Assembly: GCF_020055675.1 (NCBI RefSeq)
Contig: NZ_JAIPUS010000001.1
Span: 1 to 64,000 of the forward strand
DNA length: 64,000 nucleotides
Direction of reading: 5' to 3'
Source: Marivita sp.
GTDB lineage: Bacteria > Pseudomonadota > Alphaproteobacteria > Rhodobacterales > Rhodobacteraceae
The notes under the pieces are model-generated. The model was not told where the DNA came from and made no database searches. It saw nothing but the letters and a program-made list of their open reading frames with translations. Shown in pieces: positions 1 through 64,000 of this stretch. Made by a program: the position numbers and the translations under genes. Every line of letters begins with the position of its first letter. The first letter of the stretch is position 1.

Positions 1-2601
1 ACCTCCGGTTCGACCGGCACGCCCAAGGGGGTGATGATCGAGCACCGCAACGTGCAGAACTTCTTCACCGGCATGGACGACCGGATTGCGCATGACGACC
101 GCAAGGTCTGGCTCGCGGTCACGTCGCTCTCCTTCGACATCTCAGTGCTGGAGCTCTTCTGGACCCTCTCGCGGGGCTTCGAGGTGGTGCTTCTGGGTGA
201 CGAGAAGTTCGTCGCGGGCGGCGAGACCGGCGGCGACGGGCATGGCGCGGTGGAAGGCGGCATGGATTTCTCTCTCTATTACTGGGGAAACGACGACGGG
301 GTCGGAACCGACAAGTACACCCTGCTCCTCGAAGGCGCAAAATTCGCCGACGAGAACGGCTTCCAGGCGGTCTGGACGCCCGAGCGGCATTTCCACGCCT
401 TCGGCGGGCTCTACCCGAACCCGTCCGTCACCGGGGCCGCCGTGGCAGCTATCACCAAGCATATCGGGGTGCGCGCGGGCTCCTGCGTCGCACCGCTGCA
501 TCATCCGGCCCGCATCGCCGAGGAATGGGCAGTGATCGACAACCTGACCAACGGGCGCGCCGGCCTCGCGATCGCCAGCGGCTGGCAGCCGGATGATTTC
601 GTCCTGCGCCCGGAAAACACACCGCCCGAAAACAAGACCGCGATGTTCGAGTCGATCGCGCAAGTGCGCAAACTCTGGCGCGGTGAAGCGGTGGCCTTTC
701 CGCGCAAGGACGGCCAGATGCACGAGGTTGTCACACAGCCGCGCCCTGTCTCCAGGGAACTGCCGATCTGGGTCACGACCGCCGGCAATCCTGACACGTG
801 GCGAGAGGCCGGGGCCAAGGGGGCCAATGTCCTCACCCATCTCCTGGGTCAATCCGTGGAGGAGGTTGCGGAAAAGATCGCGCTGTACCGTCAGGCCCTG
901 CGCGATGCCGGACACGATCCGGAAGACTTCACCGTTACGCTGATGCTGCACACCTGCCTTGCCGAAACGCGCGACGCGGCACGCGAGATTGCACGCGAAC
1001 CGATGAAGGACTACCTGCGCTCCGCCGCCGGTCTCATCAAGCAATACGCCTGGGCCTTCCCGGCTTTCAAACGGCCGGACGGTGTGAAAAACGCGTTCGA
1101 GTTGGACCTTGGCGACCTGAGCGAGGAAGACCTCGAAGGCATTCTCGATTTCGCGTTCGAGCGGTATTTCAACGACAGCGGCCTGTTTGGCACGATCGAG
1201 GACGCGCTGGCCCGTGTCGATCAGCTCAAGGCCATCGGCGTGTCCGAAATCGCCTGCCTGATCGACTATGGCATCGCGACGGATCAGGTCCTGGAGGGAT
1301 TGAAACCGCTGGCCGAGGTGGTGTACCGATCGGCCCCCGAGACCGACCACGAGGAAACCGACTTTTCCATGGCAGCCATGCTGGCACGACACGGCGTGAC
1401 CCACATGCAGTGTACGCCCTCGATGGCACAGATGATTGTCATGGACGATGACGCCCGGGCGCAGCTGCGCGGGCTCAAGCATGTTTTTCTTGGAGGAGAG
1501 GCGCTCCCCGGTGCATTGGTCGCGCAGCTCAACCGGGCAACGGATGCCACGATCACCAACATGTACGGACCGACAGAAACCACGATCTGGTCCGCAACCG
1601 AACCCGGCTCGGCGCATGAGGCGACAGTCAATATCGGCCGCCCTATCGCCAACACGCAGCTTTACGTGTTGGATGACGCGCTCGCTCCGATGGGCATCGG
1701 CGAAACCGGAGAACTCTGGATCGGCGGCGATGGCGTGACACGTGGCTACTGGCAGCGCGACGCGATGACAGCAGACAGGTTCCGCGCCAACCCGTTCGGG
1801 CAGGGCCGCGTTTACCGCACCGGCGATCTGGTCCGCCGTCGCGCCGATGGCCGGATCGATTTCCTGGGCCGCACCGATACACAGGTCAAGCTGCGCGGCT
1901 TCCGCATCGAGCTTGGCGAAATCGAAAGCGCCCTCCAGGAGACAGGCGGCATCACCAATGCGGTTGTCATGCCCCACGAGAAGACACCCGGTGACGTGCG
2001 GCTCGTGGCTTATTTCACGGCAAGCACGGCAATCGACACGAAAGCCCTGCGCGCCGATCTCGCCGCGCGCCTGCCGGATTACATGATCCCGGCCCATTTC
2101 GTGGCGCTCGACGCCTTTCCCGTCACTCCGAACCAGAAGATTGACCGAAACGCGCTGCCCGCCTTCTCAGCGGCCCCGGAGGCGCCCAAAAAACCGCAGG
2201 TTGCCGCGCCGCAACAGGGGGCCGGGCAGGCCGACGAGCCGCTGCGCCGCCGGGTCGCAGAAATCTGGACCGAGGTTCTGGGCGTTCAGTCGATTGCGCC
2301 AGACGACAATTTCTTCGACCTCGGAGGGCATTCGCTGCTTGCGGTGCAGACCCATCGCGCGCTCCGGGACAGGTTGGACTTGGCCAAACTCTCGATCACC
2401 GACATCTTCCAGTATCCGACCCTGGCAGGTCTGGCCGACCGCGTGGCCAAACTGGGTGGCGCCGCTCAAGGCACAGCATCAGCTTCAACGGATCCGGCAA
2501 CCGTGACACCCATGACCAAACCGGCCGGCCGGGACCGTGCGCAAGCCCGCGCCGATGCGATGGCCCGCCGTCGCGCCATGCGCGCCAGGCGACAGGCGTA
2601 A
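1..2601 (+). CDS. NRPS with luciferase-like monooxygenase inserted in its adenylation domain (5' partial)
   Basis: The left window edge removes the 5' end, so any condensation domain and the first adenylation cores are outside. The frame opens at core A3 (TSGSTGTPKG), then A4 (FDIS, nt 133-144). A whole FMN-dependent luciferase-like monooxygenase is spliced in at about nt 262-1320 (MDFSLYYWG, PLHHPARIAEEW, GWQPDDF). The A domain then resumes with A5 (NMYGPTE, nt 1558), A7 (YRTGD, nt 1813), A8 (RGFRIELGEIE) and A10 (NQKIDRNALP). A carrier domain follows, with its phosphopantetheine serine in LGGHSLL at nt 2332-2334. The C-terminus is an Arg/Ala-rich tail without a thioesterase. This is the MupA/Atu3671-type layout. 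It presumably oxidises an aminoacyl thioester; the downstream polysaccharide genes suggest the product decorates a glycan, which is inference. Confidence 0.93.
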   Translation, partial: TSGSTGTPKGVMIEHRNVQNFFTGMDDRIAHDDRKVWLAVTSLSFDISVLELFWTLSRGFEVVLLGDEKFVAGGETGGDGHGAVEGGMDFSLYYWGNDDGVGTDKYTLLLEGAKFADENGFQAVWTPERHFHAFGGLYPNPSVTGAAVAAITKHIGVRAGSCVAPLHHPARIAEEWAVIDNLTNGRAGLAIASGWQPDDFVLRPENTPPENKTAMFESIAQVRKLWRGEAVAFPRKDGQMHEVVTQPRPVSRELPIWVTTAGNPDTWREAGAKGANVLTHLLGQSVEEVAEKIALYRQALRDAGHDPEDFTVTLMLHTCLAETRDAAREIAREPMKDYLRSAAGLIKQYAWAFPAFKRPDGVKNAFELDLGDLSEEDLEGILDFAFERYFNDSGLFGTIEDALARVDQLKAIGVSEIACLIDYGIATDQVLEGLKPLAEVVYRSAPETDHEETDFSMAAMLARHGVTHMQCTPSMAQMIVMDDDARAQLRGLKHVFLGGEALPGALVAQLNRATDATITNMYGPTETTIWSATEPGSAHEATVNIGRPIANTQLYVLDDALAPMGIGETGELWIGGDGVTRGYWQRDAMTADRFRANPFGQGRVYRTGDLVRRRADGRIDFLGRTDTQVKLRGFRIELGEIESALQETGGITNAVVMPHEKTPGDVRLVAYFTASTAIDTKALRADLAARLPDYMIPAHFVALDAFPVTPNQKIDRNALPAFSAAPEAPKKPQVAAPQQGAGQADEPLRRRVAEIWTEVLGVQSIAPDDNFFDLGGHSLLAVQTHRALRDRLDLAKLSITDIFQYPTLAGLADRVAKLGGAAQGTASASTDPATVTPMTKPAGRDRAQARADAMARRRAMRARRQA

Positions 2602-2605
2602 TGCG

Positions 2606-3562
2606 ATGAAACCAACGATCATCCTGGTGGCAGCGCTTGCCGTGATCATCTGCGGCATCGCCGTCTGGACCTATCTCAAACCGCCAGAAGCCCTGTCGCC
2701 TGATGCACTCGCCGCGCGGTACGACACGCCACTTTCGCCCCCCAATGACCCGCTGACGGTGTATCATCTCGGCCATTCGCTTGTCGGTCGCGACATGCCC
2801 GCAATGCTGGCGCAAATGGCAGGGCACCTGCATGCGTCGCAGCTTGGATGGGGCACGCCGCTCAAGGCGCATTGGGAACCGAATACGCCGATCAATGGCT
2901 TTGATGCAGAAAACGCCCATGATCACTTCCGCGATGCCAAAAAGGCGCTGGCCAGCGGCGATTACGACGCCTTCATCCTGACCGAGATGGTAGAGATCGA
3001 GGCGGCGATCGACCATTTCGCATCCCCCCGATATGTCGCAAGGTGGGCCAGGGCGGCGCGCGACGGGAACCCGGGAATCCGCGTCTACCTTTACGAATCC
3101 TGGCACGAATTGACCGATCCCCAAGGCTGGCTCACCCGGCTCGATGCGGATCCCGCCCGATACTGGGAAGGCGTGCTTCTGGCGCGGGCGATGTCAACCG
3201 AGCCTGACGCACCGCCGATCTACGTGATCCCGGCCGGTCGCGTGATGGCGGAATTCACCCGCCGGATCGAAGCGGGCGATGGCGTGGATGGCGTGACTTC
3301 GCGCGAGGACCTCTTTGCCCGCAAGGAAGACGGATCGCTGGATCCCATTCACCTCAATGATCTGGGCGCCTATCTCGTGGCTCTGACCCATTACGCGGTT
3401 CTGTACCATGACTCGCCTGTCGGCCTTCCCGCGCAGCTGAACCGCGCCGATGGCACGCCAGCCAAGGCGCCGGGCCCGCAGTTGGCCGAACTGATGCAAC
3501 AGACGGTCTGGGATGTCGTTTCGCGCGTGCCGGTCACCGGCATCTCGCAGGGCGCGAAATAA
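2606..3562 (+). CDS. SGNH-hydrolase-like secreted or membrane-anchored protein
   Basis: The start is the ATG at 2606, 4 nt after the NRPS stop; an in-frame ATG at 2537 would overlap the NRPS. The 318-residue product begins with a membrane anchor or signal (MKPTIILVAALAVIICGIAV), so the rest is probably periplasmic. Two blocks fit the SGNH/GDSL hydrolase fold: YHLGHSLVG near residue 50, with GHSL in place of GDSL, and DPIHLNDLGAYL near residue 250, a D-x-x-H block. The middle is not recognisable by eye. Tight spacing implies cotranscription with the thioesterase-less NRPS, so it could release or transfer the acyl group, or deacylate the polysaccharide. The fold call is moderate and the substrate unknown. 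Confidence 0.75.
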   Translation: MKPTIILVAALAVIICGIAVWTYLKPPEALSPDALAARYDTPLSPPNDPLTVYHLGHSLVGRDMPAMLAQMAGHLHASQLGWGTPLKAHWEPNTPINGFDAENAHDHFRDAKKALASGDYDAFILTEMVEIEAAIDHFASPRYVARWARAARDGNPGIRVYLYESWHELTDPQGWLTRLDADPARYWEGVLLARAMSTEPDAPPIYVIPAGRVMAEFTRRIEAGDGVDGVTSREDLFARKEDGSLDPIHLNDLGAYLVALTHYAVLYHDSPVGLPAQLNRADGTPAKAPGPQLAELMQQTVWDVVSRVPVTGISQGAK

Positions 3563-3616
3563 CACCGCGTCTCGACGGCTCGCGGGAAACGCGTTGTTTC
3601 CAGACACGCGGGTCTT

Positions 3617-3688
3617 TGCGGTCGCAGTTGCGCCGTATTTTAGTTAGATTATGTCTTGTCCGAGGCGTGCGGTCACAATTCGACCGCA
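3617..3688 (+). promoter_or_regulatory. Putative operator repeats upstream of wzz
   Basis: The heptamer TGCGGTC occurs at 3617-3623 and 3668-3674, and its reverse complement GACCGCA at 3682-3688. The last two form a perfect palindrome with a 7-nt spacer, TGCGGTC-acaattc-GACCGCA. It lies about 40 bp upstream of the GTG start chosen for the Wzz-like gene. Two-fold symmetry and a third half-site suggest a transcription factor site. The regulator is unknown. Confidence 0.4.
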
Positions 3689-3728
3689 AGCTGGGCAAGG
3701 CGGGGGCCTTGGTTTTGGAGCCGAACAC

Positions 3729-5063
3729 GTGGTGTACTTTCAATCGTTGGACGAGGTTTTCGCTGCGATCAAGCGGCGTCTGTGGCTGATCATCCTGATC
3801 ACCTTGATCGGATGCGTCCTGTCGGTCCTGATCGCCCTGTCGCAAATCCCGGTGTACAAGGCGACCGCGGTCGTTCAGATCGAGGACGCGCAAGTCAGCA
3901 GCACCAACTCGTCACCCGGCACCCCGACCGAAGCCCGCGGTGGCCTTGATGCGCGCCGCACCGTGCGTCTGATCGAACAACGGGTCATGTCGCGTGGCTC
4001 TCTGGTCGACATCATGGACACCTATGGTCTTTTCAACGAAGACCCCAGCATGACAGTGACACAGCGTCTGGCCCGGATGCGCGAAGCCGCTTCGATCAAT
4101 CCGATTCTCACCGGTGAGACATGGCAGACGAACAGGGCCGTCTCGGGCGTGGTGATCGAGGTCGACCTTGACGATCCCGAGACCGCCGCCGATGTGGCCA
4201 ACGAAATCATGGCCCGCGTGCTCGACGAGGCTCGCGCGCGCAGCGTGGGCCGCGCCCAGGTCGAGCTTGAGTTCTTCAATGCCGAAGAGGCGCGCATTCG
4301 CGAAGAGATCGTTGCGGCTGAAGAGGCGATCGGCGTGTTCAAATCAGACAATGCCGAGGTGCTGCCCGGCAATGTCAGTGTGCTGCAAGGCGAACTGACA
4401 ACACTGAACGGATCGCTTCTGACCCTGCGCCAGCAAATCCTGAGCCTGCAATCCAACACCTCGCGTGTCCGCCCCGAGACGCTGGCGCGGCAGGTGGACG
4501 GGCTGGAAGACCAGATCGCCCTGATCGAAGAGCGGATTGCCGAAATCAACGACCTGCTTACACGCGCACCAACGGTCGAGCGCGATCTGGCGGCGCTGGA
4601 GCGCGAACTTTCGCAGCTCAACGAACAATTTACCGTCATCTCGCGCCGGCAGGCCGATGCGCAAATGAGCCAGAGCCTCGAGCAGCAGCGCCAGCTCACC
4701 CGGTTCGAGGTTCTCGAACCCGCGATCCCGCCCAGCTACGCGATCTCGCGCAGCAAGCGGTCAATCGCGATGCTGGGCGGGATTGCAAGCGGCCTGTTCG
4801 CCTTGGGCGTGGCCTTTGTCCTGGAAATCCTCAACCCGCCATTGCGCACCAGCGGCCAGATGGAACGCGCCCTCGGTGTTCGCCCGGTTATTTCTGTTCC
4901 GATGCTCGGCACCGGGACGCAGAAATCAAAACCGGACAAGAAAAAGCGATCGAAGTTTGGTCTGGGCGTCCTTGTGGCGATGCTTGTGGGCCTGATTGCC
5001 TTGATCGCGAAACCGCTCGCCGGGTTGATCGGCTTCAATCTCAACCCGCGCACCGCCCCTTAG
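3729..5063 (+). CDS. Wzz/Chain-length-determinant-type polysaccharide co-polymerase
   Basis: This inner-membrane protein is expected to control chain length and export of a polysaccharide with the Wzy/kinase machinery. The GTG at 3729 is chosen because GGAG lies 8 nt upstream (3717-3720); an in-frame ATG at 3651 would put a palindromic operator inside the gene. The product is 444 residues. It has a first membrane helix near residues 17-40 (LWLIILITLIGCVLSVLIAL) followed by a Wzz-like beta segment (YKATAVVQIED). A long periplasmic coiled coil rich in Glu/Arg/Leu covers about residues 165-330. Two C-terminal membrane segments then flank a KKKRSK basic stretch. There is no ATPase domain; the ATPase partner is the convergent gene at 5645-6862. 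Confidence 0.88.
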   Translation: MVYFQSLDEVFAAIKRRLWLIILITLIGCVLSVLIALSQIPVYKATAVVQIEDAQVSSTNSSPGTPTEARGGLDARRTVRLIEQRVMSRGSLVDIMDTYGLFNEDPSMTVTQRLARMREAASINPILTGETWQTNRAVSGVVIEVDLDDPETAADVANEIMARVLDEARARSVGRAQVELEFFNAEEARIREEIVAAEEAIGVFKSDNAEVLPGNVSVLQGELTTLNGSLLTLRQQILSLQSNTSRVRPETLARQVDGLEDQIALIEERIAEINDLLTRAPTVERDLAALERELSQLNEQFTVISRRQADAQMSQSLEQQRQLTRFEVLEPAIPPSYAISRSKRSIAMLGGIASGLFALGVAFVLEILNPPLRTSGQMERALGVRPVISVPMLGTGTQKSKPDKKKRSKFGLGVLVAMLVGLIALIAKPLAGLIGFNLNPRTAP

Positions 5064-5070
5064 GGTCCAG
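5060..5070 (+). repeat. Left arm of 11-bp inverted repeat bracketing alaE
   Basis: TTAGGGTCCAG contains the stop codon of the Wzz-like gene. Its exact reverse complement is at 5638-5648, containing the stop codon of the convergent kinase gene. The two arms enclose the alaE-like gene. Confidence 0.6.
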
Positions 5071-5122
5071 ACACTGGGGCAAAATGCTCGACAGGGCGTG
5101 AGGAACCGAATAACCCACGCGC

Positions 5123-5530
5123 ATGAAAGGCTATTTTGTCGACACCCTCGGGGCGGTCGTGTTTTTCACGACCGTTGCTGGCTTCAGTGAACTGATAATC
5201 GCCGGGATGCACCCCGCTCAGGTCCTGATCGCGCGGCTCATCATGATACCGGTGATGATGCTGACCGGGCGACCTTATGGCATATGGCGAGACTTCGTCT
5301 TCAACATGCTGAGGCCGCAACGGCGACTTGCGGGTGTCATCTGTGATATCCTTGCATTCCTGACATTTCAGGTACCGGTCTACGTGACGACACTCGCAAT
5401 TGCCGGTGCAACACTTGCCGAGATCGTTTCCGCCGTCGGGGCTGCTATCGTCTTCATGATCGTGCTGAGCCGTCCATACGGGCTGTTCCTCGATGCGCTG
5501 AGACAATGGGCGGGCACGTCCGTCCGGTGA
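5123..5530 (+). CDS. alaE: AlaE-family L-alanine exporter
   Basis: This 135-residue integral membrane protein matches the E. coli AlaE pattern along its length. Shared points are an early D-T motif (VDTLGAVVFF), a charged pair in the first loop (QVLIARLIMIPVMML), RPYGIWRD near residue 50, then CDILAFLTFQVPVYV and a C-terminal RPYGLFLDALR. Four hydrophobic segments are visible, the family topology. AlaE exports L-alanine by proton antiport. It lies between the co-polymerase and the convergent kinase, so it may be a late insertion or may serve amino-acyl modification. The ribosome-binding site is poor: AGGAA lies about 16 nt upstream. Confidence 0.85.
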   Translation: MKGYFVDTLGAVVFFTTVAGFSELIIAGMHPAQVLIARLIMIPVMMLTGRPYGIWRDFVFNMLRPQRRLAGVICDILAFLTFQVPVYVTTLAIAGATLAEIVSAVGAAIVFMIVLSRPYGLFLDALRQWAGTSVR

Positions 5531-5556
5531 TACCTCGCAGCGGGTATCCCCACTCC

Positions 5557-5575
5557 AAGCCCGGCGATCGGGTTT
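5557..5575 (+). terminator. Possible short terminator after alaE
   Basis: The segment AAGCCCG-gcgat-CGGGTTT folds into a 7-pair stem (one G-T wobble) ending in TTT. It lies 27 nt after the alaE stop, in the 114-bp gap between convergent genes. The U-tract is short. Confidence 0.4.
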
Positions 5576-5637
5576 CTGCACCACGAGACGCAAAGGGCTG
5601 CCACATGACGGCACATGATCGCCACACAAATCAAGGC

Positions 5638-5648
5638 CTGGACCCTAA
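5638..5648 (-). repeat. Right arm of 11-bp inverted repeat bracketing alaE
   Basis: CTGGACCCTAA is the exact reverse complement of 5060-5070 and contains the stop codon of the kinase-like gene on the minus strand. Confidence 0.6.
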
Positions 5649-6862
5649 TAGGCGTATTCGCTGGACTCGTTCTGTTCAGCCTTGTTGAGCACAACGCCCA
5701 GAAGCGGTGTCGTTTCGCCCAGCCGGCGTTCCGTTTCCTTGATGTCATTCGCCTTGGTCAACCCGCCGGCGGCGACGATCAAAAGCGCATCAATATGCGG
5801 ACGCATCGCGATCACATCGTCATTGAGCAACGCAGGCGGCAGATCGAACAGCATCACGTCGGGGTCAAGCTGTGTCTCGATATCGCGCAGCGCCCGGCTG
5901 GTCGACGGGTCCTGTAGCAATTCCGCCGCATATGGCTCCGTGATCCCGTTGAACCCCAACGCCACATGGCTTCCTGCCGAAATCGAATTGGGCGCAAAAC
6001 CCTGCAAATGCCGCTCGACCGCGATTTGGCCGCGCAGCATGTCACCGATAGAGCCGGTATCGCGAACTCCGAAAATCTTGTGAAGGCTTGGGCTGCGCAT
6101 ATCCAGATCGAGCAGAACCGTGCGGCAATTCTCCTGTCGAGACAGGCTCACCGCGAGGTTTGCTGCGGTAAAGGTCTTGCCGCAGTTCTTTGTGGGCGAG
6201 GTGATCGCGACCCGCTTCCACCCGTTCTCCACCAAAGCCTGAAGCATCCGCGTGCGCAGAATGTCGAACCGCGTATGCGCCGGGTCCTCGCGCAGCGCGG
6301 TGACGATGTTCGACTTGGTGAGGCGCTTTACATCAATCTCGAACCGGTCCAGCCCGCGCCATGCCTCTTCGGGGTCATGTACGGGCTCCGGCCGGGTCTG
6401 CGCCACCGACGGGCTGGCCAGTACCAGCGGTGTCTTCGACGCGGCGGGCGCCTTGGAAATCCGCGGCTTTTGCGCCTCCAATTCGGTTGCGCGTTGACGC
6501 TCGGCCTCTTGGACCTGTTCCTCCTCAAGCTGTCCCAATCGGCGCAGCTCCGCCTCAAACTCCTCCGCACGGGCCTGTTCGGCCTTCCTGCCCGCATCGC
6601 GCTGACGCGACGCCTCCGCTTTTGCAAGTCGCTGCCGTTCGGCTTTCTGCTTGGCCGCGCGCTGCTGTTCCGCGGTGACATCCGTCTCGTGCCGGGCGCG
6701 CCTCGCATCTTCGGCGTCACGCTCGGCCTTGCGCTGTAACAACGCGTCTTTCTGGGCCAAGAGCGCTTCGGTGTCGGGATCAGGGCGCGCAATGTTCGGC
6801 GCGTCCACAGAGTTTCCCTGCCCACGCCGTTTCCGGCGTTGGAATTTCGGCTGGTCAGTCAT
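5645..6862 (-). CDS. BY-kinase-like (CpsD/CapB family) exopolysaccharide ATPase
   Basis: The 405-residue product has two parts. Residues 1-140 are a highly charged Ala/Arg/Glu/Lys stretch likely to form a coiled coil (repeats such as AERQRLAKAEASRQRD). Residues 170-405 are a P-loop ATPase of the bacterial tyrosine kinase/ParA type, with Walker A (SPTKNCGKTFTA), Walker A' (VLLDLDMRSP) and Walker B (VMLFDLPP). This class partners Wzz proteins in polysaccharide assembly, and a Wzz-like gene lies just across the alaE gene. The C-terminus (SSEYAY) has only two tyrosines rather than the usual cluster, so autophosphorylation is uncertain. A 207-bp gap separates it from the upstream glycosyltransferase, so it may have its own promoter. 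Confidence 0.87.
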   Translation of the reverse strand: MTDQPKFQRRKRRGQGNSVDAPNIARPDPDTEALLAQKDALLQRKAERDAEDARRARHETDVTAEQQRAAKQKAERQRLAKAEASRQRDAGRKAEQARAEEFEAELRRLGQLEEEQVQEAERQRATELEAQKPRISKAPAASKTPLVLASPSVAQTRPEPVHDPEEAWRGLDRFEIDVKRLTKSNIVTALREDPAHTRFDILRTRMLQALVENGWKRVAITSPTKNCGKTFTAANLAVSLSRQENCRTVLLDLDMRSPSLHKIFGVRDTGSIGDMLRGQIAVERHLQGFAPNSISAGSHVALGFNGITEPYAAELLQDPSTSRALRDIETQLDPDVMLFDLPPALLNDDVIAMRPHIDALLIVAAGGLTKANDIKETERRLGETTPLLGVVLNKAEQNESSEYAY

Positions 6863-6932
6863 GTTTCAGCCTCGTTACGCGGCATGGTCGCCTTTCGATC
6901 CATCTACTGGACATAATCACTCCCTGCCTGGG

Positions 6933-6950
6933 TGACAGGTCATTCTGTCA
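6933..6950 (-). promoter_or_regulatory. Palindrome TGACA-N8-TGTCA upstream of the kinase gene
   Basis: A 5-bp perfect inverted repeat with an 8-nt spacer lies about 70-90 bp upstream of the kinase ATG. On the minus strand one arm reads TTGACA, which resembles a -35 box, but I see no matching -10 box. The rest of the 6863-7069 gap shows no gene. Confidence 0.3.
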
Positions 6951-7069
6951 AGAATACGTCGGTTTTGAGGGCATTGTTGATCGGACATCCTGTTTCAGGA
7001 CCCGAACGGGGTGGCCCGGCCCCGATCAGACCAACCCGTGTCTTGAAGGACGTCATTCGCCTCGATCTT

Positions 7070-8038
7070 TTACTTGTATTCAATGAGTCGCATCTGTCTG
7101 TGGCTCAGTCGCCGGAGGTGATAGCGGATCATGCCGAGGCAATTGGGAAACTTCGACACTGTCAGCAAGACCGAATGGGCCCGTGCCTCGTGACCCGGCA
7201 AGCCAGAGCGCTGCAAGCCGAACACCGTCTTGAGATAGGACAGCCCGTAAACCGCCAGGACAAGCAATGGCACAATCGGTGACACAAAAACCCCGAGCAC
7301 TGCAATCATTGGCAAGATCAGCCCGTAAACCCATCCACGCAGCCGCTCCCGCACGAAATACTCCGGGTGCATACCGCCCACATGCGCAAACCCGTGCCCG
7401 GCGCGGACACCCCGCATCCACCATTGGCCGAACCGAAGCCGCCCGCCATCATGCAACGCCATGTCCGCCCCGATCCGCTCGAGCCGCCAGCCCGCCTTGC
7501 GCAGACGAGAGCAGAATTCATCATCCTCGGAAGAGATCACAGACGGATCGAACCCGCCAACGTTTTGGAAGGCCGACACGCGCACGACCATGTTGCCGCC
7601 ACAGCTCTCGATCTCGCCCTCCGGACGCTTCCATTCGAAATCCAACATCTGGTTGAACACCGTTTGATCGCGATCCAGTTCGGCCTGACGACCGGTGACA
7701 AAGCCAAGATCCGGCGCCGCCCGCAGCCTGGCCTCGGCAGCATCGAGCCAGCCCGCCACCATCCGGCAATCGCCATCCAGGAATTGCACGAAGTCGGGCG
7801 GATCGTCATGCGCCATCAGCATAGTCAACCCCACATTGCGCGCCCGCGCAGCGCTGAAGGAAACCGACATGTCGAGGTGCATCACTTCCGCCCCGGCCTT
7901 TTGCGCGTTGGCCACGCTGTCATCCGTCGAGCCGCTGTCAACATAAACGACCCTGCGCGCCTGCGGGACAACGGTGGCCAGCGATTGAACCAACCGCTCT
8001 CCTTCGTTGCGTCCGATCAAAACAACATCAACACTCAT
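7070..8038 (-). CDS. Family 2 glycosyltransferase
   Basis: The ATG at 8038 overlaps the stop of the upstream gene as TGATG, indicating translational coupling. The 322-residue product begins with a GT-A fold (SVDVVLIGRNEGERL), then the nucleotide-binding VDSGSTDDS and the metal-binding region FLDGDCRM near residue 90. The block SSEDDEFCSRLRKAGW (near residue 170) contains the E-D-D and R-x-x-W-like features of inverting GT2 enzymes. Two hydrophobic segments near the C-terminus (GLILPMIAVLGVFVSPIVPLLVLAVYGLSYL would span the membrane) suggest membrane attachment. It likely adds a sugar to a lipid-linked intermediate. Donor and acceptor cannot be read from the sequence. Confidence 0.88.
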   Translation of the reverse strand: MSVDVVLIGRNEGERLVQSLATVVPQARRVVYVDSGSTDDSVANAQKAGAEVMHLDMSVSFSAARARNVGLTMLMAHDDPPDFVQFLDGDCRMVAGWLDAAEARLRAAPDLGFVTGRQAELDRDQTVFNQMLDFEWKRPEGEIESCGGNMVVRVSAFQNVGGFDPSVISSEDDEFCSRLRKAGWRLERIGADMALHDGGRLRFGQWWMRGVRAGHGFAHVGGMHPEYFVRERLRGWVYGLILPMIAVLGVFVSPIVPLLVLAVYGLSYLKTVFGLQRSGLPGHEARAHSVLLTVSKFPNCLGMIRYHLRRLSHRQMRLIEYK

Positions 8039-9291
8039 CACTTGTCCTCCGGGTGCGGGCGCAGACCAAGGGTGGGTCCACCTGACGCGTAAGAGCAGAC
8101 AAGGTCGGAAAGCCAGCGCGCTTCCCGTGCCGCGTCATACTCGGCCATGACCTTGGCCCGCCCGGCCGCGCCATAGCGCTTGCGCTGTTCGGGATCGGCG
8201 AGGAGCGCGTCCATCGCCCCGGCAAAGGCAACGCCGTCGCCGGGTGCCACCACGCGCCCGCTGACCCCGTCTTCAACCAATTCGGGAATGCCCGCGATCC
8301 GTGTTGTCAACACGGGCACCTGCGCGGCCATCGCTTCCATCAAGACCACCGGCACGCCCTCCGCAAAGCTGGGCAGGGCAAACACGTCCGTCTGTGCCAA
8401 TTCCTCGGCCACTTCGGCCTGTGACCGGTAGCCAAGGAACACCACACGGTCCTGCAAGCCGCGCGCCTTGACCTCTGCCTCAAGTGCGGCGCGCTCCGGC
8501 CCGTCCCCGACCAGCCGCGCGGTCAGGTCAGGATAGCTGTCCACCAACCGCGCAACTGCATCGATCAGGATCGGCACGCCCTTGACCCCGGCAAGCCGGC
8601 CAACGAACAGCACCTGGGCTCCGGATCGGTCCGGCACGCGGGAATAACGCGACGGATCCACACCGCAATGCACGATATGCAGTTTGTTCCAGGTCTCCGG
8701 TCCGGCAAAACACATCAGCTGCGACCGGCAGAAATGGCTGATGCACGCCACGAACGACGCGCGCGCGGCCTTTTCATCAATGCGCCAGTGATGCGGTTCA
8801 AAGAATATATCGGGTCCGTGGATGGTAAAGCTCCAGCGGATTCCCGACATCGCACCAACCAGCATCGCAACGGTACAAGACGCCTTGGCAATATGATTGT
8901 GCAAATGGGTCACACCGTCATCGGTCAACCTGGCGGCCAGAACGCCCGCTTCGACAAAGTAGATCAGGTTGTAGAGCCGCCCCTTGATCCCCTTGGGTGC
9001 GGTGCGCCATGCAAGTCCCAGCGCCGAGACATAGCGCCCCGGCGACTGCATCCAGCGCCAATGCGCCTTGATTGTGGTGACCGGATCACGCACCGCTTTC
9101 AGAACTCCGAAGGTGCGCGCATGCTCCGCGCGCTGTTCCGGCCCGACCAGATGTTCGGCCCCGGTTGTGCGGATCGAACAGGTCAGAACCTCATGGCCCA
9201 GCGCACGCAAATTGGCCACTTCACGTTGGATGAACGTATCGCTGGCGCGGGGATATTCGCCGGTCAGATAGGCGATTTTTGGCAATGTCAT
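8038..9291 (-). CDS. Family 4 glycosyltransferase (colanic-acid WcaL-like)
   Basis: The start is the ATG at 9291, which overlaps the stop of the upstream gene as ATGA. A longer open frame to 9621 is only the shadow of that gene. The 417-residue protein opens with IAYLTGEYPRASDTFIQREV, typical of GT4 enzymes of exopolysaccharide clusters. It contains HLHNHIAKASCTVA and the C-terminal Rossmann domain entry VLFVGRLAGVKG. The E-x7-E donor motif is EGVPVVLME, near residue 320. It is a retaining, GT-B-fold enzyme that probably extends the repeat unit at the cytoplasmic face of the membrane. The sugar specificity is not predictable. Confidence 0.9.
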   Translation of the reverse strand: MTLPKIAYLTGEYPRASDTFIQREVANLRALGHEVLTCSIRTTGAEHLVGPEQRAEHARTFGVLKAVRDPVTTIKAHWRWMQSPGRYVSALGLAWRTAPKGIKGRLYNLIYFVEAGVLAARLTDDGVTHLHNHIAKASCTVAMLVGAMSGIRWSFTIHGPDIFFEPHHWRIDEKAARASFVACISHFCRSQLMCFAGPETWNKLHIVHCGVDPSRYSRVPDRSGAQVLFVGRLAGVKGVPILIDAVARLVDSYPDLTARLVGDGPERAALEAEVKARGLQDRVVFLGYRSQAEVAEELAQTDVFALPSFAEGVPVVLMEAMAAQVPVLTTRIAGIPELVEDGVSGRVVAPGDGVAFAGAMDALLADPEQRKRYGAAGRAKVMAEYDAAREARWLSDLVCSYASGGPTLGLRPHPEDK

Positions 9292-10223
9292 TGCACGGCT
9301 CCCCACGGTGTTTTTTCCTCGGGCAGGGCGTTGGCCCAGTCGGGCCGCGTGAAATCGTATCGCATGGGCAACATCCGCTGGCGCAACACCTCCTCGCGCA
9401 GCAGCCCTGGCAGCTTGTTGCGCTGTTTCTGCAAGCGTTTGGCCAGGCTGGACACCGCGCGCCAAGGGACAGGCACCACCATCTTGGGCCAGCCGCCCCG
9501 GCGCAACGCGTCGATCACCTTGGCCCGTGTCGGCACAATGCGATCGATCACGGTGAATGCGCCATCCACCTGCCGCACTGTCGCCTGCACCAATGCCGCG
9601 GCACAATGATTCACATGGCACATCGGCAACGGATCATCGCCGCCACTCCTGAACAGCACCGGCCCAACACCCATTCCGAGATGCGCGTTCCAAAGGTGAT
9701 CCGCGTCATGCACGATACCGGGGCGCAGGATCGCAAGCGTGTCCAGATCCGCCGCCTTTGCCAGGTTTTCCTGCGCCACCTTGGCGCCGGAATAGGCGTC
9801 CCGCGGCGCCTCGGGGGTCACCAGCGGGCAATCATCCGTCAGCGTCCCGCCGATCGGCACATGGCTGGTGTCGAACACCGCGATGGAACTGGCCAATGTC
9901 AGCCGCCGCGTCCCGGCCTCTGCCATCGCCCGCGTCAGCCGCGCGGTGCCACCGATGGTCAGCCGCGCATGCTCCTGCGCATCGCCGGACATGGCGGCGG
10001 CAAGGTGGATCACGGCATCGACGCGATCCAACGCGTCAACCAGCGCCGGAACCGCCGCATCGTCGCCCAGATCAATCGCCACAGATGCCACACCGGTGCC
10101 CAGCGCGACAGCAGAGCGTTGAACGGCCACCACCTCGAGCCCAGCCTTGACGGCAGCGGCAACGGTGGCGCGCCCGATAAAGCCGGACGCCCCGGTGATC
10201 GCGACCCGTGTCACATCGCCCAT
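9288..10223 (-). CDS. NAD-dependent epimerase/dehydratase (extended SDR)
   Basis: The ATG at 10223 is preferred because GGAG lies 8 nt upstream; it overlaps the previous gene by 13 nt. The 311-residue protein has the Rossmann motif ITGASGFIGRAT near residue 8, an HLAAAMSG segment, a serine in LASSIAVFD and the catalytic Y-x3-K in YSGAK near residue 150. These are hallmarks of extended SDRs that epimerise, dehydrate or reduce nucleotide sugars. Its position between two glycosyltransferases and an oxidoreductase suggests sugar-nucleotide supply. The C-terminal third is rich in Arg/Leu and less conserved. Confidence 0.87.
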   Translation of the reverse strand: MGDVTRVAITGASGFIGRATVAAAVKAGLEVVAVQRSAVALGTGVASVAIDLGDDAAVPALVDALDRVDAVIHLAAAMSGDAQEHARLTIGGTARLTRAMAEAGTRRLTLASSIAVFDTSHVPIGGTLTDDCPLVTPEAPRDAYSGAKVAQENLAKAADLDTLAILRPGIVHDADHLWNAHLGMGVGPVLFRSGGDDPLPMCHVNHCAAALVQATVRQVDGAFTVIDRIVPTRAKVIDALRRGGWPKMVVPVPWRAVSSLAKRLQKQRNKLPGLLREEVLRQRMLPMRYDFTRPDWANALPEEKTPWGAVQ

Positions 10224-11338
10224 GGCATCGGCTCCATTCGGTCGCACGTCGTGGTCATGGCCTGTGCGCCCGCATGTTCCCCGGCGTTCTGGATCGCCAG
10301 CGCGACTTCGGTCATGTGCAGCGCAAAATCATTGGACAGGCGCGACGGCCGCCCTTCGTGGAGCGCGTCGAGCATCTCTGCCGGGCCAAGCATGAAATTC
10401 ATCGCCGCCGCGCCCCAGCGGTTCACCTTGGGATGCGTCGGCCGTGACAGCTTCAGCCTTCTGGGAAAGGGCGATTCCATCAACCGGCGCCGCACCGTCA
10501 TGCGCTTGGCAAATGTCACCTTGGCCGAATTGTCCCATGCCGCCTTGCACGACAACACGCCATGGTCGCCGATCACTCTGATCCGATGATCATGCGGTGC
10601 CACGATGGAGCAGGTCAGCCGCGTCACCGGCCCGTTGTCGAAGAACAGCGTCGCCACCGACAGGTCCGGAGCATGAGGACCGCGACCCTCCTTGTCCGGG
10701 ATCGTCTCGGCCGAGGCCGCCACGACCGTGCGGACCGATCCAAACCACGAGATCAGCCAGCCAAGGTAATACCCTGCATGTTCAAGCGTGCAGCCCACCT
10801 TGAACTCGTCCTCGAACGGCCATGGCGCGCCCGAATCGGAAATCCATTTCTTGTAGGCAGCCTGCGGCACGAAACCGTCATCCAGCTCGGCATAGATGGC
10901 GCGCGGCGTGCCACACGTCCCGCGGCGCAGCGCATGACCCAATGTCTGAGCCGCCTCGCCCAGCACGCTGCACGGGGCAGACGCCAGCATCACCCCCGCC
11001 GCGTCGGCGCTCGCATGCAGGGTCTTGGCGTCTTCCAGCCGCAGTGCCAGCGGTTTTTCCGAATAGGTGTGACACCCAGCGGCGAGACAGGCCGAATTCA
11101 CCTCGAAATGCGCAGAGGGGTTGGTCAGGTTGAGCACCACCCCATCCCGCGGATGCTGGTCGAGCAACGCCGCGCGCGACTCCGCCGCCGGCACGTTCCA
11201 GTGCGCGCAGAATTGCGCCAGACGCGTCGCGTCGTGGTCGTACACGCCGGCAACGGTAATCCCGTCCATGGCCTGCAAGGACGTCATGTAAAGGTCGGCC
11301 ACGAACCCGCAGCCAATGATCGACACGACACCGCTCAC
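10211..11338 (-). CDS. Gfo/Idh/MocA family NAD(P)-dependent oxidoreductase
   Basis: The start is a GTG at 11338 with GGAGG about 8 nt upstream. The 375-residue protein has an N-terminal Rossmann fold (VSIIGCGFVADLYMTSL) and the family's EKP signature in TYSEKPLAL near residue 95. A C-terminal alpha/beta substrate domain includes the CTLEHAGYYLGWLISWFG region, whose His-x-x-Tyr resembles the family's catalytic area. Such enzymes oxidise or reduce sugars or nucleotide sugars, for example at C3 before transamination. It is the first gene of the minus-strand run 11338 to 7070. No aminotransferase is seen nearby. Confidence 0.87.
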   Translation of the reverse strand: MSGVVSIIGCGFVADLYMTSLQAMDGITVAGVYDHDATRLAQFCAHWNVPAAESRAALLDQHPRDGVVLNLTNPSAHFEVNSACLAAGCHTYSEKPLALRLEDAKTLHASADAAGVMLASAPCSVLGEAAQTLGHALRRGTCGTPRAIYAELDDGFVPQAAYKKWISDSGAPWPFEDEFKVGCTLEHAGYYLGWLISWFGSVRTVVAASAETIPDKEGRGPHAPDLSVATLFFDNGPVTRLTCSIVAPHDHRIRVIGDHGVLSCKAAWDNSAKVTFAKRMTVRRRLMESPFPRRLKLSRPTHPKVNRWGAAAMNFMLGPAEMLDALHEGRPSRLSNDFALHMTEVALAIQNAGEHAGAQAMTTTCDRMEPMPWAM

Positions 11339-11556
11339 ACTGAACCTCCAACTGGAAAACGGGCGGATACCATGGCTTGTGGAAGTCGAACGCGCTTGTC
11401 TGTCACACTCTGCTCTCTGGTCTTTTTATCGCCTTGGGCGTGCTTACACCAACCAATCATGGTCAGAATTCGACAAAAGCTCATTTTATTGATGAAGACT
11501 CAGGAATTCCTTTGGTTTGTCTTGATTTTGCACCGATCACCCGACGATGTGACGCC

Positions 11557-12345
11557 ATGGCAAAAGATGACAAATCCATTCGAGCCGAACCCATGCGCTT
11601 CTGGGGCGCCGGCTATGACGTGCCGGTGACTGTTCCCAACTGGCCAGCCCTGCTTGATGAGCTGACGTCCCGGTTCACGGCAGATCAGGGCTTCTCCCTT
11701 GCCACGATCAATCTCGACCACCTTGTCAAACTGCGCTCTGATCCCCGCTTCCGCGAGGCATATGGCGCTCAGGACATGGTTGTCGCGGATGGCAACCCCA
11801 TCGTCTGGCTGTCGAGGCTGGCCGGTCACGATGTCGATCTGATCCCCGGCTCGGACGCGATCCTGCCAATCACACGGCTGGCTGCGGATCATCGCCGGAC
11901 CATCGCCCTCGTCGGCAGCACGGAGGAGGCGCTGACCGGCGCAAGAACCTATCTGGAACGCGAAGTCCCCGGCGCGCGCGTCGTGGCGACGATTGCCCCG
12001 TGCATGGGCTTTGATCCGACAGGAGCGTCGGCAGATGATGTGCTGGCCAGACTGGAGGGCGCAGGCGCCGATCTTGCCTATCTCGCGCTTGGCGCTCCGA
12101 AACAGGAACTCTTCGCGGCCTACGGACGGCGCAAACTGCCCTCGGTCGGGTTCGTGTCAATCGGCGCCGGTTTGGACTTTTTCGCCGGAACGCAGGTCCG
12201 CGCGCCCCGATGGGTGCGCGCCATCGCGATGGAATGGGTCTGGCGTGTCCTGCAGCACCCGCGCCGCATGGTCCCACGCTATGCAAAGTGCGGCCTGATC
12301 CTGCCCGCCGAAGCGGCGCATGCGCTCGCACTCCGCATCGGCTAG
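11557..12345 (+). CDS. WecG/TagA/CpsF family glycosyltransferase
   Basis: The ATG at 11557 is chosen by domain boundaries; the upstream in-frame extension to 11377 has no similarity to the family. The 262-residue product carries the family pattern: TINLDHLVKLRSDPRFREAY, then VADGNPIVW near residue 75, GSDAILP and ALVGSTEEAL. The LGAPKQELF segment near residue 180 and GAGLDFFAG with APRWVRAIAMEWVWRVLQ are strongly diagnostic. The family transfers N-acetyl-mannosamine-type or related sugars to a polyprenyl-diphosphate-linked acceptor. It is divergent from the oxidoreductase across a 218-bp region that should contain promoters for both strands. I could not place those promoters. Confidence 0.92.
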   Translation: MAKDDKSIRAEPMRFWGAGYDVPVTVPNWPALLDELTSRFTADQGFSLATINLDHLVKLRSDPRFREAYGAQDMVVADGNPIVWLSRLAGHDVDLIPGSDAILPITRLAADHRRTIALVGSTEEALTGARTYLEREVPGARVVATIAPCMGFDPTGASADDVLARLEGAGADLAYLALGAPKQELFAAYGRRKLPSVGFVSIGAGLDFFAGTQVRAPRWVRAIAMEWVWRVLQHPRRMVPRYAKCGLILPAEAAHALALRIG

Positions 12346-12358
12346 TGTCCAGGCGCCG

Positions 12359-12997
12359 CTAGTCCAACAGATGAACACGGCCCCCGGCCGCCTCGGCATC
12401 GGCGTGGTCATGGGTCACAAGCAGGACGGGCAACCCCTTTGCCCGCGCCTGGGCAAATACCAGGTCGCGGATCTTGTCGCGCCGCTCCGTATCCAGCCGT
12501 GAAAACGGCTCGTCCAGAAGCAGTGCTTTCGGTCCCGACAGCAGCATCCGCATCAGCGCAACACGCGCCTTTTGACCGCCCGAAAGCGTATCGGGATCCC
12601 GGTCGCCGTACCCGCCCAGCCCGATATCTTCCAGGGCCGCCGCAGTCCGGCGCGCCCGTTCCGCACGGCCACGGACCGTCGCACGCAGCCCGAAGGCAAG
12701 GTTGTCACCCACCGACAAATGGGGAAACAGCAATTCATCCTGGAACAGGATGCCCACGTGCCGCGCTTCGGGGGCCAGATCTGTGATGTCCTGACCGTTC
12801 AACCGCACCCGCCCCTGCGCGGCGAACCCCGACGCCAACGTGCCGATGACATATGACAATAGCGTTGATTTCCCGGACCCGCTGGGCCCCATCACGGTCA
12901 ACACCTCCCCAGGTGCGACATGGTCCGAGATATCGACCAGCCTGCGCCCGTCGCGGCGGATCACCACGCCATCCAGTGTCAGTCCGGTCTCAGCCAT
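12359..12997 (-). CDS. ynjD: ABC transporter ATP-binding protein, YnjD-like
   Basis: The ATG at 12997 overlaps the permease gene by 8 nt. The product is 212 residues, short for an ABC ATPase and like E. coli YnjD. It has Walker A (GPSGSGKST), Q-loop (FQDELLFPHLSVGDNLAFGL), the signature LSGGQKARVAL, Walker B (ALLLDEPFSRLD) and the H-loop (VTHDHADAEA). It is the last gene of a three-gene operon with a two-halved permease and a periplasmic binding protein, the YnjBCD arrangement. The substrate of that system is not established. It converges on the WecG-like gene with 13 nt between stops. Confidence 0.88.
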   Translation of the reverse strand: MAETGLTLDGVVIRRDGRRLVDISDHVAPGEVLTVMGPSGSGKSTLLSYVIGTLASGFAAQGRVRLNGQDITDLAPEARHVGILFQDELLFPHLSVGDNLAFGLRATVRGRAERARRTAAALEDIGLGGYGDRDPDTLSGGQKARVALMRMLLSGPKALLLDEPFSRLDTERRDKIRDLVFAQARAKGLPVLLVTHDHADAEAAGGRVHLLD

Positions 12998-14708
12998 GCC
13001 GCAACCCCCTGCGATTGCGCCAAACCACGGCGGGCACCAGCAGCGCCAGGGCAAACGGAAGCAGCGCCAGCGCGGTCTGGCTCAGCGCGTAGACAGCGAT
13101 CACGCGACGGTCGCCGCCAGAGGCCAGCGCGACCGCCTCGGTGGTCAGCGTCTGCACCCGGCCCGCCCCGGCGAGAAGCGTCGGCAGGAACTGCCCGATC
13201 GACACTGCAAATCCCACCGCCGCCGCTGTCAGGATGGGCCGCAGCAGCATTGGCAGGCGCACGCGCCACAGAACTCCGTCGCATCCGGCCCCGAGGGCCC
13301 GCGCCACATGGCCATATCGGGCATCCCAGGCGCGGAACGGGTCGGCCAGCGACAGGAACACGTAAGGCAGGACGAAAATGATATGCACCGCAATGACGGC
13401 CATGCGGTTGCCATCCAGACCGGCGAAAATTGCCAGCGTCTGCAACCCGGTCAGGAATGCGATCTGCGGCACGATCAGCGGCACATAAAGCAGCCAGAGC
13501 GCCCGCGCGCCGGGCCGCAGGCCGTGCCGCTCCTCTGCCTCAAGGCACGCCAATGTCAGGAACAGCGCCACCAATGTCGCGCTTGCCGCGATCACCAGTG
13601 TCTCGGTCGCGACAGGCCATAGGCTCATTGCGTGGCGCATCCATGTCCTGGTGCTGAACCCGTCGGGCAAAAGAGCGGGAAAGCTCCAGAACCCGGCGAA
13701 GGACCAGACGACCAGGCCCAGAAGGCCGAACAGGATCGCACCGCCACTCAGCAGCGCCGCAACCAGCGACAGCGCGCGCACCGTTCGTGTCGCGCCGCCC
13801 CGCGCACCCGAGGCAACCCAGCGGCGCCCCAGACCTGCGACACCGACCTCGCACATCCGCCACAGAAGCAAGGCGGCGATCACGAGCCCCAATTGCCAGA
13901 CCGCCGCGGCCGAGGCAAGAAACCGAAGCTTCAGGTCCGGGTCGTTCATCCAACGTAGGATCTGGACCGCCAGCGTCGGTGGCTTTGTCGGCCCGAGGAT
14001 CAGCGACACGTCCACCACGGTCATGGAAAAGGCCAACACGGCGTAAACCGGCAGGCGGATTTGCGCATAGACGCGCGGAAACACGGTCTTGAACCATGCC
14101 GTGACCGGCGCATAACCAAGGGCCATTGCCGTATCCCGCGCTTGTGCCGTCCGGATTTGCGACATCGCGGCCAGCGTCATGAGCAACAGGAACGGGACTT
14201 CCTTGACGATCAGCCCAGCGGTGAGAGACAGGCCCAGCGGGTCCTGCAGGATCAGCACATCCGGCGGTCGATGCCAGCCGGTCAACCAGGGCGAGGCCGC
14301 CCGCGCGATCCACCCCGACGGTGCGATCAGGAACGCCAGCCCGAACGCCGCCGCCGCGTGCGGCACCGACAAGAGCGGTGACAGCAGCCGCTCGATCATC
14401 CGGAAAACGACCGATCCGCTCCAGGCCGCGCAGATCACAGCCACCAGCAAGAGCGAAAGCGCCGTCGCCGCGAGACCCGTTGTCACGCTCAGGACAGAGG
14501 CCGGGACAAGTCCGGGCCAGTCGAACAGCATGGCAAAGGCATCCAGTCCGATCTCGGTCCCCCCGAGCGCGGGCATGTACCCGAAGGCGGGGCCAAGCGT
14601 GCCCAGCACCCCGGCCGCCACCGGACCGAGCATGATGCCGAGCGTCAGCACCGGGGCCCAAGGCAGCACCCGGGCCCGGACCGATTGTGTCTCGCAGGTT
14701 GCCGCCAC
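12990..14708 (-). CDS. ynjC: ABC transporter permease with two fused halves, YnjC-like
   Basis: The 572-residue protein starts with GTG at 14708, 12 nt after the binding-protein gene. About twelve hydrophobic segments fall into two halves, each with a permease coupling loop. The first contains ARDTAMALGYAPVTAWFKTVFPR near residues 195-220 and the second GHVARALGAGCDGVLWRVRLP near residue 475. The single-chain double permease is a feature of YnjC and of ThiP/SfuB-type importers. Its neighbours make it the membrane component of a YnjBCD-type importer. The substrate cannot be deduced. Confidence 0.88.
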   Translation of the reverse strand: MAATCETQSVRARVLPWAPVLTLGIMLGPVAAGVLGTLGPAFGYMPALGGTEIGLDAFAMLFDWPGLVPASVLSVTTGLAATALSLLLVAVICAAWSGSVVFRMIERLLSPLLSVPHAAAAFGLAFLIAPSGWIARAASPWLTGWHRPPDVLILQDPLGLSLTAGLIVKEVPFLLLMTLAAMSQIRTAQARDTAMALGYAPVTAWFKTVFPRVYAQIRLPVYAVLAFSMTVVDVSLILGPTKPPTLAVQILRWMNDPDLKLRFLASAAAVWQLGLVIAALLLWRMCEVGVAGLGRRWVASGARGGATRTVRALSLVAALLSGGAILFGLLGLVVWSFAGFWSFPALLPDGFSTRTWMRHAMSLWPVATETLVIAASATLVALFLTLACLEAEERHGLRPGARALWLLYVPLIVPQIAFLTGLQTLAIFAGLDGNRMAVIAVHIIFVLPYVFLSLADPFRAWDARYGHVARALGAGCDGVLWRVRLPMLLRPILTAAAVGFAVSIGQFLPTLLAGAGRVQTLTTEAVALASGGDRRVIAVYALSQTALALLPFALALLVPAVVWRNRRGLRHG

Positions 14709-14720
14709 GCGCGCGCCCTT

Positions 14721-15935
14721 CTATCGCGCGACGCCGAACCGGTCCATCCAGTCCTCTTCAAGCCGCACCATCCAGCTTGGATGCGGCTCGGGAAGGGTTG
14801 ATCCCAGCTCGTCGGGCGGCAATGTCGCGACACCAAGCTCCAGCGCCTCGAACCGGGCACGTTCGGCCGTGGTCAGGGTGTCGAGGTCCAGAACCGTGCC
14901 CAGCCCCCAGACCTCCGGGTCCTGCATCCTGGCCTGGGCCTCTGGCGACATGATATAATTCGCAACGACCATCGCGCCGGCCTTGGCATTGGCGTTGTAC
15001 GGAATGGCGACAAAGCTGGCATTGCCGATCGACCCGGCATCCATCACGTAGGATCGCACGCTGTCCTGCAACTGGAAATTCGCGATCGCGTTGCTGGCCT
15101 CGTTCGGGTTGAAGCTGATCGCAAGGTCAATCTCGCCATCCGCCATCAACTGGATCTGCCGCGCCTCGTTCTGCGGATAGGCACGCCCCTGTCGCCAAAG
15201 GTTGGGCGCCAAGGCCTCCAGGAACGCCCAGAAGTCGGCGGTCACGGCGGCATAATCGGCCGCCTCGACAGGGCCCTGCAAAATCTCCGCGTCCGGCACG
15301 AACTCTGTCAGAGCCTGCTTGAGAAAGGTCGAGCCGAGGAAATTCGGCGGCTGCGGATAGGTGAACCGCCCCGGATGGGCCGCGGCATACTCCGCCAGCG
15401 CCGACATCGTCTTCGGCGGCTGCTCCAGGCGAGCGCTGTCATAATAGAACACCACCTGCGCCATGCCCCACGGCGCCTCGAGTCCGTCTGTCGGCACGGT
15501 GAAATCCGACACCACGGCCGGTTTGCCCGCGACATCCACATTGGCCCAGCTCGGCATCTGCTCAACCCACGGACCGAACAGCAAATCCTGCTGCTTCATG
15601 GCGGCGAAATTCTCGCCGTTGATCCAGACAAGATCCACCGCGCCGCCCGTATCCTTGCCCGCGGACCGCTCTGCCAGAACCCGGCTGACAGCCTCCGCAG
15701 TGTCCGACAGCTTCACATGCTCCAGCGTCACCCCGTACTCATCGGCCACCCGGTCGCCGATCCACGCGATAAACCCGTTGATCGTGTCCGACCCGCCCCA
15801 GGCGTTCCAATAGACCGTCTGACCCCGTGCGTCGTCAGTCACCGCACCCCAATCCGATGGATCCGGCTCGGCCCTGACGGCAACCGTGGAAAAGGCAGCC
15901 AGTGCGGCCGCGACAATGAATCTGCGCATGGTCAT
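14721..15935 (-). CDS. ynjB: ABC transporter substrate-binding protein, YnjB-like
   Basis: The 404-residue protein starts with a signal peptide (MRRFIVAAALAAFSTVAVRA, cleavage likely after ARA or nearby). The mature part begins with the YnjB-like QTVYWNAWGGSDTINGFIAW. Other family-like segments are VDLVWINGENFAAMKQQ, PWGMAQVVFYYDSARL and DLAISFNPNEASNAI. It should bind the substrate in the periplasm and deliver it to the fused permease. It is the first gene of the ynjBCD operon and diverges from the ynjF homologue; the 151-bp gap must hold both promoters. An alternative ATG is two codons downstream at 15929. Confidence 0.88.
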   Translation of the reverse strand: MTMRRFIVAAALAAFSTVAVRAEPDPSDWGAVTDDARGQTVYWNAWGGSDTINGFIAWIGDRVADEYGVTLEHVKLSDTAEAVSRVLAERSAGKDTGGAVDLVWINGENFAAMKQQDLLFGPWVEQMPSWANVDVAGKPAVVSDFTVPTDGLEAPWGMAQVVFYYDSARLEQPPKTMSALAEYAAAHPGRFTYPQPPNFLGSTFLKQALTEFVPDAEILQGPVEAADYAAVTADFWAFLEALAPNLWRQGRAYPQNEARQIQLMADGEIDLAISFNPNEASNAIANFQLQDSVRSYVMDAGSIGNASFVAIPYNANAKAGAMVVANYIMSPEAQARMQDPEVWGLGTVLDLDTLTTAERARFEALELGVATLPPDELGSTLPEPHPSWMVRLEEDWMDRFGVAR

Positions 15936-16086
15936 AATATCTCTGTCCTTCGGGCAACAGTTCTGTCCGCGCTGTAAACCAGCGGGGCCGGGTTGCGGTC
16001 AAATGACAAACCGGTGTGCAAGATTTCAATGGCCCGCTTGGCCAGGCGGCGATATGGCGTGGCTGACCGTTTCGAAAGGCCAGACC

Positions 16087-16692
16087 ATGCTCGACGCCGC
16101 GCTCGTGCCGCTTGTCAAACGCAGCCTAGACCGCCCGGCCCATGCGCTGGCGGCACGTGGTGTCAGCGCCGACCAGGTTACCCTGGCGGGCTTTGCCATC
16201 GGTCTCATGGCGGTGCTGGCGATCTGGGCGGGCCTCTTCTGGCTGGCGCTGCTGGGACTGGCCCTCAACCGTCTGGCAGACGGTCTCGATGGTGCGGTGG
16301 CGCGGCTCACCCAGCCCACCGATCGCGGCGCGTTCCTCGATATCGCGCTCGATTTCATGGTCTATGGCCTGTTTCCACTTGGCTTCGCGCTGCATGACCC
16401 GGCCGTCAACGCCTTGCCCGCCGCGGTGCTGATCTGCAGCTTCATCGGCACCGGATCAAGCTTTCTCGCCTTCTCGATCATCGCCGAAAAACGCGGGCTG
16501 ACCTCGCAAGACTACCCGACCAAGGGTATCTATTATCTTGGTGGCCTGACCGAAGGCACCGAAACCATCGCGCTGTTCGTTGCCATGTGCCTGTTGCCGG
16601 CAGCCTTTCCCTGGCTGGCCTATACCTTCGCAGCGCTTTGCACGATCACCACGCTGAGCCGGTGGCTGGCCGGGTGGCGGATGTTCGGCTAG
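16087..16692 (+). CDS. ynjF: CDP-alcohol phosphatidyltransferase family protein, YnjF-like
   Basis: The ATG at 16087 follows GAAAGG by 7 nt and matches the YnjF start (MLD). The 201-residue membrane protein carries the CDP-alcohol phosphotransferase signature D-G-x2-A-R-x8-G-x3-D-x3-D, read as DGLDGAVARLTQ and GAFLDIALD near residues 65-90. It also has the YnjF-specific FIGTGSSFLAFS and KGIYYLGGLTEGTETI. The family joins a CDP-activated lipid or alcohol to a second alcohol in the inner membrane; the exact reaction of YnjF is not known. E. coli also keeps ynjF close to ynjBCD, so the linkage is probably functional. Confidence 0.9.
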   Translation: MLDAALVPLVKRSLDRPAHALAARGVSADQVTLAGFAIGLMAVLAIWAGLFWLALLGLALNRLADGLDGAVARLTQPTDRGAFLDIALDFMVYGLFPLGFALHDPAVNALPAAVLICSFIGTGSSFLAFSIIAEKRGLTSQDYPTKGIYYLGGLTEGTETIALFVAMCLLPAAFPWLAYTFAALCTITTLSRWLAGWRMFG

Positions 16693-16802
16693 GGCCTCGA
16701 CCGCGCAAGCCGTTCGATCAAACGGACCAAGCGCCCCCTTCCCCATCCCGCCTCACCTCTGCTACACCGCGTGACGATACCGGGCCGAGCAGAGGACACC
16801 GC

Positions 16803-18320
16803 ATGATCACCCGCAAACCTGTTGTTCTGACCATCCTCGACGGCTGGGGCCTGCGCGATGACGCGACAGCAAATGCCCCGAAACTGGCGCATACCCCGAC
16901 GATGGACCACCTTCTGGCGACCTGCCCGCACGCCACATTGGTCACACACGGTCCCGATGTCGGCCTGCCCAGGGGCCAGATGGGCAATTCCGAAGTCGGA
17001 CACACCAATATCGGCGCGGGCCGCGTCGTGGCGATGGACCTGGGCCAGATCGACCTTGCCATCGAAGATGGCAGCTTTTTCGAAAACACCGCGATTCTCG
17101 ATTTCGCCAAGGCGGTGAAATCGGCCGGCGGGCGCGCGCATCTCATGGGTGTCGTGTCAGACGGCGGGGTGCATGGGCATATCAGCCACATCAAGGCCGC
17201 GGTGAAAATGCTCACAGAGCTGGGCGTCGATGTCGTGCTGCACGCGATCACCGACGGGCGCGACGTCGCGCCGACTTCGGCCAAGGGGTTCATCGCCGAC
17301 CTGGGCAAGAGCCTGCCGAAGGATGCCGCCATCGGCACCGTGATCGGGCGCTACTACGCGATGGACCGCGACACGCGTTGGGACCGGGTCGAACGCGCCT
17401 ACAAAGCCATGATCCTGGGACAAGGAGCCCGCGCCGACAGCGCGCTTGCGGCGATCGAAGACGCCTATGCCAAGGACCAGTCCGACGAATTCATCGAACC
17501 GCGCGTGATCGGCGATTATCAGGGGTTGGCCAGCGGCGACGGGGTCTTTTGCCTCAACTTCCGCGCTGATCGGGCGCGCGAAATCCTCGCCGCCATCGGA
17601 GCGCCGGATTTCGACGGGTTCGACCGCGACAGGCCCGACCTCTCCGGGCTTCTGGGCATGGTGGATTACTCCACCGACCATAACGCCTACATGACAACGG
17701 CCTACCCCAAGCAGGATATCCGCAACACGCTGGGCGAATGGATCGCCAAACAGGGGCGCACGCAGTTCCGCCTTGCCGAGACCGAAAAATACCCGCATGT
17801 CACCTTCTTTCTCAATGGCGGGCAGGAAACGCCACAGCACGGCGAAGACCGTGCCATGCCCAAAAGCCCGAAGGTGGCCACCTATGATTTGCAGCCCGAA
17901 ATGTCTGCGGCCGAGGTGACCGAAAAATTCGTCGCCGCGGTGAACGCAGGCTACGACCTGATCGTGACCAACTACGCCAATCCCGACATGGTCGGCCATA
18001 CCGGCGATCTGGATGCCGCGATCACGGCCTGCGAAGCGGTCGATGCCGGGCTGGGACGCGTTCTCGAAGCTGTCGACGCGGCTGGCGGTGCGATAATCGT
18101 CACCGCCGATCACGGCAATTGTGAAACCATGGTCGATCCCGTCACCGGCGGCCCGCACACCGCACATACCACAAACCTCGTGCCGGTGGTGCTCTTTGGG
18201 GGGCCGGAGGACGCGCGCCTGGCCGATGGCCGCCTTGCCGACCTCGCCCCGACGCTTCTGGCGCTGATGGGCCTGCCGCAGCCCGCGGAAATGACGGGCC
18301 AAAGCCTGATTCGCCCGTGA
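16803..18320 (+). CDS. gpmI: 2,3-bisphosphoglycerate-independent phosphoglycerate mutase
   Basis: This enzyme interconverts 3- and 2-phosphoglycerate in glycolysis using two manganese ions and a phosphoserine. The 505-residue length is normal for the family. Visible signatures are PVVLTILDGWGLRDD at the N-terminus, the catalytic serine in GNSEVGHTNIGAGR near residue 60, AITDGRDVAP and GRYYAMDRDTRW. The second metal site is TADHGNCETM, near residue 440, followed by GPHTAHTTNLVPVV. The frame extends upstream to 16587 but that part lacks the family pattern. It overlaps the next gene by GTGA and so leads a gpmI-envC-ctpA operon. Confidence 0.96.
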   Translation: MITRKPVVLTILDGWGLRDDATANAPKLAHTPTMDHLLATCPHATLVTHGPDVGLPRGQMGNSEVGHTNIGAGRVVAMDLGQIDLAIEDGSFFENTAILDFAKAVKSAGGRAHLMGVVSDGGVHGHISHIKAAVKMLTELGVDVVLHAITDGRDVAPTSAKGFIADLGKSLPKDAAIGTVIGRYYAMDRDTRWDRVERAYKAMILGQGARADSALAAIEDAYAKDQSDEFIEPRVIGDYQGLASGDGVFCLNFRADRAREILAAIGAPDFDGFDRDRPDLSGLLGMVDYSTDHNAYMTTAYPKQDIRNTLGEWIAKQGRTQFRLAETEKYPHVTFFLNGGQETPQHGEDRAMPKSPKVATYDLQPEMSAAEVTEKFVAAVNAGYDLIVTNYANPDMVGHTGDLDAAITACEAVDAGLGRVLEAVDAAGGAIIVTADHGNCETMVDPVTGGPHTAHTTNLVPVVLFGGPEDARLADGRLADLAPTLLALMGLPQPAEMTGQSLIRP

Positions 18321-19447
18321 CGCGCCTGGCGCTGATTCTCTGTCTGCTTGGCATGCCGGTGCAGGCGCAAACCCCGGCCGAGGCGGCGCGTACCGCCATA
18401 TCCCAGCTGGAAGCGGCGACCCGCAAGCTTGACGCTGCCGAAAGCGCGCGCAACCGTGTCCGCGCCCTGACAGAGGCCGTCCGCGCCTTCGAAACCGGGC
18501 TGGCCGCGATGCGCGACGGCCTGCGCGCCGCCTCGATCCGCGAAACCGAATTGCGCCGCGTGCTCGATGCGCGCGATGGCGAGGTCACGCGGCTGCTCGC
18601 CGCGCTCTCGGCGCTGGGAACAGATGCCGGACCACAGAGTTTCGTGCATCCCGATGGCCCCATCGGGGCAGCCCGCGCGGGGCTTTTGATGGCGGCGGTC
18701 ACACCCGCGTTGTCCGATGCCGCCGCCGGTCTGCGGGCCGATGTTGAAGAGGCGACCGCCCTGCGCCAGTTGCAACAGGACGCGGCCAACACCCTGCAAT
18801 CCGGGCTGGCCGATCTTCAGACCGCGCGCACCGCGCTGTCCCAGGCAATCGCCGACCGCACCGACCTGCCGCGCAAGTTCACCGAGGATCCCGTGCGCAC
18901 CGCGATCCTGATCGGAGCGAGCGAAACGCTCGATGGCTTTGCCGCCGGTCTCAGCCAGATCACCGAAAACGAAACGGATCTCGATCTGCCTGCGGCGCGC
19001 GCCCGCAAGGGCAGCCTGCCGCTGCCGGTGTCGGGCGAAGTGCTGCGCCGCGCCGGAGAAACCGACGCCGCCGGCGTGACCCGCCCCGGCGTCCTGATCG
19101 CCACGCGGCCCCGCGCCCTGGTGACAACACCCACCGCCGCCACCATCCGCTACCGGGGGCCCCTTCTGGATTATGGTCTGGTCACGATCCTTGAACCTGA
19201 ACCCGATATCCTGTTTGTGTTGGCCGGGCTTGATACGGTGTTTGGCGAAATCGGACAGGTCCTGCCAGAGGCAAGCCCGGTGGGCCTGATGGGTGGACCG
19301 GCAGGGCAAAGCGACGATATTCAATCACCATCCGGTGAAAGGACTGGCGAAGCGCTGTCCGAAACGCTCTATATTGAAGTCAGATCGGGCGACACGCCAG
19401 AGGACCCCCTTGGGTGGTTCACAGCAGATAAGGGAACAACCGAATGA
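18317..19447 (+). CDS. envC: EnvC-like murein hydrolase activator
   Basis: It starts with GTG overlapping the gpmI stop (GTGA). The 376-residue protein has a signal peptide ending near PVQAQ and a long Ala/Arg/Glu/Leu coiled coil covering about residues 25-215. A C-terminal LytM/M23 fold begins at LPLPVSGEVLRRAGE. The LytM metal ligands are missing: the usual H-x-H region reads LYIEVRSG, as in EnvC, which activates amidases rather than cutting peptidoglycan. Segments YGLVTILEP and PVGLMGG match the EnvC core. The gene order mutase-envC-ctpA recurs in many proteobacteria and supports the call. Confidence 0.85.
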   Translation: MTRLALILCLLGMPVQAQTPAEAARTAISQLEAATRKLDAAESARNRVRALTEAVRAFETGLAAMRDGLRAASIRETELRRVLDARDGEVTRLLAALSALGTDAGPQSFVHPDGPIGAARAGLLMAAVTPALSDAAAGLRADVEEATALRQLQQDAANTLQSGLADLQTARTALSQAIADRTDLPRKFTEDPVRTAILIGASETLDGFAAGLSQITENETDLDLPAARARKGSLPLPVSGEVLRRAGETDAAGVTRPGVLIATRPRALVTTPTAATIRYRGPLLDYGLVTILEPEPDILFVLAGLDTVFGEIGQVLPEASPVGLMGGPAGQSDDIQSPSGERTGEALSETLYIEVRSGDTPEDPLGWFTADKGTTE

Positions 19448-20784
19448 ACAAGATTTTGATGGCGGCCTTCGGCGGGACATTGGCGGGCATCCTTGCCACG
19501 ACCCAGTTGGTTGGCCCCCTGGTCGCACAGGAAACCGAGCGGTCATCCAGCGTCTATGAACAGCTCGACCTTTTTGGCGATATCTTCGAACGCATTCGCT
19601 CGCAATATGTCGAGGACGTCAATGAAAGCGACTTGATCGAAGCCGCGATCGACGGGATGCTCACCTCGCTCGATCCGCACTCCAGCTACCTTTCGCCCGA
19701 GGATGCGGCCGACATGCGCGTCCAGACGCGCGGCGAATTCGGCGGTCTCGGGATCGAGGTCACGCAAGAGGACGGGTTCGTCAAGGTGGTTTCGCCCATC
19801 GACGGCACCCCGGCCGATGACGCCGGGATCGAGGCGGGCGACTTCATCACCCATGTCGACGGTGAGTCGGTCCTTGGCCTGACTCTCGACGAAGCGGTCG
19901 ACATGATGCGCGGCCCGGTCGGATCTGAAATCATCATCACCGTGGTGCGCGAGGGCGAAGCCGAACCCTTCGACGTGTCGATCATCCGCGACACGATCAC
20001 GCTCACCGCCGTGCGCAGCCGCTTGCAGGGCGACACGGTTGTGCTGCGTGTGACCACCTTCAACGACCAGACCTTCTCGAACCTCGAAGAGGGTCTTTCC
20101 GAACAGGTCGAAGCCGCCGGCGGCATGGACGCGATCGAAGGCATCGTGCTTGACCTGCGCAACAATCCCGGCGGTCTGCTCAACCAGGCGATCCGCGTCA
20201 GCGATGCGTTCCTCGAAAAAGGTGAAATCGTCAGCACCCGCGGCCGACAGCCCGAGGACGGCGACCGCTACAACGCCACCCCGGGGGATCTTGCCGAAGG
20301 CAAACCGATCGTCGTGCTGATCAATGGCGGCTCCGCCTCGGCCTCCGAGATCGTCGCGGGCGCGCTTCAGGACCACCGCCGCGCCATTGTCGTCGGCACC
20401 AAGAGCTTTGGCAAAGGCTCGGTCCAGACCGTCATGCCCCTGCGCGGCGACGGCGCCATGCGCCTGACCACGGCACGCTACTACACCCCGTCCGGCCGCT
20501 CGATCCAGTCGCTTGGGGTATCGCCCGACATCGTTGTGGCCCAACCCCGCCGCCCGGTGGCCGGAGAAGAGGAAGAAGAGCAGACAAGCCCCTTCAGCCG
20601 CTCCGAAGCCGATCTGCGCGGCAGCCTCGGCAATGACAGCCTGAGCGAAGACGAAATCCAGCAGATCGAGGAGGACCGCGCCAAGGCCGAAGCGGCTGCC
20701 GAGCTGCGCGAAGAGGATTACCAGCTGGCCTATGCCATCGACATCCTCAAGGGTCTGACGGCGCTGCAACCCTCCGACGACTAG
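19444..20784 (+). CDS. ctpA: Carboxy-terminal processing protease, peptidase S41
   Basis: The ATG overlaps the envC stop (ATGA). The 446-residue precursor has an N-terminal signal or anchor (MAAFGGTLAGILATTQLVG). An S41 N-terminal helical part (LDPHSSYLSPEDAADMRV) precedes a PDZ domain at about residues 95-180 (GGLGIEVTQEDGFVKVVSPI). The protease core includes GIVLDLRNNPGGLL. The catalytic Ser-Lys dyad is visible as GSASASE (near residue 300) and KSFGKGSVQT (near 325). It cleaves periplasmic or membrane proteins from the C-terminus, and in several bacteria trims peptidoglycan hydrolases, which fits its neighbour envC. Confidence 0.95.
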   Translation: MNKILMAAFGGTLAGILATTQLVGPLVAQETERSSSVYEQLDLFGDIFERIRSQYVEDVNESDLIEAAIDGMLTSLDPHSSYLSPEDAADMRVQTRGEFGGLGIEVTQEDGFVKVVSPIDGTPADDAGIEAGDFITHVDGESVLGLTLDEAVDMMRGPVGSEIIITVVREGEAEPFDVSIIRDTITLTAVRSRLQGDTVVLRVTTFNDQTFSNLEEGLSEQVEAAGGMDAIEGIVLDLRNNPGGLLNQAIRVSDAFLEKGEIVSTRGRQPEDGDRYNATPGDLAEGKPIVVLINGGSASASEIVAGALQDHRRAIVVGTKSFGKGSVQTVMPLRGDGAMRLTTARYYTPSGRSIQSLGVSPDIVVAQPRRPVAGEEEEEQTSPFSRSEADLRGSLGNDSLSEDEIQQIEEDRAKAEAAAELREEDYQLAYAIDILKGLTALQPSDD

Positions 20785-20816
20785 GGCGCGCTGCGACCCG
20801 GTCCCTGACACGCTCG

Positions 20817-20844
20817 AACCCGGAGGCCTGGCAGCCTCCGGGTT
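20817..20844 (+). terminator. Strong hairpin after ctpA
   Basis: An 11-bp perfect stem, AACCCGGAGGC / GCCTCCGGGTT, with a 6-nt loop lies 32 nt after the ctpA stop. It is followed by TGGTGCT rather than a clear U-tract, so termination may need Rho or be partial. Confidence 0.55.
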
Positions 20845-21010
20845 TGGTGCTGAACCGATCAAGGCAAAGGGTGGCCAAGGCGTCACCGCCCGTCTTGGCA
20901 TTTGAAATCGCCGCGCGTTTATGTATCGAACCCTGGTGCGGCACGGCGGTCCTGTGGAGCCTGACCAGGGCCACGGCCGCTGCGCAAGAGTGAAACGGGA
21001 ACCCCCAACG

Positions 21011-21493
21011 ATGAGCCCCGAAGAGATCGCCCGCCTGCCCTATCGCCCCTGTGTCGGCGTCATGCTCGTGAACCACGAGGGCCATGTCTTCGTCGGCCAG
21101 CGCATCGACAACCCCGGCCCGGCCTGGCAAATGCCCCAGGGTGGCGTGGACAAGGGAGAAGCCGCGCGCGATGCCGCCCTGCGCGAGCTGTGGGAGGAAA
21201 CCGGCGTCACCTCCGACCTCGTGCGGATCGAAGCGGAAACCAAGGACTGGATTCCCTATGACCTTCCACCTGACCTGGTCGGAAAGCTCTGGAAGGGGCG
21301 CTATCGCGGGCAGGAGCAAAAATGGTTCCTGATGCGCTTTGCCGGATCAGACGACCAGGTCAACATCGCGACCGAACATCAGGAATTCAGCCGCTGGAAA
21401 TGGATGGCGCCAGAGCAGCTCATCAACCATATCGTCCCGTTCAAGCGCCACGTCTACGAACGCGTGCTTGCCGCGTTTACAGAGCACCTGTGA
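21011..21493 (+). CDS. rppH: RNA pyrophosphohydrolase (Nudix)
   Basis: RppH removes pyrophosphate from 5'-triphosphate mRNA and starts 5'-dependent decay. The ATG at 21011 gives 160 residues, normal for the family; the frame upstream to 20921 adds nothing similar. The start [20 protein letters not shown] is typical. The Nudix box is intact at about residues 45-67: [12 protein letters not shown] followed by RELWEETGV, with both glutamates of the E-E-x-G metal site. Also diagnostic are [17 protein letters not shown] and FSRWKWM. It converges on aspS with an 8-nt gap between stops. Confidence 0.93.
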
Positions 21494-21501
21494 TACGCGT
21501 A

Positions 21502-23280
21502 TCAGTCCTCGGTCGGGATGACCCGAAGGCCCAGCTCCATCAGCTGATCGCTTGACGGGTCGGACGGGGCATCCATCATGAGGTCTTCGGCCCGCTGGTT
21601 CATCGGGAACATGATGACCTCGCGAATATTCGCCGTGTCGGCCAGAAGCATCACCATCCGGTCGATGCCCGCCGCACAGCCACCATGCGGCGGCGCGCCA
21701 AAACGGAACGCGTTGACCATGCCGCCAAAGCGCTTGCGCACCTCGTCCGCGCCATAGCCGGCAAGCTCGAACGCCTTGAACATGATCTCGGGCTTGTGGT
21801 TCCGAATCGCGCCCGACACCAGCTCGTAGCCGTTGCAGGCAAGGTCATACTGGTAGCCCAGCACATCCAGCGGATTGCCATCCAACGCGTCCATCCCGCC
21901 CTGCGGCATGGAGAACGGGTTGTGGCTGAAATCCACGACGCCGGTTTCCTCGTCCGCCTCGTACATCGGGAAATCCACGACCCAGGCAAAGGCGAACCGG
22001 TCCGTTTCGGTCAGGCCAAGCTCGTCGCCGATGACGACGCGCGCCTTGCCGGCCACGGTCTCGAAGCTCGATGGCTTACCACCAAGGAAAAACGCCGCAT
22101 CCCCGACGCCAAGGCCAAGCTGTTGGCGGATTGCCTCGGTGCGCTCCGGCCCGATATTCTTGGCCAGCGGGCCGGCGGCTTCCAGCCCATCGCCCTGATC
22201 GCGCCAGAAGATATAGCCCATGCCGGGCAGACCCTCTTTCTGGGCAAAGGCGTTCATCCGGTCACAGAACTTGCGGCTGCCGCCACCCGGCGCGGGAATC
22301 GCGCGGATCTCGGTGCCGTCCTGCTCCAGCAGCTTGGCGAAGATGGCAAAGCCCGAACCGCGGAAATGCTCGGACACGACCTGCATCTTGATCGGGTTGC
22401 GCAGGTCGGGCTTGTCGGTGCCATACCACAGCGCCGCATCGCGGTACGAGATTTGCGGCCAGTGGGTATCGACCGCGCGGCCGCCACCATATTCTTCGAA
22501 CACGCCCTGCATCACCGGCTGGATCGTGTCGAAAACGTCCTGCTGGCTGACAAAGGACATTTCCATGTCAAGCTGGTAGAAATCCGTCGGCGACCGGTCG
22601 GCGCGCGGATCCTCGTCGCGGAAACAGGGCGCGATCTGGAAATACTTGTCGAATCCGCTGACCATGATCAGCTGCTTGAATTGCTGCGGCGCCTGCGGCA
22701 GCGCATAAAACTTGCCCGGGTGCAGACGGCTGGGAACAAGAAAATCGCGCGCGCCTTCGGGGCTCGACGCGGTGATGATCGGCGTCTGGTATTCACGGAA
22801 CCCCTGGTCCCACATCCGCTTGCGGATCGACGTGACAACATCCGCCCGCAGCGTCATGTTGCGCTGCATCGCCTCGCGCCGCAGGTCAAGGAACCGGTAG
22901 CGCAGGCGCGTTTCCTCCGGATATTCCTGATCGCCAAAGACGATCAGCGGCAATTCCTCCGCCGCGCCCAGAACCTCGATATCGCGGATGAACACTTCGA
23001 TTTCACCGGTGGGGAGCTTTGGATTCACAAGGCTTGCATCACGCGCCTTCACCTCGCCATCGATGCGAATGCACCATTCCGACCGCACCTTGTCCACCGC
23101 GGCGAAGACCGGGCTGTCGGGATCGCAGAGCAGCTGCGTGATCCCGTAATGGTCGCGCAGATCGACGAAAAGCACACCACCGTGATCGCGGATGCGATGC
23201 ACCCAGCCGGACAGCCGAACGGTGTCGCCGACATTTGCCGCTGTCAGATCTGCGCAAGTATGGGTGCGAAAGGCGTGCAT
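21502..23280 (-). CDS. aspS: Aspartyl-tRNA synthetase
   Basis: This class II synthetase charges tRNA-Asp (possibly also tRNA-Asn). The ATG at 23280 has AAGGGG 10 nt upstream; a second ATG at 23286 is too close to that site. The frame continues upstream to 23817 over the divergent gene and is not coding. The 592-residue protein shows an N-terminal OB fold ([23 protein letters not shown]), motif 2 ([19 protein letters not shown]) and the bacterial insertion domain. Motif 3 is GIDRMVMLL, with [11 protein letters not shown] near the C-terminus. It stands alone, divergent from the cyclopropane synthase gene. Confidence 0.97.
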
Positions 23281-23449
23281 GGTCATGCCCCTTGAAAAAC
23301 GTGTACGTGAATTACGGGCCGATACACCTGCGAACAGCGGGGAAGTCAAGGGACGCGCCAAGGGATTTGGCAGGAAAGCGTTTTCGCGATAGGCTTGGCA
23401 CCGGCAAACACGCACCCAGTCCCGTTCCATGATCAAAAAGGAGGTGGCG

Positions 23450-24685
23450 ATGTGGGATAAAGCTCTCGACGCAATGCTGGCCCGCCTGATCACTTGTGGT
23501 GAGCTGAACGTCACGTATCCGGATGGCACAACCCGGCAATATGGAAAAGACGAAAGCCAGGACGGACCGGTCTGCATCCAACTCACCGACCCGGCCCTGA
23601 CCCGCGAGCTTTGCTTGCGCCCGGTGGTTGCACTCGGCGAAGGGTACATGAACGGCACGCTGATCATCGACCAGCACCGGCTGTTCGATTTTCTCACCCT
23701 TCTCGTGCGCAACCAGAACGCGGGCAATATGCCCGCCTTCCACCGCGGGCTGACACGGGTGCGTGCCGGCTTACGCAAATGGATGCAACGCAACGATCCC
23801 CGCCGGGCGCATCGCAATGTGGCGCATCACTACGACATCTCCGACACGCTCTACACGCAGTTTCTCGACCCGGACATGCAGTATAGCTGCGCCTATTTCG
23901 CGGATCCCGACATGACACTGCAAGAGGCGCAGGCCGCCAAGAAGGCGCATATCGCTGCCAAGCTCTGCCTGTCGCCTGGGCAAAGGGTTCTCGACATCGG
24001 CTGCGGCTGGGGCGGAATGGCCCTGACCCTCGCCCGCGACCACGGCGTTCACGTGACCGGGCTCACCCTGTCGCAGAACCAGCACGCAACCGCCCAGCGC
24101 CGGGCGCAAGAGGCTGGCCTGCAAAACCGGACCGAGTTTCGCCTGCAGGACTACAGGCAAGTGACCGACCGATTCGACAGGATCGTCAGCGTCGGCATGC
24201 TCGAACATGTTGGACTGCCGCAATACCCCACCTATTTCGGCAAGATACACGACCTTCTCGACCCGGACGGCATCGCGCTGGTCCACACCATCGGCCGCGT
24301 CGCCCCGCCGCTGCCAACCTCGCCCTGGCTGGAGAAATACATCTTCCCCGGCGGCTATGTCCCGTCCCTGTCCGACCTCGCCGCGCCGATGGAACGGGCC
24401 GATTTCTGGCTCGCCGATATCGAGGTGCTGCGCGGCCATTACGGCCCGACGCTGAACCGCTGGCGCCAACACTTCGAGGCCAATCTCGACACGGTCCGCC
24501 AGATGTACGACGAACGGTTCATCCGCATGTGGCGCTTTTACCTTGTCGCCTGCGAAATGGCCTTCGAGGAACAGCATCAGGCGGTGTTCCAGATCCAGCT
24601 GAGCCACCGCCAGCATGTCGTGCCGGCCACGCGCGACTACCTTTACCGTCCGCAACAGCACAGCGCATCGCACGCCGCGCAATAG
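23450..24685 (+). CDS. Cyclopropane-fatty-acyl-phospholipid synthase family methyltransferase
   Basis: This enzyme adds a methylene from S-adenosylmethionine across lipid double bonds. The ATG at 23450 has GGAGG (23440-23444) 5 nt upstream, better than the ATG at 23429. The 411-residue protein has an N-terminal lipid-binding domain of about 110 residues. The methyltransferase begins at [18 protein letters not shown] and has SAM motif I as [13 protein letters not shown] near residue 185. SVGMLEHVG and [11 protein letters not shown] match the family active-site loops. It is divergent from aspS with a 169-bp gap. Family membership is clear; another related lipid methylation reaction is possible. 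Confidence 0.92.
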
Positions 24686-24819
24686 CCACATCAACGCCCC
24701 GCCCGACCGCGGGCCGCAAACGGCATTCGCCCCTTGCACACAGGTTCGGCATGCCTATAACCCGCAACAATTTGCGGAGCAGCTGTCCCTGCCGTGCCGC
24801 GCCTGAAACGAGGTCAACC

Positions 24820-27800
24820 ATGCCCAAACGCACCGATATCACGTCCATCATGATCATCGGAGCCGGACCAATCGTCATCGGCCAGGCCTGCGAATTCGAC
24901 TACTCCGGGGCCCAGGCCTGCAAGGCGCTGCGCGAGGAAGGCTACCGTGTCATCCTCGTCAACTCGAATCCCGCCACGATCATGACGGACCCGGGATTGG
25001 CCGACGCCACCTATATCGAGCCGATCACACCGGACATCGTCGCCAAGATCATCGAAAAGGAACGCCCCGACGCGCTTTTGCCCACCATGGGCGGCCAGAC
25101 GGGCCTCAACACCTCCCTTGCGCTCGAGGAAATGGGCGTGCTTGCGAAATACGGCGTCGAGATGATCGGCGCGCGCCGCGAGGCCATCGAGATGGCCGAG
25201 GACCGCAAGCTCTTCCGCGAGGCGATGGACCGCATCGGGCTGGAAAACCCCAAGGCCACGATCGTCACCGCGCCGAAGGATGAAAACGGCACTGTTGATC
25301 TCGAATCCGGTGTCGCCAAGGCGCTGGAAACGCTGGATTATGTCGGCCTGCCGGCCATTATACGGCCCGCCTATACGCTCGGTGGGACAGGCGGCGGCGT
25401 TGCCTACAACCGCGAGGACTATATCCATTATTGCCGCTCGGGCATGGATGCCTCCCCCGTGGGCCAGATCCTCGTCGACGAATCCCTTCTCGGCTGGAAG
25501 GAATTCGAAATGGAGGTCGTGCGCGACCGCGCCGACAATGCGATCATCGTCTGCGCCATCGAAAACGTCGATCCGATGGGCGTGCACACCGGCGATTCCA
25601 TCACCGTCGCCCCGGCGCTCACCCTGACGGACAAGGAATACCAGATCATGCGCAACGGCTCGATCGCCGTGCTGCGCGAGATTGGGGTCGAAACCGGCGG
25701 GTCCAACGTGCAATGGGCAATCAACCCCGAAGACGGGCGTATGGTGGTCATCGAAATGAACCCGCGTGTGTCGCGCTCTTCGGCGCTGGCCTCCAAGGCG
25801 ACGGGCTTTCCCATCGCCAAGATCGCCGCCAAGCTGGCGGTGGGCTACACGCTCGACGAGCTTGACAACGATATCACCAAGGTCACACCGGCCAGCTTCG
25901 AACCGACGATCGACTATGTCGTGACCAAGATTCCGAAATTCGCCTTCGAGAAATTCCCCGGATCCGAGCCGCACCTGACGACAGCGATGAAATCCGTGGG
26001 CGAGGCCATGGCCATTGGCCGCACCATCCACGAATCACTGCAAAAGGCGCTGGCGTCGATGGAATCGGGCCTCTCCGGCTTCGATGAGGTCGATATCGAA
26101 GGCGCGCCGGAAAAATCCGCCGTGATCAAGGCGATCAGCCAGCAAACGCCGGACCGGATGCGCACCATTGCGCAGGCCATGCGCCACGGGTTGAGCGACG
26201 ACGAGATCCACGCAACGACCATGTTCGATCCGTGGTTCCTCGCCCGTATCCGTGAAATCATCGACACCGAGGAAGACATCCGCGCAAAAGGGATGCCGCA
26301 GGACGAATCCGGCATGCGCGGGCTCAAGATGATGGGGTTCACCGATGCGCGGCTCGCCGCGCTTACCGGCGAGACGGAAAAGGCCGTGCGCAGCAAGCGC
26401 CTTGGCCTCGGCGTCAAAGCCAGCTTCAAGCGTATCGACACCTGCGCCGCCGAATTCGAAGCGCAGACGCCCTATATGTATTCGACCTACGAAGCGCCCA
26501 TGATGGGCGAGGTGGAATGCGAGGCTCGCCCCTCGGATCGCAAGAAGGTCGTGATCCTTGGCGGCGGTCCCAACCGGATCGGCCAGGGCATCGAATTCGA
26601 CTATTGCTGCTGCCACGCCTGTTTCGCGCTCACCGATGCGGGCTACGAGACCATCATGGTCAACTGCAATCCCGAAACCGTATCCACGGATTACGACACC
26701 TCGGATCGCCTTTATTTCGAACCGCTCACCTTTGAAAACGTGATGGAAATCCTGCGGGTCGAACAGGACAACGGCACCCTGCATGGCGTCATCGTGCAAT
26801 TCGGCGGCCAAACCCCGCTGAAGCTCGCCAATGCGCTCGAAGCCGCAGGAATCCCGATTCTCGGCACAACCCCCGACGCGATCGACCTCGCCGAAGACCG
26901 TGAACGCTTTCAGGCGCTTGTGAAAAAGCTGAACCTGAAACAACCGCGCAATGGCATCGCGTCTTCCGACGCGCAGGCGCTGTCCATCGCCGATGCCATC
27001 GGCTTCCCGCTGGTGATCCGCCCGTCCTACGTTCTGGGTGGCCGCGCCATGGAAATCGTGCGCGACATGGCGCATCTGGAACGCTACATCACCGACGCCG
27101 TGGTGGTTTCTGGCGACAGCCCCGTGCTGCTCGACAGCTACCTCTCCGGCGCGGTGGAACTGGATGTCGATGCGATTTGCGATGGCACGCGCGTGCATGT
27201 CGCCGGCATCATGCAACATATCGAAGAGGCCGGGGTCCATTCCGGCGACAGCGCCTGTTCTCTGCCGCCCTATTCGATCTCCGACTCGCTCATGGCCGAA
27301 ATCAAGCGCCAGACCGAGGAGCTGGCCCTTTCGCTCAATGTTGTCGGCCTGATGAACGTGCAATTCGCGATCAAGGACAACGAGGTCTACCTCATCGAGG
27401 TCAACCCTCGCGCCTCGCGCACCGTGCCCTTCGTGGCCAAGGCAACGGATTCGGCCATTGCCTCCATCGCCGCGCGCGTCATGGCCGGCGAAACATTGGA
27501 CAGCTTCCCGATGCGCGATGCCTATCCGGAAAACGCGGATTACGACACCGTGCTGCCATTGGCCGATCCCATGACGCTGGCCGATCCCATGATGCCCTGG
27601 TTCTCGGTCAAGGAAGCAGTGCTGCCCTTTGCGCGCTTTCCCGGTGTCGACACGATCCTCGGCCCTGAAATGCGCTCAACCGGCGAAGTGATGGGCTGGG
27701 ACCGCTCCTTTCCGCGCGCCTTCCTCAAGGCGCAGATGGGGGCGGGCAACCACCTGCCCCGCACCGGCACCGTGTTCTTTTCGATCAAGACCGAGGACAA

Positions 27801-28152
27801 GACAGATCAACTTGTCGAAACCGCCCGCGTTCTGACCGATCTGGGCTTTTCCATCATCGCCACCGCCGGCACCGCGGCCTTCCTGTCCGAGCATGATATC
27901 GCCTGCGAAACGACGAAAAAAGTCTATGAAGGCCGGCCCAATATCGTCGACTTGATGAAGGATGGCGGCATTGATCTGGTGATGAACACCACCGAGGATA
28001 CCGCCGCTGTCGAAGACAGCAGGGACATCCGCTCCGTCGCGCTCTACGACAAGATTCCCTATTTCACCACCGCCGCAGGCGCCCACGCCGCCGCAATGGC
28101 GATCAAGGCCCGTGAAGAAGGCGACCTGGTGGTCAAGCCGCTCCAGGCATAA
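24820..28152 (+). CDS. carB: Carbamoyl-phosphate synthase large subunit
   Basis: CarB makes carbamoyl phosphate from bicarbonate, ammonia delivered by CarA and two ATP, for arginine and pyrimidine synthesis. The ATG at 24820 has ACGAGG 6 nt upstream. The 1110-residue length fits the large subunit. Two homologous ATP-grasp halves are visible: [20 protein letters not shown] opens the first and [18 protein letters not shown] the second (near residue 577). Substrate loops NPATIMTDP and [19 protein letters not shown] also repeat. The C-terminal MGS-like allosteric domain includes [13 protein letters not shown]. No carA is adjacent. Confidence 0.98.
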
Positions 28153-28324
28153 GCGCGCCGGTCCGTTTGCGCCTGTCGACGAGACATATGCGCCACACCT
28201 GCTGCCCTGCGGACCGGTTTTGCTTCATCCGACGGTCAGAGCACCTCGTCCAAATCCAAGTGACCGCGACACGCTCTGGCCAGACAAAAGGCCGGCCCTC
28301 GCTGTCCTGCAAGCCAAGCAAAGG

Positions 28325-28339
28325 TTAAAAATCGGTTAA
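28325..28339 (+). promoter_or_regulatory. Consensus CtrA box (TTAA-N7-TTAA)
   Basis: The sequence TTAA-aaatcgg-TTAA is an exact match to the known CtrA motif of alphaproteobacteria. It lies in the 246-bp gap between the convergent carB and flgD genes, downstream of both stops, so it has no obvious annotated target. The rest of the gap holds the flgD terminator and an 8-bp inverted pair (CCGGTCCG at 28158, CGGACCGG at 28210) followed by TTTTGCTT, which may end carB. Confidence 0.5.
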
Positions 28340-28369
28340 ACTGCCCGTGCAAGCCTTTGATTTCATTAG

Positions 28370-28395
28370 CGGCAAAACTGTCCCACGCATGGGAC
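28370..28395 (-). terminator. Terminator after flgD
   Basis: On the minus strand GTCCCA-tgcg-TGGGAC forms a 6-bp stem with a tetraloop, followed by AGTTTTGCC. It starts 4 nt after the flgD stop. Confidence 0.65.
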
Positions 28396-28398
28396 GGC

Positions 28399-29046
28399 TC
28401 ATCGAAGCTTCGAAACACCGCTTTCCGGAATCACGCTTCCATCTGCCAGCAGCAATTCCACCTCATCCCCGGAAAATCGAACTTCCTCCACAACAGCCGA
28501 GGTCGCCACCGGGTTTTCCAACGCCTCCCCATCGGATATCCGCCGCAGCTCTGCCTCGTAAATACCAGGCATCACGGACAGTCCATCCGACGCAGTCCCA
28601 TCCCAGGTGACACGCTCTTGCCCGGCCCCCAGCGCCAGCTCCGCAACCGGACCACCGTCATCATCCAGAACAGCCAGGATCGCATTTTCCGGCGCCCCTC
28701 CTGTTCCCTCGATCTCAAACTCCACCGCCGCTCCCGAGAACCGAACTGCCCCGGCGTGCACAGCTTCGCGCCCAACCAACCCGGAGTATCCAGCCAACCC
28801 ACCGCTCGAAAGCCCCTGCAACACGGCCTCAAGTTTCTGATTTGTCAACGTCTGCTGCTCAACCATCGAAAACGATGCCAACTGGCTCGCAAACTTTTCC
28901 GCCTCCATCGGGCTCAACGGATCCTGATTTTGAATTTGCGTCGTCAACATCCGAAGAAATGTCTCAAAATCACTCGTCGTCGCACCAACATTCCCAGAAT
29001 CTACTTTCTCGGATGTCTGACCAATCGATGTTACGTCCACCGTCAT
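28399..29046 (-). CDS. flgD: Flagellar hook capping protein FlgD
   Basis: FlgD caps the growing hook and is needed for hook subunit assembly. The 215-residue protein has the strongly conserved N-terminal block FETFLRMLTTQIQNQDPLSP near residues 27-46, then FASQLASFSMVEQQ. A C-terminal FlgD Ig-like part follows, with VTWDGTASDGLSVMPGIYEAEL, the W-D-G-x-D/S-x-x-G signature. It starts 3 nt after the stop of the FliK-like gene, so the two are one unit. GC content is normal here compared with the AT-rich gene upstream. Confidence 0.95.
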   Translation of the reverse strand: MTVDVTSIGQTSEKVDSGNVGATTSDFETFLRMLTTQIQNQDPLSPMEAEKFASQLASFSMVEQQTLTNQKLEAVLQGLSSGGLAGYSGLVGREAVHAGAVRFSGAAVEFEIEGTGGAPENAILAVLDDDGGPVAELALGAGQERVTWDGTASDGLSVMPGIYEAELRRISDGEALENPVATSAVVEEVRFSGDEVELLLADGSVIPESGVSKLR

Positions 29047-29049
29047 CTC

Positions 29050-30540
29050 CTAAATCAAAATATCCAAACCGTCCACCAAAGCAGTCGAATAGGCAACTTC
29101 TGATGCCTTGGTAGTCTCCGGAGAAACCGTACCGTCTTCGGTCGCTCCCGTTGCTAATCCGTACTTTTTACCCGAAAAGCCTTGATCGTTACTGAAAGAA
29201 AGAGAAAAATTCTCCACTCCAATTTTTTTGAGTGAAAACTTCAAGTCCGCCTGGTTTTTGGTCAATAGCTCAGTTATTTCAAAGTTTTCTGAAACAATCT
29301 GAATCTCTGAAAATTCCAAATTTCTATGCACATGCACACCTATAGTTGGCTTACGTTTTGGCAAATCCACAATATGCGCTTTGGTAAATTCAACCTGCGG
29401 AATTGATTTCGTTTGGGGCGTGGACACAATATTACTTTCAAGCTTGTAAAGCTGGCCCTCGAACCGTTCAGCCGCAAAAACCTTAGGCTCGCGCGACCAA
29501 GGCATCTGAGCATTTTGCTCTCGAGTTTCTTGATGACCTTTCATTTTTTGCTCAGCAAAAGTATCGATCTGAATGCTTGAGGTTCTCTGATTCGCATTTG
29601 CCAAAACATCCACATCTGCCTCTGCAACCCAACCACGGCTTATCTCATTATGTTGATGATACCAATTGCCAGAAGCTGCGATGGCAAATTTTCGCTCTCC
29701 CTCATTCCCAGGCTTAGTATTTTCATGACCACCTCGAAAATCAATACTGGACGACACAGTCAACTTTAATGGTGAAATGCTTTTTGGAATCTTATGGGAT
29801 GGTTTGCCCCTCAGATAGTTTGTTGCATATGAATTTGACTCAATTGAATTATCTGATTCTAGATTACCCACATGGCGTGAATTCGGCAACGAATTACTGA
29901 AAGGATTAACCCCATTCATCCCAAACTGAGCGACAGGCTGCTCCCTGATAAATTCTACTGCTTGTGAACTATCCTTCGCTCCCAACTTGCCAAGTGAATA
30001 ATAGTTTTTTTCTCGATTTTCAATCGAACCGAAATTCAGGTCTTTCTGGTACTGGGGCTCAATCAGGGAAATATCCTCCGTCTGCCTCTGGATTCCCCCC
30101 CAGGTCGCTTCTTCATGTTGAAAAACGAGCTTAAGGCCATCGCTCTCCAAAATTACCCTATATTTGTTCAAATCGTGAGTAATTTTAACTTCACTCCAAT
30201 CCATCTCATCAATATCGCCAACTCTGGCTTGTACCTGGCTTCCAATAGATTTCGGGGACATTCCAAATTGGAAGCTTCCTCTCACCTCATATTTTAAATC
30301 TTTGTTTTCATCTTCATACTCATATTTTTTAGATAAAAGATAATCGTCTTTCAGAGGCACTGATGATCCTTCAAATGCAAGATCACTTGCCTCCCCCAGG
30401 GAAAATTGTAACCGACGATTATCCAAATTTGGCTCTTTTTCTACGGGATCTAACCGCCCAGGATCGCGGGGCTTGTGAACCTCGCCAGAACTGGCACCTG
30501 TAATCTTTATCGAACTATTTGAAATTGTGGTGGATGCCAT
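29050..30540 (-). CDS. fliK: Probable flagellar hook-length control protein FliK (divergent)
   Basis: The ATG at 30540 has GGGAG 6 nt upstream. The 496-residue product has no recognisable N-terminal or central domain and is rich in Ser, Asn, Glu and Lys. The only family-like part is near residues 420-465: SEIQIVSENFEITELLTKNQADL followed by LKKIGVENFSLSFSND. This recalls the FliK C-terminal pattern in which a beta segment is followed by a leucine-rich helix and L-x-x-x-G-V/L. Position supports the call: fliK commonly precedes flgD, three nt away. The gene is strikingly AT-rich (nt 29281-29340 has 20 G/C in 60), unlike the flanking genome. Assignment is by context plus a weak C-terminal match. 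Confidence 0.65.
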   Translation of the reverse strand: MASTTISNSSIKITGASSGEVHKPRDPGRLDPVEKEPNLDNRRLQFSLGEASDLAFEGSSVPLKDDYLLSKKYEYEDENKDLKYEVRGSFQFGMSPKSIGSQVQARVGDIDEMDWSEVKITHDLNKYRVILESDGLKLVFQHEEATWGGIQRQTEDISLIEPQYQKDLNFGSIENREKNYYSLGKLGAKDSSQAVEFIREQPVAQFGMNGVNPFSNSLPNSRHVGNLESDNSIESNSYATNYLRGKPSHKIPKSISPLKLTVSSSIDFRGGHENTKPGNEGERKFAIAASGNWYHQHNEISRGWVAEADVDVLANANQRTSSIQIDTFAEQKMKGHQETREQNAQMPWSREPKVFAAERFEGQLYKLESNIVSTPQTKSIPQVEFTKAHIVDLPKRKPTIGVHVHRNLEFSEIQIVSENFEITELLTKNQADLKFSLKKIGVENFSLSFSNDQGFSGKKYGLATGATEDGTVSPETTKASEVAYSTALVDGLDILI

Positions 30541-30859
30541 GTACCACTCCCAGACCATAGTGATTATGATAGGTTGAAATTTTACAGACGCAGTCTTCTA
30601 CTCTAAGGACAGATTATATAATGAGATACTTCTAACATGCTAACTCAGATGGAGTTTTTCTTAAACTTTTACATGCACTAAAAGAGCACATCCGCCTCAC
30701 GTTTATAAATTGTTCATCTTTTTCTTTCAGCTTTGCCTTGCACACCACAAGTGGCGCGAGATCTTCATCTCTGTATGAGTCAGAACGACCTTAATATCCA
30801 TGTTCCAAACTACGGATACATGGAAATCATATGTGCAAAGCACGGTTGAAAGGAACACA
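30541..30859. promoter_or_regulatory. Divergent fliK / fliC control region
   Basis: This 319-bp AT-rich gap separates the starts of fliK (minus) and fliC (plus) and must carry promoters for both. I looked for sigma54 (GG-N10-GC), sigma28 (TAAA-N15-GCCGATAA) and TTAA-N7-TTAA sites and found no convincing match. A short repeat TAAC-atgc-TAAC lies near 30633. No gene is visible. Confidence 0.4.
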
Positions 30860-32131
30860 ATGTCCAGCATTCTGACAAATAATGGCGCGATGGTTGCGCT
30901 ACAAACTCTCAAGTCGATCAACACAAAATTGACCGACACACAAAACGAGATTTCTACAGGTAAAACGGTTGCAACGGCAAAAGACAATGCAGCTGTTTGG
31001 GCGATTTCGAAAGTTATGGAATCCGACGTAAAAGGATTTCAGGGAATCTCTGACAGCCTCAACCTCGGCGAATCTACGGTCGCTGTCGCGAGGAACGGCG
31101 CTGAAACAGTGACCGATCTTCTAACGGAGATGAAGGGCAAGATTGTCGCATCACAGGAGCAAAACGTCGATCGTGCCAAGATCCAGACCGACATCGTCGC
31201 CTTGCGCGATCAGATCAATGCGGTGGTCGGGGCAGCACAATTCAATGGGCTGAATTTGCTCTCGAACCGGGAAACAGACGCCGGATCAGGCACTGTCAAG
31301 GTCCTGGCATCACTTGACCGTTCAGACAGCGGTGTTTCGGCAAGTGACATCTCCGTCAACAAGAAGGACCTCAGCACAGCCGCCAGCGCGGTTACGGGAG
31401 GGACAGTCGCAAACCTGACCAGCGCAGAAACGCTTGACGCTACACAAACCGGAACTCTCGCTGTTACAGATCCAACAGGTGCAGGGCAAATTTTCAGCCT
31501 CGGGATCACCGGAGTTGATACCGATGGCAGCAACTTCAATCCAGCCGATTACACCACTGGAACGACGGACACGGATGCTCAAAAAATCATGTACATTGCA
31601 CGTGATGGTGACACCGCAGGCGATGTCGCAAAAGGCCTGGAACAGGCCTATGCAATTTATGCGTCTGAGGAGGGTATGGATACCGATGTCTTCAATGTCA
31701 CGGCTTCCGGCGGTAATCTGAACATCAGTTCAACGGTAACTGATGCTACCGATACAGTTGAGGCCCGCATCGATACGTTGACATCTCCAACAGAAGTGAC
31801 GATCGGTGGCGGCCTGGAAAAACTGAACGATATCGACGTAACCACGGATAGTGGGGCTGACGCTGCGCTGGTTTCTGTGGAATTCATGATCCAGAATGCT
31901 ATCGATTCAGGAGCGTCTTTCGGCTCTGCTCAAGGGCGGATCGAAACGCAGGCCGAATTCATTTCTAGTCTTACAGACTCTCTCAAATCCGGTATTGGAA
32001 CGATGGTGGACGCGGATATGGAGGAAGCCTCCGCCCGCTTGCAGGCCCTGCAAGTACAACAACAATTGGGCACCCAGGCACTGTCGATCGCGAACCAAGC
32101 ACCTCAGTCCTTGCTATCATTGTTCCGCTAA
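30860..32131 (+). CDS. fliC: Flagellin
   Basis: This is the filament subunit. The ATG at 30860 has AAAGGA 6 nt upstream; the frame to 30800 is an extension without flagellin character. The 423-residue protein has the conserved N-terminal domain (SSILTNNGAMVALQTLKSIN, then QNEISTGKTVATAKDNAAVW) and the C-terminal coiled domain ending QQLGTQALSIANQAPQSLLSLFR. The central part (about residues 150-330) is a variable, Thr/Asp/Ser-rich surface domain. Downstream flaF and flbT are the alphaproteobacterial flagellin regulators. The gene lies in the AT-rich flagellar segment, though its own composition is nearer normal. Confidence 0.95.
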   Translation: MSSILTNNGAMVALQTLKSINTKLTDTQNEISTGKTVATAKDNAAVWAISKVMESDVKGFQGISDSLNLGESTVAVARNGAETVTDLLTEMKGKIVASQEQNVDRAKIQTDIVALRDQINAVVGAAQFNGLNLLSNRETDAGSGTVKVLASLDRSDSGVSASDISVNKKDLSTAASAVTGGTVANLTSAETLDATQTGTLAVTDPTGAGQIFSLGITGVDTDGSNFNPADYTTGTTDTDAQKIMYIARDGDTAGDVAKGLEQAYAIYASEEGMDTDVFNVTASGGNLNISSTVTDATDTVEARIDTLTSPTEVTIGGGLEKLNDIDVTTDSGADAALVSVEFMIQNAIDSGASFGSAQGRIETQAEFISSLTDSLKSGIGTMVDADMEEASARLQALQVQQQLGTQALSIANQAPQSLLSLFR

Positions 32132-32141
32132 ATTTGATTTT

Positions 32142-32159
32142 GGGCCGTCTTGGCGGCCC
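32142..32159 (+). terminator. Hairpin between fliC and flaF
   Basis: GGGCCG-tcttgg-CGGCCC forms a 6-bp GC stem 10 nt after the fliC stop, followed by ATATCACC without a U-tract. It may stabilise the fliC mRNA or attenuate transcription into flaF-flbT. Confidence 0.5.
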
Positions 32160-32199
32160 ATATCACCTTCAAAACGTCGGCTAGACAGAGGTTAGGATT

Positions 32200-32571
32200 T
32201 TGCGTACATCCGTTCAAGCGTATCAGAATTATGCGTCATCATCAACAAAATCCCAGAAGGATACAGAAATTGAGATTATTCTTGAAACGACGCGTCAACT
32301 GAAAACGGCTGCTTACAAACGCATATCACATTTTGCCGAATTCACATCCTGCTTACATAGAAACAGAAAGCTCTGGACGATTTTGGCAGCGGATGTTGCA
32401 AATTCTGAAAATCCGCTGCCAGGCAGCCTTCGGGCGCAAATATTCTATCTTTCCGAATTTGTTCAGAATTACACTCAAAAAGTTCTCAAGGATGATCTGA
32501 GCATTGAACCACTACTAGACGTAAATATTGCAATTCTTCGTGGGTTGGGCGGGAAAGGAACACAGAAATGA
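32200..32571 (+). CDS. flaF: Flagellar biosynthesis regulator FlaF
   Basis: FlaF is needed for flagellin synthesis and secretion in alphaproteobacteria. The 123-residue product reads from a TTG at 32200 with GAGGT about 8 nt upstream; no ATG gives a complete protein. The start SVQAYQNYASS and the later REAE-like helix (ILETTRQLKTAAYKRI) followed by LHRNRKLWTILAADVANSEN are the FlaF hallmarks. The last part (LPGSLRAQIFYLSEFVQNYT) is also typical. It overlaps flbT by ATGA, so FlaF and FlbT are made together. Confidence 0.92.
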   Translation: MRTSVQAYQNYASSSTKSQKDTEIEIILETTRQLKTAAYKRISHFAEFTSCLHRNRKLWTILAADVANSENPLPGSLRAQIFYLSEFVQNYTQKVLKDDLSIEPLLDVNIAILRGLGGKGTQK

Positions 32572-32972
32572 GCGGGCTTGTCCTGAAACTTGGACCGAAG
32601 GAGCGGGTTCTGATAAATGGGGCGGTTGTTGAAAACGGAGATCGTAGATCCCGCATCACAGTTTTGACATCGCGCGCGAATATTCTTCGATTAAAAGATG
32701 CCATCCATCCTGATGAAGCAAATACACCTGTCCGGCGTGCCTGTTATCTGGCGCAACTGCTTCTCAGCGGTGAAGTAGATGCTTCTACACTTCTGGTCCG
32801 TCTTGAAGGTCAAATCGGGTCCCTTGCCGACATTCTCCGCGATCCACAAAGTACCGAGATTCTCGGACGTGCATCCCAAGCGGTGGCTGAACAAAACGCG
32901 TATTCCTGCCTGAAGCTACTAAGACAGCTCCTCCCACTGGAAGAACGCCTTCTTTTTCAGAAACAACAATGA
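32568..32972 (+). CDS. flbT: Flagellar biosynthesis repressor FlbT
   Basis: In Caulobacter FlbT binds the flagellin mRNA leader and limits its translation until the hook is complete. The 134-residue protein starts MSGLVLKLGPKERVLINGAVVENGDRRS, the typical FlbT opening, followed by TSRANILRLKDAI and PVRRACYLAQLLLSGEVD. It overlaps flaF at the start and the next gene at its end (both ATGA), giving a tightly coupled flaF-flbT-DUF1217 string. FlbT would be expected to act on the fliC leader upstream of 30860. Confidence 0.94.
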   Translation: MSGLVLKLGPKERVLINGAVVENGDRRSRITVLTSRANILRLKDAIHPDEANTPVRRACYLAQLLLSGEVDASTLLVRLEGQIGSLADILRDPQSTEILGRASQAVAEQNAYSCLKLLRQLLPLEERLLFQKQQ

Positions 32973-33778
32973 GCTTCCAGCCGTTCACTCTCGGGTCCGG
33001 GCTGGCAGGATGGTCTCTCTTGAAGACAACTTTGTCAGTCCAAAAAGCGGCGTACAAAGCAAACTATGCAACGCAGTCAGACACGACATATTTCAAGGAA
33101 AAATTTTCCCAGCTCAATACACCAGAGGACATCGTTTCAGATCGCCGAATTTTGCGCGTCGTACTTGGCGCCTATGGGCTGTCCGATGATATCGACAACC
33201 GGCACTTCATAAAAACGATCATGGCAGAGGGTGTAACTGACAGATCCGCACTTGCCAACAAGCTCTCTGATCAGCGGTATAAAGCTCTCGCTCAAGATTA
33301 TGATTTTTCAGAAATTGGGCTGGGGCCATCCTCAAGTCCGGGTTTGGCGGGGCGAACAATTTCAAATTACCTTGCCCAATCATTTGAAGTTGCAATTGGA
33401 GAGAGCGACACTGATATGCGGTTGGCACTTGGCTTCACAAGATCGCTGAAAGAGACAATCGCGTCTTCAAATTCAAACTCGACCGCCTGGTTTCAGATTC
33501 TTGCGACACCACCGCTGCGGGAGGTAATACAAACCGCCATTGGGTTACCGTCCGAATTTTCACAGCTTGACATCGATGATCAGCATACACGTATTCAGGA
33601 GAAAGTGAGCCGGGTCTTTGGGACCAAAGACCTTTCAGAGCTGGCGGATCCATCTAAGATTGAAGAGATGACACGTCGCTTCCTTGTGATGCGAGAAGCA
33701 AGTTCTATGAATTCGAACAATTCGCTTCAGACCGCCCTGGTCTTATTGAGTTCGGCATCTTACAAAGCTCCGCTCTAA
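32969..33778 (+). CDS. DUF1217 flagellar-cluster protein
   Basis: The 269-residue protein has the DUF1217 character found in alphaproteobacterial flagellar clusters. Seen are an N-terminal GLAGWSLLKTTLSVQKAAY, then FKEKFSQLNTPEDIVSDRRILRVVLGAYGL, TIMAEGVTDRSALANKLSD and a C-terminal FLVMREASSMNSNNSLQTALVLLSS. No signal peptide or membrane span is evident. Its ATG overlaps the flbT stop, so it is expressed with the flagellin regulators. Its role is not established; a secreted or rod/hook-related function is suggested only by context. It belongs to the AT-rich segment and ends 31 nt before the convergent fliI stop. Confidence 0.82.
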   Translation: MSFQPFTLGSGLAGWSLLKTTLSVQKAAYKANYATQSDTTYFKEKFSQLNTPEDIVSDRRILRVVLGAYGLSDDIDNRHFIKTIMAEGVTDRSALANKLSDQRYKALAQDYDFSEIGLGPSSSPGLAGRTISNYLAQSFEVAIGESDTDMRLALGFTRSLKETIASSNSNSTAWFQILATPPLREVIQTAIGLPSEFSQLDIDDQHTRIQEKVSRVFGTKDLSELADPSKIEEMTRRFLVMREASSMNSNNSLQTALVLLSSASYKAPL

Positions 33779-33809
33779 AAGGGGATGGATTTTGCAGAGT
33801 GGGAATAAC

Positions 33810-35144
33810 TCAGTCTGTAAGCGCTCCACTTCTTCGCAATGTCAATCGCAATCGTTCGAAACTTGCCCCGATTCCATCACGTGTTTGCCCGGCGCGGAAG
33901 TCTTTGAACACCGGGTGGAACGCGATTGCCTGATCCAAAGCCACATCCGCACCTTCTGTATACAGCCCTGACCTGACCAGTGCAGACGACTCGTTGTATT
34001 TCGAAACGAGGCTGCGTGCCTTGGCCAGCATACTGTTTTCGGTTGGAGTCGCGGCAGCAGGCAATGCGCGGGATACAGATTTGAGAATGTCGACAGCCGG
34101 AAATTGTCCTTGATCTGCCAATTGGCGGTCCAACACGACATGTCCGTCCAATACACCGCGCAGCAGGTCCGCCACGGGTTCATCCATATCCGATGCTGCG
34201 ACAAGAACACTGAACACCGCTGTAATATCGCCGCTTCCCTTGGCGCCAGGACCAGCGCGCTCCGCAAGCTTCGTGATTCTTGACGGCAGGGATGGAGGAA
34301 AGCCCCGGAGGCTGGGAAACTCGCCAGCAGAGATGGCGACCTCTCGTTGAGCTTCCGCAAAGCGCGTGATCGAATCGACAAACAGCAAGACGTGTTGTCC
34401 CTGGTCTCGAAAATACTCTGCGACACGCATCGCTGTCATCGGGCAGCGCATGCGTGCGGTGGCGGCGGTGGCAGCGCTGGCAGCGACCACCACCGTGCGC
34501 GACAGCCCGGCTTCGCCCAAGATATTTTGCGTAAAATCGTTGATTTCTCGTCCACGCTCTCCGACGAGGGCCACAACAACAACGTCGGCATCCATGGCCT
34601 TGAGCAGATCGGCCAGCAAACGGGACTTCCCGACCCCCGAACCTGCGAAAATGCCAACACGCTGACCGCGGACAATCGGCAAAATCGTATTGAATAGGTG
34701 GAATCCAGTGTCCAGTCGTTCACCCAGCCCTTTTCGTATAACTGCGGCAGGAGGTTCATTCTGAATATCGAATTCTGCTCCGCCCTTTTTCAAGAACCGG
34801 CCGTTCAAAGCATGTCCATAGGGATCAATGACTTGACCGAGCCAGGATTGATCCGGAGCGATCCGTACCGCCCCCTGCGCGACAACGCGGTCGCCCAGCG
34901 CAACGCGTGCAGGCGGATCATCGGGGAGCATGATGGCACCATCGGCCCCGAGACAAAGCACATCGCCCATGAGGAAGCTGCCATCTTCGCGCAGCAAACG
35001 AAGCCGGTCCCCCAGTTTCACCTCTTCCTCGAGTCCTGACACACGGAGCGTATGGCCATCGGCCGACACAACGCGGCCAACAGTTCGCGTTCGCGAAATA
35101 TCGGCGAGCTTGCTTTTGAGGTCCAACAGTGCGGCGTTCTGCAT
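33810..35144 (-). CDS. fliI: Flagellum-specific ATPase FliI
   Basis: FliI energises flagellar type III export, unfolding substrates at the base of the export gate. The ATG at 35144 has GGAG 6 nt upstream; the ATG at 35156 would lie on that site. The 444-residue protein has the F1-beta-like core: Walker A GIFAGSGVGKSRL near residue 160, Walker B HVLLFVDSITRFAEAQREVA near 240, and GEFPSLRGFPPSLPSRI. The C-terminal GLYTEGADVALDQAI also fits. It is transcribed away from the flgB operon; the 86-bp divergent gap contains a CtrA-like site. Confidence 0.96.
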   Translation of the reverse strand: MQNAALLDLKSKLADISRTRTVGRVVSADGHTLRVSGLEEEVKLGDRLRLLREDGSFLMGDVLCLGADGAIMLPDDPPARVALGDRVVAQGAVRIAPDQSWLGQVIDPYGHALNGRFLKKGGAEFDIQNEPPAAVIRKGLGERLDTGFHLFNTILPIVRGQRVGIFAGSGVGKSRLLADLLKAMDADVVVVALVGERGREINDFTQNILGEAGLSRTVVVAASAATAATARMRCPMTAMRVAEYFRDQGQHVLLFVDSITRFAEAQREVAISAGEFPSLRGFPPSLPSRITKLAERAGPGAKGSGDITAVFSVLVAASDMDEPVADLLRGVLDGHVVLDRQLADQGQFPAVDILKSVSRALPAAATPTENSMLAKARSLVSKYNESSALVRSGLYTEGADVALDQAIAFHPVFKDFRAGQTRDGIGASFERLRLTLRRSGALTD

Positions 35145-35191
35145 CGTACGCTCCATTTGTGTTCTGAAAACCCTTTCTAAAGGAATCAGGG

Positions 35192-35206
35192 TTAAGCCTT
35201 CGTTGA
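35192..35206 (+). promoter_or_regulatory. CtrA-like site between fliI and flgB
   Basis: TTAA-gccttcg-TTGA matches the CtrA motif TTAA-N7-TTAA with one mismatch. It lies 24 nt before the flgB start and 47 nt before the fliI start, so it could control both. Confidence 0.45.
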
Positions 35207-35230
35207 ACCAAACGAGGGAGAAGCCCTGCC

Positions 35231-35614
35231 ATGTTCCAGAATTTGGATTTGTTCAAAACCGCCATGACAATGGCGCGGCATGCCGGTACCCAACAGGCGC
35301 TGACGTCACAGAACATCGCCAACGCCGACACACCTGGCTATCGCGCTCAATCGATCCGCCCTTTTGCCGATCTCGTGCCACCAAACACGGATGGCTTTGC
35401 CTTGCGCATGACGCGCGCAAATCACCTTGCCGCCACGACCGATGCATCCACCGCAACCGTGACGCATCGCGAAAACAGTGAGCCGAACGGCAACAGCGTG
35501 GTACTGGAAAACGAAATCCTGAATTCAGTCGACGCAAAACGCCAGCACGATCGCGCCTTGGCCGTGTATCGCGCGTCGCTTGGCATGCTGCGCAGCGCGC
35601 TCAGCAAGCAATAG
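35231..35614 (+). CDS. flgB: Flagellar basal-body rod protein FlgB
   Basis: FlgB is the most proximal rod subunit. The 127-residue product has the conserved N-terminal rod motif (AMTMARHAGTQQALTSQNIANADTPGYRAQ), in which N-I-A-N-x-D-T-P-G-Y is the family signature. The C-terminal helix ends in AVYRASLGMLRSALSKQ. It is the first gene of the flgB-flgC-fliE-fliQ-flgF-flgG-flgA-flgH-fliL operon. GAGGGAG lies about 10 nt upstream of the ATG. Confidence 0.96.
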   Translation: MFQNLDLFKTAMTMARHAGTQQALTSQNIANADTPGYRAQSIRPFADLVPPNTDGFALRMTRANHLAATTDASTATVTHRENSEPNGNSVVLENEILNSVDAKRQHDRALAVYRASLGMLRSALSKQ

Positions 35615-35623
35615 GAGGGACAG

Positions 35624-36013
35624 ATGTCTGCATTTTCAAACGCGCTTGGCGCATCAGCCAGTGGTCTCAAGGCACAGTCACATCGGCTCCGCATTGTGGC
35701 AGAAAACATCGCCAACACAGACACGCCCGGGTATCGCCGCAAGACCGTTTCCTTTTCCGAACAGGCCGAGATGTCGGGCATTGCCAAGGTAGCGCTGGAC
35801 AGGGTCTCGCTCGACCGGCGCGAGGGAGAAAAGATTTACGATCCCGGCCATCCAATGGCCGATGCGAGCGGGCACTATACCGGCTCGAACGTGGATATCG
35901 TTGTCGAAATCGCCGACGCCCGCGAAGCGCAACGCAGCTACGAGGCAAATCTCAAGATGTTCGATCAGACCCGGCAGATGTCGTCCGGCCTGATGGAACT
36001 TTTGCGCAAATAA
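35624..36013 (+). CDS. flgC: Flagellar basal-body rod protein FlgC
   Basis: FlgC is a proximal rod subunit polymerising on FlgB. The ATG has AGGAGGG 5 nt upstream and is 9 nt after flgB. The 129-residue protein contains ENIANTDTPGYRRKTVSF near residue 27 and the FlgC-specific DPGHPMADASGHYTGSNVDI near residues 78-97. The C-terminal rod helix is EAQRSYEANLKMFDQTRQM. Length and motifs are typical. Confidence 0.96.
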   Translation: MSAFSNALGASASGLKAQSHRLRIVAENIANTDTPGYRRKTVSFSEQAEMSGIAKVALDRVSLDRREGEKIYDPGHPMADASGHYTGSNVDIVVEIADAREAQRSYEANLKMFDQTRQMSSGLMELLRK

Positions 36014-36037
36014 CCCTTTCCAGAATGGAGACTACCG

Positions 36038-36325
36038 ATGGACGTGAAATCGCTTTTTGCCTCGCAGCAATATGCCGCCCTGAAGCCGGCGACCGAACCC
36101 GACCCACGAGAATCGGTTGCCGAGAGCTTTTCCAAGATTACCGAGGATTTCGCGCAAACCCTGAAATCGACCGAGGAAACAGCCATGGGGTCGATGTATG
36201 GCGATGCCGACCCACATGCTCTTGTTGAAGCCTTGTCGCAATCACAACTTGCCGTCGAAACGGCTGTGACTGTGCGCAACCGTGTGGTCGAGGCGTATCA
36301 GGAAATCCTGCGGATGCCGGTCTGA
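36038..36325 (+). CDS. fliE: Flagellar hook-basal body complex protein FliE
   Basis: FliE links the MS ring to the rod. The 95-residue product fits the family: a poorly conserved N-terminus, SFSKITEDFAQTLKSTE near residue 30, and a C-terminal helix with DPHALVEALSQSQLAVETAVTVRNRVVEAYQEILRMPV-type spacing, including the family's L-x-x-A-x-L-x-x-x-x-x-V/R-N-K/R-V-x-x-A-Y. A GGAG lies 6-7 nt before the ATG. It sits between flgC and fliQ in the operon. Confidence 0.95.
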   Translation: MDVKSLFASQQYAALKPATEPDPRESVAESFSKITEDFAQTLKSTEETAMGSMYGDADPHALVEALSQSQLAVETAVTVRNRVVEAYQEILRMPV

Positions 36326-36329
36326 CCGG

Positions 36330-36599
36330 ATGCTGACCGAAGGCTACATCTATGATGTTCTGCGAGAAGCACTGCGGATTGCCGTCACCATTTCGGCCCC
36401 GGTACTGATCGCGGCGCTGGTGACAGGTGTGTCGATCGGTCTCTTCCAGGCGCTCACATCCATTCAGGAAATGACGCTGACATTCGTGCCCAAACTGGTG
36501 GCGATGCTCGCCGTCTTCTGGATGTCGATGAACTTCATGACACAAAGCCTGATCGACTTCTTCCAGTCGACGATCATCACATCCATCGCAGGAGGTTGA
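36330..36599 (+). CDS. fliQ: Flagellar export gate protein FliQ
   Basis: FliQ is a small subunit of the FliPQR export gate. The ATG at 36330 gives 89 residues, the family's normal length; the frame upstream from 36282 overlaps fliE. Two hydrophobic hairpin segments are visible: VTISAPVLIAALVTGVSIGLFQ and VPKLVAMLAVFWMSMNFM, with the conserved LTSIQEMTLTFVPK between them. It follows fliE by 4 nt. Its partners FliR, FlhA and FlhB are in the convergent operon; fliP is not in the window. Confidence 0.95.
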   Translation: MLTEGYIYDVLREALRIAVTISAPVLIAALVTGVSIGLFQALTSIQEMTLTFVPKLVAMLAVFWMSMNFMTQSLIDFFQSTIITSIAGG

Positions 36600-36600
36600 C

Positions 36601-37314
36601 TTGGAAAACACCGGCTATGTCACATTAACCCGCCAAAGCGGATTGATGCGAGAAATGGAAATTATCGCGCACAATATCGCCAATGCGGCGACCACCGGAT
36701 TTCGCCAGCAGGGGCTTGTTTTTTCCGAATACGTCCAGGCCGTCGAGGGTGGTGAAAGCCTGTCTATGGCCGCGGCAAGGGTAAAGAAAACATCCTCTGC
36801 GCAGGGTATCCTGACCCAAACAGGCAGCGCGCTGGACCTGGCAATCGAAGGCAGCGGGTATTTTCAACTAGAGACGCCAAACGGCCTCCGGCTGACACGC
36901 TCCGGTGCGTTCAAGGTCGATCCTCTGGGCGATCTTGTCTCTGCCGATGGTCACCGCGTCTTGGACATTGGCGGCGCGCCGATCAATGTCCCCCCCGGCG
37001 AAGCGGATGCCAAGATCGCAGCAGATGGAACGATCAGCGTAGGAGATCGGCTCTTGGGCCGGATCGGCGTGGTCGCACCGGAACCGGGCGCCGATTTGGA
37101 ACGGGAATCCGGTGTTTTATTCAAAACTGACGCCGCTCTGGCCCCGTCCGAAGATGGGCTGGTCCTGCAAGGCCACCTCGAAGGGTCCAACGTGAACGCG
37201 ATTTCACAACTGACCCGCATGATCGAAGTCCAGCGCGCCTACGAGATGGGGCAAAAGCTTCTGGATATGGATCACGAACGGACCAAAACCGCTCTTCAAA
37301 CCCTTATAAAATAA
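36601..37314 (+). CDS. flgF: Flagellar basal-body rod protein FlgF
   Basis: FlgF is the proximal-to-distal rod junction subunit. The start is a TTG at 36601 with AGGAGG about 6 nt upstream, one nt after fliQ. The 237-residue protein has the rod/hook N-terminal motif with AHNIANAATTGFRQQG near residue 24. A central D1 domain follows (LDLAIEGSGYFQLETPNGLRLTRSGAF). The C-terminus reads GHLEGSNVNAISQLTRMIEVQRAYE. The G-S-N-V-N-A and I-x-x-Q-R-A-Y-E segments are classical. It is shorter than and paralogous to FlgG downstream. Confidence 0.95.
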   Translation: MENTGYVTLTRQSGLMREMEIIAHNIANAATTGFRQQGLVFSEYVQAVEGGESLSMAAARVKKTSSAQGILTQTGSALDLAIEGSGYFQLETPNGLRLTRSGAFKVDPLGDLVSADGHRVLDIGGAPINVPPGEADAKIAADGTISVGDRLLGRIGVVAPEPGADLERESGVLFKTDAALAPSEDGLVLQGHLEGSNVNAISQLTRMIEVQRAYEMGQKLLDMDHERTKTALQTLIK

Positions 37315-37324
37315 AGGAAGCGAC

Positions 37325-38110
37325 ATGCGCGCCCTGAAAATTGCGGCAACGGGAATGACGGCTCAGCAAATGCGCGTTGAGACAATTTCCAACAATTTGT
37401 CGAACATGAACACGACCGGCTACAACGCGCGGCGGGCCGAATTCTCGGACTTGCACTATCAGCAAATCGCCAGGGCCGGAACTGTGAACGCTGCCGATGG
37501 CACGGTTCTTCCCACCGGTGTTCAGGTCGGGCTTGGCGTTCGGCCCGCAGCCGTTTCGGTCCACTTGGCCCAGGGTTCACTCAGCCAGACAAATTCCGAT
37601 CTGGACATCGCAATCGATGGAAACGGCTACCTTGAAATCGCGATGCCCACCGGCCAGACCGCCTACACCCGCGACGGGTCGCTCAAACGAGACGCTGAAG
37701 GGCTTATCGTGACCTCTGAAGGGTTCCCCGTCGCACCCGAGATCGTCATTCCACAAGACGCACGCAGCATCTCGATCAATCCCGAAGGCGAAGTCTACGC
37801 CTATTTCGCGGACACTGCGGAACCGCAGCTATTGGGACAAATGAACCTGGTGGGATTTGCCAACGCCAAGGGTCTTGAGGCGTTGGGCGGCAATCTCTTT
37901 GCCGAAACCGAGGCATCGGGCGGACCGCTGGCCGCAACGCCCGGAGAGGACGGGCTTGGCACCTTGCGCCAAGGCTATCTCGAGGACAGCTCGGTCGATC
38001 CGGTGCGCGAACTGACAGAGCTGATCGAGGCGCAACGCGGGTATGAATTGAACGCCAAGGTGATATCCGCTGTCGACCAGATGCTTGGCGCAACCACGCA
38101 GGTGCGCTGA
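37325..38110 (+). CDS. flgG: Flagellar basal-body rod protein FlgG
   Basis: FlgG forms the distal rod. The 261-residue protein opens with MRALKIAATGMTAQQMRVETISNNLSNMNTTGYNARRAEF-type spacing, including the N-N-L-S-N-x-N-T-T-G-Y motif. It carries FSDLHYQQI, the family's F-x-D-L-x-Y, and GVQVGLGVRPAAV. It ends with GYLEDSSVDPVRELTELIEAQRGYELNAKVI. AAGGAAG lies 5 nt before the ATG. Its stop overlaps flgA as TGATG. Confidence 0.97.
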   Translation: MRALKIAATGMTAQQMRVETISNNLSNMNTTGYNARRAEFSDLHYQQIARAGTVNAADGTVLPTGVQVGLGVRPAAVSVHLAQGSLSQTNSDLDIAIDGNGYLEIAMPTGQTAYTRDGSLKRDAEGLIVTSEGFPVAPEIVIPQDARSISINPEGEVYAYFADTAEPQLLGQMNLVGFANAKGLEALGGNLFAETEASGGPLAATPGEDGLGTLRQGYLEDSSVDPVRELTELIEAQRGYELNAKVISAVDQMLGATTQVR

Positions 38111-38529
38111 TGCGGCATTTGATGATATTGGCTCTGGTGACGCTGCCGGCACCCGCCTTCACGGACTCGGTGGTCGCCACCCAGACCCTGCGCCCGAAAG
38201 AGGTTATCACCGCGCAATCGGTGCAGCTTCAACAGGCCGACATAGCTGGCGCCGCGCAAGGGATTGATGACGTGATCGGCGCGGAAGTTAAGCGTGCGGT
38301 CTATTCCGGGCAGCCCGTGCTGACATCAAATCTCACGCGGGCCGCGCTGGTTGAACGCAACCAGATCGTCGCTGCCACATTCACACTGAACGGATTGACC
38401 ATAGCCACCGAAGCCCGCGCGATGGAGCGCGGGGCGGCTGGTGACGTGATCCGCGCCATGAACCTGACATCGCGTGCGCCGATCCGGGCCGAAGTGATGG
38501 ACGATGGCCGATTGAAGGTACTCCCCTGA
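38110..38529 (+). CDS. flgA: Flagellar P-ring assembly chaperone FlgA (short form)
   Basis: FlgA helps FlgI assemble the periplasmic P ring. The 139-residue precursor begins with a signal peptide (MRHLMILALVTLPAPAFTDS) and consists essentially of the SAF domain. Family-like segments are TLRPKEVITAQSVQLQ, GAEVKRAVYSGQPVLTSNLTR and GAAGDVIRAMNLTSRAPIRAEV. It lacks the N-terminal domain of enterobacterial FlgA, which is usual in alphaproteobacteria. It overlaps flgG (TGATG) and is one nt from flgH. The P-ring subunit flgI is not in the window. Confidence 0.93.
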   Translation: MRHLMILALVTLPAPAFTDSVVATQTLRPKEVITAQSVQLQQADIAGAAQGIDDVIGAEVKRAVYSGQPVLTSNLTRAALVERNQIVAATFTLNGLTIATEARAMERGAAGDVIRAMNLTSRAPIRAEVMDDGRLKVLP

Positions 38530-38530
38530 C

Positions 38531-39262
38531 ATGAAAACTCCCGTGCTCGTTTCCCTCTTCGCCCTGCTTGTGCTTCCGAATTGCGCCCGCATGGACCACA
38601 TGGGCAAGCCGCCCACGCTGTCTCCGCAGGACGAGGGCGTGGAACGCAGCGCCATGGTCTACTCCGGTCTGCCCGGCACCACGGCCGATACTTCGACCTA
38701 TCGGCAAGCCTCGCTCTGGAGCGGACATCAGACATCGCTGTTCGGCGATCGACGTGCCCATACCACGGGCGATATCCTCACCGTGATGATCGAGATCGAC
38801 GATCGGGCCGAGATCTCCAACACTTCGTCCCGCGGGCGGTCGTCGCGAGAAAGCCTGGCGATGCCTCAGTTGTTCGGCCTTCCACAAAGAGGCAACGCAG
38901 ACCTGCCCGATGGCGCCACCCTCGACAACGCGGTTGAGCTTGATTCCGCCAGCCAGAGTGAGGGCAACGGATCGGTGCGCCGAAACGAAAAACTCACGCT
39001 CCGGATTGCGGCCACCGTCGTGGAGGTCTTGCCGAATGAACTTCTTAGAATTGAAGGCACCCAGGAAGTTCGCGTCAACTTTGAATTGCGGGAACTCTTC
39101 GTATCGGGCTTTGTCCGACGCGCCGACATAACCCGCCAGAACGAGATCACATACGACAAGATGGCGTCAGCCCGGATTTCCTATGGTGGCCGCGGGCAGA
39201 TCAGCGACGTGCAACAACCACGCATCGGCCAGCAGATGCTGGATGCAATCCTGCCGTTCTGA
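38531..39262 (+). CDS. flgH: Flagellar L-ring protein FlgH
   Basis: FlgH is the outer-membrane lipoprotein that forms the L ring. The 243-residue precursor has a lipoprotein signal with a cysteine in VLPNCARM near residue 19. The L-ring signatures are SLWSGHQTSLFGDRRAHTTGDILTVMIEI, which begins near residue 57, and then NEKLTLRIAATVVEVLPNEL. GTQEVRVNFELRELFVSGFVR and the C-terminal YGGRGQISDVQQPRIGQQMLDAILPF are highly typical. It starts one nt after flgA. Confidence 0.96.
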   Translation: MKTPVLVSLFALLVLPNCARMDHMGKPPTLSPQDEGVERSAMVYSGLPGTTADTSTYRQASLWSGHQTSLFGDRRAHTTGDILTVMIEIDDRAEISNTSSRGRSSRESLAMPQLFGLPQRGNADLPDGATLDNAVELDSASQSEGNGSVRRNEKLTLRIAATVVEVLPNELLRIEGTQEVRVNFELRELFVSGFVRRADITRQNEITYDKMASARISYGGRGQISDVQQPRIGQQMLDAILPF

Positions 39263-39280
39263 TCACGAAAGAACACGAAA

Positions 39281-39778
39281 ATGATCAAGAAACTCTTCCC
39301 CGTTGTGGCGCTGCTTCTCGGTTTGGCCGGCGGCGGTGGCGCTGCAATGCTTCTGGCTCCACCCGAAGCAGAACAAGGCATGGACGATTCAGCAGCCAGT
39401 GCCGAGACATCTGTCGCGCCTTCGGAAAAGCCCGGTGATGGGGCTGACGGCGACACGGAAATCGTGAAGCTGCCCAACCAATTCGTGGTCCCGGTGATCC
39501 TGAACAACCGGGTCCGGGCCATGGTCATTCTAGCTGTTGCGCTAGAGGTGGAGACCGGGACGGGCGACAAGGTCCGCACTCTTGAGCCAAAACTGCGCGA
39601 CACGTTCTTGGCCGAATTGTTCAGCCTCGCCGCGATGGGCGGGTTCGAGGATGAACTGATCTCGCGGAAAACGTTGACGCTGGTGAAACGCGCGTTGACA
39701 GAGCGATCCAAGGAGGTCCTCGGGATGGATAACGCGACCGTGCTGATCACGGACATGGCACGCCAGGACGCGTTTTAA
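39281..39778 (+). CDS. fliL: Flagellar basal-body-associated protein FliL
   Basis: FliL is a single-span inner-membrane protein around the stator. The 165-residue product has one membrane helix (LFPVVALLLGLAGGGGAAMLLA), an acidic linker (residues 30-65) and a periplasmic stomatin-like part with RAMVILAVALEVET. The C-terminal LEPKLRDTFLAELFSLAAM also fits. FliL is usually followed by fliF or fliM; here it instead ends overlapping the stop of a convergent gene by 4 nt. This suggests the cluster was cut or rearranged at this point. Confidence 0.9.
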   Translation: MIKKLFPVVALLLGLAGGGGAAMLLAPPEAEQGMDDSAASAETSVAPSEKPGDGADGDTEIVKLPNQFVVPVILNNRVRAMVILAVALEVETGTGDKVRTLEPKLRDTFLAELFSLAAMGGFEDELISRKTLTLVKRALTERSKEVLGMDNATVLITDMARQDAF

Positions 39779-40197
39779 CGACGCTTTTGCATTTCGAACA
39801 AGAAATGCTGACGCTCCTGCTCGGTCTCAAAGACCTTTTTTGTTTCGCTCATCTTCTTGATCTGGAGTTGCAGTCCAAGCCTTTGCCGCAAGAGCGACCT
39901 CAATACATCCTGCACGTTCCGCCGCTGGATCGCAGCCTTGGCCAAGGACGGTTGCAGCTGGCGCTGATCCTCGGACAGCTTTGCAATCCTCAATTCATGG
40001 AACCGGAAAGACGCTGGATCCGACGCCGCCATTTCATTCAATGAACCGGCCAAAGCACGTTCCTGATGTGTGATCGCGGTCTGGCGTGCGCGCAGCTCGT
40101 CCCGCAGATGCAATTCGCGCGCCATCAGGGTTTCGATCGCCTGCACCCGCGCATCAAGCACCTCGAGCGCCTGGCGGAGGCCGGTGACATCGTTCAT
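39775..40197 (-). CDS. Coiled-coil protein, candidate FliJ-type export chaperone
   Basis: The 140-residue product has no signal peptide or membrane span and is predicted almost wholly helical. It has heptad-like Leu/Ile spacing and many Arg/Glu/Gln residues (LEVLDARVQAIETLMAREL, then RLGLQLQIKKMSETKKVFETEQER). It overlaps the flhB stop by ATGA, and so belongs to the sltF-flhA-fliR-flhB operon. Size, helical hairpin character and position suggest a FliJ-like escort for the export ATPase. I do not recognise the sequence itself, and a different coiled-coil flagellar factor is possible. Confidence 0.6.
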   Translation of the reverse strand: MNDVTGLRQALEVLDARVQAIETLMARELHLRDELRARQTAITHQERALAGSLNEMAASDPASFRFHELRIAKLSEDQRQLQPSLAKAAIQRRNVQDVLRSLLRQRLGLQLQIKKMSETKKVFETEQERQHFLFEMQKRR

Positions 40198-41267
40198 CGC
40201 TTTGCCATGTTCTGGATCCGGCGCGCATAGCCGATTGCCGCCGCAACCGCCTTGTAGTGGTCCTCGTCGATGATGGTGCCCACTTTGACCTCGGCATAGA
40301 GCGCCCGCGCAGTCGGGGGATCGTTATAGAGCGGCACACCAGAACTGATCGCGACTTCCCGGATTTTGCGCGCTGTTTCGTCGGTCCCACGCGCAACGCA
40401 TTTTGGAACCGTGTTGTCTTCGCCTGACCATTGCAAGGCAACCGCGAAATGCGTGGGGTTGGTGATCACAACCGCCGATTTCGGAACATCAAGCAGCATT
40501 CGGTTTGTCGCGATGTCCTCAGCTTTGGCGCGCCGCTGCTGTCGGATATTTTCGTCACCCTCTTCGGTTTTGTGTTCGTCTTTCATCTCTTTGTGGGACA
40601 TGCGGTTTTTCTTGGCGTGTTCGTGCATCTGCCAGAGCACATCCAACCCCGCAAACGCGATATAGGCGACAAGCGTGAACCAGAGCCACCGGACAGCCAC
40701 TTCGTACAGGTTGGCCAATGCCATATGTTCACCGCGCAACACGGCAACCTGGAACAGGCGGTAGCTATCGAATGCAAAAAGCGCCAATATCCCGGCAAAC
40801 ACTGCAAATTTCAGAAAGTTCTTGGCAAACTCGAACAGACCCGACCATCCGTATTTCTTCTTCGCGTTCGCGATCAGGGAAATCCGGTTCAGCTTGGGTT
40901 TCAGTTTGTCGCCGGTGAACAAGAGCTGTTTCGTGCCGAGCAACCCGGACAGTACGACGACAAATGGAAGGACAAAAATGATGCCAATCAGCGGAAGGAG
41001 CCAGCCAAGCACGACAGTTAGCGTCCCCGCGCCATCCAGAGGTGAGCGCGCGGCAATCGCATTTTCCAGAAACCTCATGATGTCCAGAATAATCCCCGAC
41101 ATGACCCCGCTGAACATGGCGTAGACCGCGATCAGGAACATCACCAGAACCACGAGGTTCACAACGTCCTGGGAACGGACGATTTCGCCCTTCCGGCGCG
41201 CCTCTTCAAGCTTTCGACGGGTGGCTTCGTAGGGCTTGTCTGCCTGGTTTTCTTCCGTTTCGCTCAT
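40194..41267 (-). CDS. flhB: Flagellar export switch protein FlhB
   Basis: FlhB switches export from rod/hook to filament substrates. The 357-residue protein has a charged N-terminus (KPYEATRRKLEEARRKGEIVRSQDV), four hydrophobic segments up to about residue 215 and a cytoplasmic domain. The autocleavage site NPTH is present in VVITNPTHFAVALQW near residue 265. PKCVARGTDETARKIREVA and YNDPPTARALYAEVKVG are standard downstream blocks. It overlaps fliR and the next gene by ATGA on each side. Confidence 0.97.
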   Translation of the reverse strand: MSETEENQADKPYEATRRKLEEARRKGEIVRSQDVVNLVVLVMFLIAVYAMFSGVMSGIILDIMRFLENAIAARSPLDGAGTLTVVLGWLLPLIGIIFVLPFVVVLSGLLGTKQLLFTGDKLKPKLNRISLIANAKKKYGWSGLFEFAKNFLKFAVFAGILALFAFDSYRLFQVAVLRGEHMALANLYEVAVRWLWFTLVAYIAFAGLDVLWQMHEHAKKNRMSHKEMKDEHKTEEGDENIRQQRRAKAEDIATNRMLLDVPKSAVVITNPTHFAVALQWSGEDNTVPKCVARGTDETARKIREVAISSGVPLYNDPPTARALYAEVKVGTIIDEDHYKAVAAAIGYARRIQNMAKR

Positions 41268-42031
41268 TGCAGTGACTCGAAGGGCATCTTCAGGATCGTC
41301 AGCGCCTTTTCCTGCCAGACGGTGAGCATGAGTTCCGCATGTTCATGCAGGAAGTAGATCGAGAAGAGCGCGACGAAGGGGATGCCGATGAACGAGACCA
41401 TGAATTGCGGCATCGCCTTGTTGATGAAGCCGATGCACAGGTAATAAACGAACATCAAGCTGGCGAAACCGGCTGCAAGGACCACACCCTCGTTGAAGAT
41501 ATAGTTGCCCAGCGCGGAAACTTTGGCCCCCAAATATCCCGTGAGGTCCGCCAAACCGGGGATGTCGACAAAGTAGCTCGCCACAAAGCCATAAATGATC
41601 TGGTCGCTCAGCGACGTGGCAAATATGATGGCAAGCCCGGCAGTTGTGATGATATGGCTGATCACCGGCATGGGTTCGGTTGCATTTCCCAGCATCTGGG
41701 CAAGCGACACGTATTGGCTGATCACCGCGCCAGCCATTTCGAGCAAAAAGATGATGCTTCGAGCCACCAGCCCAAGGAAGAACCCGATGACAGTTTCCTT
41801 CAGGACAAAGGCCAGAATGTCTGCCGGGTTCGGCGCTTCTGAAGGGAGGTACGGTTCCAGGATCGGAGCAACCGCAACCGACAGGAGCAGCGTGACGACC
41901 AATCGGACACGCGCCGAAACGAATGATTCCCCATATCCGGGCGCGAGGGAGATGGCCGGCAGCAGCCTCAGGAACACAGCCGCGACCAGCCAGAACTGCG
42001 CTGCAATCTCGGAGTAGACCCCCTCGATCAT
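41264..42031 (-). CDS. fliR: Flagellar export gate protein FliR
   Basis: FliR is part of the FliPQR gate in the basal body. The 255-residue protein is very hydrophobic with about six membrane segments. Family-like features are PAISLAPGYGESFVSARVRLVVTLLLSVAV, KETVIGFFLGLVARSIIFLLEMAG and SQYVSLAQMLGN near residue 110. It starts 2 nt after the flhA stop and overlaps flhB by ATGA. Confidence 0.95.
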   Translation of the reverse strand: MIEGVYSEIAAQFWLVAAVFLRLLPAISLAPGYGESFVSARVRLVVTLLLSVAVAPILEPYLPSEAPNPADILAFVLKETVIGFFLGLVARSIIFLLEMAGAVISQYVSLAQMLGNATEPMPVISHIITTAGLAIIFATSLSDQIIYGFVASYFVDIPGLADLTGYLGAKVSALGNYIFNEGVVLAAGFASLMFVYYLCIGFINKAMPQFMVSFIGIPFVALFSIYFLHEHAELMLTVWQEKALTILKMPFESLQ

Positions 42032-42033
42032 GG

Positions 42034-44118
42034 CTAGACCGCCACGGTGCCAACCAAGGCGGGTTTGGCATCCAGCCCGATCTCTTCAAACGCCATCACC
42101 GGGTTACTGATGCCCTTCGCCGACAGCAAGCTTCGCAGAAAACGTCGGCGTCGGCCCGGCGTGACCAGCGCAGGGAACACGCCCTTTTGGCCAGCGCGAT
42201 TCAATTCCTCGGCAATCCGTTTTGCCAAGTCTTCAAAATCCTTAGGCGGCAGGGCCACATCCGGTGCGCCGCGGTCATTGGACACTTCACATTCTTCAAA
42301 CCGCCGTTCCCAATCGGACGCCAGATGAACCAGGGGAATCGTCCCGTCCTCTCGGCGCATGGCCGCGACAAGCTGAAACCCGAGCCGTTGGCGAACATGC
42401 TCGCAGATCGTCTCGGCCGAATATCCCTGACCGCGCATCTCCGCGATGGCTTCGAGGATGAGCTGAAAGTTCCGGATCGACACCTGCTCATCGAGCAACA
42501 GCTTCAAGACCTGCAGCAGAGTGTCCATCGGCACTTTGTCCGGCACCGTTTGATCGATGAGCGCACGGTTCGCCTCGGCGCGACCCGGATTGGAGAGTGT
42601 CCCCAGTTCGTCCAGAAGACGCTTGAGCGATTTCATCGTCATCAGGCGCCCAAGGTGGCGCTTGATGATCTCGAGCAGATGTGTGGCCAGAACCTCGCTC
42701 GGTGAAACAACGGTCAGACCACCAAGCTGGGCGTCTTCACGCTCTGCATCCTGGATCCAACGGGCGGGCGCGCCATAGACAGGTTCTTCCACGTCCGTTC
42801 CATTGGGCAGCGCGGCAGCGCCTTCGGGGATCAATGCAAGCATCATGTCTGGATGCAGCACGCCGCGCGCCACTTCGACTCCATGGAGTCGCACGACATA
42901 GGTGCCGTCGACCAGCGTCGCATCATCCGTCAGGCGCACTTCGGGCATGATCGTGCCAAAGCTTTTGGCGACATGTGTGCGCATGTTGGAGATCCGCGAA
43001 TCCAATCCGCTGGCGGGATCAAGCACCATGTCCACAAGATCTGGCGCGAATTCGACATGGATGTCGTCAAGGTCAAGCACATCCCCGATCGGACGGTCCT
43101 TGACCGGCAGCGGCTCCTCTTCGGCTGCACTCTCGTCCTGTGGATCCTCGGCATTGCAATGAACCCAGTAGGCCAGCCCCGCAAGGATCAGACCACCGGT
43201 CAGGAAGGGGACAAACGGCAGGCCCGGCACCAGCGCAAACACAACCATGAGCACGGCAACCGTGGCCAAGGCGGCCGGATGGCGACCCAGTTGCGAGGTG
43301 ATGGCAAGATCGGTCGCGCCGGTCGCCCCGCCCCGCGCAAGCAGAAGCGCAGCCGCGATGGAAATGATGACAGCCGGAATCTGGGTTACAAGCCCATCGC
43401 CGACCGTCAGAATGGCATAGGTTTCGAACGCCGCGCCGATCTGCATCCCGTGGACAACCGTGCCCATGATCAGGCCAACCACGATGTTGAGAAGCGTGAT
43501 CAAAAGCCCGGCAATGGCGTCACCTTTGACGAATTTCGAGGCCCCATCGAGGGATCCGAAAAATGTGGTCTCCTGCAACTCCCGGTCGCGCCGCGCGCGC
43601 GCTTCGGAATGTGTGATGGCGCCCGCGGCCATGTCGCTGTCGATGGCCAATTGCTTTCCCGGCATCCCGTCCAACGCAAAGCGCGCCCCGACTTCGGCCA
43701 TGCGCGCGGCCCCCTTGGTGATCACCATGAAGTTGACGATGAGCAGAACGCAAAAGACGACCAATCCCAGAAAAACGCTGCCGCCCATGACGAAATCTGC
43801 AAACCCCTGAATGACATTTCCCGCGGCGTTCGTTCCGGTATGCCCCTGCCCGATGATGAGCTTCGTCGAACTGATGTTCAGCGACAGGCGCAGCATCAAG
43901 GACGCCAGCAGAATCGTCGGAAAGGCGGAAAAATCCAAAGGCCGTTCCACGAAAAGCGTCACCGTGAAGATCAGGATCGCCAGCGCGAACGAGGTCGCCA
44001 ACCCGATATCTAGAACGAAAGCCGGCACTGGCAGGATCATCATCACGATGACCGCCATGAGCGCGACGGCGAGAGCCACCGTCGGCTTGGAAAAGACGGA
44101 GCGCGTCGGGTCCGGCAT
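42034..44118 (-). CDS. flhA: Flagellar export protein FlhA
   Basis: FlhA is the main proton-linked component of the export gate. The 694-residue protein has eight hydrophobic segments up to about residue 310. The conserved LRLSLNISSTKLIIGQGH and GNVIQGFADFVMGG lie near residues 70-110, and GGASKFVKGDAIAG-type loops (here DGASKFVKGDAIAGLLIT) near 205. A cytoplasmic domain docks chaperone-substrate pairs. It starts in a TGATG overlap with the upstream transglycosylase gene. Length is normal. Confidence 0.97.
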   Translation of the reverse strand: MPDPTRSVFSKPTVALAVALMAVIVMMILPVPAFVLDIGLATSFALAILIFTVTLFVERPLDFSAFPTILLASLMLRLSLNISSTKLIIGQGHTGTNAAGNVIQGFADFVMGGSVFLGLVVFCVLLIVNFMVITKGAARMAEVGARFALDGMPGKQLAIDSDMAAGAITHSEARARRDRELQETTFFGSLDGASKFVKGDAIAGLLITLLNIVVGLIMGTVVHGMQIGAAFETYAILTVGDGLVTQIPAVIISIAAALLLARGGATGATDLAITSQLGRHPAALATVAVLMVVFALVPGLPFVPFLTGGLILAGLAYWVHCNAEDPQDESAAEEEPLPVKDRPIGDVLDLDDIHVEFAPDLVDMVLDPASGLDSRISNMRTHVAKSFGTIMPEVRLTDDATLVDGTYVVRLHGVEVARGVLHPDMMLALIPEGAAALPNGTDVEEPVYGAPARWIQDAEREDAQLGGLTVVSPSEVLATHLLEIIKRHLGRLMTMKSLKRLLDELGTLSNPGRAEANRALIDQTVPDKVPMDTLLQVLKLLLDEQVSIRNFQLILEAIAEMRGQGYSAETICEHVRQRLGFQLVAAMRREDGTIPLVHLASDWERRFEECEVSNDRGAPDVALPPKDFEDLAKRIAEELNRAGQKGVFPALVTPGRRRRFLRSLLSAKGISNPVMAFEEIGLDAKPALVGTVAV

Positions 44119-44780
44119 CAGTTGGTCCTGTTGAACTGGATAAAGGGCTGGGTAAGCGTTGCATCGCTCATGAAGACCGATCCGGGGCGGGCACGGCCTT
44201 GCCGTCCAAAGAGGGATTGATCTGCAGGTTTCGCCTCAGTCGGGGCAGGAGGCTCCAGCCTTGCGACATCCCCGCGCAGATCGTGGAACTTTGACAGGTA
44301 GCGGTCGGCGTATTTTGACGTGCGGCTGTGATAGGCGCCAACCGCCTCGGTCCAGTCACCGAATTCGCGGTATAGCTCTGACAGGAATCGCGCCGCGTAA
44401 AGTGCGTTCATTTCCGGGTTGAACATGTCGTCAAGGGAGCGGAACTCGTCGGCGTGCCAGCGATAGTTTATCTGGAAACAACCGATATCAATGTTGGTTA
44501 TGCCGCGTTTCACCCTAGAAAAGACGTAGGACCGTGCGTCGTCCTCGGACGAAAACCACGACCCGTCGCCCGCGTTGTTGACAGCCCAGGGCCATGGCTC
44601 GGCCGGTGAGCCGCGCCCGGTCTCCAGCCGCGTTATGGTCAGCATCACATCGACCGGCACGCCGGTTTCGGCTGCTGCATGGCGCGCAGCCGAATCGCAG
44701 ATGTTCGCGTTTGCTCCGGACACGGCCATGGCCGCGATGACCACGCCAAAAACAATCGATTTCACCGACATCCCGGTCAC
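44118..44780 (-). CDS. Flagellar-cluster lytic transglycosylase (SLT domain)
   Basis: The 220-residue precursor has a signal peptide (SVKSIVFGVVIAAMAVSGANA). The SLT/lysozyme-like domain has its catalytic glutamate in TITRLETGRG near residue 54. The GCFQINYRWH block near residue 100 and AVGAYHSR near 145 are further family blocks. It should open peptidoglycan for the rod, like SltF of Rhodobacter sphaeroides, a dedicated flagellar transglycosylase used where FlgJ lacks a lytic domain. It is first in the flhA operon and overlaps flhA (TGATG). An alternative start is the ATG three codons downstream. Confidence 0.88.
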   Translation of the reverse strand: MTGMSVKSIVFGVVIAAMAVSGANANICDSAARHAAAETGVPVDVMLTITRLETGRGSPAEPWPWAVNNAGDGSWFSSEDDARSYVFSRVKRGITNIDIGCFQINYRWHADEFRSLDDMFNPEMNALYAARFLSELYREFGDWTEAVGAYHSRTSKYADRYLSKFHDLRGDVARLEPPAPTEAKPADQSLFGRQGRARPGSVFMSDATLTQPFIQFNRTN

Positions 44781-44829
44781 GCAACGGCCCTCGCATTCTG
44801 CGGTTTGGCAGATGCTAAACGGCAGAGCG

Positions 44830-44844
44830 TTAGGATTCGGTTAC
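44830..44844 (-). promoter_or_regulatory. CtrA-like site upstream of the sltF-flhA operon
   Basis: The plus strand reads TTAG-gattcgg-TTAC, two TTA half-sites with the 7-nt spacing of CtrA boxes and one mismatch in each half. It lies 49 nt upstream of the operon's first ATG, in the 79-bp gap after ubiB. Confidence 0.3.
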
Positions 44845-44859
44845 GACAAGGCGGTTCGC

Positions 44860-46392
44860 CTACAAAAGTGCTTCGACCAGCGCGACCAGCGCGCCACCGA
44901 CCACCGCCCCGAGAAGAGACCAGAGAGCAGCGGTCTTGAACCGGTTCGGAGGCGGCTCTGGGGTATCGCGGCCCTGGGCAATCAGGACCTGTTCCATCAG
45001 CCCCGGAAGGCGGGGACCAAAACGGGCCAGCACAAGAGCGGTTTTTCCCAGGTCCTTGGCAAAGGCACGGGGTCCGATGCTTGTCTTTATGTAATCCTCG
45101 ACAATCGGCTTCGCGACATCCCAGATGTTCATCTTGGGGTTCAATGACCGCGCGACGCCTTCGACAACCACCATGGTGCGTTGCAACAGAATCAATTCGG
45201 TCCGGGTTTCCATACCGAACCGCTCGGTTACCTCGAACAGGTAGCTGAGCAACCGCCCCATGGAGATCCGGGTGGCATCCATGCCGAAAATCGGCTCTCC
45301 CACCGCGCGTAAAGCGCGGGCAAATTCGTCAACATCGCGGTCAGCGGGGACATATCCCGCCTCGAAATGCACCTCGGCCACGCGTTTGTAATCGCGCCGG
45401 ATAAAGCCATAGAGGATCTCGGCATAGACGCGGCGCGTGTATTCGTCGATATGGCCCATGATCCCGAAATCAAGCGCGATGATATTGCCATTGGGTGCTA
45501 CCTTCAGGTTGCCCTGATGCATGTCGGCGTGAAAGAACCCGTCGCGCAGCGCGTGTTGCAGGAAAAGTTGAAGCACTCGCTCGCTCAGCGCGACCCGGTC
45601 ATGTCCGGCGGCGTCCAGCGCGTCATTATCCCCCAATGGCAGCCCTTCGGCCCAGCCAAGCGTCATGACGCGCCGCCCCGAGAGTTCCCACTTCACCTCG
45701 GGCAGTTCAAAGCCCGGATCGTTGGCGGTGTTCGCGGCAAATTCGGAGGCCGAGGCGGATTCCAGTCGCAGGTCCAATTCGCCCATCACGACGCCTTCGA
45801 AATGGGTGATCACGTCCATGGGCCGCAAGCGCCGGGAAGACGGGGACAGCCCCTCGATCAAGCCGGCCGCAAAGTAGAATGCGTCGATATCCTTTCGGAA
45901 ATCCTTTTCGATATTCGGGCGCAGCACCTTGACGGCCACTGTCTCGCCGGTCTTGGCCAACTTGGCCTTGTGCACTTGCGCAATCGAAGCGGCGGCGACG
46001 GGTTCGCTGAATTCAGAAAACACGGTATCGACCGGCACGCTCAATTCGGATTCGACCATCGCCTTGGCTTCGGCAACCGAGAAAGGGGGCAGCTTGTCCT
46101 GCAGCACGCGCAATTCTCTGGCCATCTTGTCGCCAACGACATCGGGCCGGGTGCTGAGGACTTGGCCGAACTTGATATAGGCCGGACCCAACGCCGTCAG
46201 CGCTCTGGGAGCGGGTGGAACCGACGGATCACCATTGTAGCCAAGCCATTTGAAAGGCCAGCCCAACAGCCTTGCGGCAACACGCAACGGTTTGGGCGCG
46301 TCAAAAGCATCCAGAACGACTCCCATCGCCTCCGTACGTTCCAGCGTCGCGCCCGTACGGACCAGGCGCAGGATGTTGTGGGGGCCCCTCAC
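44860..46392 (-). CDS. ubiB: Ubiquinone biosynthesis protein UbiB (ABC1/AarF family)
   Basis: UbiB is an atypical kinase-fold ATPase that supports ubiquinone synthesis at the inner membrane. It starts with GTG at 46392, one nt after the ubiE stop. The 510-residue protein has the family's KxGQ motif in AYIKFGQVLSTRPD near residue 72. The Ala-rich nucleotide loop is in AAASIAQVHKAKL near residue 132, VAVKVLRP holds the lysine, and HADMHQGN and ALDFGIMGHI are present. A C-terminal hydrophobic helix (TAALWSLLGAVVGGALVALVEALL) anchors it. Confidence 0.96.
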   Translation of the reverse strand: MRGPHNILRLVRTGATLERTEAMGVVLDAFDAPKPLRVAARLLGWPFKWLGYNGDPSVPPAPRALTALGPAYIKFGQVLSTRPDVVGDKMARELRVLQDKLPPFSVAEAKAMVESELSVPVDTVFSEFSEPVAAASIAQVHKAKLAKTGETVAVKVLRPNIEKDFRKDIDAFYFAAGLIEGLSPSSRRLRPMDVITHFEGVVMGELDLRLESASASEFAANTANDPGFELPEVKWELSGRRVMTLGWAEGLPLGDNDALDAAGHDRVALSERVLQLFLQHALRDGFFHADMHQGNLKVAPNGNIIALDFGIMGHIDEYTRRVYAEILYGFIRRDYKRVAEVHFEAGYVPADRDVDEFARALRAVGEPIFGMDATRISMGRLLSYLFEVTERFGMETRTELILLQRTMVVVEGVARSLNPKMNIWDVAKPIVEDYIKTSIGPRAFAKDLGKTALVLARFGPRLPGLMEQVLIAQGRDTPEPPPNRFKTAALWSLLGAVVGGALVALVEALL

Positions 46393-46393
46393 G

Positions 46394-47146
46394 TCAAATC
46401 TTCCAGCCCGAGTGCAGACACGCGATGCCCATGCTCAGGTTGCGGTACTTGGCGTTCTCGAACCCGGCTTGGCGCACCATGCCCAGGAACATGTCCTGAT
46501 CTGGAAACTTGCGAATGGATTCGACAAGGTACTGATAGCTGTCGCGATCGCGCGCGATTGCCTGCCCCATGCGCGGGATGATGTTGAACGAATAGAGATC
46601 ATAGACCCTTTGCATCAGGTCATTCGGGATCTGGCTGAACTCGAGCACCATCAACCGGCCACCGGGGCGCAACACGCGAAACGCCTCGTTCAACGCCTCT
46701 TGCGGGCGCGTCACATTCCGAATGCCGAAGGAAATCGTGTAAACATCGAAACTGTTGTCCTCAAACGGCAACTGCATCGCGTCGCCCACGACCCAATCGA
46801 GGCTGCCGCCCATCGCGCTCGCCTCGGCGCGCTTGCGACCCTCGACCAGCATTGGCTCGGTCAGGTCCAAAACGGTGGCGTGGCCCTGACCTGCGCGTTT
46901 CAGAAACCGAAAGGAGATATCCCCGGTGCCGCCCGCCACATCCAGCAGTTTCTGACCGGCACGCGGCGCGAGCCAGTCCATCATCGCGTCTTTCCAAATG
47001 CGGTGGACGCCAAAGGACATGGCATCGTTCATGGCGTCGTACTTCGACGCGACAGAGCTGAACACGCCCTGCACGCGGCCTGCCTTTTCAGCTTCGGGCA
47101 CATCCTGAAAACCGAAATGAGTGGTTGATTGGGAGTCGTCTGTCAT
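46394..47146 (-). CDS. ubiE: Ubiquinone/menaquinone C-methyltransferase UbiE
   Basis: UbiE methylates the benzoquinol ring using S-adenosylmethionine. The ATG at 47146 gives 250 residues, matching the family; an upstream in-frame start at 47170 is less likely. Signatures are [24 protein letters not shown] near residue 30, motif [14 protein letters not shown] near 63, and [14 protein letters not shown]. The C-terminal [20 protein letters not shown] is also typical. It forms a two-gene unit with ubiB and is divergent from mutM. Confidence 0.97.
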
Positions 47147-47230
47147 AAGCCTTGTCGTTTCCCCTGCCAAGCTTTCTTATAGAGCGCCCACCCGACGTTA
47201 CAATGCGACGACACGAGACAGGACCCCCAA

Positions 47231-48082
47231 ATGCCAGAATTGCCAGAAGTTGAGACGGTAAGACGCGGGCTGGCGCCCGCGATGGAGGGGGACGTGATCG
47301 CCAGGGCAGAGGTGAACCGCCCCGATTTGCGCTGGCCGTTTCCCGCGAACATGGCGGATCGGCTGACAGGAAAACGCGTTCTGCGGCTGCGGCGCCGGTC
47401 GAAATACATACTGGCCGATCTCGACAGCGGCGAAACTGCCTTGATCCATCTTGGCATGTCGGGCCGGATGCTGGTCTCTGGCGACCCTTTGGGCCAATTC
47501 GTGCACGACCATCCCGCGGCGCAGAAACACGATCACGTTGTACTGCACATGGAGAACGGTGCGCGGATCACCTTCAACGATCCGCGCCGGTTCGGAGCGA
47601 TGGACCTGTTCGCGACCGATCAAGCCGAAGCGCATCCGCTGCTGGCGACCATCGGGCCCGAACCCTTCGGGAACAGTTTTGATGAGCCGTACCTTGTCGC
47701 AGCGTTGACCGGCCGCAAAACACCGATGAAAACTGTGTTGCTGGATCAGAAAACAATCGCCGGATTGGGCAATATCTATGTTTGCGAAGCCCTGTTTCGA
47801 TCACAAATTCATCCAACGCGCCCTGCCTGCCGGGTATCGAAAGACCGTATTTCGCGGCTCGTACCGATTATCCGAACCGTGCTGTCCGATGCGATCGAGG
47901 CGGGCGGTTCGTCGTTGCGCGATTTTCGCCAAGCTGATGGCGAACTTGGATATTTCCAGCATAGCTTTGATGTCTACGGCCGCGAGGGGGCGCCATGCCG
48001 GACGCCCGGCTGCACGTCGACGATTCGCCGGATCGTTCAATCCGGCCGGTCAACCTTCTACTGTCCAAGCTGTCAAAGATAG
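47231..48082 (+). CDS. mutM: Formamidopyrimidine-DNA glycosylase
   Basis: Fpg/MutM excises oxidised purines such as 8-oxoguanine and nicks the abasic site. The mature N-terminus [13 protein letters not shown] contains the catalytic Pro and Glu. The 283-residue protein has the helix-two-turn-helix region [23 protein letters not shown] near residue 160. The C-terminal zinc finger keeps all four cysteines (CRTPGC and FYCPSC). It is transcribed away from ubiE with 84 nt between starts. Confidence 0.97.
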
Positions 48083-48147
48083 CTTGAACGCTGCAATGCA
48101 CATGCGTAAGGCTTCACTCCTGAGACCACCGAACGGAGCCCTCACCC

Positions 48148-48924
48148 ATGGCTTATGAGACGATCATCGTCGAAATCGAAGATCACGTTGCCACCATAAA
48201 ATTGAATCGGCCCGACGCGCTCAATGCGCTCAACAGCCAGTTGCTTTCAGAACTGGCATCGGCTCTTGGAGAAGCAGATTCCAACGAGAAAGTTCGCTGC
48301 ATTATTCTCACCGGATCACAAAAAGCCTTTGCTGCCGGCGCCGACATCAAGGAAATGTCGCAAAAGAGCTTTGTCGAGATGTTCATGTCGGACTTCTTCG
48401 GGAAAGAGTCACTTGCAGTCTGCAAGACACGCAAGCCGGTCATCGCAGCCGTGTCTGGCTACGCGCTGGGCGGTGGATGTGAATTGGCGATGATGTGCGA
48501 CTTCATCATCGCGTCGGACACCGCCAAGTTCGGCCAGCCCGAGATCAACCTTGGCGTTGTTGCGGGAATCGGCGGCACACAGCGGCTCACGCGGTTTGTC
48601 GGCAAATCGAAATCCATGGATATGCACCTCACGGGCCGTTTCATGGATGCAGAGGAGGCCGAACGTTCCGGGCTGGTCAGCCGCGTGGTGCCCGCGAAAT
48701 CCCTGATGGAAGAAGCGCAAACCGCCGCTGCCAAGATCGCAGAGAAATCCATGCTGGCGACCTTTGCTGTCAAGGAAGCCGTCAACCGCTCCTACGAGAC
48801 AACGCTCAGCGAGGGGCTGCTGGCCGAACGCCGCCTGTTCCATTCACTTTTTGCGACCGAGGACCAGAAAGAAGGCATGGATGCCTTTCTGGAGAAACGC
48901 ACAGCCCAATTCCGCGACAGGTAA
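48148..48924 (+). CDS. Enoyl-CoA hydratase
   Basis: This crotonase-fold enzyme hydrates trans-2-enoyl-CoA in fatty acid oxidation. The 258-residue product has the CoA-binding and oxyanion-hole segments [11 protein letters not shown] near residue 65 and [15 protein letters not shown] near 105. The two catalytic glutamates are placed at the usual sites, in GCELAM and in [20 protein letters not shown]. The C-terminal trimerisation helices end [17 protein letters not shown]. The specific chain length is not deducible. It lies between mutM and rpsT. Confidence 0.93.
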
Positions 48925-49080
48925 ACCCGAAATAGGGACTTTCCATCATCGAAAGCTGACGCTATACGCATGGCTACATGCGTGTGATGCCCGCCCAGGC
49001 AAGATTCGATCCGGTCAATGGTTCCGGGCGTGCTGTCATTTGCAACCCGACTTGAACCAGAACGAACCAGGATAGATCAC

Positions 49081-49344
49081 ATGGCAAATTCGCCCCAGGC
49101 CAAGAAGCGCGCAATTCGCAACGAAAAGCGTTTCGCCATCAACAAGGCGCGTCGCTCGCGCATCCGCACCTATCTTCGCAAGGTCGAAGAAGCCATCGCA
49201 TCCGGCGACAAGGACGCGGCTAAAACCGCCCTGCGCATCGCACAACCGGAAGTGATGCGCGGCGTGACGAAGGGTGTTTTCCACAAGAACACGGCGTCCC
49301 GTAAAATTTCCCGCCTCGCGTCGCGCGTCAAAGCGCTCGGCTGA
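49081..49344 (+). CDS. rpsT: 30S ribosomal protein S20
   Basis: S20 binds 16S rRNA early in small-subunit assembly. The ATG at 49081 gives 87 residues, normal length. The basic N-terminus [17 protein letters not shown] and the C-terminal [19 protein letters not shown] are family signatures. The frame upstream to 49018 lacks similarity. It is followed by a strong terminator and then the dnaA control region. Confidence 0.98.
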
Positions 49345-49382
49345 GAATCGCAGTCGATCCAACTCGACTGATAAAATCAAGT

Positions 49383-49410
49383 CGCCGCTCCATCCGGGGC
49401 GGCGTTTTTT
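49383..49410 (+). terminator. Rho-independent terminator after rpsT
   Basis: CGCCGC-tccatccggg-GCGGCG, a 6-bp GC stem, is followed directly by TTTTTT. It lies 38 nt after the rpsT stop. Confidence 0.9.
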
Positions 49411-49465
49411 GTTGCGTCCGCGCACCCGCGCACCAGTTTGGGATTCTTTTCGAACATTCCCCGAG

Positions 49466-49510
49466 TCAACTGCGAAGTTCAGTTGATGGTCTTCCCCCCA
49501 CCCTTATAAA
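49466..49510 (+). promoter_or_regulatory. dnaA promoter with overlapping palindrome
   Basis: A sigma70-type promoter is visible: -35 TTGATG (49483-49488), 16-nt spacer, -10 TATAAA (49505-49510). A perfect inverted repeat TCAACTG-N7-CAGTTGA (49466-49486) overlaps the -35 box, as a repressor or activator site would. The inferred start near 49517 gives a leader of about 310 nt before the dnaA ATG. I see no DnaA boxes, AT-rich unwinding element or separate gene in 49411-49826, so this is not an evident replication origin. Confidence 0.6.
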
Positions 49511-49826
49511 TCAGTCCTGCGAGTCACATCGCGTTTTGGGGGGCCAGGCGCTGCTGCTTCGAAATTGAACATGTGTGTTGTTGTTCGGTCCGAAGTCGTC
49601 GGTAAAATTGGTAAAAGTTCAACCGCCTCGTCCATATTGTTGCCAAGGGCTGTTGCGTGCTCCTAGTTGCCTGGGGCGCGACGTCCGTGTTTTTTGGTCG
49701 TCCAGAAACCGCTGGTGCGTCCGCAAGACAGGTATCTCCTATGATGTGCCGCCATCGCGACAAGAGCATGTCGCGCAAGATAGAGACAGCATGTGGCTCA
49801 GCATGCAAATGATGGAACGGGGACAC

Positions 49827-51191
49827 ATGACGCAGGACCAGTGGGGGACTATTCGTGATGAATTACATCAGACCATGGGTGCCAACTGCTTTCAAAGCTG
49901 GATCGAACCCCTGACATACTTGGGCTCGGAACACGGCATCGCACACTTTGCAGTTCCGACCAATTTCATGGGCAACTATGTATCGCAAAACTACGGCGAT
50001 ATACTCTTGTCCAAGATCAATCGGATCGACCCATCCGTCCGGCGCGTCGTGTTCGATACGGTCACGGAAACCCAAAACGCCCCGAAACCTGCTCCGCAGT
50101 CAGCTCCGGCGCCTGTCACGCAGGCCAAGTCACACCAGATGTCCGACAGCCTGAATGGGTCACCGCTCGACAAACGGTTCACCTTTGACGCCTTCGTGGT
50201 CGGCAAACCCAACGAACTGGCCCATGCCGCGGCTCGGCGCGTTGCGGAAGGCGGCCCTGTCACCTTCAATCCGCTCTTTCTATATGGCGGTGTCGGACTG
50301 GGCAAAACGCACCTGATGCACGCAATCGCGTGGGAATTGCGCACCCGCCACCCGCATCTGAACGTCCTGAACCTGTCAGCCGAACAATTCATGTATCGCT
50401 TTGTGCAGGCGTTGCGCGACCGCAAGATGATGGATTTCAAGGAATTGTTTCGCTCTGTGGATGTCCTGATGGTCGATGACGTGCAATTCATCGCCGGCAA
50501 GGACAGCACGCAAGAAGAGTTCTTCCATACGTTCAACGCGCTCGTCGACCAGAACAAGCAGATCATCATCTCGGCCGATCGCGCCCCGGACGAGATCAAG
50601 GCGCTCGAGAACCGGATCCGCTCGCGCCTTCAAAGCGGTCTGGTTGTTGATCTGCACCCGACCGATTATGAGCTGCGGCTCGGTATTCTTCAGGCCAAGT
50701 CCGAGATGTATTCCCGGATGTATCCCGGACTCGAAGTCGAACACGGCATCCTGGAATTCCTCGCGGCGCGTATCGTCAGCAATGTGCGTATCCTCGAAGG
50801 CGCCTTGACCCGCCTGTTCGCATTCGCATCGCTCGTGGACAAACCGATTTCGATGGACCTGACACAGGAATGCCTGACCGACATTCTGCGTGTGTCCGAA
50901 CGCAAGGTGTCAATCGAGGAAATTCAACGCAAGGTCGCGGATCATTACCTGATCCGTCATTCGGATCTTGTCGGACCCAAGCGGGTGCGCACCTTTGCCC
51001 GGCCGCGGCAGATCGCGATGTATCTGTGCAAGCAATTGACCACACGCTCCCTGCCCGAGATCGGTCGTCATTTTGGCGGACGGGATCACACCACGGTGAT
51101 GCATGGTGTGCGCCGGATCGAAGAGTTGAGGAAGCAGGATGCCCAGATCGCGGACGACGTCGATCTGCTTCGTCGGTCGCTGGAAGCCTGA
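49827..51191 (+). CDS. dnaA: Chromosomal replication initiator DnaA
   Basis: DnaA opens the origin and loads the helicase. The ATG at 49827 gives 454 residues beginning MTQDQWGTIRDELHQTMG, the normal domain I. The frame is open upstream to 49575 but that part has no DnaA similarity. Domain III has Walker A GGVGLGKTHLM near residue 155 and Walker B VLMVDDVQFIAGKD near 215. The domain IV DNA-binding signature GGRDHTTVMHGVRRIEEL is near residue 420. The gene is followed by dnaN after 154 bp. Confidence 0.97.
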   Translation: MTQDQWGTIRDELHQTMGANCFQSWIEPLTYLGSEHGIAHFAVPTNFMGNYVSQNYGDILLSKINRIDPSVRRVVFDTVTETQNAPKPAPQSAPAPVTQAKSHQMSDSLNGSPLDKRFTFDAFVVGKPNELAHAAARRVAEGGPVTFNPLFLYGGVGLGKTHLMHAIAWELRTRHPHLNVLNLSAEQFMYRFVQALRDRKMMDFKELFRSVDVLMVDDVQFIAGKDSTQEEFFHTFNALVDQNKQIIISADRAPDEIKALENRIRSRLQSGLVVDLHPTDYELRLGILQAKSEMYSRMYPGLEVEHGILEFLAARIVSNVRILEGALTRLFAFASLVDKPISMDLTQECLTDILRVSERKVSIEEIQRKVADHYLIRHSDLVGPKRVRTFARPRQIAMYLCKQLTTRSLPEIGRHFGGRDHTTVMHGVRRIEELRKQDAQIADDVDLLRRSLEA

Positions 51192-51345
51192 GACCCGGAG
51201 ACAACAAAAAGGGCTGTTGCGTGTCTTACTGGACTCCTGCCCTTGACCCCGGCTGGAATCCAGCCAAGAAATTGGAAAACAAGGGCTTGGAGAGCAACCC
51301 TGATGCGGGTTACTGTCAACGTCCGGCCAGTCGGGGGATGAACGC

Positions 51346-52464
51346 ATGAAATTCAGCATGGAACGCGGAACACTGCTCAAGGCGGTGTCACAGGCGCAAT
51401 CCGTTGTCGAACGGCGCAACACCATTCCAATCCTTGCGAATGTTTTGATCGAAGCCGATGGCGAAACCGTGCAGTTTCGCGCAACCGACCTTGATATCGA
51501 GGTCGTTGACCGCGCCGTGGCACAGGTGGAACGCGCTGGAGCCACAACCGTCTCTGCCGTGACGTTGCATGAAATCGTTCGCAAACTGCCGGATGGCGCG
51601 TTGGTGTCTGTTTCCGAGGACAGCGCCTCGGGCCGTCTGACGGTCGAGGCTGGGCGCTCGAATTTTTCTTTGGCGACACTGCCGAAAGAAGACTTCCCCG
51701 TCATGGCCTCGTCGGAATACAGCGCCAATTTTTCGGCTCCGGCCCCGGTCTTGCGCCGCCTGTTCGATAAATCGAAATTCGCGATCTCGACCGAGGAAAC
51801 GCGCTATTACCTGAACGGCGTCTACATGCATGTCTCGGATTCGGAAGACGGCAAGGTGCTGCGCTGCGTGGCGACAGACGGGCACCGCCTCGCCCGGATC
51901 GACGCGCCGCTGCCCGATGGCGCGGCGGACATGCCCGGAGTGATTGTGCCACGCAAAACCGTGGGCGAGATGCGCAAGCTTCTGGACGATGATGATATGG
52001 AAATCGCCGTATCGGTTTCGGAAACCAAGGTGCGGTTTGCGACCCCGAACATCACCCTGACGTCCAAGGTCATTGATGGCACATTCCCCGATTACACGCG
52101 TGTGATCCCGCAAGGAAACACCCGCCGCCTCGAAGTGGACGCGGCAGAGTTTGCAAAGGCGGTAGATCGTGTGGCCACGGTGTCGTCTGAACGGTCCCGC
52201 GCTGTGAAACTGTCCCTGGACGAGGACCGCCTTGTCCTTTCGGTCAACGCGCCGGACAGCGGCGCCGCCGAGGAAGAGCTTGCCGTGGCCTATGGAGATG
52301 AACGGCTGGAAATTGGCTTCAACGCCAAGTATCTGCTCGAAATCGCAAGCCAGGTGGATCGCGAAAATGCAGTGTTCATGTTCAACTCTGCCGGTGATCC
52401 CACGCTGATGCGTGAAGGCAATGACACAAGCGCGGTCTACGTCGTCATGCCCATGCGGGTTTGA
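51346..52464 (+). CDS. dnaN: DNA polymerase III sliding clamp (beta subunit)
   Basis: The clamp tethers polymerase to DNA. The 372-residue protein has the three-domain clamp pattern and starts MKFSMERGTLLKAVSQAQSVVERRNTIPILANVL. YLNGVYMH, ATDGHRLA and the C-terminal YVVMPMRV, which contributes to the partner-binding pocket, are typical. GGGGGA lies about 6 nt before the ATG. A 6-bp hairpin GGCTGG-aat-CCAGCC lies upstream at 51251-51265 in the dnaA-dnaN gap and has no U-tract. Confidence 0.97.
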   Translation: MKFSMERGTLLKAVSQAQSVVERRNTIPILANVLIEADGETVQFRATDLDIEVVDRAVAQVERAGATTVSAVTLHEIVRKLPDGALVSVSEDSASGRLTVEAGRSNFSLATLPKEDFPVMASSEYSANFSAPAPVLRRLFDKSKFAISTEETRYYLNGVYMHVSDSEDGKVLRCVATDGHRLARIDAPLPDGAADMPGVIVPRKTVGEMRKLLDDDDMEIAVSVSETKVRFATPNITLTSKVIDGTFPDYTRVIPQGNTRRLEVDAAEFAKAVDRVATVSSERSRAVKLSLDEDRLVLSVNAPDSGAAEEELAVAYGDERLEIGFNAKYLLEIASQVDRENAVFMFNSAGDPTLMREGNDTSAVYVVMPMRV

Positions 52465-52493
52465 CCTACCTGCGCCTTTGAACGGGGGCGCCG

Positions 52494-56128
<3,635 letters not shown>

Positions 56129-56165
56129 TCCCGGGTTTCGAATTGGCTGCGCCAATCCGACAGGT

Positions 56166-56203
56166 GCGAGGGGCCAGCCCCTCGCGCTCCCCGGGATATT
56201 TTT
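56166..56203 (+). terminator. Hairpin terminator after gyrB, repeat-like
   Basis: GCGAGGGG-ccag-CCCCTCGC is a perfect 8-bp stem with a tetraloop, followed by GCTCCCCGGGATATTTTTAAA. The hairpin plus CCCCGGGATATTTTT resembles an intergenic palindrome I recall from other Rhodobacterales genomes; that recollection is unverified. Confidence 0.7.
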
Positions 56204-56286
56204 AAAACAAAGAAGATTGAACGGGATCTGGTTGTTCCCGAAAACTCATCCTACCATGCGACAAACATGCGGCGGGGAGGATCAGA

Positions 56287-57516
56287 ATGGATTTAGGGCT
56301 GTCAGATCGCGTATCGGCGTTGGTCGATCAGGTGCGCGACATGGTCGAGAACGAGATCACACCGCTTGATGCGGAGTATCACGCAGAGATTGGCACGCAC
56401 CCGTCTGGCGATCGATTTCAACTGACCGTCCGGCAGATTGCGATCCTTGATGAGCTCAAGGGCAAAGCCAAGGAGCGTGGTCTCTGGAATTTCTGGCTGA
56501 CCGACAGCGCCAAGGGCCACGGGCTGACCACGGTTGACTACGCCTATCTCGCCGAGGAAATGGGCAAGGTCCATCTGGCGGCGGAGGTGTTCAATTGCAA
56601 TGCGCCCGATACCGGCAACATGGAAGTCCTGGAACGCCATGGCACCGACTGGATGAAGGACCGGTGGCTGGTGCGGCTCCTGGAGGGGGAGATTCGCTCC
56701 GCCTATGTGATGACAGAGCCGGATGTCGCGTCATCGGATGCTGCGCAACTGGCGTTCGACGCCAGGAAAGACGGCGATGCATATATCCTGAACGGCGAAA
56801 AATACTGGATTTCTGGCGCTGGTGATCCGCGCTGTGCCCTTTACATCCTGATGGCGTGCACCGATCCCGATGCGCCCAAGCACAACCGTCACACGATGTT
56901 CGTGATGGACGCCGACACACCCGGTATCGATATCCTGCGCCCGATGCATGTCTTCGGACAGGACGACGCCCCCCATGGGCATATGCACCTGAAATTTACA
57001 GATGTGCGCGTTCCGTCAAAAAACATCGTGCTGGGGGAAGGGCGCGGGTTCGAGGTGGCGCAAGGGCGGCTTGGGCCGGGCCGCATCCACCACTGCATGC
57101 GGTCCATCGGGTTGGCGGAAAAAGCGCTGGAACTGCTGTGTCGACGAGGTCTGGATCGCGCGGCGTTCGGCAAACCTCTGGTCGAGTTGGGCGCGAATTA
57201 TGACATCATCGCCAACGCGCGCATGGACATCGAACAGGCGCGCCTTTTGTGTCTCAAGGCGGCCTGGGTGATGGACACGCAGGGCACACGCGCCGCGCAA
57301 CCTTGGATCAGCCAGATCAAGGTTGTAGCACCTCTGATGGCACTCAGTGTCGTGGATGAGGCGATGCAAGTTTTCGGTGGGACGGGGATCAGCCAGGACA
57401 CACCGCTGTGGCGGATGTGGACCCATCTGCGCACCTTGCGGTTTGCCGATGGTCCGGACGCGGTCCACCGCCGGCAGGTCGCGCGCACGGAACTGCGCAA
57501 ATACACCAACGCATGA
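56287..57516 (+). CDS. Acyl-CoA dehydrogenase, ACAD10/11-like
   Basis: This FAD enzyme of 409 residues has GGGGAGG upstream of its ATG. It shows the acyl-CoA dehydrogenase pattern AYVMTEPDVASSDAAQLAF, YWISGAGDPRCALYI and MHLKFTDVRVPSKNIVLGEGRGFEVAQGRLGPGRIHH-type spacing. The C-terminal QVFGGTGISQDTPLWRMW is also typical. The LGPGRIHHCMR segment and the GNMEVLERHGTDWMKDRWL region suit the large ACAD10/ACAD11-type branch. It overlaps by ATGA with an APH-type kinase gene, the two domains that are fused in animal ACAD10/11 proteins. A role in 4-hydroxyacyl-CoA breakdown, in which a phosphorylated hydroxyl is eliminated, is therefore likely. Confidence 0.9.
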   Translation: MDLGLSDRVSALVDQVRDMVENEITPLDAEYHAEIGTHPSGDRFQLTVRQIAILDELKGKAKERGLWNFWLTDSAKGHGLTTVDYAYLAEEMGKVHLAAEVFNCNAPDTGNMEVLERHGTDWMKDRWLVRLLEGEIRSAYVMTEPDVASSDAAQLAFDARKDGDAYILNGEKYWISGAGDPRCALYILMACTDPDAPKHNRHTMFVMDADTPGIDILRPMHVFGQDDAPHGHMHLKFTDVRVPSKNIVLGEGRGFEVAQGRLGPGRIHHCMRSIGLAEKALELLCRRGLDRAAFGKPLVELGANYDIIANARMDIEQARLLCLKAAWVMDTQGTRAAQPWISQIKVVAPLMALSVVDEAMQVFGGTGISQDTPLWRMWTHLRTLRFADGPDAVHRRQVARTELRKYTNA

Positions 57517-58538
57517 CCACAGCAGCCTTTGATCCCACCGCTGTCGAAGCATGGATGGGCGCGAATGTACCGGGGTTCCGCGGCCCGATCACGGTCGAGA
57601 AATTTGCGACCGGGCAATCCAACCCGACGTTTCGGCTGAAGGCCGGGTCCGGAGACTATGTCCTGCGGCGCAAACCGGCTGGTCAGTTGCTCAAATCTGC
57701 GCATGCCGTGGATCGTGAATTCCGGGTCCAGCGGGCATTGGCCTCGACGGATGTTCCGGTCGCGCGGATGCACGCGCTCTGCGAAGATGACAGCATCATC
57801 GGGTCGATGTTTTACGTCATGGATTACGTGCCGGGCCGGAATTTTCTTGATCCGCGCCTGCCGGGGTTGTCTGCCGACCGTAGAGCTGCGCTGATCGATG
57901 ACATGAACCGCGGTCTGACGGCGATCCATTCGGTCGATCTGGTGGCAACCGGCCTGTCCGATTATGGCCCCCACGGGAATTACTATGAACGGCAAGTCGG
58001 CCGCTGGACCAAGCAGTATCACGCAAGCGAAACCGAAACGATCCCGGAGATGGACGCTCTCATCGACTGGCTCGATGCCAACATGCCGCCGGATGATGGG
58101 TGGGTGACCCTTGTCCACGGAGACTACCGGATCGACAATCTGCTCGTTGCGGAAAACGATCCGCGGTGTGTTGCTGTTCTGGATTGGGAATTATCCACGC
58201 TGGGCCATCCGTTCGCCGACCTCGCGGCGGTGATCATGCAATGGTCCCTGCCCCCCGGTGAGGCCGGCCGGGGATTGCAGGGCGTCGACCGGCGCGCACT
58301 CGGGATCCCCGAAGATGACGCGTTCCTGGATGCCTATTGCGCGCGCATGGGTCTGCCCGGTATCACGCAGTTCGGTTTTTATCTTGCCTTCAGTTTTTTC
58401 CGGATGGCCGCGATTCTGCAGGGGGTCAAGCGCCGTGCGCTTGACGGCACAGCGTCGAACCCGGAGAAGGCGCTGGCGCTTGGGGCTTATGTTCCCGTGT
58501 TCGCCTCCAGAGGCGTGGCCGCCGCCGAAACGGAGTGA
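57513..58538 (+). CDS. APH-type phosphotransferase, partner of acyl-CoA dehydrogenase
   Basis: The ATG at 57513 overlaps the dehydrogenase stop (ATGA). The 341-residue protein has the aminoglycoside-phosphotransferase kinase fold: [24 protein letters not shown] near residue 25, with the ATP lysine in LRRKP. The catalytic loop is [12 protein letters not shown] near residue 195, and the metal-binding [19 protein letters not shown] near 215. This sub-type resembles the APH domain of ACAD10/11 and LvaA of Pseudomonas putida, which phosphorylate 4-hydroxyacyl-CoA. It is unlikely to be an antibiotic resistance gene. A terminator follows. Confidence 0.88.
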
Positions 58539-58584
58539 TCCACGTCCCGCAACCGTCGTGATGCGCAATCTGGGTGAAGCCTCA

Positions 58585-58606
58585 GACCCGCTCGGGTCAA
58601 ATTTTT
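58585..58606 (+). terminator. Terminator after the APH-type kinase gene
   Basis: GACCC-gctc-GGGTC is followed by AAATTTTTG. It sits 46 nt after the kinase stop, just before the oppositely oriented tRNA gene. Confidence 0.65.
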
Positions 58607-58611
58607 GAAAT

Positions 58612-58688
58612 TGGTCGGGCTGAGAGGATTCGAACCTCCGACCCCCTGCTCCCGAAGCAGGTGCGCTACCAGGCTGCGCTACAGCCCG
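58612..58688 (-). tRNA. tRNA-Pro (anticodon CGG)
   Basis: On the minus strand a complete 77-nt cloverleaf is readable, with acceptor stem CGGGCTG/CAGCCCG and discriminator A. The D arm is GCGCAGCCTGGTAGCGC, and the anticodon stem is CCTGC/GCAGG with loop TTCGGGA (anticodon CGG). The T arm reads GGAGGTTCGAATCCTCT. The 3' CCA is encoded. Confidence 0.96.
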
Positions 58689-58762
58689 ACCGTGCACGGG
58701 GACCTACTTCTCGTCAGACGATTTGACAAGCCTTCATTTGCCGAAAGTCGGTATGCCCGCGA

Positions 58763-59743
58763 TCAGGACGGCTCTTGTAGCGCCTTTATCTTGTCGCGAA
58801 AGCGGCCCGAGGTCATCAATCCGCTCAGGCGGAGGGTCGATGGTGTTCCGATCCGGCTGCGCGTCCGCAGAACCGGCGTGGTCTTGGACCCCCCTCCCCG
58901 GCTTTCGCGGAACACGATAAAAAGGCCTGAGGCAATGATGATTGCCGCGCCGATGGCCGTGTAGGGATCCGTTGTCTCGCCGAAAAAGATCAGGCCATAG
59001 CCGGTCGCCCAGATAATCTGTGAATACTGCATCGGGGCGACGATGGCCGCCTCACCAGTCTGGTAGGCCGCGATGATGACACGCCCCGCAGTCCAGGCCA
59101 TCAGCGATATGACCGCCAGAAGCCCGAGATGCTCGATCGGCATCGGCTTGTAGACAAAGGCCAGCGCCGCACCCATGACCACGAAATTCGCGACCATCGG
59201 GTAGAGCAGCATCACCACGGTGCGTTCCTCGGCCCCGATCTTGCGTACGACGATGGAGGCGAACGCGCCGCCAATGGCCGCAAGAATTGCCGCGACATGG
59301 CCCAGAGACAGTCCGGTTGTGCCGGGCCGCAGGACAACCATCACACCCACGAACCCGACGAGCACCGCCATCCACCTGGGCAGGCGAACGGTTTCCCCCA
59401 AAATCGGGATCGACAGCACCGTGATCAGGAGCGGCGTCGCGAAAAGGATCGCATAGGTTTGTGTCAGCGGAAGATTGGAGAAGGCATAGAATGCCGAAAC
59501 ACCGGTCACAACCGCACCGATGGTCCGCACAGCCATCCACCATGGGTGCACAGGCAACAGGGTGCCGGGTTTTCCGTCGCGCATCAGCATGAGCGTCGCC
59601 AGCGGAAAGCTGAGCAGAACGCTGAAGAACACGATCTGGATCGGCGAATAGATGGCGCCCAGAGTCTTGATAAAGACGTCATGGGTGGCAAACAGACCAA
59701 AGGCGACCAGGGCCAGCATCGCGCCTTTGACATTCGAAGACAT
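58763..59743 (-). CDS. EamA/DMT-superfamily transporter
   Basis: The 326-residue protein has ten hydrophobic segments in two EamA repeats. Typical pieces are GAMLALVAFGLFATHDVFIKTLG at the N-terminus, AFYAFSNLPLTQTYAILFATPLLITVLSIPILGE near residues 85-118 and AAIVAPMQYSQIIWATGYGLIFFGE near 235. Such proteins usually export amino acids or related metabolites; the substrate is unknown. A hydrophilic Arg/Ser/Thr-rich tail of about 45 residues follows the last span. It lies 20 nt downstream of leuB on the same strand and may be cotranscribed. Confidence 0.9.
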   Translation of the reverse strand: MSSNVKGAMLALVAFGLFATHDVFIKTLGAIYSPIQIVFFSVLLSFPLATLMLMRDGKPGTLLPVHPWWMAVRTIGAVVTGVSAFYAFSNLPLTQTYAILFATPLLITVLSIPILGETVRLPRWMAVLVGFVGVMVVLRPGTTGLSLGHVAAILAAIGGAFASIVVRKIGAEERTVVMLLYPMVANFVVMGAALAFVYKPMPIEHLGLLAVISLMAWTAGRVIIAAYQTGEAAIVAPMQYSQIIWATGYGLIFFGETTDPYTAIGAAIIIASGLFIVFRESRGGGSKTTPVLRTRSRIGTPSTLRLSGLMTSGRFRDKIKALQEPS

Positions 59744-59763
59744 TGCTGGCCCTTTCCGGTGGT

Positions 59764-60870
59764 TTACAAGCTGGCGTCGAGGGCCGCCACAATCGCATCG
59801 CCCATTTTGGCGGTCGACATAGGCGTGCCGCCATCCGGTCCCATCAGGTCGGCAGTCCGCGCGCCATCGGCGAGAACGGTTTCGACGGCGGCCTCGAGAC
59901 GTGTGGCCTCTTCTCCCTGATCAAAGCTGTAGCGCAGCGCCATGGCAAAGCTGAGAATACAGGCAATCGGGTTTGCCTTGCCCTGACCGGCAATATCCGG
60001 GGCCGAGCCGTGCACTGGTTCATAAAGCGCTTTCGGGCGGCCGTTGGACATGGGTGCGCCAAGGCTGGCCGACGGAAGCATCCCTAGGCTGCCGGTCAGC
60101 ATCGCAGCGGCATCCGACAAAAGGTCTCCGAACAGGTTGTCTGTCACGATGACGTCGAACTGCTTGGGCCAGCGGCAGAGCTGCATCGCACCGGCGTCCG
60201 CATACATATGCGACAGCTCGACATCCGGGTAATCCTCGTCATGTACCCGTTGCACCACTTCGCGCCAGAGGATGCCGGATTCCATGACATTCGCCTTTTC
60301 CATCGAACAGACCTTGTTGCCCCGCTTGCGGGCCAGGTCGAACGCAGAGCGCGCGACGCGGTCGATCTCGCTCTCGGTGTAGCGCTGTGTATTGATGCCG
60401 ACGCGCTCATTCCCCTCTTCGATGATGCCGCGCGGTTCTCCGAAATAGATACCAGACGTCAGTTCGCGCACGATCATGATGTCGAGGCCCGCGACCACGT
60501 CCTTTTTCAGGGATGAAAAATCGGCCAAGGCATCGAAGCATTGGGCCGGTCGCAAATTGGCGAACAGGTCCATTTCCTTGCGCAAGCGCAAAAGGCCCCG
60601 TTCGGGTTTCACGCTGAAATCGAGCACGTCGTATTTCGGTCCCCCCACGGCTCCCAGCAGGACAGCATCCACCTCTTGCGCCTTGGCCATCGTATCATCA
60701 TGCAGCGGCGTGCCGTGCGTGTCATAGGCTGCGCCGCCGACAAGGTCTTCGCTGACATCGAAGGTCAGGCCGCGCTTGGGACCATACCAATCGATGACCT
60801 TGCGCACCTCTGTCATCACCTCGGGGCCGATCCCGTCACCGGGCAATATCAAAAGCGAAGCGTTGGTCAT
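59764..60870 (-). CDS. leuB: 3-isopropylmalate dehydrogenase
   Basis: LeuB oxidises and decarboxylates 3-isopropylmalate in leucine synthesis. The start is one of two adjacent ATGs at 60873 and 60870; the latter is 8 nt from AAGGA. The 368-residue product has [14 protein letters not shown] at the N-terminus, GAVGGPKYD, and substrate arginines in [14 protein letters not shown] near residue 95. [10 protein letters not shown] and [27 protein letters not shown] complete the metal and NAD sites. leuD is about 2.2 kb upstream, separated by two unrelated genes. Confidence 0.97.
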
Positions 60871-60927
60871 CATCAGGGTCCTTTGATCAATTGGGTTATG
60901 CTTCGCTACTGCCACAGCCCTCTAGGG

Positions 60928-61914
60928 TCAAGGTGAGGGCCGGTTGGGAAGAGTGATGTCCAGAGTAATCAGCCGATGCTGCTCCTCGGGCAGCGAAGGC
61001 CAGACGGCGGCGGCGCGGACGCCCACATCGGAGGACGGCAAAAGATAGGACACCCGCATAGGCCCGGGCCTGTCCCATTCAGCCGTGATTTGGCCAGGTA
61101 ACGGATCCTGGACGCGGGGATCAGCCAGGAATTCCGCCATGGCAGAGCGGTTGCCCTCGCCTCGCTCGGGATCGAGGTTGGTGTTGGCCATGAAAGCGAA
61201 AGGTGGCTCGGGCGCTGGCCCCTGCGCACCGTGCATGATTTGTTGCCACAGCCGCAGCTCATCAAGATTGCGGCGCCCGTTTCGGTCTTCCGGCCCGTCG
61301 AACACCGGCGGTCCGGCGTGGCCGATCAACAGGGTCAACACCCGGTCACCACCGGCATTTGTCGGGACCCGAACGGGAACGACCCAATGTCCGCCACTCG
61401 ACAGACGCTGCACGCCCAGCCCGCTATCCACTTGCTCAGCATGGCTGCCGGGAATGTCGCGCCAAAGAAGTTCATTGAAGGACCGAATTTCGCTTCGCAA
61501 AAGGGAAAACCGCGACAACACGGCAAGGGCTTCCTGCCCCGGAAACCAACCGAATGCCTGGGTATCTTCTGGTTCTCCCAAACGTCCATCGCCGTCCAGG
61601 TCCAGTCCGGTCGGAAGGCCCGCATTGGACCGCAATGGCAGGACGTCGGTATACCCCCCATCCACCATTTTCGAAAGTTCGGTCACGGCCGCGCCGGTTG
61701 CGTCATAATCCATCTTTGTCAGGACAATGATATCCGCATCCGCTGACCGGAGCGCCTGCGCAATGGCCATAAGCGAAGGCTCTTTCCGTTGCAGATCACG
61801 CAGCAGAAGCCCAGGACCTTTGCGCGACAGCGGGACATGCCACAAGGCCAGCCGCAGGTCTTGTGCCGCCACCGAGTTCGCGAAAACGGACAGAGCCAAT
61901 AGCCCTGCCGTCAC
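60928..61914 (-). CDS. Endonuclease/exonuclease/phosphatase-fold protein, probably catalytically degenerate
   Basis: The start is the GTG at 61914, overlapping the previous stop as GTGA. The longer frame to 62037 would have no signal peptide at its start. The 328-residue precursor has a signal (VTAGLLALSVFANSVAAQ). The layout follows the EEP family, but expected active-site residues differ: the first Asn position reads ALWHVPLS, the metal Glu position reads VLTKMDYD, the G-D-x-N position reads MANTNLDP, and the final D-H position reads EEQHRLITLD. It is therefore probably a periplasmic pseudoenzyme or has altered chemistry. Comparison is against the family pattern as I recall it. Confidence 0.72.
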   Translation of the reverse strand: MTAGLLALSVFANSVAAQDLRLALWHVPLSRKGPGLLLRDLQRKEPSLMAIAQALRSADADIIVLTKMDYDATGAAVTELSKMVDGGYTDVLPLRSNAGLPTGLDLDGDGRLGEPEDTQAFGWFPGQEALAVLSRFSLLRSEIRSFNELLWRDIPGSHAEQVDSGLGVQRLSSGGHWVVPVRVPTNAGGDRVLTLLIGHAGPPVFDGPEDRNGRRNLDELRLWQQIMHGAQGPAPEPPFAFMANTNLDPERGEGNRSAMAEFLADPRVQDPLPGQITAEWDRPGPMRVSYLLPSSDVGVRAAAVWPSLPEEQHRLITLDITLPNRPSP

Positions 61915-62747
61915 ACCATTTGCAAATCGTCGTCCTGGGCATAGGCGCGGCGGCGTTTTTCTTCGATCAGCGCCGCCACCCGGAAAAGAGCGACCCCGCG
62001 CATCATCAGTGTAAGTGGCAAAAACGCCCAAGCGCACAACACCCAGATCAAGGTTTCCGAGGTGGCCAGAAGCGATGCATCGAATGTCTTGATCCAGAAG
62101 CGCAACAAGGCCGGGATCAGGAATGGCAGCAAAAATCCTAAGGCAAGGTTAAAATGTGCGTCTCTTTTGAGCCGATAGAGCACATCGCGCCCCGATGTCG
62201 GATCGAAAAGCGGCAGGTTGATCCAGAAATTGAACGCCCGCTTACGGATCGGCCAAAAAATAAAGCGCGCATGTATCCAGAACAGCAAGAACGCAATCAT
62301 GGTCACCGTCAACAGCAGGCTGGCGATCCGGGTTGCACCCACAGGGTCAAACCATCCCGGCGCTTCGGCGAGCGCGATCGACATCAGCCGCACGGGGGAA
62401 AACGGGACGTCGAGCACGGCGTGTGCTCCGGTGGCAAGGCGTTCAAGCAAAATGGGCGGCAGATCCGCATGGCGGGTTTCCGAGGCAACCAGGATCGAAG
62501 CGAACAGGAGACAAAAGAACAGCGCCAGGAACCGCAAACGGTTGAACGGCGGCGCGTTGCGAAATTCAAGAAAGGTGGGATATTCGCTGAAATATTCAGA
62601 GAAGGTGACCACTGCCGCGACCAGCGCAACAAGTGCGGCCAATTGCGCGGCATCGCTGGACGTATCCGGCAATACGAGCGACGGTATCGCCATCATAATC
62701 GCCATCAACAGGGCGCGCACAGCTGATCCCATGATCCGCTTGACCAC
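61911..62747 (-). CDS. Uncharacterised membrane protein coupled to EEP-fold gene
   Basis: The start is a GTG at 62747 with AAGGGA about 8 nt upstream. I do not recognise the 278-residue protein. It has about six hydrophobic segments, for example ALLMAIMMAIPSLVL, AALVALVAAVVTF, FLALFFCLLFASILV, IASLLLTVTMIAFLLFWIHARFIF and LALGFLLPFLIPALL. A charged C-terminus (EEKRRRAYAQDDDLQMV) should be cytoplasmic. Its stop overlaps the start of the EEP-fold gene, so the pair is likely cotranslated. Confidence 0.7.
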   Translation of the reverse strand: MVKRIMGSAVRALLMAIMMAIPSLVLPDTSSDAAQLAALVALVAAVVTFSEYFSEYPTFLEFRNAPPFNRLRFLALFFCLLFASILVASETRHADLPPILLERLATGAHAVLDVPFSPVRLMSIALAEAPGWFDPVGATRIASLLLTVTMIAFLLFWIHARFIFWPIRKRAFNFWINLPLFDPTSGRDVLYRLKRDAHFNLALGFLLPFLIPALLRFWIKTFDASLLATSETLIWVLCAWAFLPLTLMMRGVALFRVAALIEEKRRRAYAQDDDLQMV

Positions 62748-63016
62748 TCTGGTTTCCCTTCAAACCGGACGGACCCGATACGATGCCGCGACCTTGTTCC
62801 GTATTTGCGCCGTCGGGAGATGACGGCCTGCCTCATTATTGCCTCAGTTTTGCCCAAGTTCGGACCGCCACTCAACTGTGGTTCTGCCTTATCCCAGTGA
62901 AATCATTGGATTGGCGGAAACACTGGTGCGCGATTACATCAGGCAGCGTGCATAAATGAGGCAGCGCAAAACCGCACCACAACATTTGGTAGGGTAAAAT
63001 CTAAACACACCAAGGA
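62748..63016 (-). promoter_or_regulatory. Control region with TGAGGCA repeats
   Basis: The 320-bp gap between the membrane-protein start and the leuD stop contains no gene. On the minus strand TGAGGCA occurs twice in direct repeat, 11 bp apart (62829-62835 and 62840-62846). A third copy is on the plus strand at 62957-62963. With two more bases, the outer copies form a 9-bp inverted pair TGCCTCATT/AATGAGGCA. One-turn spacing suggests a transcription factor site for the membrane-protein operon. Confidence 0.4.
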
Positions 63017-63046
63017 TGAAAAAGGCCACCCCGACGGATGGCCTTT
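63017..63046 (-). terminator. Terminator after leuD
   Basis: On the minus strand AAAGGCCA-tccgtcgggg-TGGCCTTT, an 8-bp stem, continues into TTTTTC. It lies 22 nt after the leuD stop. Confidence 0.85.
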
Positions 63047-63067
63047 ATCACTCGCTGGTCAAAGGAC

Positions 63068-63673
63068 TCAAACCCAGGGACGGGCCTGCGTTGCCTTCGC
63101 CTCGAAACTGTCGATCGACGCCGCTTTTTCCAAAGTCAGTCCGATATCGTCCAGACCGTTCATCAGGCAATGCTTGCGAAAGCTGTCGACCTCGAAGGAA
63201 AACTCTTCCCCATCAGAGCTGGTCACGACCTGGTTTTCCAGATCGATGGTCATCCGCGCGTTCGATCCCTTTTCGGCATCCTTCATCAGGACATCCACCG
63301 CCTCTTGCGGCAGAACTATGGGCAGGATGCCGTTCTTGAAGCAGTTGTTGTAGAAAATCTCGGCGAACGAGGTCGAAACCACCGCGCGTATACCGAAATC
63401 CTTGAGCGCCCAGGGCGCGTGTTCCCGAGACGATCCGCAACCGAAGTTTTCGCCTGCGATCAGGATCTCGGCGTCGCGATATTGCGGTTTGTTCAAAACG
63501 AAATCCGGAATCTCGTTTCCGTTGTCGTCATACCGCATTTCATCAAAGAGATTCACGCCCAACCCGGACCGCTTGATCGTTTTCAGAAACTGCTTCGGAA
63601 TGATCATATCCGTGTCGATATTCACAAGCGGCATGGGGGCCGCGATCCCGGTGACTTTCTCGAATTTTTCCAT
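63068..63673 (-). CDS. leuD: 3-isopropylmalate dehydratase small subunit
   Basis: LeuD with LeuC isomerises 2- to 3-isopropylmalate. The ATG at 63673 has AAGGA about 8 nt upstream and gives 201 residues, the usual length; the ATG at 63679 is too close. Signatures are [17 protein letters not shown] near residue 19 and the swivel-domain block [21 protein letters not shown] near residue 70. Then comes [17 protein letters not shown]. leuC is expected nearby, beyond the right window edge. Confidence 0.97.
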
Positions 63674-63818
63674 GTTCATGTTCCTTCGTGGCGTCAGCGC
63701 GCGCCCATATGTCCCTTGCCGTTGGGCAAGGTTGCTTCACACGAAACGACCCCCGGACAACGGGGGCCGTGTTTCATTTTCTTGATGTTGGGGTGCCGAC
63801 GCAAACGGTCGTATGCGT

Positions 63819-64000
63819 TCAGGCCGATTGCTCTGCAGGGGGAGTATCGCCCGTGGACGACACCCTGTCCGAACGCGGTTTCAAGAGCAACAACGCCACG
63901 CCGGTGGAGATCAGTTCGACGGCGAGAACGATGCCCGGGACCGTTACCGAGGCGGTAAAGAGGTTGAACGCGATCACGAGCGCCAAGGCCACCGAAACGA
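63819..64000 (-). CDS. C-terminus of a small membrane protein (5' cut by window edge)
   Basis: The minus-strand frame ending with TGA at 63819-63821 is open to the window edge, giving at least 59 residues. It reads two hydrophobic stretches, VSVALALVIAFNLFTASVTV and GIVLAVELISTGVALLLL. A basic KPRSDR and a polar tail ending AEQSA follow. This looks like the end of an integral membrane protein with the positive-inside rule at the C-terminus. It is upstream of leuD on the same strand with 145 bp between. I do not recognise a family. Confidence 0.55.
   Translation of the reverse strand, partial: VSVALALVIAFNLFTASVTVPGIVLAVELISTGVALLLLKPRSDRVSSTGDTPPAEQSA

Follow-up and report, generated by a model that had tools for sequence, protein, structure and literature searches.

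An NRPS-PKS pair carrying a luciferase-like monooxygenase is built into a conserved exopolysaccharide locus of Marivita and may provide acyl decorations

Introduction

The Dlt D-alanylation system modifies a surface polymer through the combined action of adenylation, a carrier and an SGNH-type protein. Monooxygenase-bearing NRPS modules are known from myxothiazol and melithiazol biosynthesis as MtaG and MelG, and modules of this chain-ending type carry an active C domain and a TE on the same protein. A flavin monooxygenase between a4 and a5 of the glycine A domain is described for these pathways (PMC10204066). Formyl-glycine starter modules are described for oxazolomycin (OzmO), phthoxazolin (PtxE) and conglobatin (CongA), where a formyltransferase, an A(Gly) domain and a PCP pass their product to a PKS (PMC5764310, PMC4504003). 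Type I PKS genes are also known from capsule loci as rkpA and wcbR, and the available text of that source mentions no NRPS partner for them (PMC3908369).

A Roseibaca-centred survey names a hybrid NRPS-like/T1PKS cluster, with an NRPS of 4,527 nt, a gap of about 1 kb and a PKS of 6,333 nt, as its commonest novel cluster (18 of 37 species). It proposes antibiotic or antitumour peptides, and the word ‘polysaccharide’ occurs 0 times in its main text (PMC10584327). Among open-licence PMC papers, as far as their text was available, we found none linking an NRPS-PKS pair of this kind to polysaccharide, and locus tags of P. inhibens occur there in the P. inhibens genome paper alone. Here we describe a 64,000-nt stretch of Marivita sp. 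DNA, referred to as the window, which opens with the right-hand half of a single conserved exopolysaccharide (EPS) locus of the Wzx/Wzz type with a built-in two-module NRPS-to-PKS line.

Results

The first base of the window is also the edge of contig C8, and the NRPS gene is cut there. In agreement with an earlier note made from these letters, a luciferase-like monooxygenase (LLM) interrupts the A domain at the window start. It matches the MupA/Atu3671-type model TIGR04020 with 489.3 bits against a curated cut-off of 244.45, over model positions 1-340 of 341. Domain search placed it between two parts of PF00501, with AMP-binding_C and PP-binding downstream, and the translation reads an A4-like SFDISVLELF before the insert and an A5-like NMYGPTETTIW after it. 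The A-domain code is DILQFGMIW (nine positions read by script, the tenth assumed), and a code of the form DILQ[FLMY]G[ML]IW occurs in 36 of 47 homologue rows. We take this to be a glycine code, and the A domain is accordingly predicted to be specific for glycine. A Pfam scan found no TE in the window part of the NRPS.

Table 1. Features of the Marivita EPS locus within the window.
Feature	Position (nt)	Strand	Basis and remarks
NRPS, C-terminal 866 aa, 5'-open	1..2601	+	ORF and domain calls; cut by contig edge
NRPS A domain, N-part	1-240	+	PF00501, first part
NRPS LLM insert (TIGR04020)	about 268-1320	+	residues 90-440
NRPS A domain, C-part	about 1330-2157	+	PF00501, second part, then AMP-binding_C
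NRPS PCP	about 2251-2445	+	PP-binding
SGNH hydrolase fold	2606..3562	+	AlphaFold model; N-terminal helix, residues 2-24
Wzz chain-length co-polymerase (PF02706)	3651..5063	+	Pfam; homologues suggest start near base 3729
AlaE-family protein (PF06610)	5123..5530	+	Pfam
BY-kinase-like ATPase	5645..6862	-	domain search
Glycosyltransferase family 2 (GT2)	7070..8041	-	domain search
EpsE-like GT4 glycosyltransferase	about 8038..9291	-	domain search; start set by homologues
NAD-dependent epimerase/dehydratase family	9288..10247	-	Pfam
GFO/IDH/MocA oxidoreductase	10211..11338	-	Pfam
WecG/TagA/CpsF glycosyltransferase	11377..12345	+	domain search; right end of locus

The N-terminal part of the NRPS was found outside the window on another contig of the same genome, C5 (locus L023:2-2266:-), and comprises a formyltransferase, a C-domain remnant and the start of the A domain. 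C5 also encodes a GT2 glycosyltransferase, a type I PKS (KS-AT-KR-DH-ACP-TE) and a Wzx-type flippase. We placed C5 beside the window because each is collinear with one side of a single locus-bearing contig in two related genomes (G010 and G008). This two-sided synteny ruled out that C5 is an unrelated paralogue, as a 59% overlap had initially hinted; a second NRPS right half was not found in the genome. Bases 1..276 of the NRPS are 58.6% identical to C5, 54-61% to five same-genus loci and up to 73% to other genera, whereas the remainder of the frame in the window reaches 71-84% with the same five loci; rows L029, L040 and L041 were left out of this comparison as wrong-frame ORFs. The nearest DNA to these bases among 295 genomes was 85% identical over 191 bases. 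Judged by these identities, bases 1..276 appear to be a mosaic or mis-assembled end of the NRPS.

A condensation domain to the left of base 1, which the earlier note had suggested looking for, was ruled out as a full domain: profile comparison identified only the C-terminal lobe on C5, PF00668 (Condensation) had no match anywhere in the Marivita genome, and HHxxxDG is absent from the C5 and window rows of the NRPS alignment. We relied on profiles for this part because comparing folds with the N-terminal model covers residues 1-297 and scarcely probes 297-500. A formyltransferase motif of the NFHD[GA]-x-LP type is present in 42 of 47 homologue rows and on C5. The PKS carries TACSTS, HGTGT, GHSMG, TGGFGGIG, GGHSL and GFSGG, and its Pfam calls, which describe one module, include no ER domain. 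PKS, GT2 and NRPS of L023 overlap or are separated by gaps within 5 bases, as are PKS, GT2, NRPS and SGNH genes in L025. The gene GT2a was detected in 36 of 47 locus groups, and many loci have a glycosyltransferase gene placed between those for PKS and NRPS. Two PPTase matches in the Marivita genome are both away from the locus; a PPTase gene was found in 24 of the 47 groups.

The remaining genes of the locus were as the earlier note had listed them, an SGNH-like hydrolase, Wzz, a BY-kinase-like ATPase, three glycosyltransferases and two sugar-modifying enzymes (Table 1). The AlaE-family gene was missing from that list; in the same-genus loci L024-L027 and L042 there is no space for one between Wzz and BY-kinase. 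Components of a Wzx/Wzy-dependent EPS locus are the Wzx-type protein on C5 and the Wzz, BY-kinase and WecG-type glycosyltransferase in the window. No Wzy polymerase was identified near the NRPS in the Marivita genome, and an O-antigen-ligase-type gene is present in the Aminobacter, Shinella, Agrobacterium AGB01 and R. grahamii loci. MBOAT or DltD had no match among the locus proteins scanned.

The SGNH protein had no Pfam match at E 0.001, and a PDB sequence search with its profile gave no match up to E 10. Scanning the alignment against Pfam returned at best a weak DUF4886 (E 0.0036 at best, 3 of 12 members). Its AlphaFold model (mean pLDDT 83.5) resembles SGNH/GDSL esterases, and the matched folds include the acyltransferases SsfX3 and PatB. 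GHS (Ser58) and DxIH (Asp246, His249) are invariant in 12 homologues; fold and the catalytic Ser and Asp-x-x-His residues place the protein in the SGNH hydrolase superfamily.

Linkage to polysaccharide genes was surveyed in 295 genera with one genome each. The NRPS was present in 103 of them, and WecG in 98/103 NRPS-positive versus 40/192 NRPS-negative genomes (Fisher p 2e-38, shared ancestry left uncorrected). In at least 78 of the 103 genera the distance from NRPS to WecG was no more than 30 kb (median 12.4 kb). Locus genes were compared in the 31 genomes with a strong NRPS match; four of 16 same-genus genomes (G001, G002, G004, G005) lacked one. The tree and the 47-group tally omit L063, L066 and L067, which are the same loci as L024, L025 and L027, and the tree also omits L055 and L091 as too short. 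Window genes of the Marivita genome were entered into the tally by hand from Pfam results, and GT4_EpsE marks were kept out of every tally since the reference entry, taken from the window, was in the wrong frame.

Of the 47 groups, 41 had one or more of eight polysaccharide markers and 38 had at least two, and all 41 also have the PKS. The PKS of the pair's own type occurs in 43 groups rather than 44 because the Nostoc mark is a distant PKS. The SGNH gene was found in only 25 groups. Among the six marker-free groups, Methylobacterium has a Wzz/kinase protein, a UDP-glucose dehydrogenase and a GT4, so that it was dropped as a non-EPS control; G056 has WecG 12 kb away, and Novosphingobium (L073) is marker-free on its short stretch. 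Wzx/Wzz/WecG-type genes were absent from the stretches read in Nostoc, Streptomyces and Aliiroseovarius (which has XrtD and, at a distance of about 16 kb, a GT2), from the 8 kb flanks in B. glumae, and from Janthinobacterium by marker search. The pairing with EPS genes was seen in many marine and soil bacteria. It occurs in Rhodobacterales, in Hyphomicrobiales and on one Deinococcus plasmid, where formyltransferase, NRPS and PKS follow one another in this order, surrounded by capsule genes, and the last domain of the PKS is a C domain. The PKS precedes the NRPS in Rhodobacterales and is divergent in several Hyphomicrobiales, and gene order there thus lends no support to an NRPS-first line. These neighbourhoods bear out the linkage that the earlier note had asked about, and leftward extension revealed no separate siderophore or peptide operon.

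Discussion

The Marivita pair resembles OzmO, PtxE and CongA in combining a formyltransferase, A(Gly) and PCP with an adjacent PKS partner. Unlike these starters, its A domain holds a luciferase-like monooxygenase and its genes lie in EPS loci; a Pfam scan of the locus ORFs showed no OzmP/CongE-type ATP-pyrophosphatase. With the myxothiazol and melithiazol modules it shares a monooxygenase between A4 and A5 and a code that reads as Gly-type. Whereas those modules release the previous chain as an amide, the Marivita module has a formyltransferase, lacks the active C domain and the TE of a chain-ending NRPS and looks like an initiator.

We lean towards a reading in which a formyl-glycine, alpha-oxidising NRPS starter and one PKS module make an acyl product that decorates the polysaccharide of the surrounding Wzx/Wzz-type locus. 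Starting from the observed domains, gene order, synteny and linkage, we infer the chemistry of every step, above all the attachment of the acyl group to a sugar, as follows. The formyltransferase-A-LLM-PCP protein would load glycine, formylate its amino group and oxidise the alpha carbon on the PCP. The partner PKS would add one malonyl-type unit and, by KR and DH, reduce and dehydrate it to a short unsaturated C4 amino-acid-derived acyl thioester, which the terminal TE (the C domain on the Deinococcus plasmid) would transfer or release. The acyl group would become a sugar substituent in a lipid-linked repeat unit that Wzx flips, with polymerisation under Wzz/BY-kinase control, and the SGNH protein may trim or move acyl groups. 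The earlier note had proposed an oxidised amino-acyl group attached to the polysaccharide. Its polysaccharide linkage holds, but the NRPS is not alone; given the PKS pairing and the formyltransferase start, the group made is probably a polyketide acyl derived from formyl-glycine and not a plain oxidised aminoacyl.

Alternatively, the TE might free a small molecule that is merely co-expressed with EPS or regulates it, such as a signal, an inhibitor or a matrix-associated metabolite. We identified no enzyme that would couple the product to a sugar, and the terminal TE on the PKS could simply free an acid. Moreover, the homologue in Aliiroseovarius lacks neighbours of the Wzx/Wzz/WecG type and delivers to a longer assembly line, and the survey cited above places a cluster of corresponding size under secondary metabolism; from the size and spacing it gives, and from these only, we infer that its cluster is the Marivita-type locus. 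Yet the pair keeps the company of EPS genes across two orders and a Deinococcus plasmid, and in many loci PKS and NRPS are separated by a glycosyltransferase gene, so that we consider a free product rather unlikely. That the pair is an unrelated operon beside EPS genes by chance is extremely improbable: linkage held under genus-level sampling and the genes are interleaved and overlapping, the sole support being the homologues without such genes nearby (Aliiroseovarius, Nostoc, Streptomyces, B. glumae).

Two further possibilities keep the link to the polysaccharide and change the product. Like RkpA and WcbR as these are described, the Marivita PKS is a type I enzyme encoded among polysaccharide genes and might make a lipid-like anchor or carrier. 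A single module without an ER and with a formyl-amino-acid starter would however not be expected to build a long saturated chain, which renders an anchor improbable. The RkpA/WcbR description differs in its lack of an NRPS partner. The NRPS might also work by itself in a Dlt-like manner, close to the view of the earlier note, with PCP-bound glycine being oxidised and handed to the polysaccharide by the SGNH protein. Adenylation, carrier and an SGNH-type protein are indeed shared with Dlt, the SGNH gene lies directly downstream of the A-PCP part, and acyltransferases are among its fold matches. We regard this as quite improbable, as the PKS accompanies every marker-bearing group and the SGNH gene only about half of all groups, and no MBOAT was matched among the locus ORFs scanned. 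PKS, LLM and formyltransferase set the locus apart from Dlt. The N-terminal helix also suggests that the SGNH protein is probably periplasmic, with the NRPS expected in the cytosol.

Whether bacteria widely use a dedicated NRPS-PKS bimodule to decorate surface polysaccharide, with members in about a third of sampled Rhodobacteraceae genera (103/295), in Hyphomicrobiales and on one plasmid of Deinococcus, seems to us evenly balanced. If decoration is indeed its role, a very common PKS/NRPS cluster of marine Rhodobacteraceae would gain a function in nitrogen-bearing acyl decoration of EPS by a compact pathway of one NRPS and one PKS module. Genome-mining counts of such clusters would change, and reported cryptic antibiotic clusters would need re-reading. 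An assembly line of the secondary-metabolite kind would then be at work in building the cell envelope throughout a family, and the new polysaccharide substituent could matter for attachment, biofilms and interactions with algae.

Two contigs probably carry the halves of one NRPS locus

Base 1 of the window is also the end of its contig (C8; the genome comprises 3.6 Mb in 82 contigs, and the named genomes closest to it in the collection are mostly Marivita), and the NRPS at this edge is a 5'-open frame of 866 aa with a split adenylation (A) domain followed by a PCP. As proposed in the earlier note, this is a single module with a luciferase-like monooxygenase (LLM) between A4 and A5: the insert is bracketed by SFDISVLELF (A4-like) and NMYGPTETTIW (A5-like), and TIGR04020 matches within the A domain with 489 bits, above its cut-off of 244. 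All genes that had been listed for the locus were found in the window. NRPS orthologues occur in 12 of 16 genomes of the same genus as open frames of 1519-1546 aa, and therefore about 660 aa are absent from the window NRPS. A second contig of the same genome, C5, terminates within an NRPS gene of the orthologue type. Left of base 1, where a condensation (C) domain might have lain, C5 gives a formyltransferase and the first part of the A domain, and the NRPS is without an active C domain. In two genomes (G010 and G008) the whole locus lies on a single contig, with C5 collinear with one side and the window with the other, and in same-genus loci, among them L025-L027 and L042, the genes for a PKS, a glycosyltransferase 2 (GT2) and the NRPS are contiguous with SGNH, Wzz, BY-kinase and glycosyltransferase genes. 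Most likely, then, a single locus was split by the assembly between C5 and the window.

The contig end itself is unusual. C5 and C8 are 58.6% identical across 87 shared residues; in this stretch five same-genus loci are 74-85% like C5 but 54-61% like C8, which is up to 73% like other genera. Beyond it, C8 is 71-84% like the same five loci. Among 295 genomes of the family, the nearest DNA to the first window bases is 85% identical across 191 bases. This end could represent a mosaic allele or have arisen during assembly (chimeric contig end); the NRPS gene itself is beyond doubt.

Features of the probable split locus and of related plasmid loci
Sequence	Coordinates	Feature
C5		Wzx-type flippase (first in gene order)
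C5		PKS, type I, 2158 aa, KS-AT-KR-DH-ACP-TE (second)
C5		GT2, 339 aa (third)
C5		NRPS N-terminus: formyltransferase N and C domains, A-domain start (fourth)
Window	1-2601	NRPS
Window	1-276	Unusual contig end
Window	5123-5530	AlaE-family (L-alanine exporter) gene, between Wzz and BY-kinase
Window	6862-7070	Site without the GFO/IDH/MocA-epimerase fusion gene
Window	11377-12345	WecG, right end of locus
Window	12359-15935	ABC transporter set (ATPase, permease-like and binding-protein-like frames), 3' of locus
Paracoccus marcusii plasmid (L146)	1-2552	Second NRPS gene in polysaccharide region, immediately 5' of WecB/TagA gene
Aliiroseovarius M344 plasmid (L148)	18009-31748	FT-A-LLM-PCP protein, then KS-AT-KR-DH-ACP-C-A-PCP-TE protein
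Deinococcus actinosclerus plasmid (L152)	12314-24299	Separate FT, NRPS and PKS genes, consecutive within capsule locus

Five same-genus loci (L024-L027, L042) have too little space for the AlaE-family gene. A fusion gene of about 700 aa adjoins the BY-kinase gene in related loci and has no more than weak matches in the own genome. The ABC transporter set is collinear in relatives and is a marker of the right boundary of the locus.

The NRPS and its PKS partner are kept with polysaccharide genes

Comparing positions by eye in 31 genomes with a strong NRPS match, we found WecG on the NRPS contig, no more than 25 kb away, in 29; the exceptions, one with WecG on a different contig and one without WecG, are assemblies of about 400 contigs. 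We surveyed one genome for each of 295 genera of the family (E at most 1e-150 for NRPS, 1e-20 for WecG). The NRPS was found in 103 and WecG in 138, the latter in 98/103 NRPS-positive versus 40/192 NRPS-negative genomes (Fisher p 2e-38, shared ancestry ignored). In at least 78 of the 103, WecG and the NRPS were no more than 30 kb apart (median 12.4 kb), bearing out the expected linkage of NRPS homologues to polysaccharide genes. Of the remaining 25, 14 have WecG on a different contig, 5 have it at a position not among the matches listed, 5 lack it and 1 has it at 38 kb.

Of 47 locus groups, 41 had one or more of eight polysaccharide markers and 38 had two or more. Groups with none were G056, which yet has WecG 12 kb off in the family survey; Methylobacterium, which yet has UDP-glucose dehydrogenase, GT4 and a Wzz/kinase protein; Novosphingobium, on a short stretch; and Aliiroseovarius, Nostoc and Janthinobacterium. 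Wzx/Wzz/WecG-type genes were not found in the stretches read around the Nostoc, Streptomyces, B. glumae and Aliiroseovarius homologues, the last with a GT2 about 16 kb off and XrtD, nor by marker search for Janthinobacterium.

The pair also lies amid polysaccharide genes on annotated plasmids of Ruegeria (two records), Parasedimentitalea, Aminobacter, Paracoccus and Shinella, and the Deinococcus locus belongs to a different phylum. In place of a TE, its PKS has a C-terminal condensation domain, a domain type that links acyl groups to acceptors. The Aliiroseovarius proteins apparently represent the same starter feeding a longer assembly line. The tree unites 41 alphaproteobacterial sequences in a single clade (support 100/99), with Aliiroseovarius and Methylobacterium outside; Deinococcus has a long branch and an unsure placement.

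In a Roseibaca-centred survey of 37 genomes, 18 species are reported to carry a hybrid NRPS-like/T1PKS cluster, the commonest among its novel PKS, NRPS, RiPP and RRE clusters, whose gene sizes (4,527 and 6,333 nt) and spacing of about 1 kb agree with the pair (PMC10584327). Antibiotic or antitumour peptides are suggested there, and 'polysaccharide' does not occur in its main text. Inhi_1972 (PKS) and Inhi_1974 (NRPS) of P. inhibens, two tags apart (PMC4062626), are possibly the same pair. Among those found, the nearest known PKSs serving polysaccharide are RkpA/WcbR of capsule loci (PMC3908369). Our searches of the open-licence PMC literature turned up no paper linking the pair to polysaccharide; earlier print in subscription journals is possible.

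A predicted acyl modification of the polysaccharide

Formyl-Gly starter modules feed the PKSs for oxazolomycin, phthoxazolin and conglobatin (PMC5764310, PMC4504003), and in myxothiazol and melithiazol biosynthesis the alpha carbon of glycine is hydroxylated by a flavin monooxygenase that lies within the glycine A domain, between a4 and a5 (PMC10204066). Combining these precedents suggests that the pair would make a formyl-glycine-derived, alpha-oxidised, unsaturated acyl group extended by two carbons. Its exact structure lies beyond sequence: loss of formamide or cyclisation is conceivable for an alpha-hydroxy-formylglycine. The NRPS would act before the PKS, because it is without an active C domain, the PKS has a terminal TE, and the NRPS gene is immediately 5' of the PKS gene in Deinococcus, Methylobacterium and Aliiroseovarius. 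Rhodobacterales have the reverse gene order, PKS before NRPS, and several Hyphomicrobiales have a divergent PKS gene.

The earlier note had the NRPS making an oxidised amino-acyl group for attachment to a surface polysaccharide, a view that is supported in part and extended here by the PKS partner and the formyltransferase. Since no enzyme joining acyl group and sugar was identified, we infer the transfer step from context: the pair is retained alongside polysaccharide genes, many loci have a glycosyltransferase gene (GT2a, detected in 36/47 groups) between PKS and NRPS, and the terminal domain of the Deinococcus PKS fits such a role. Transfer of the acyl group to a sugar of the polysaccharide is the best reading of these loci.
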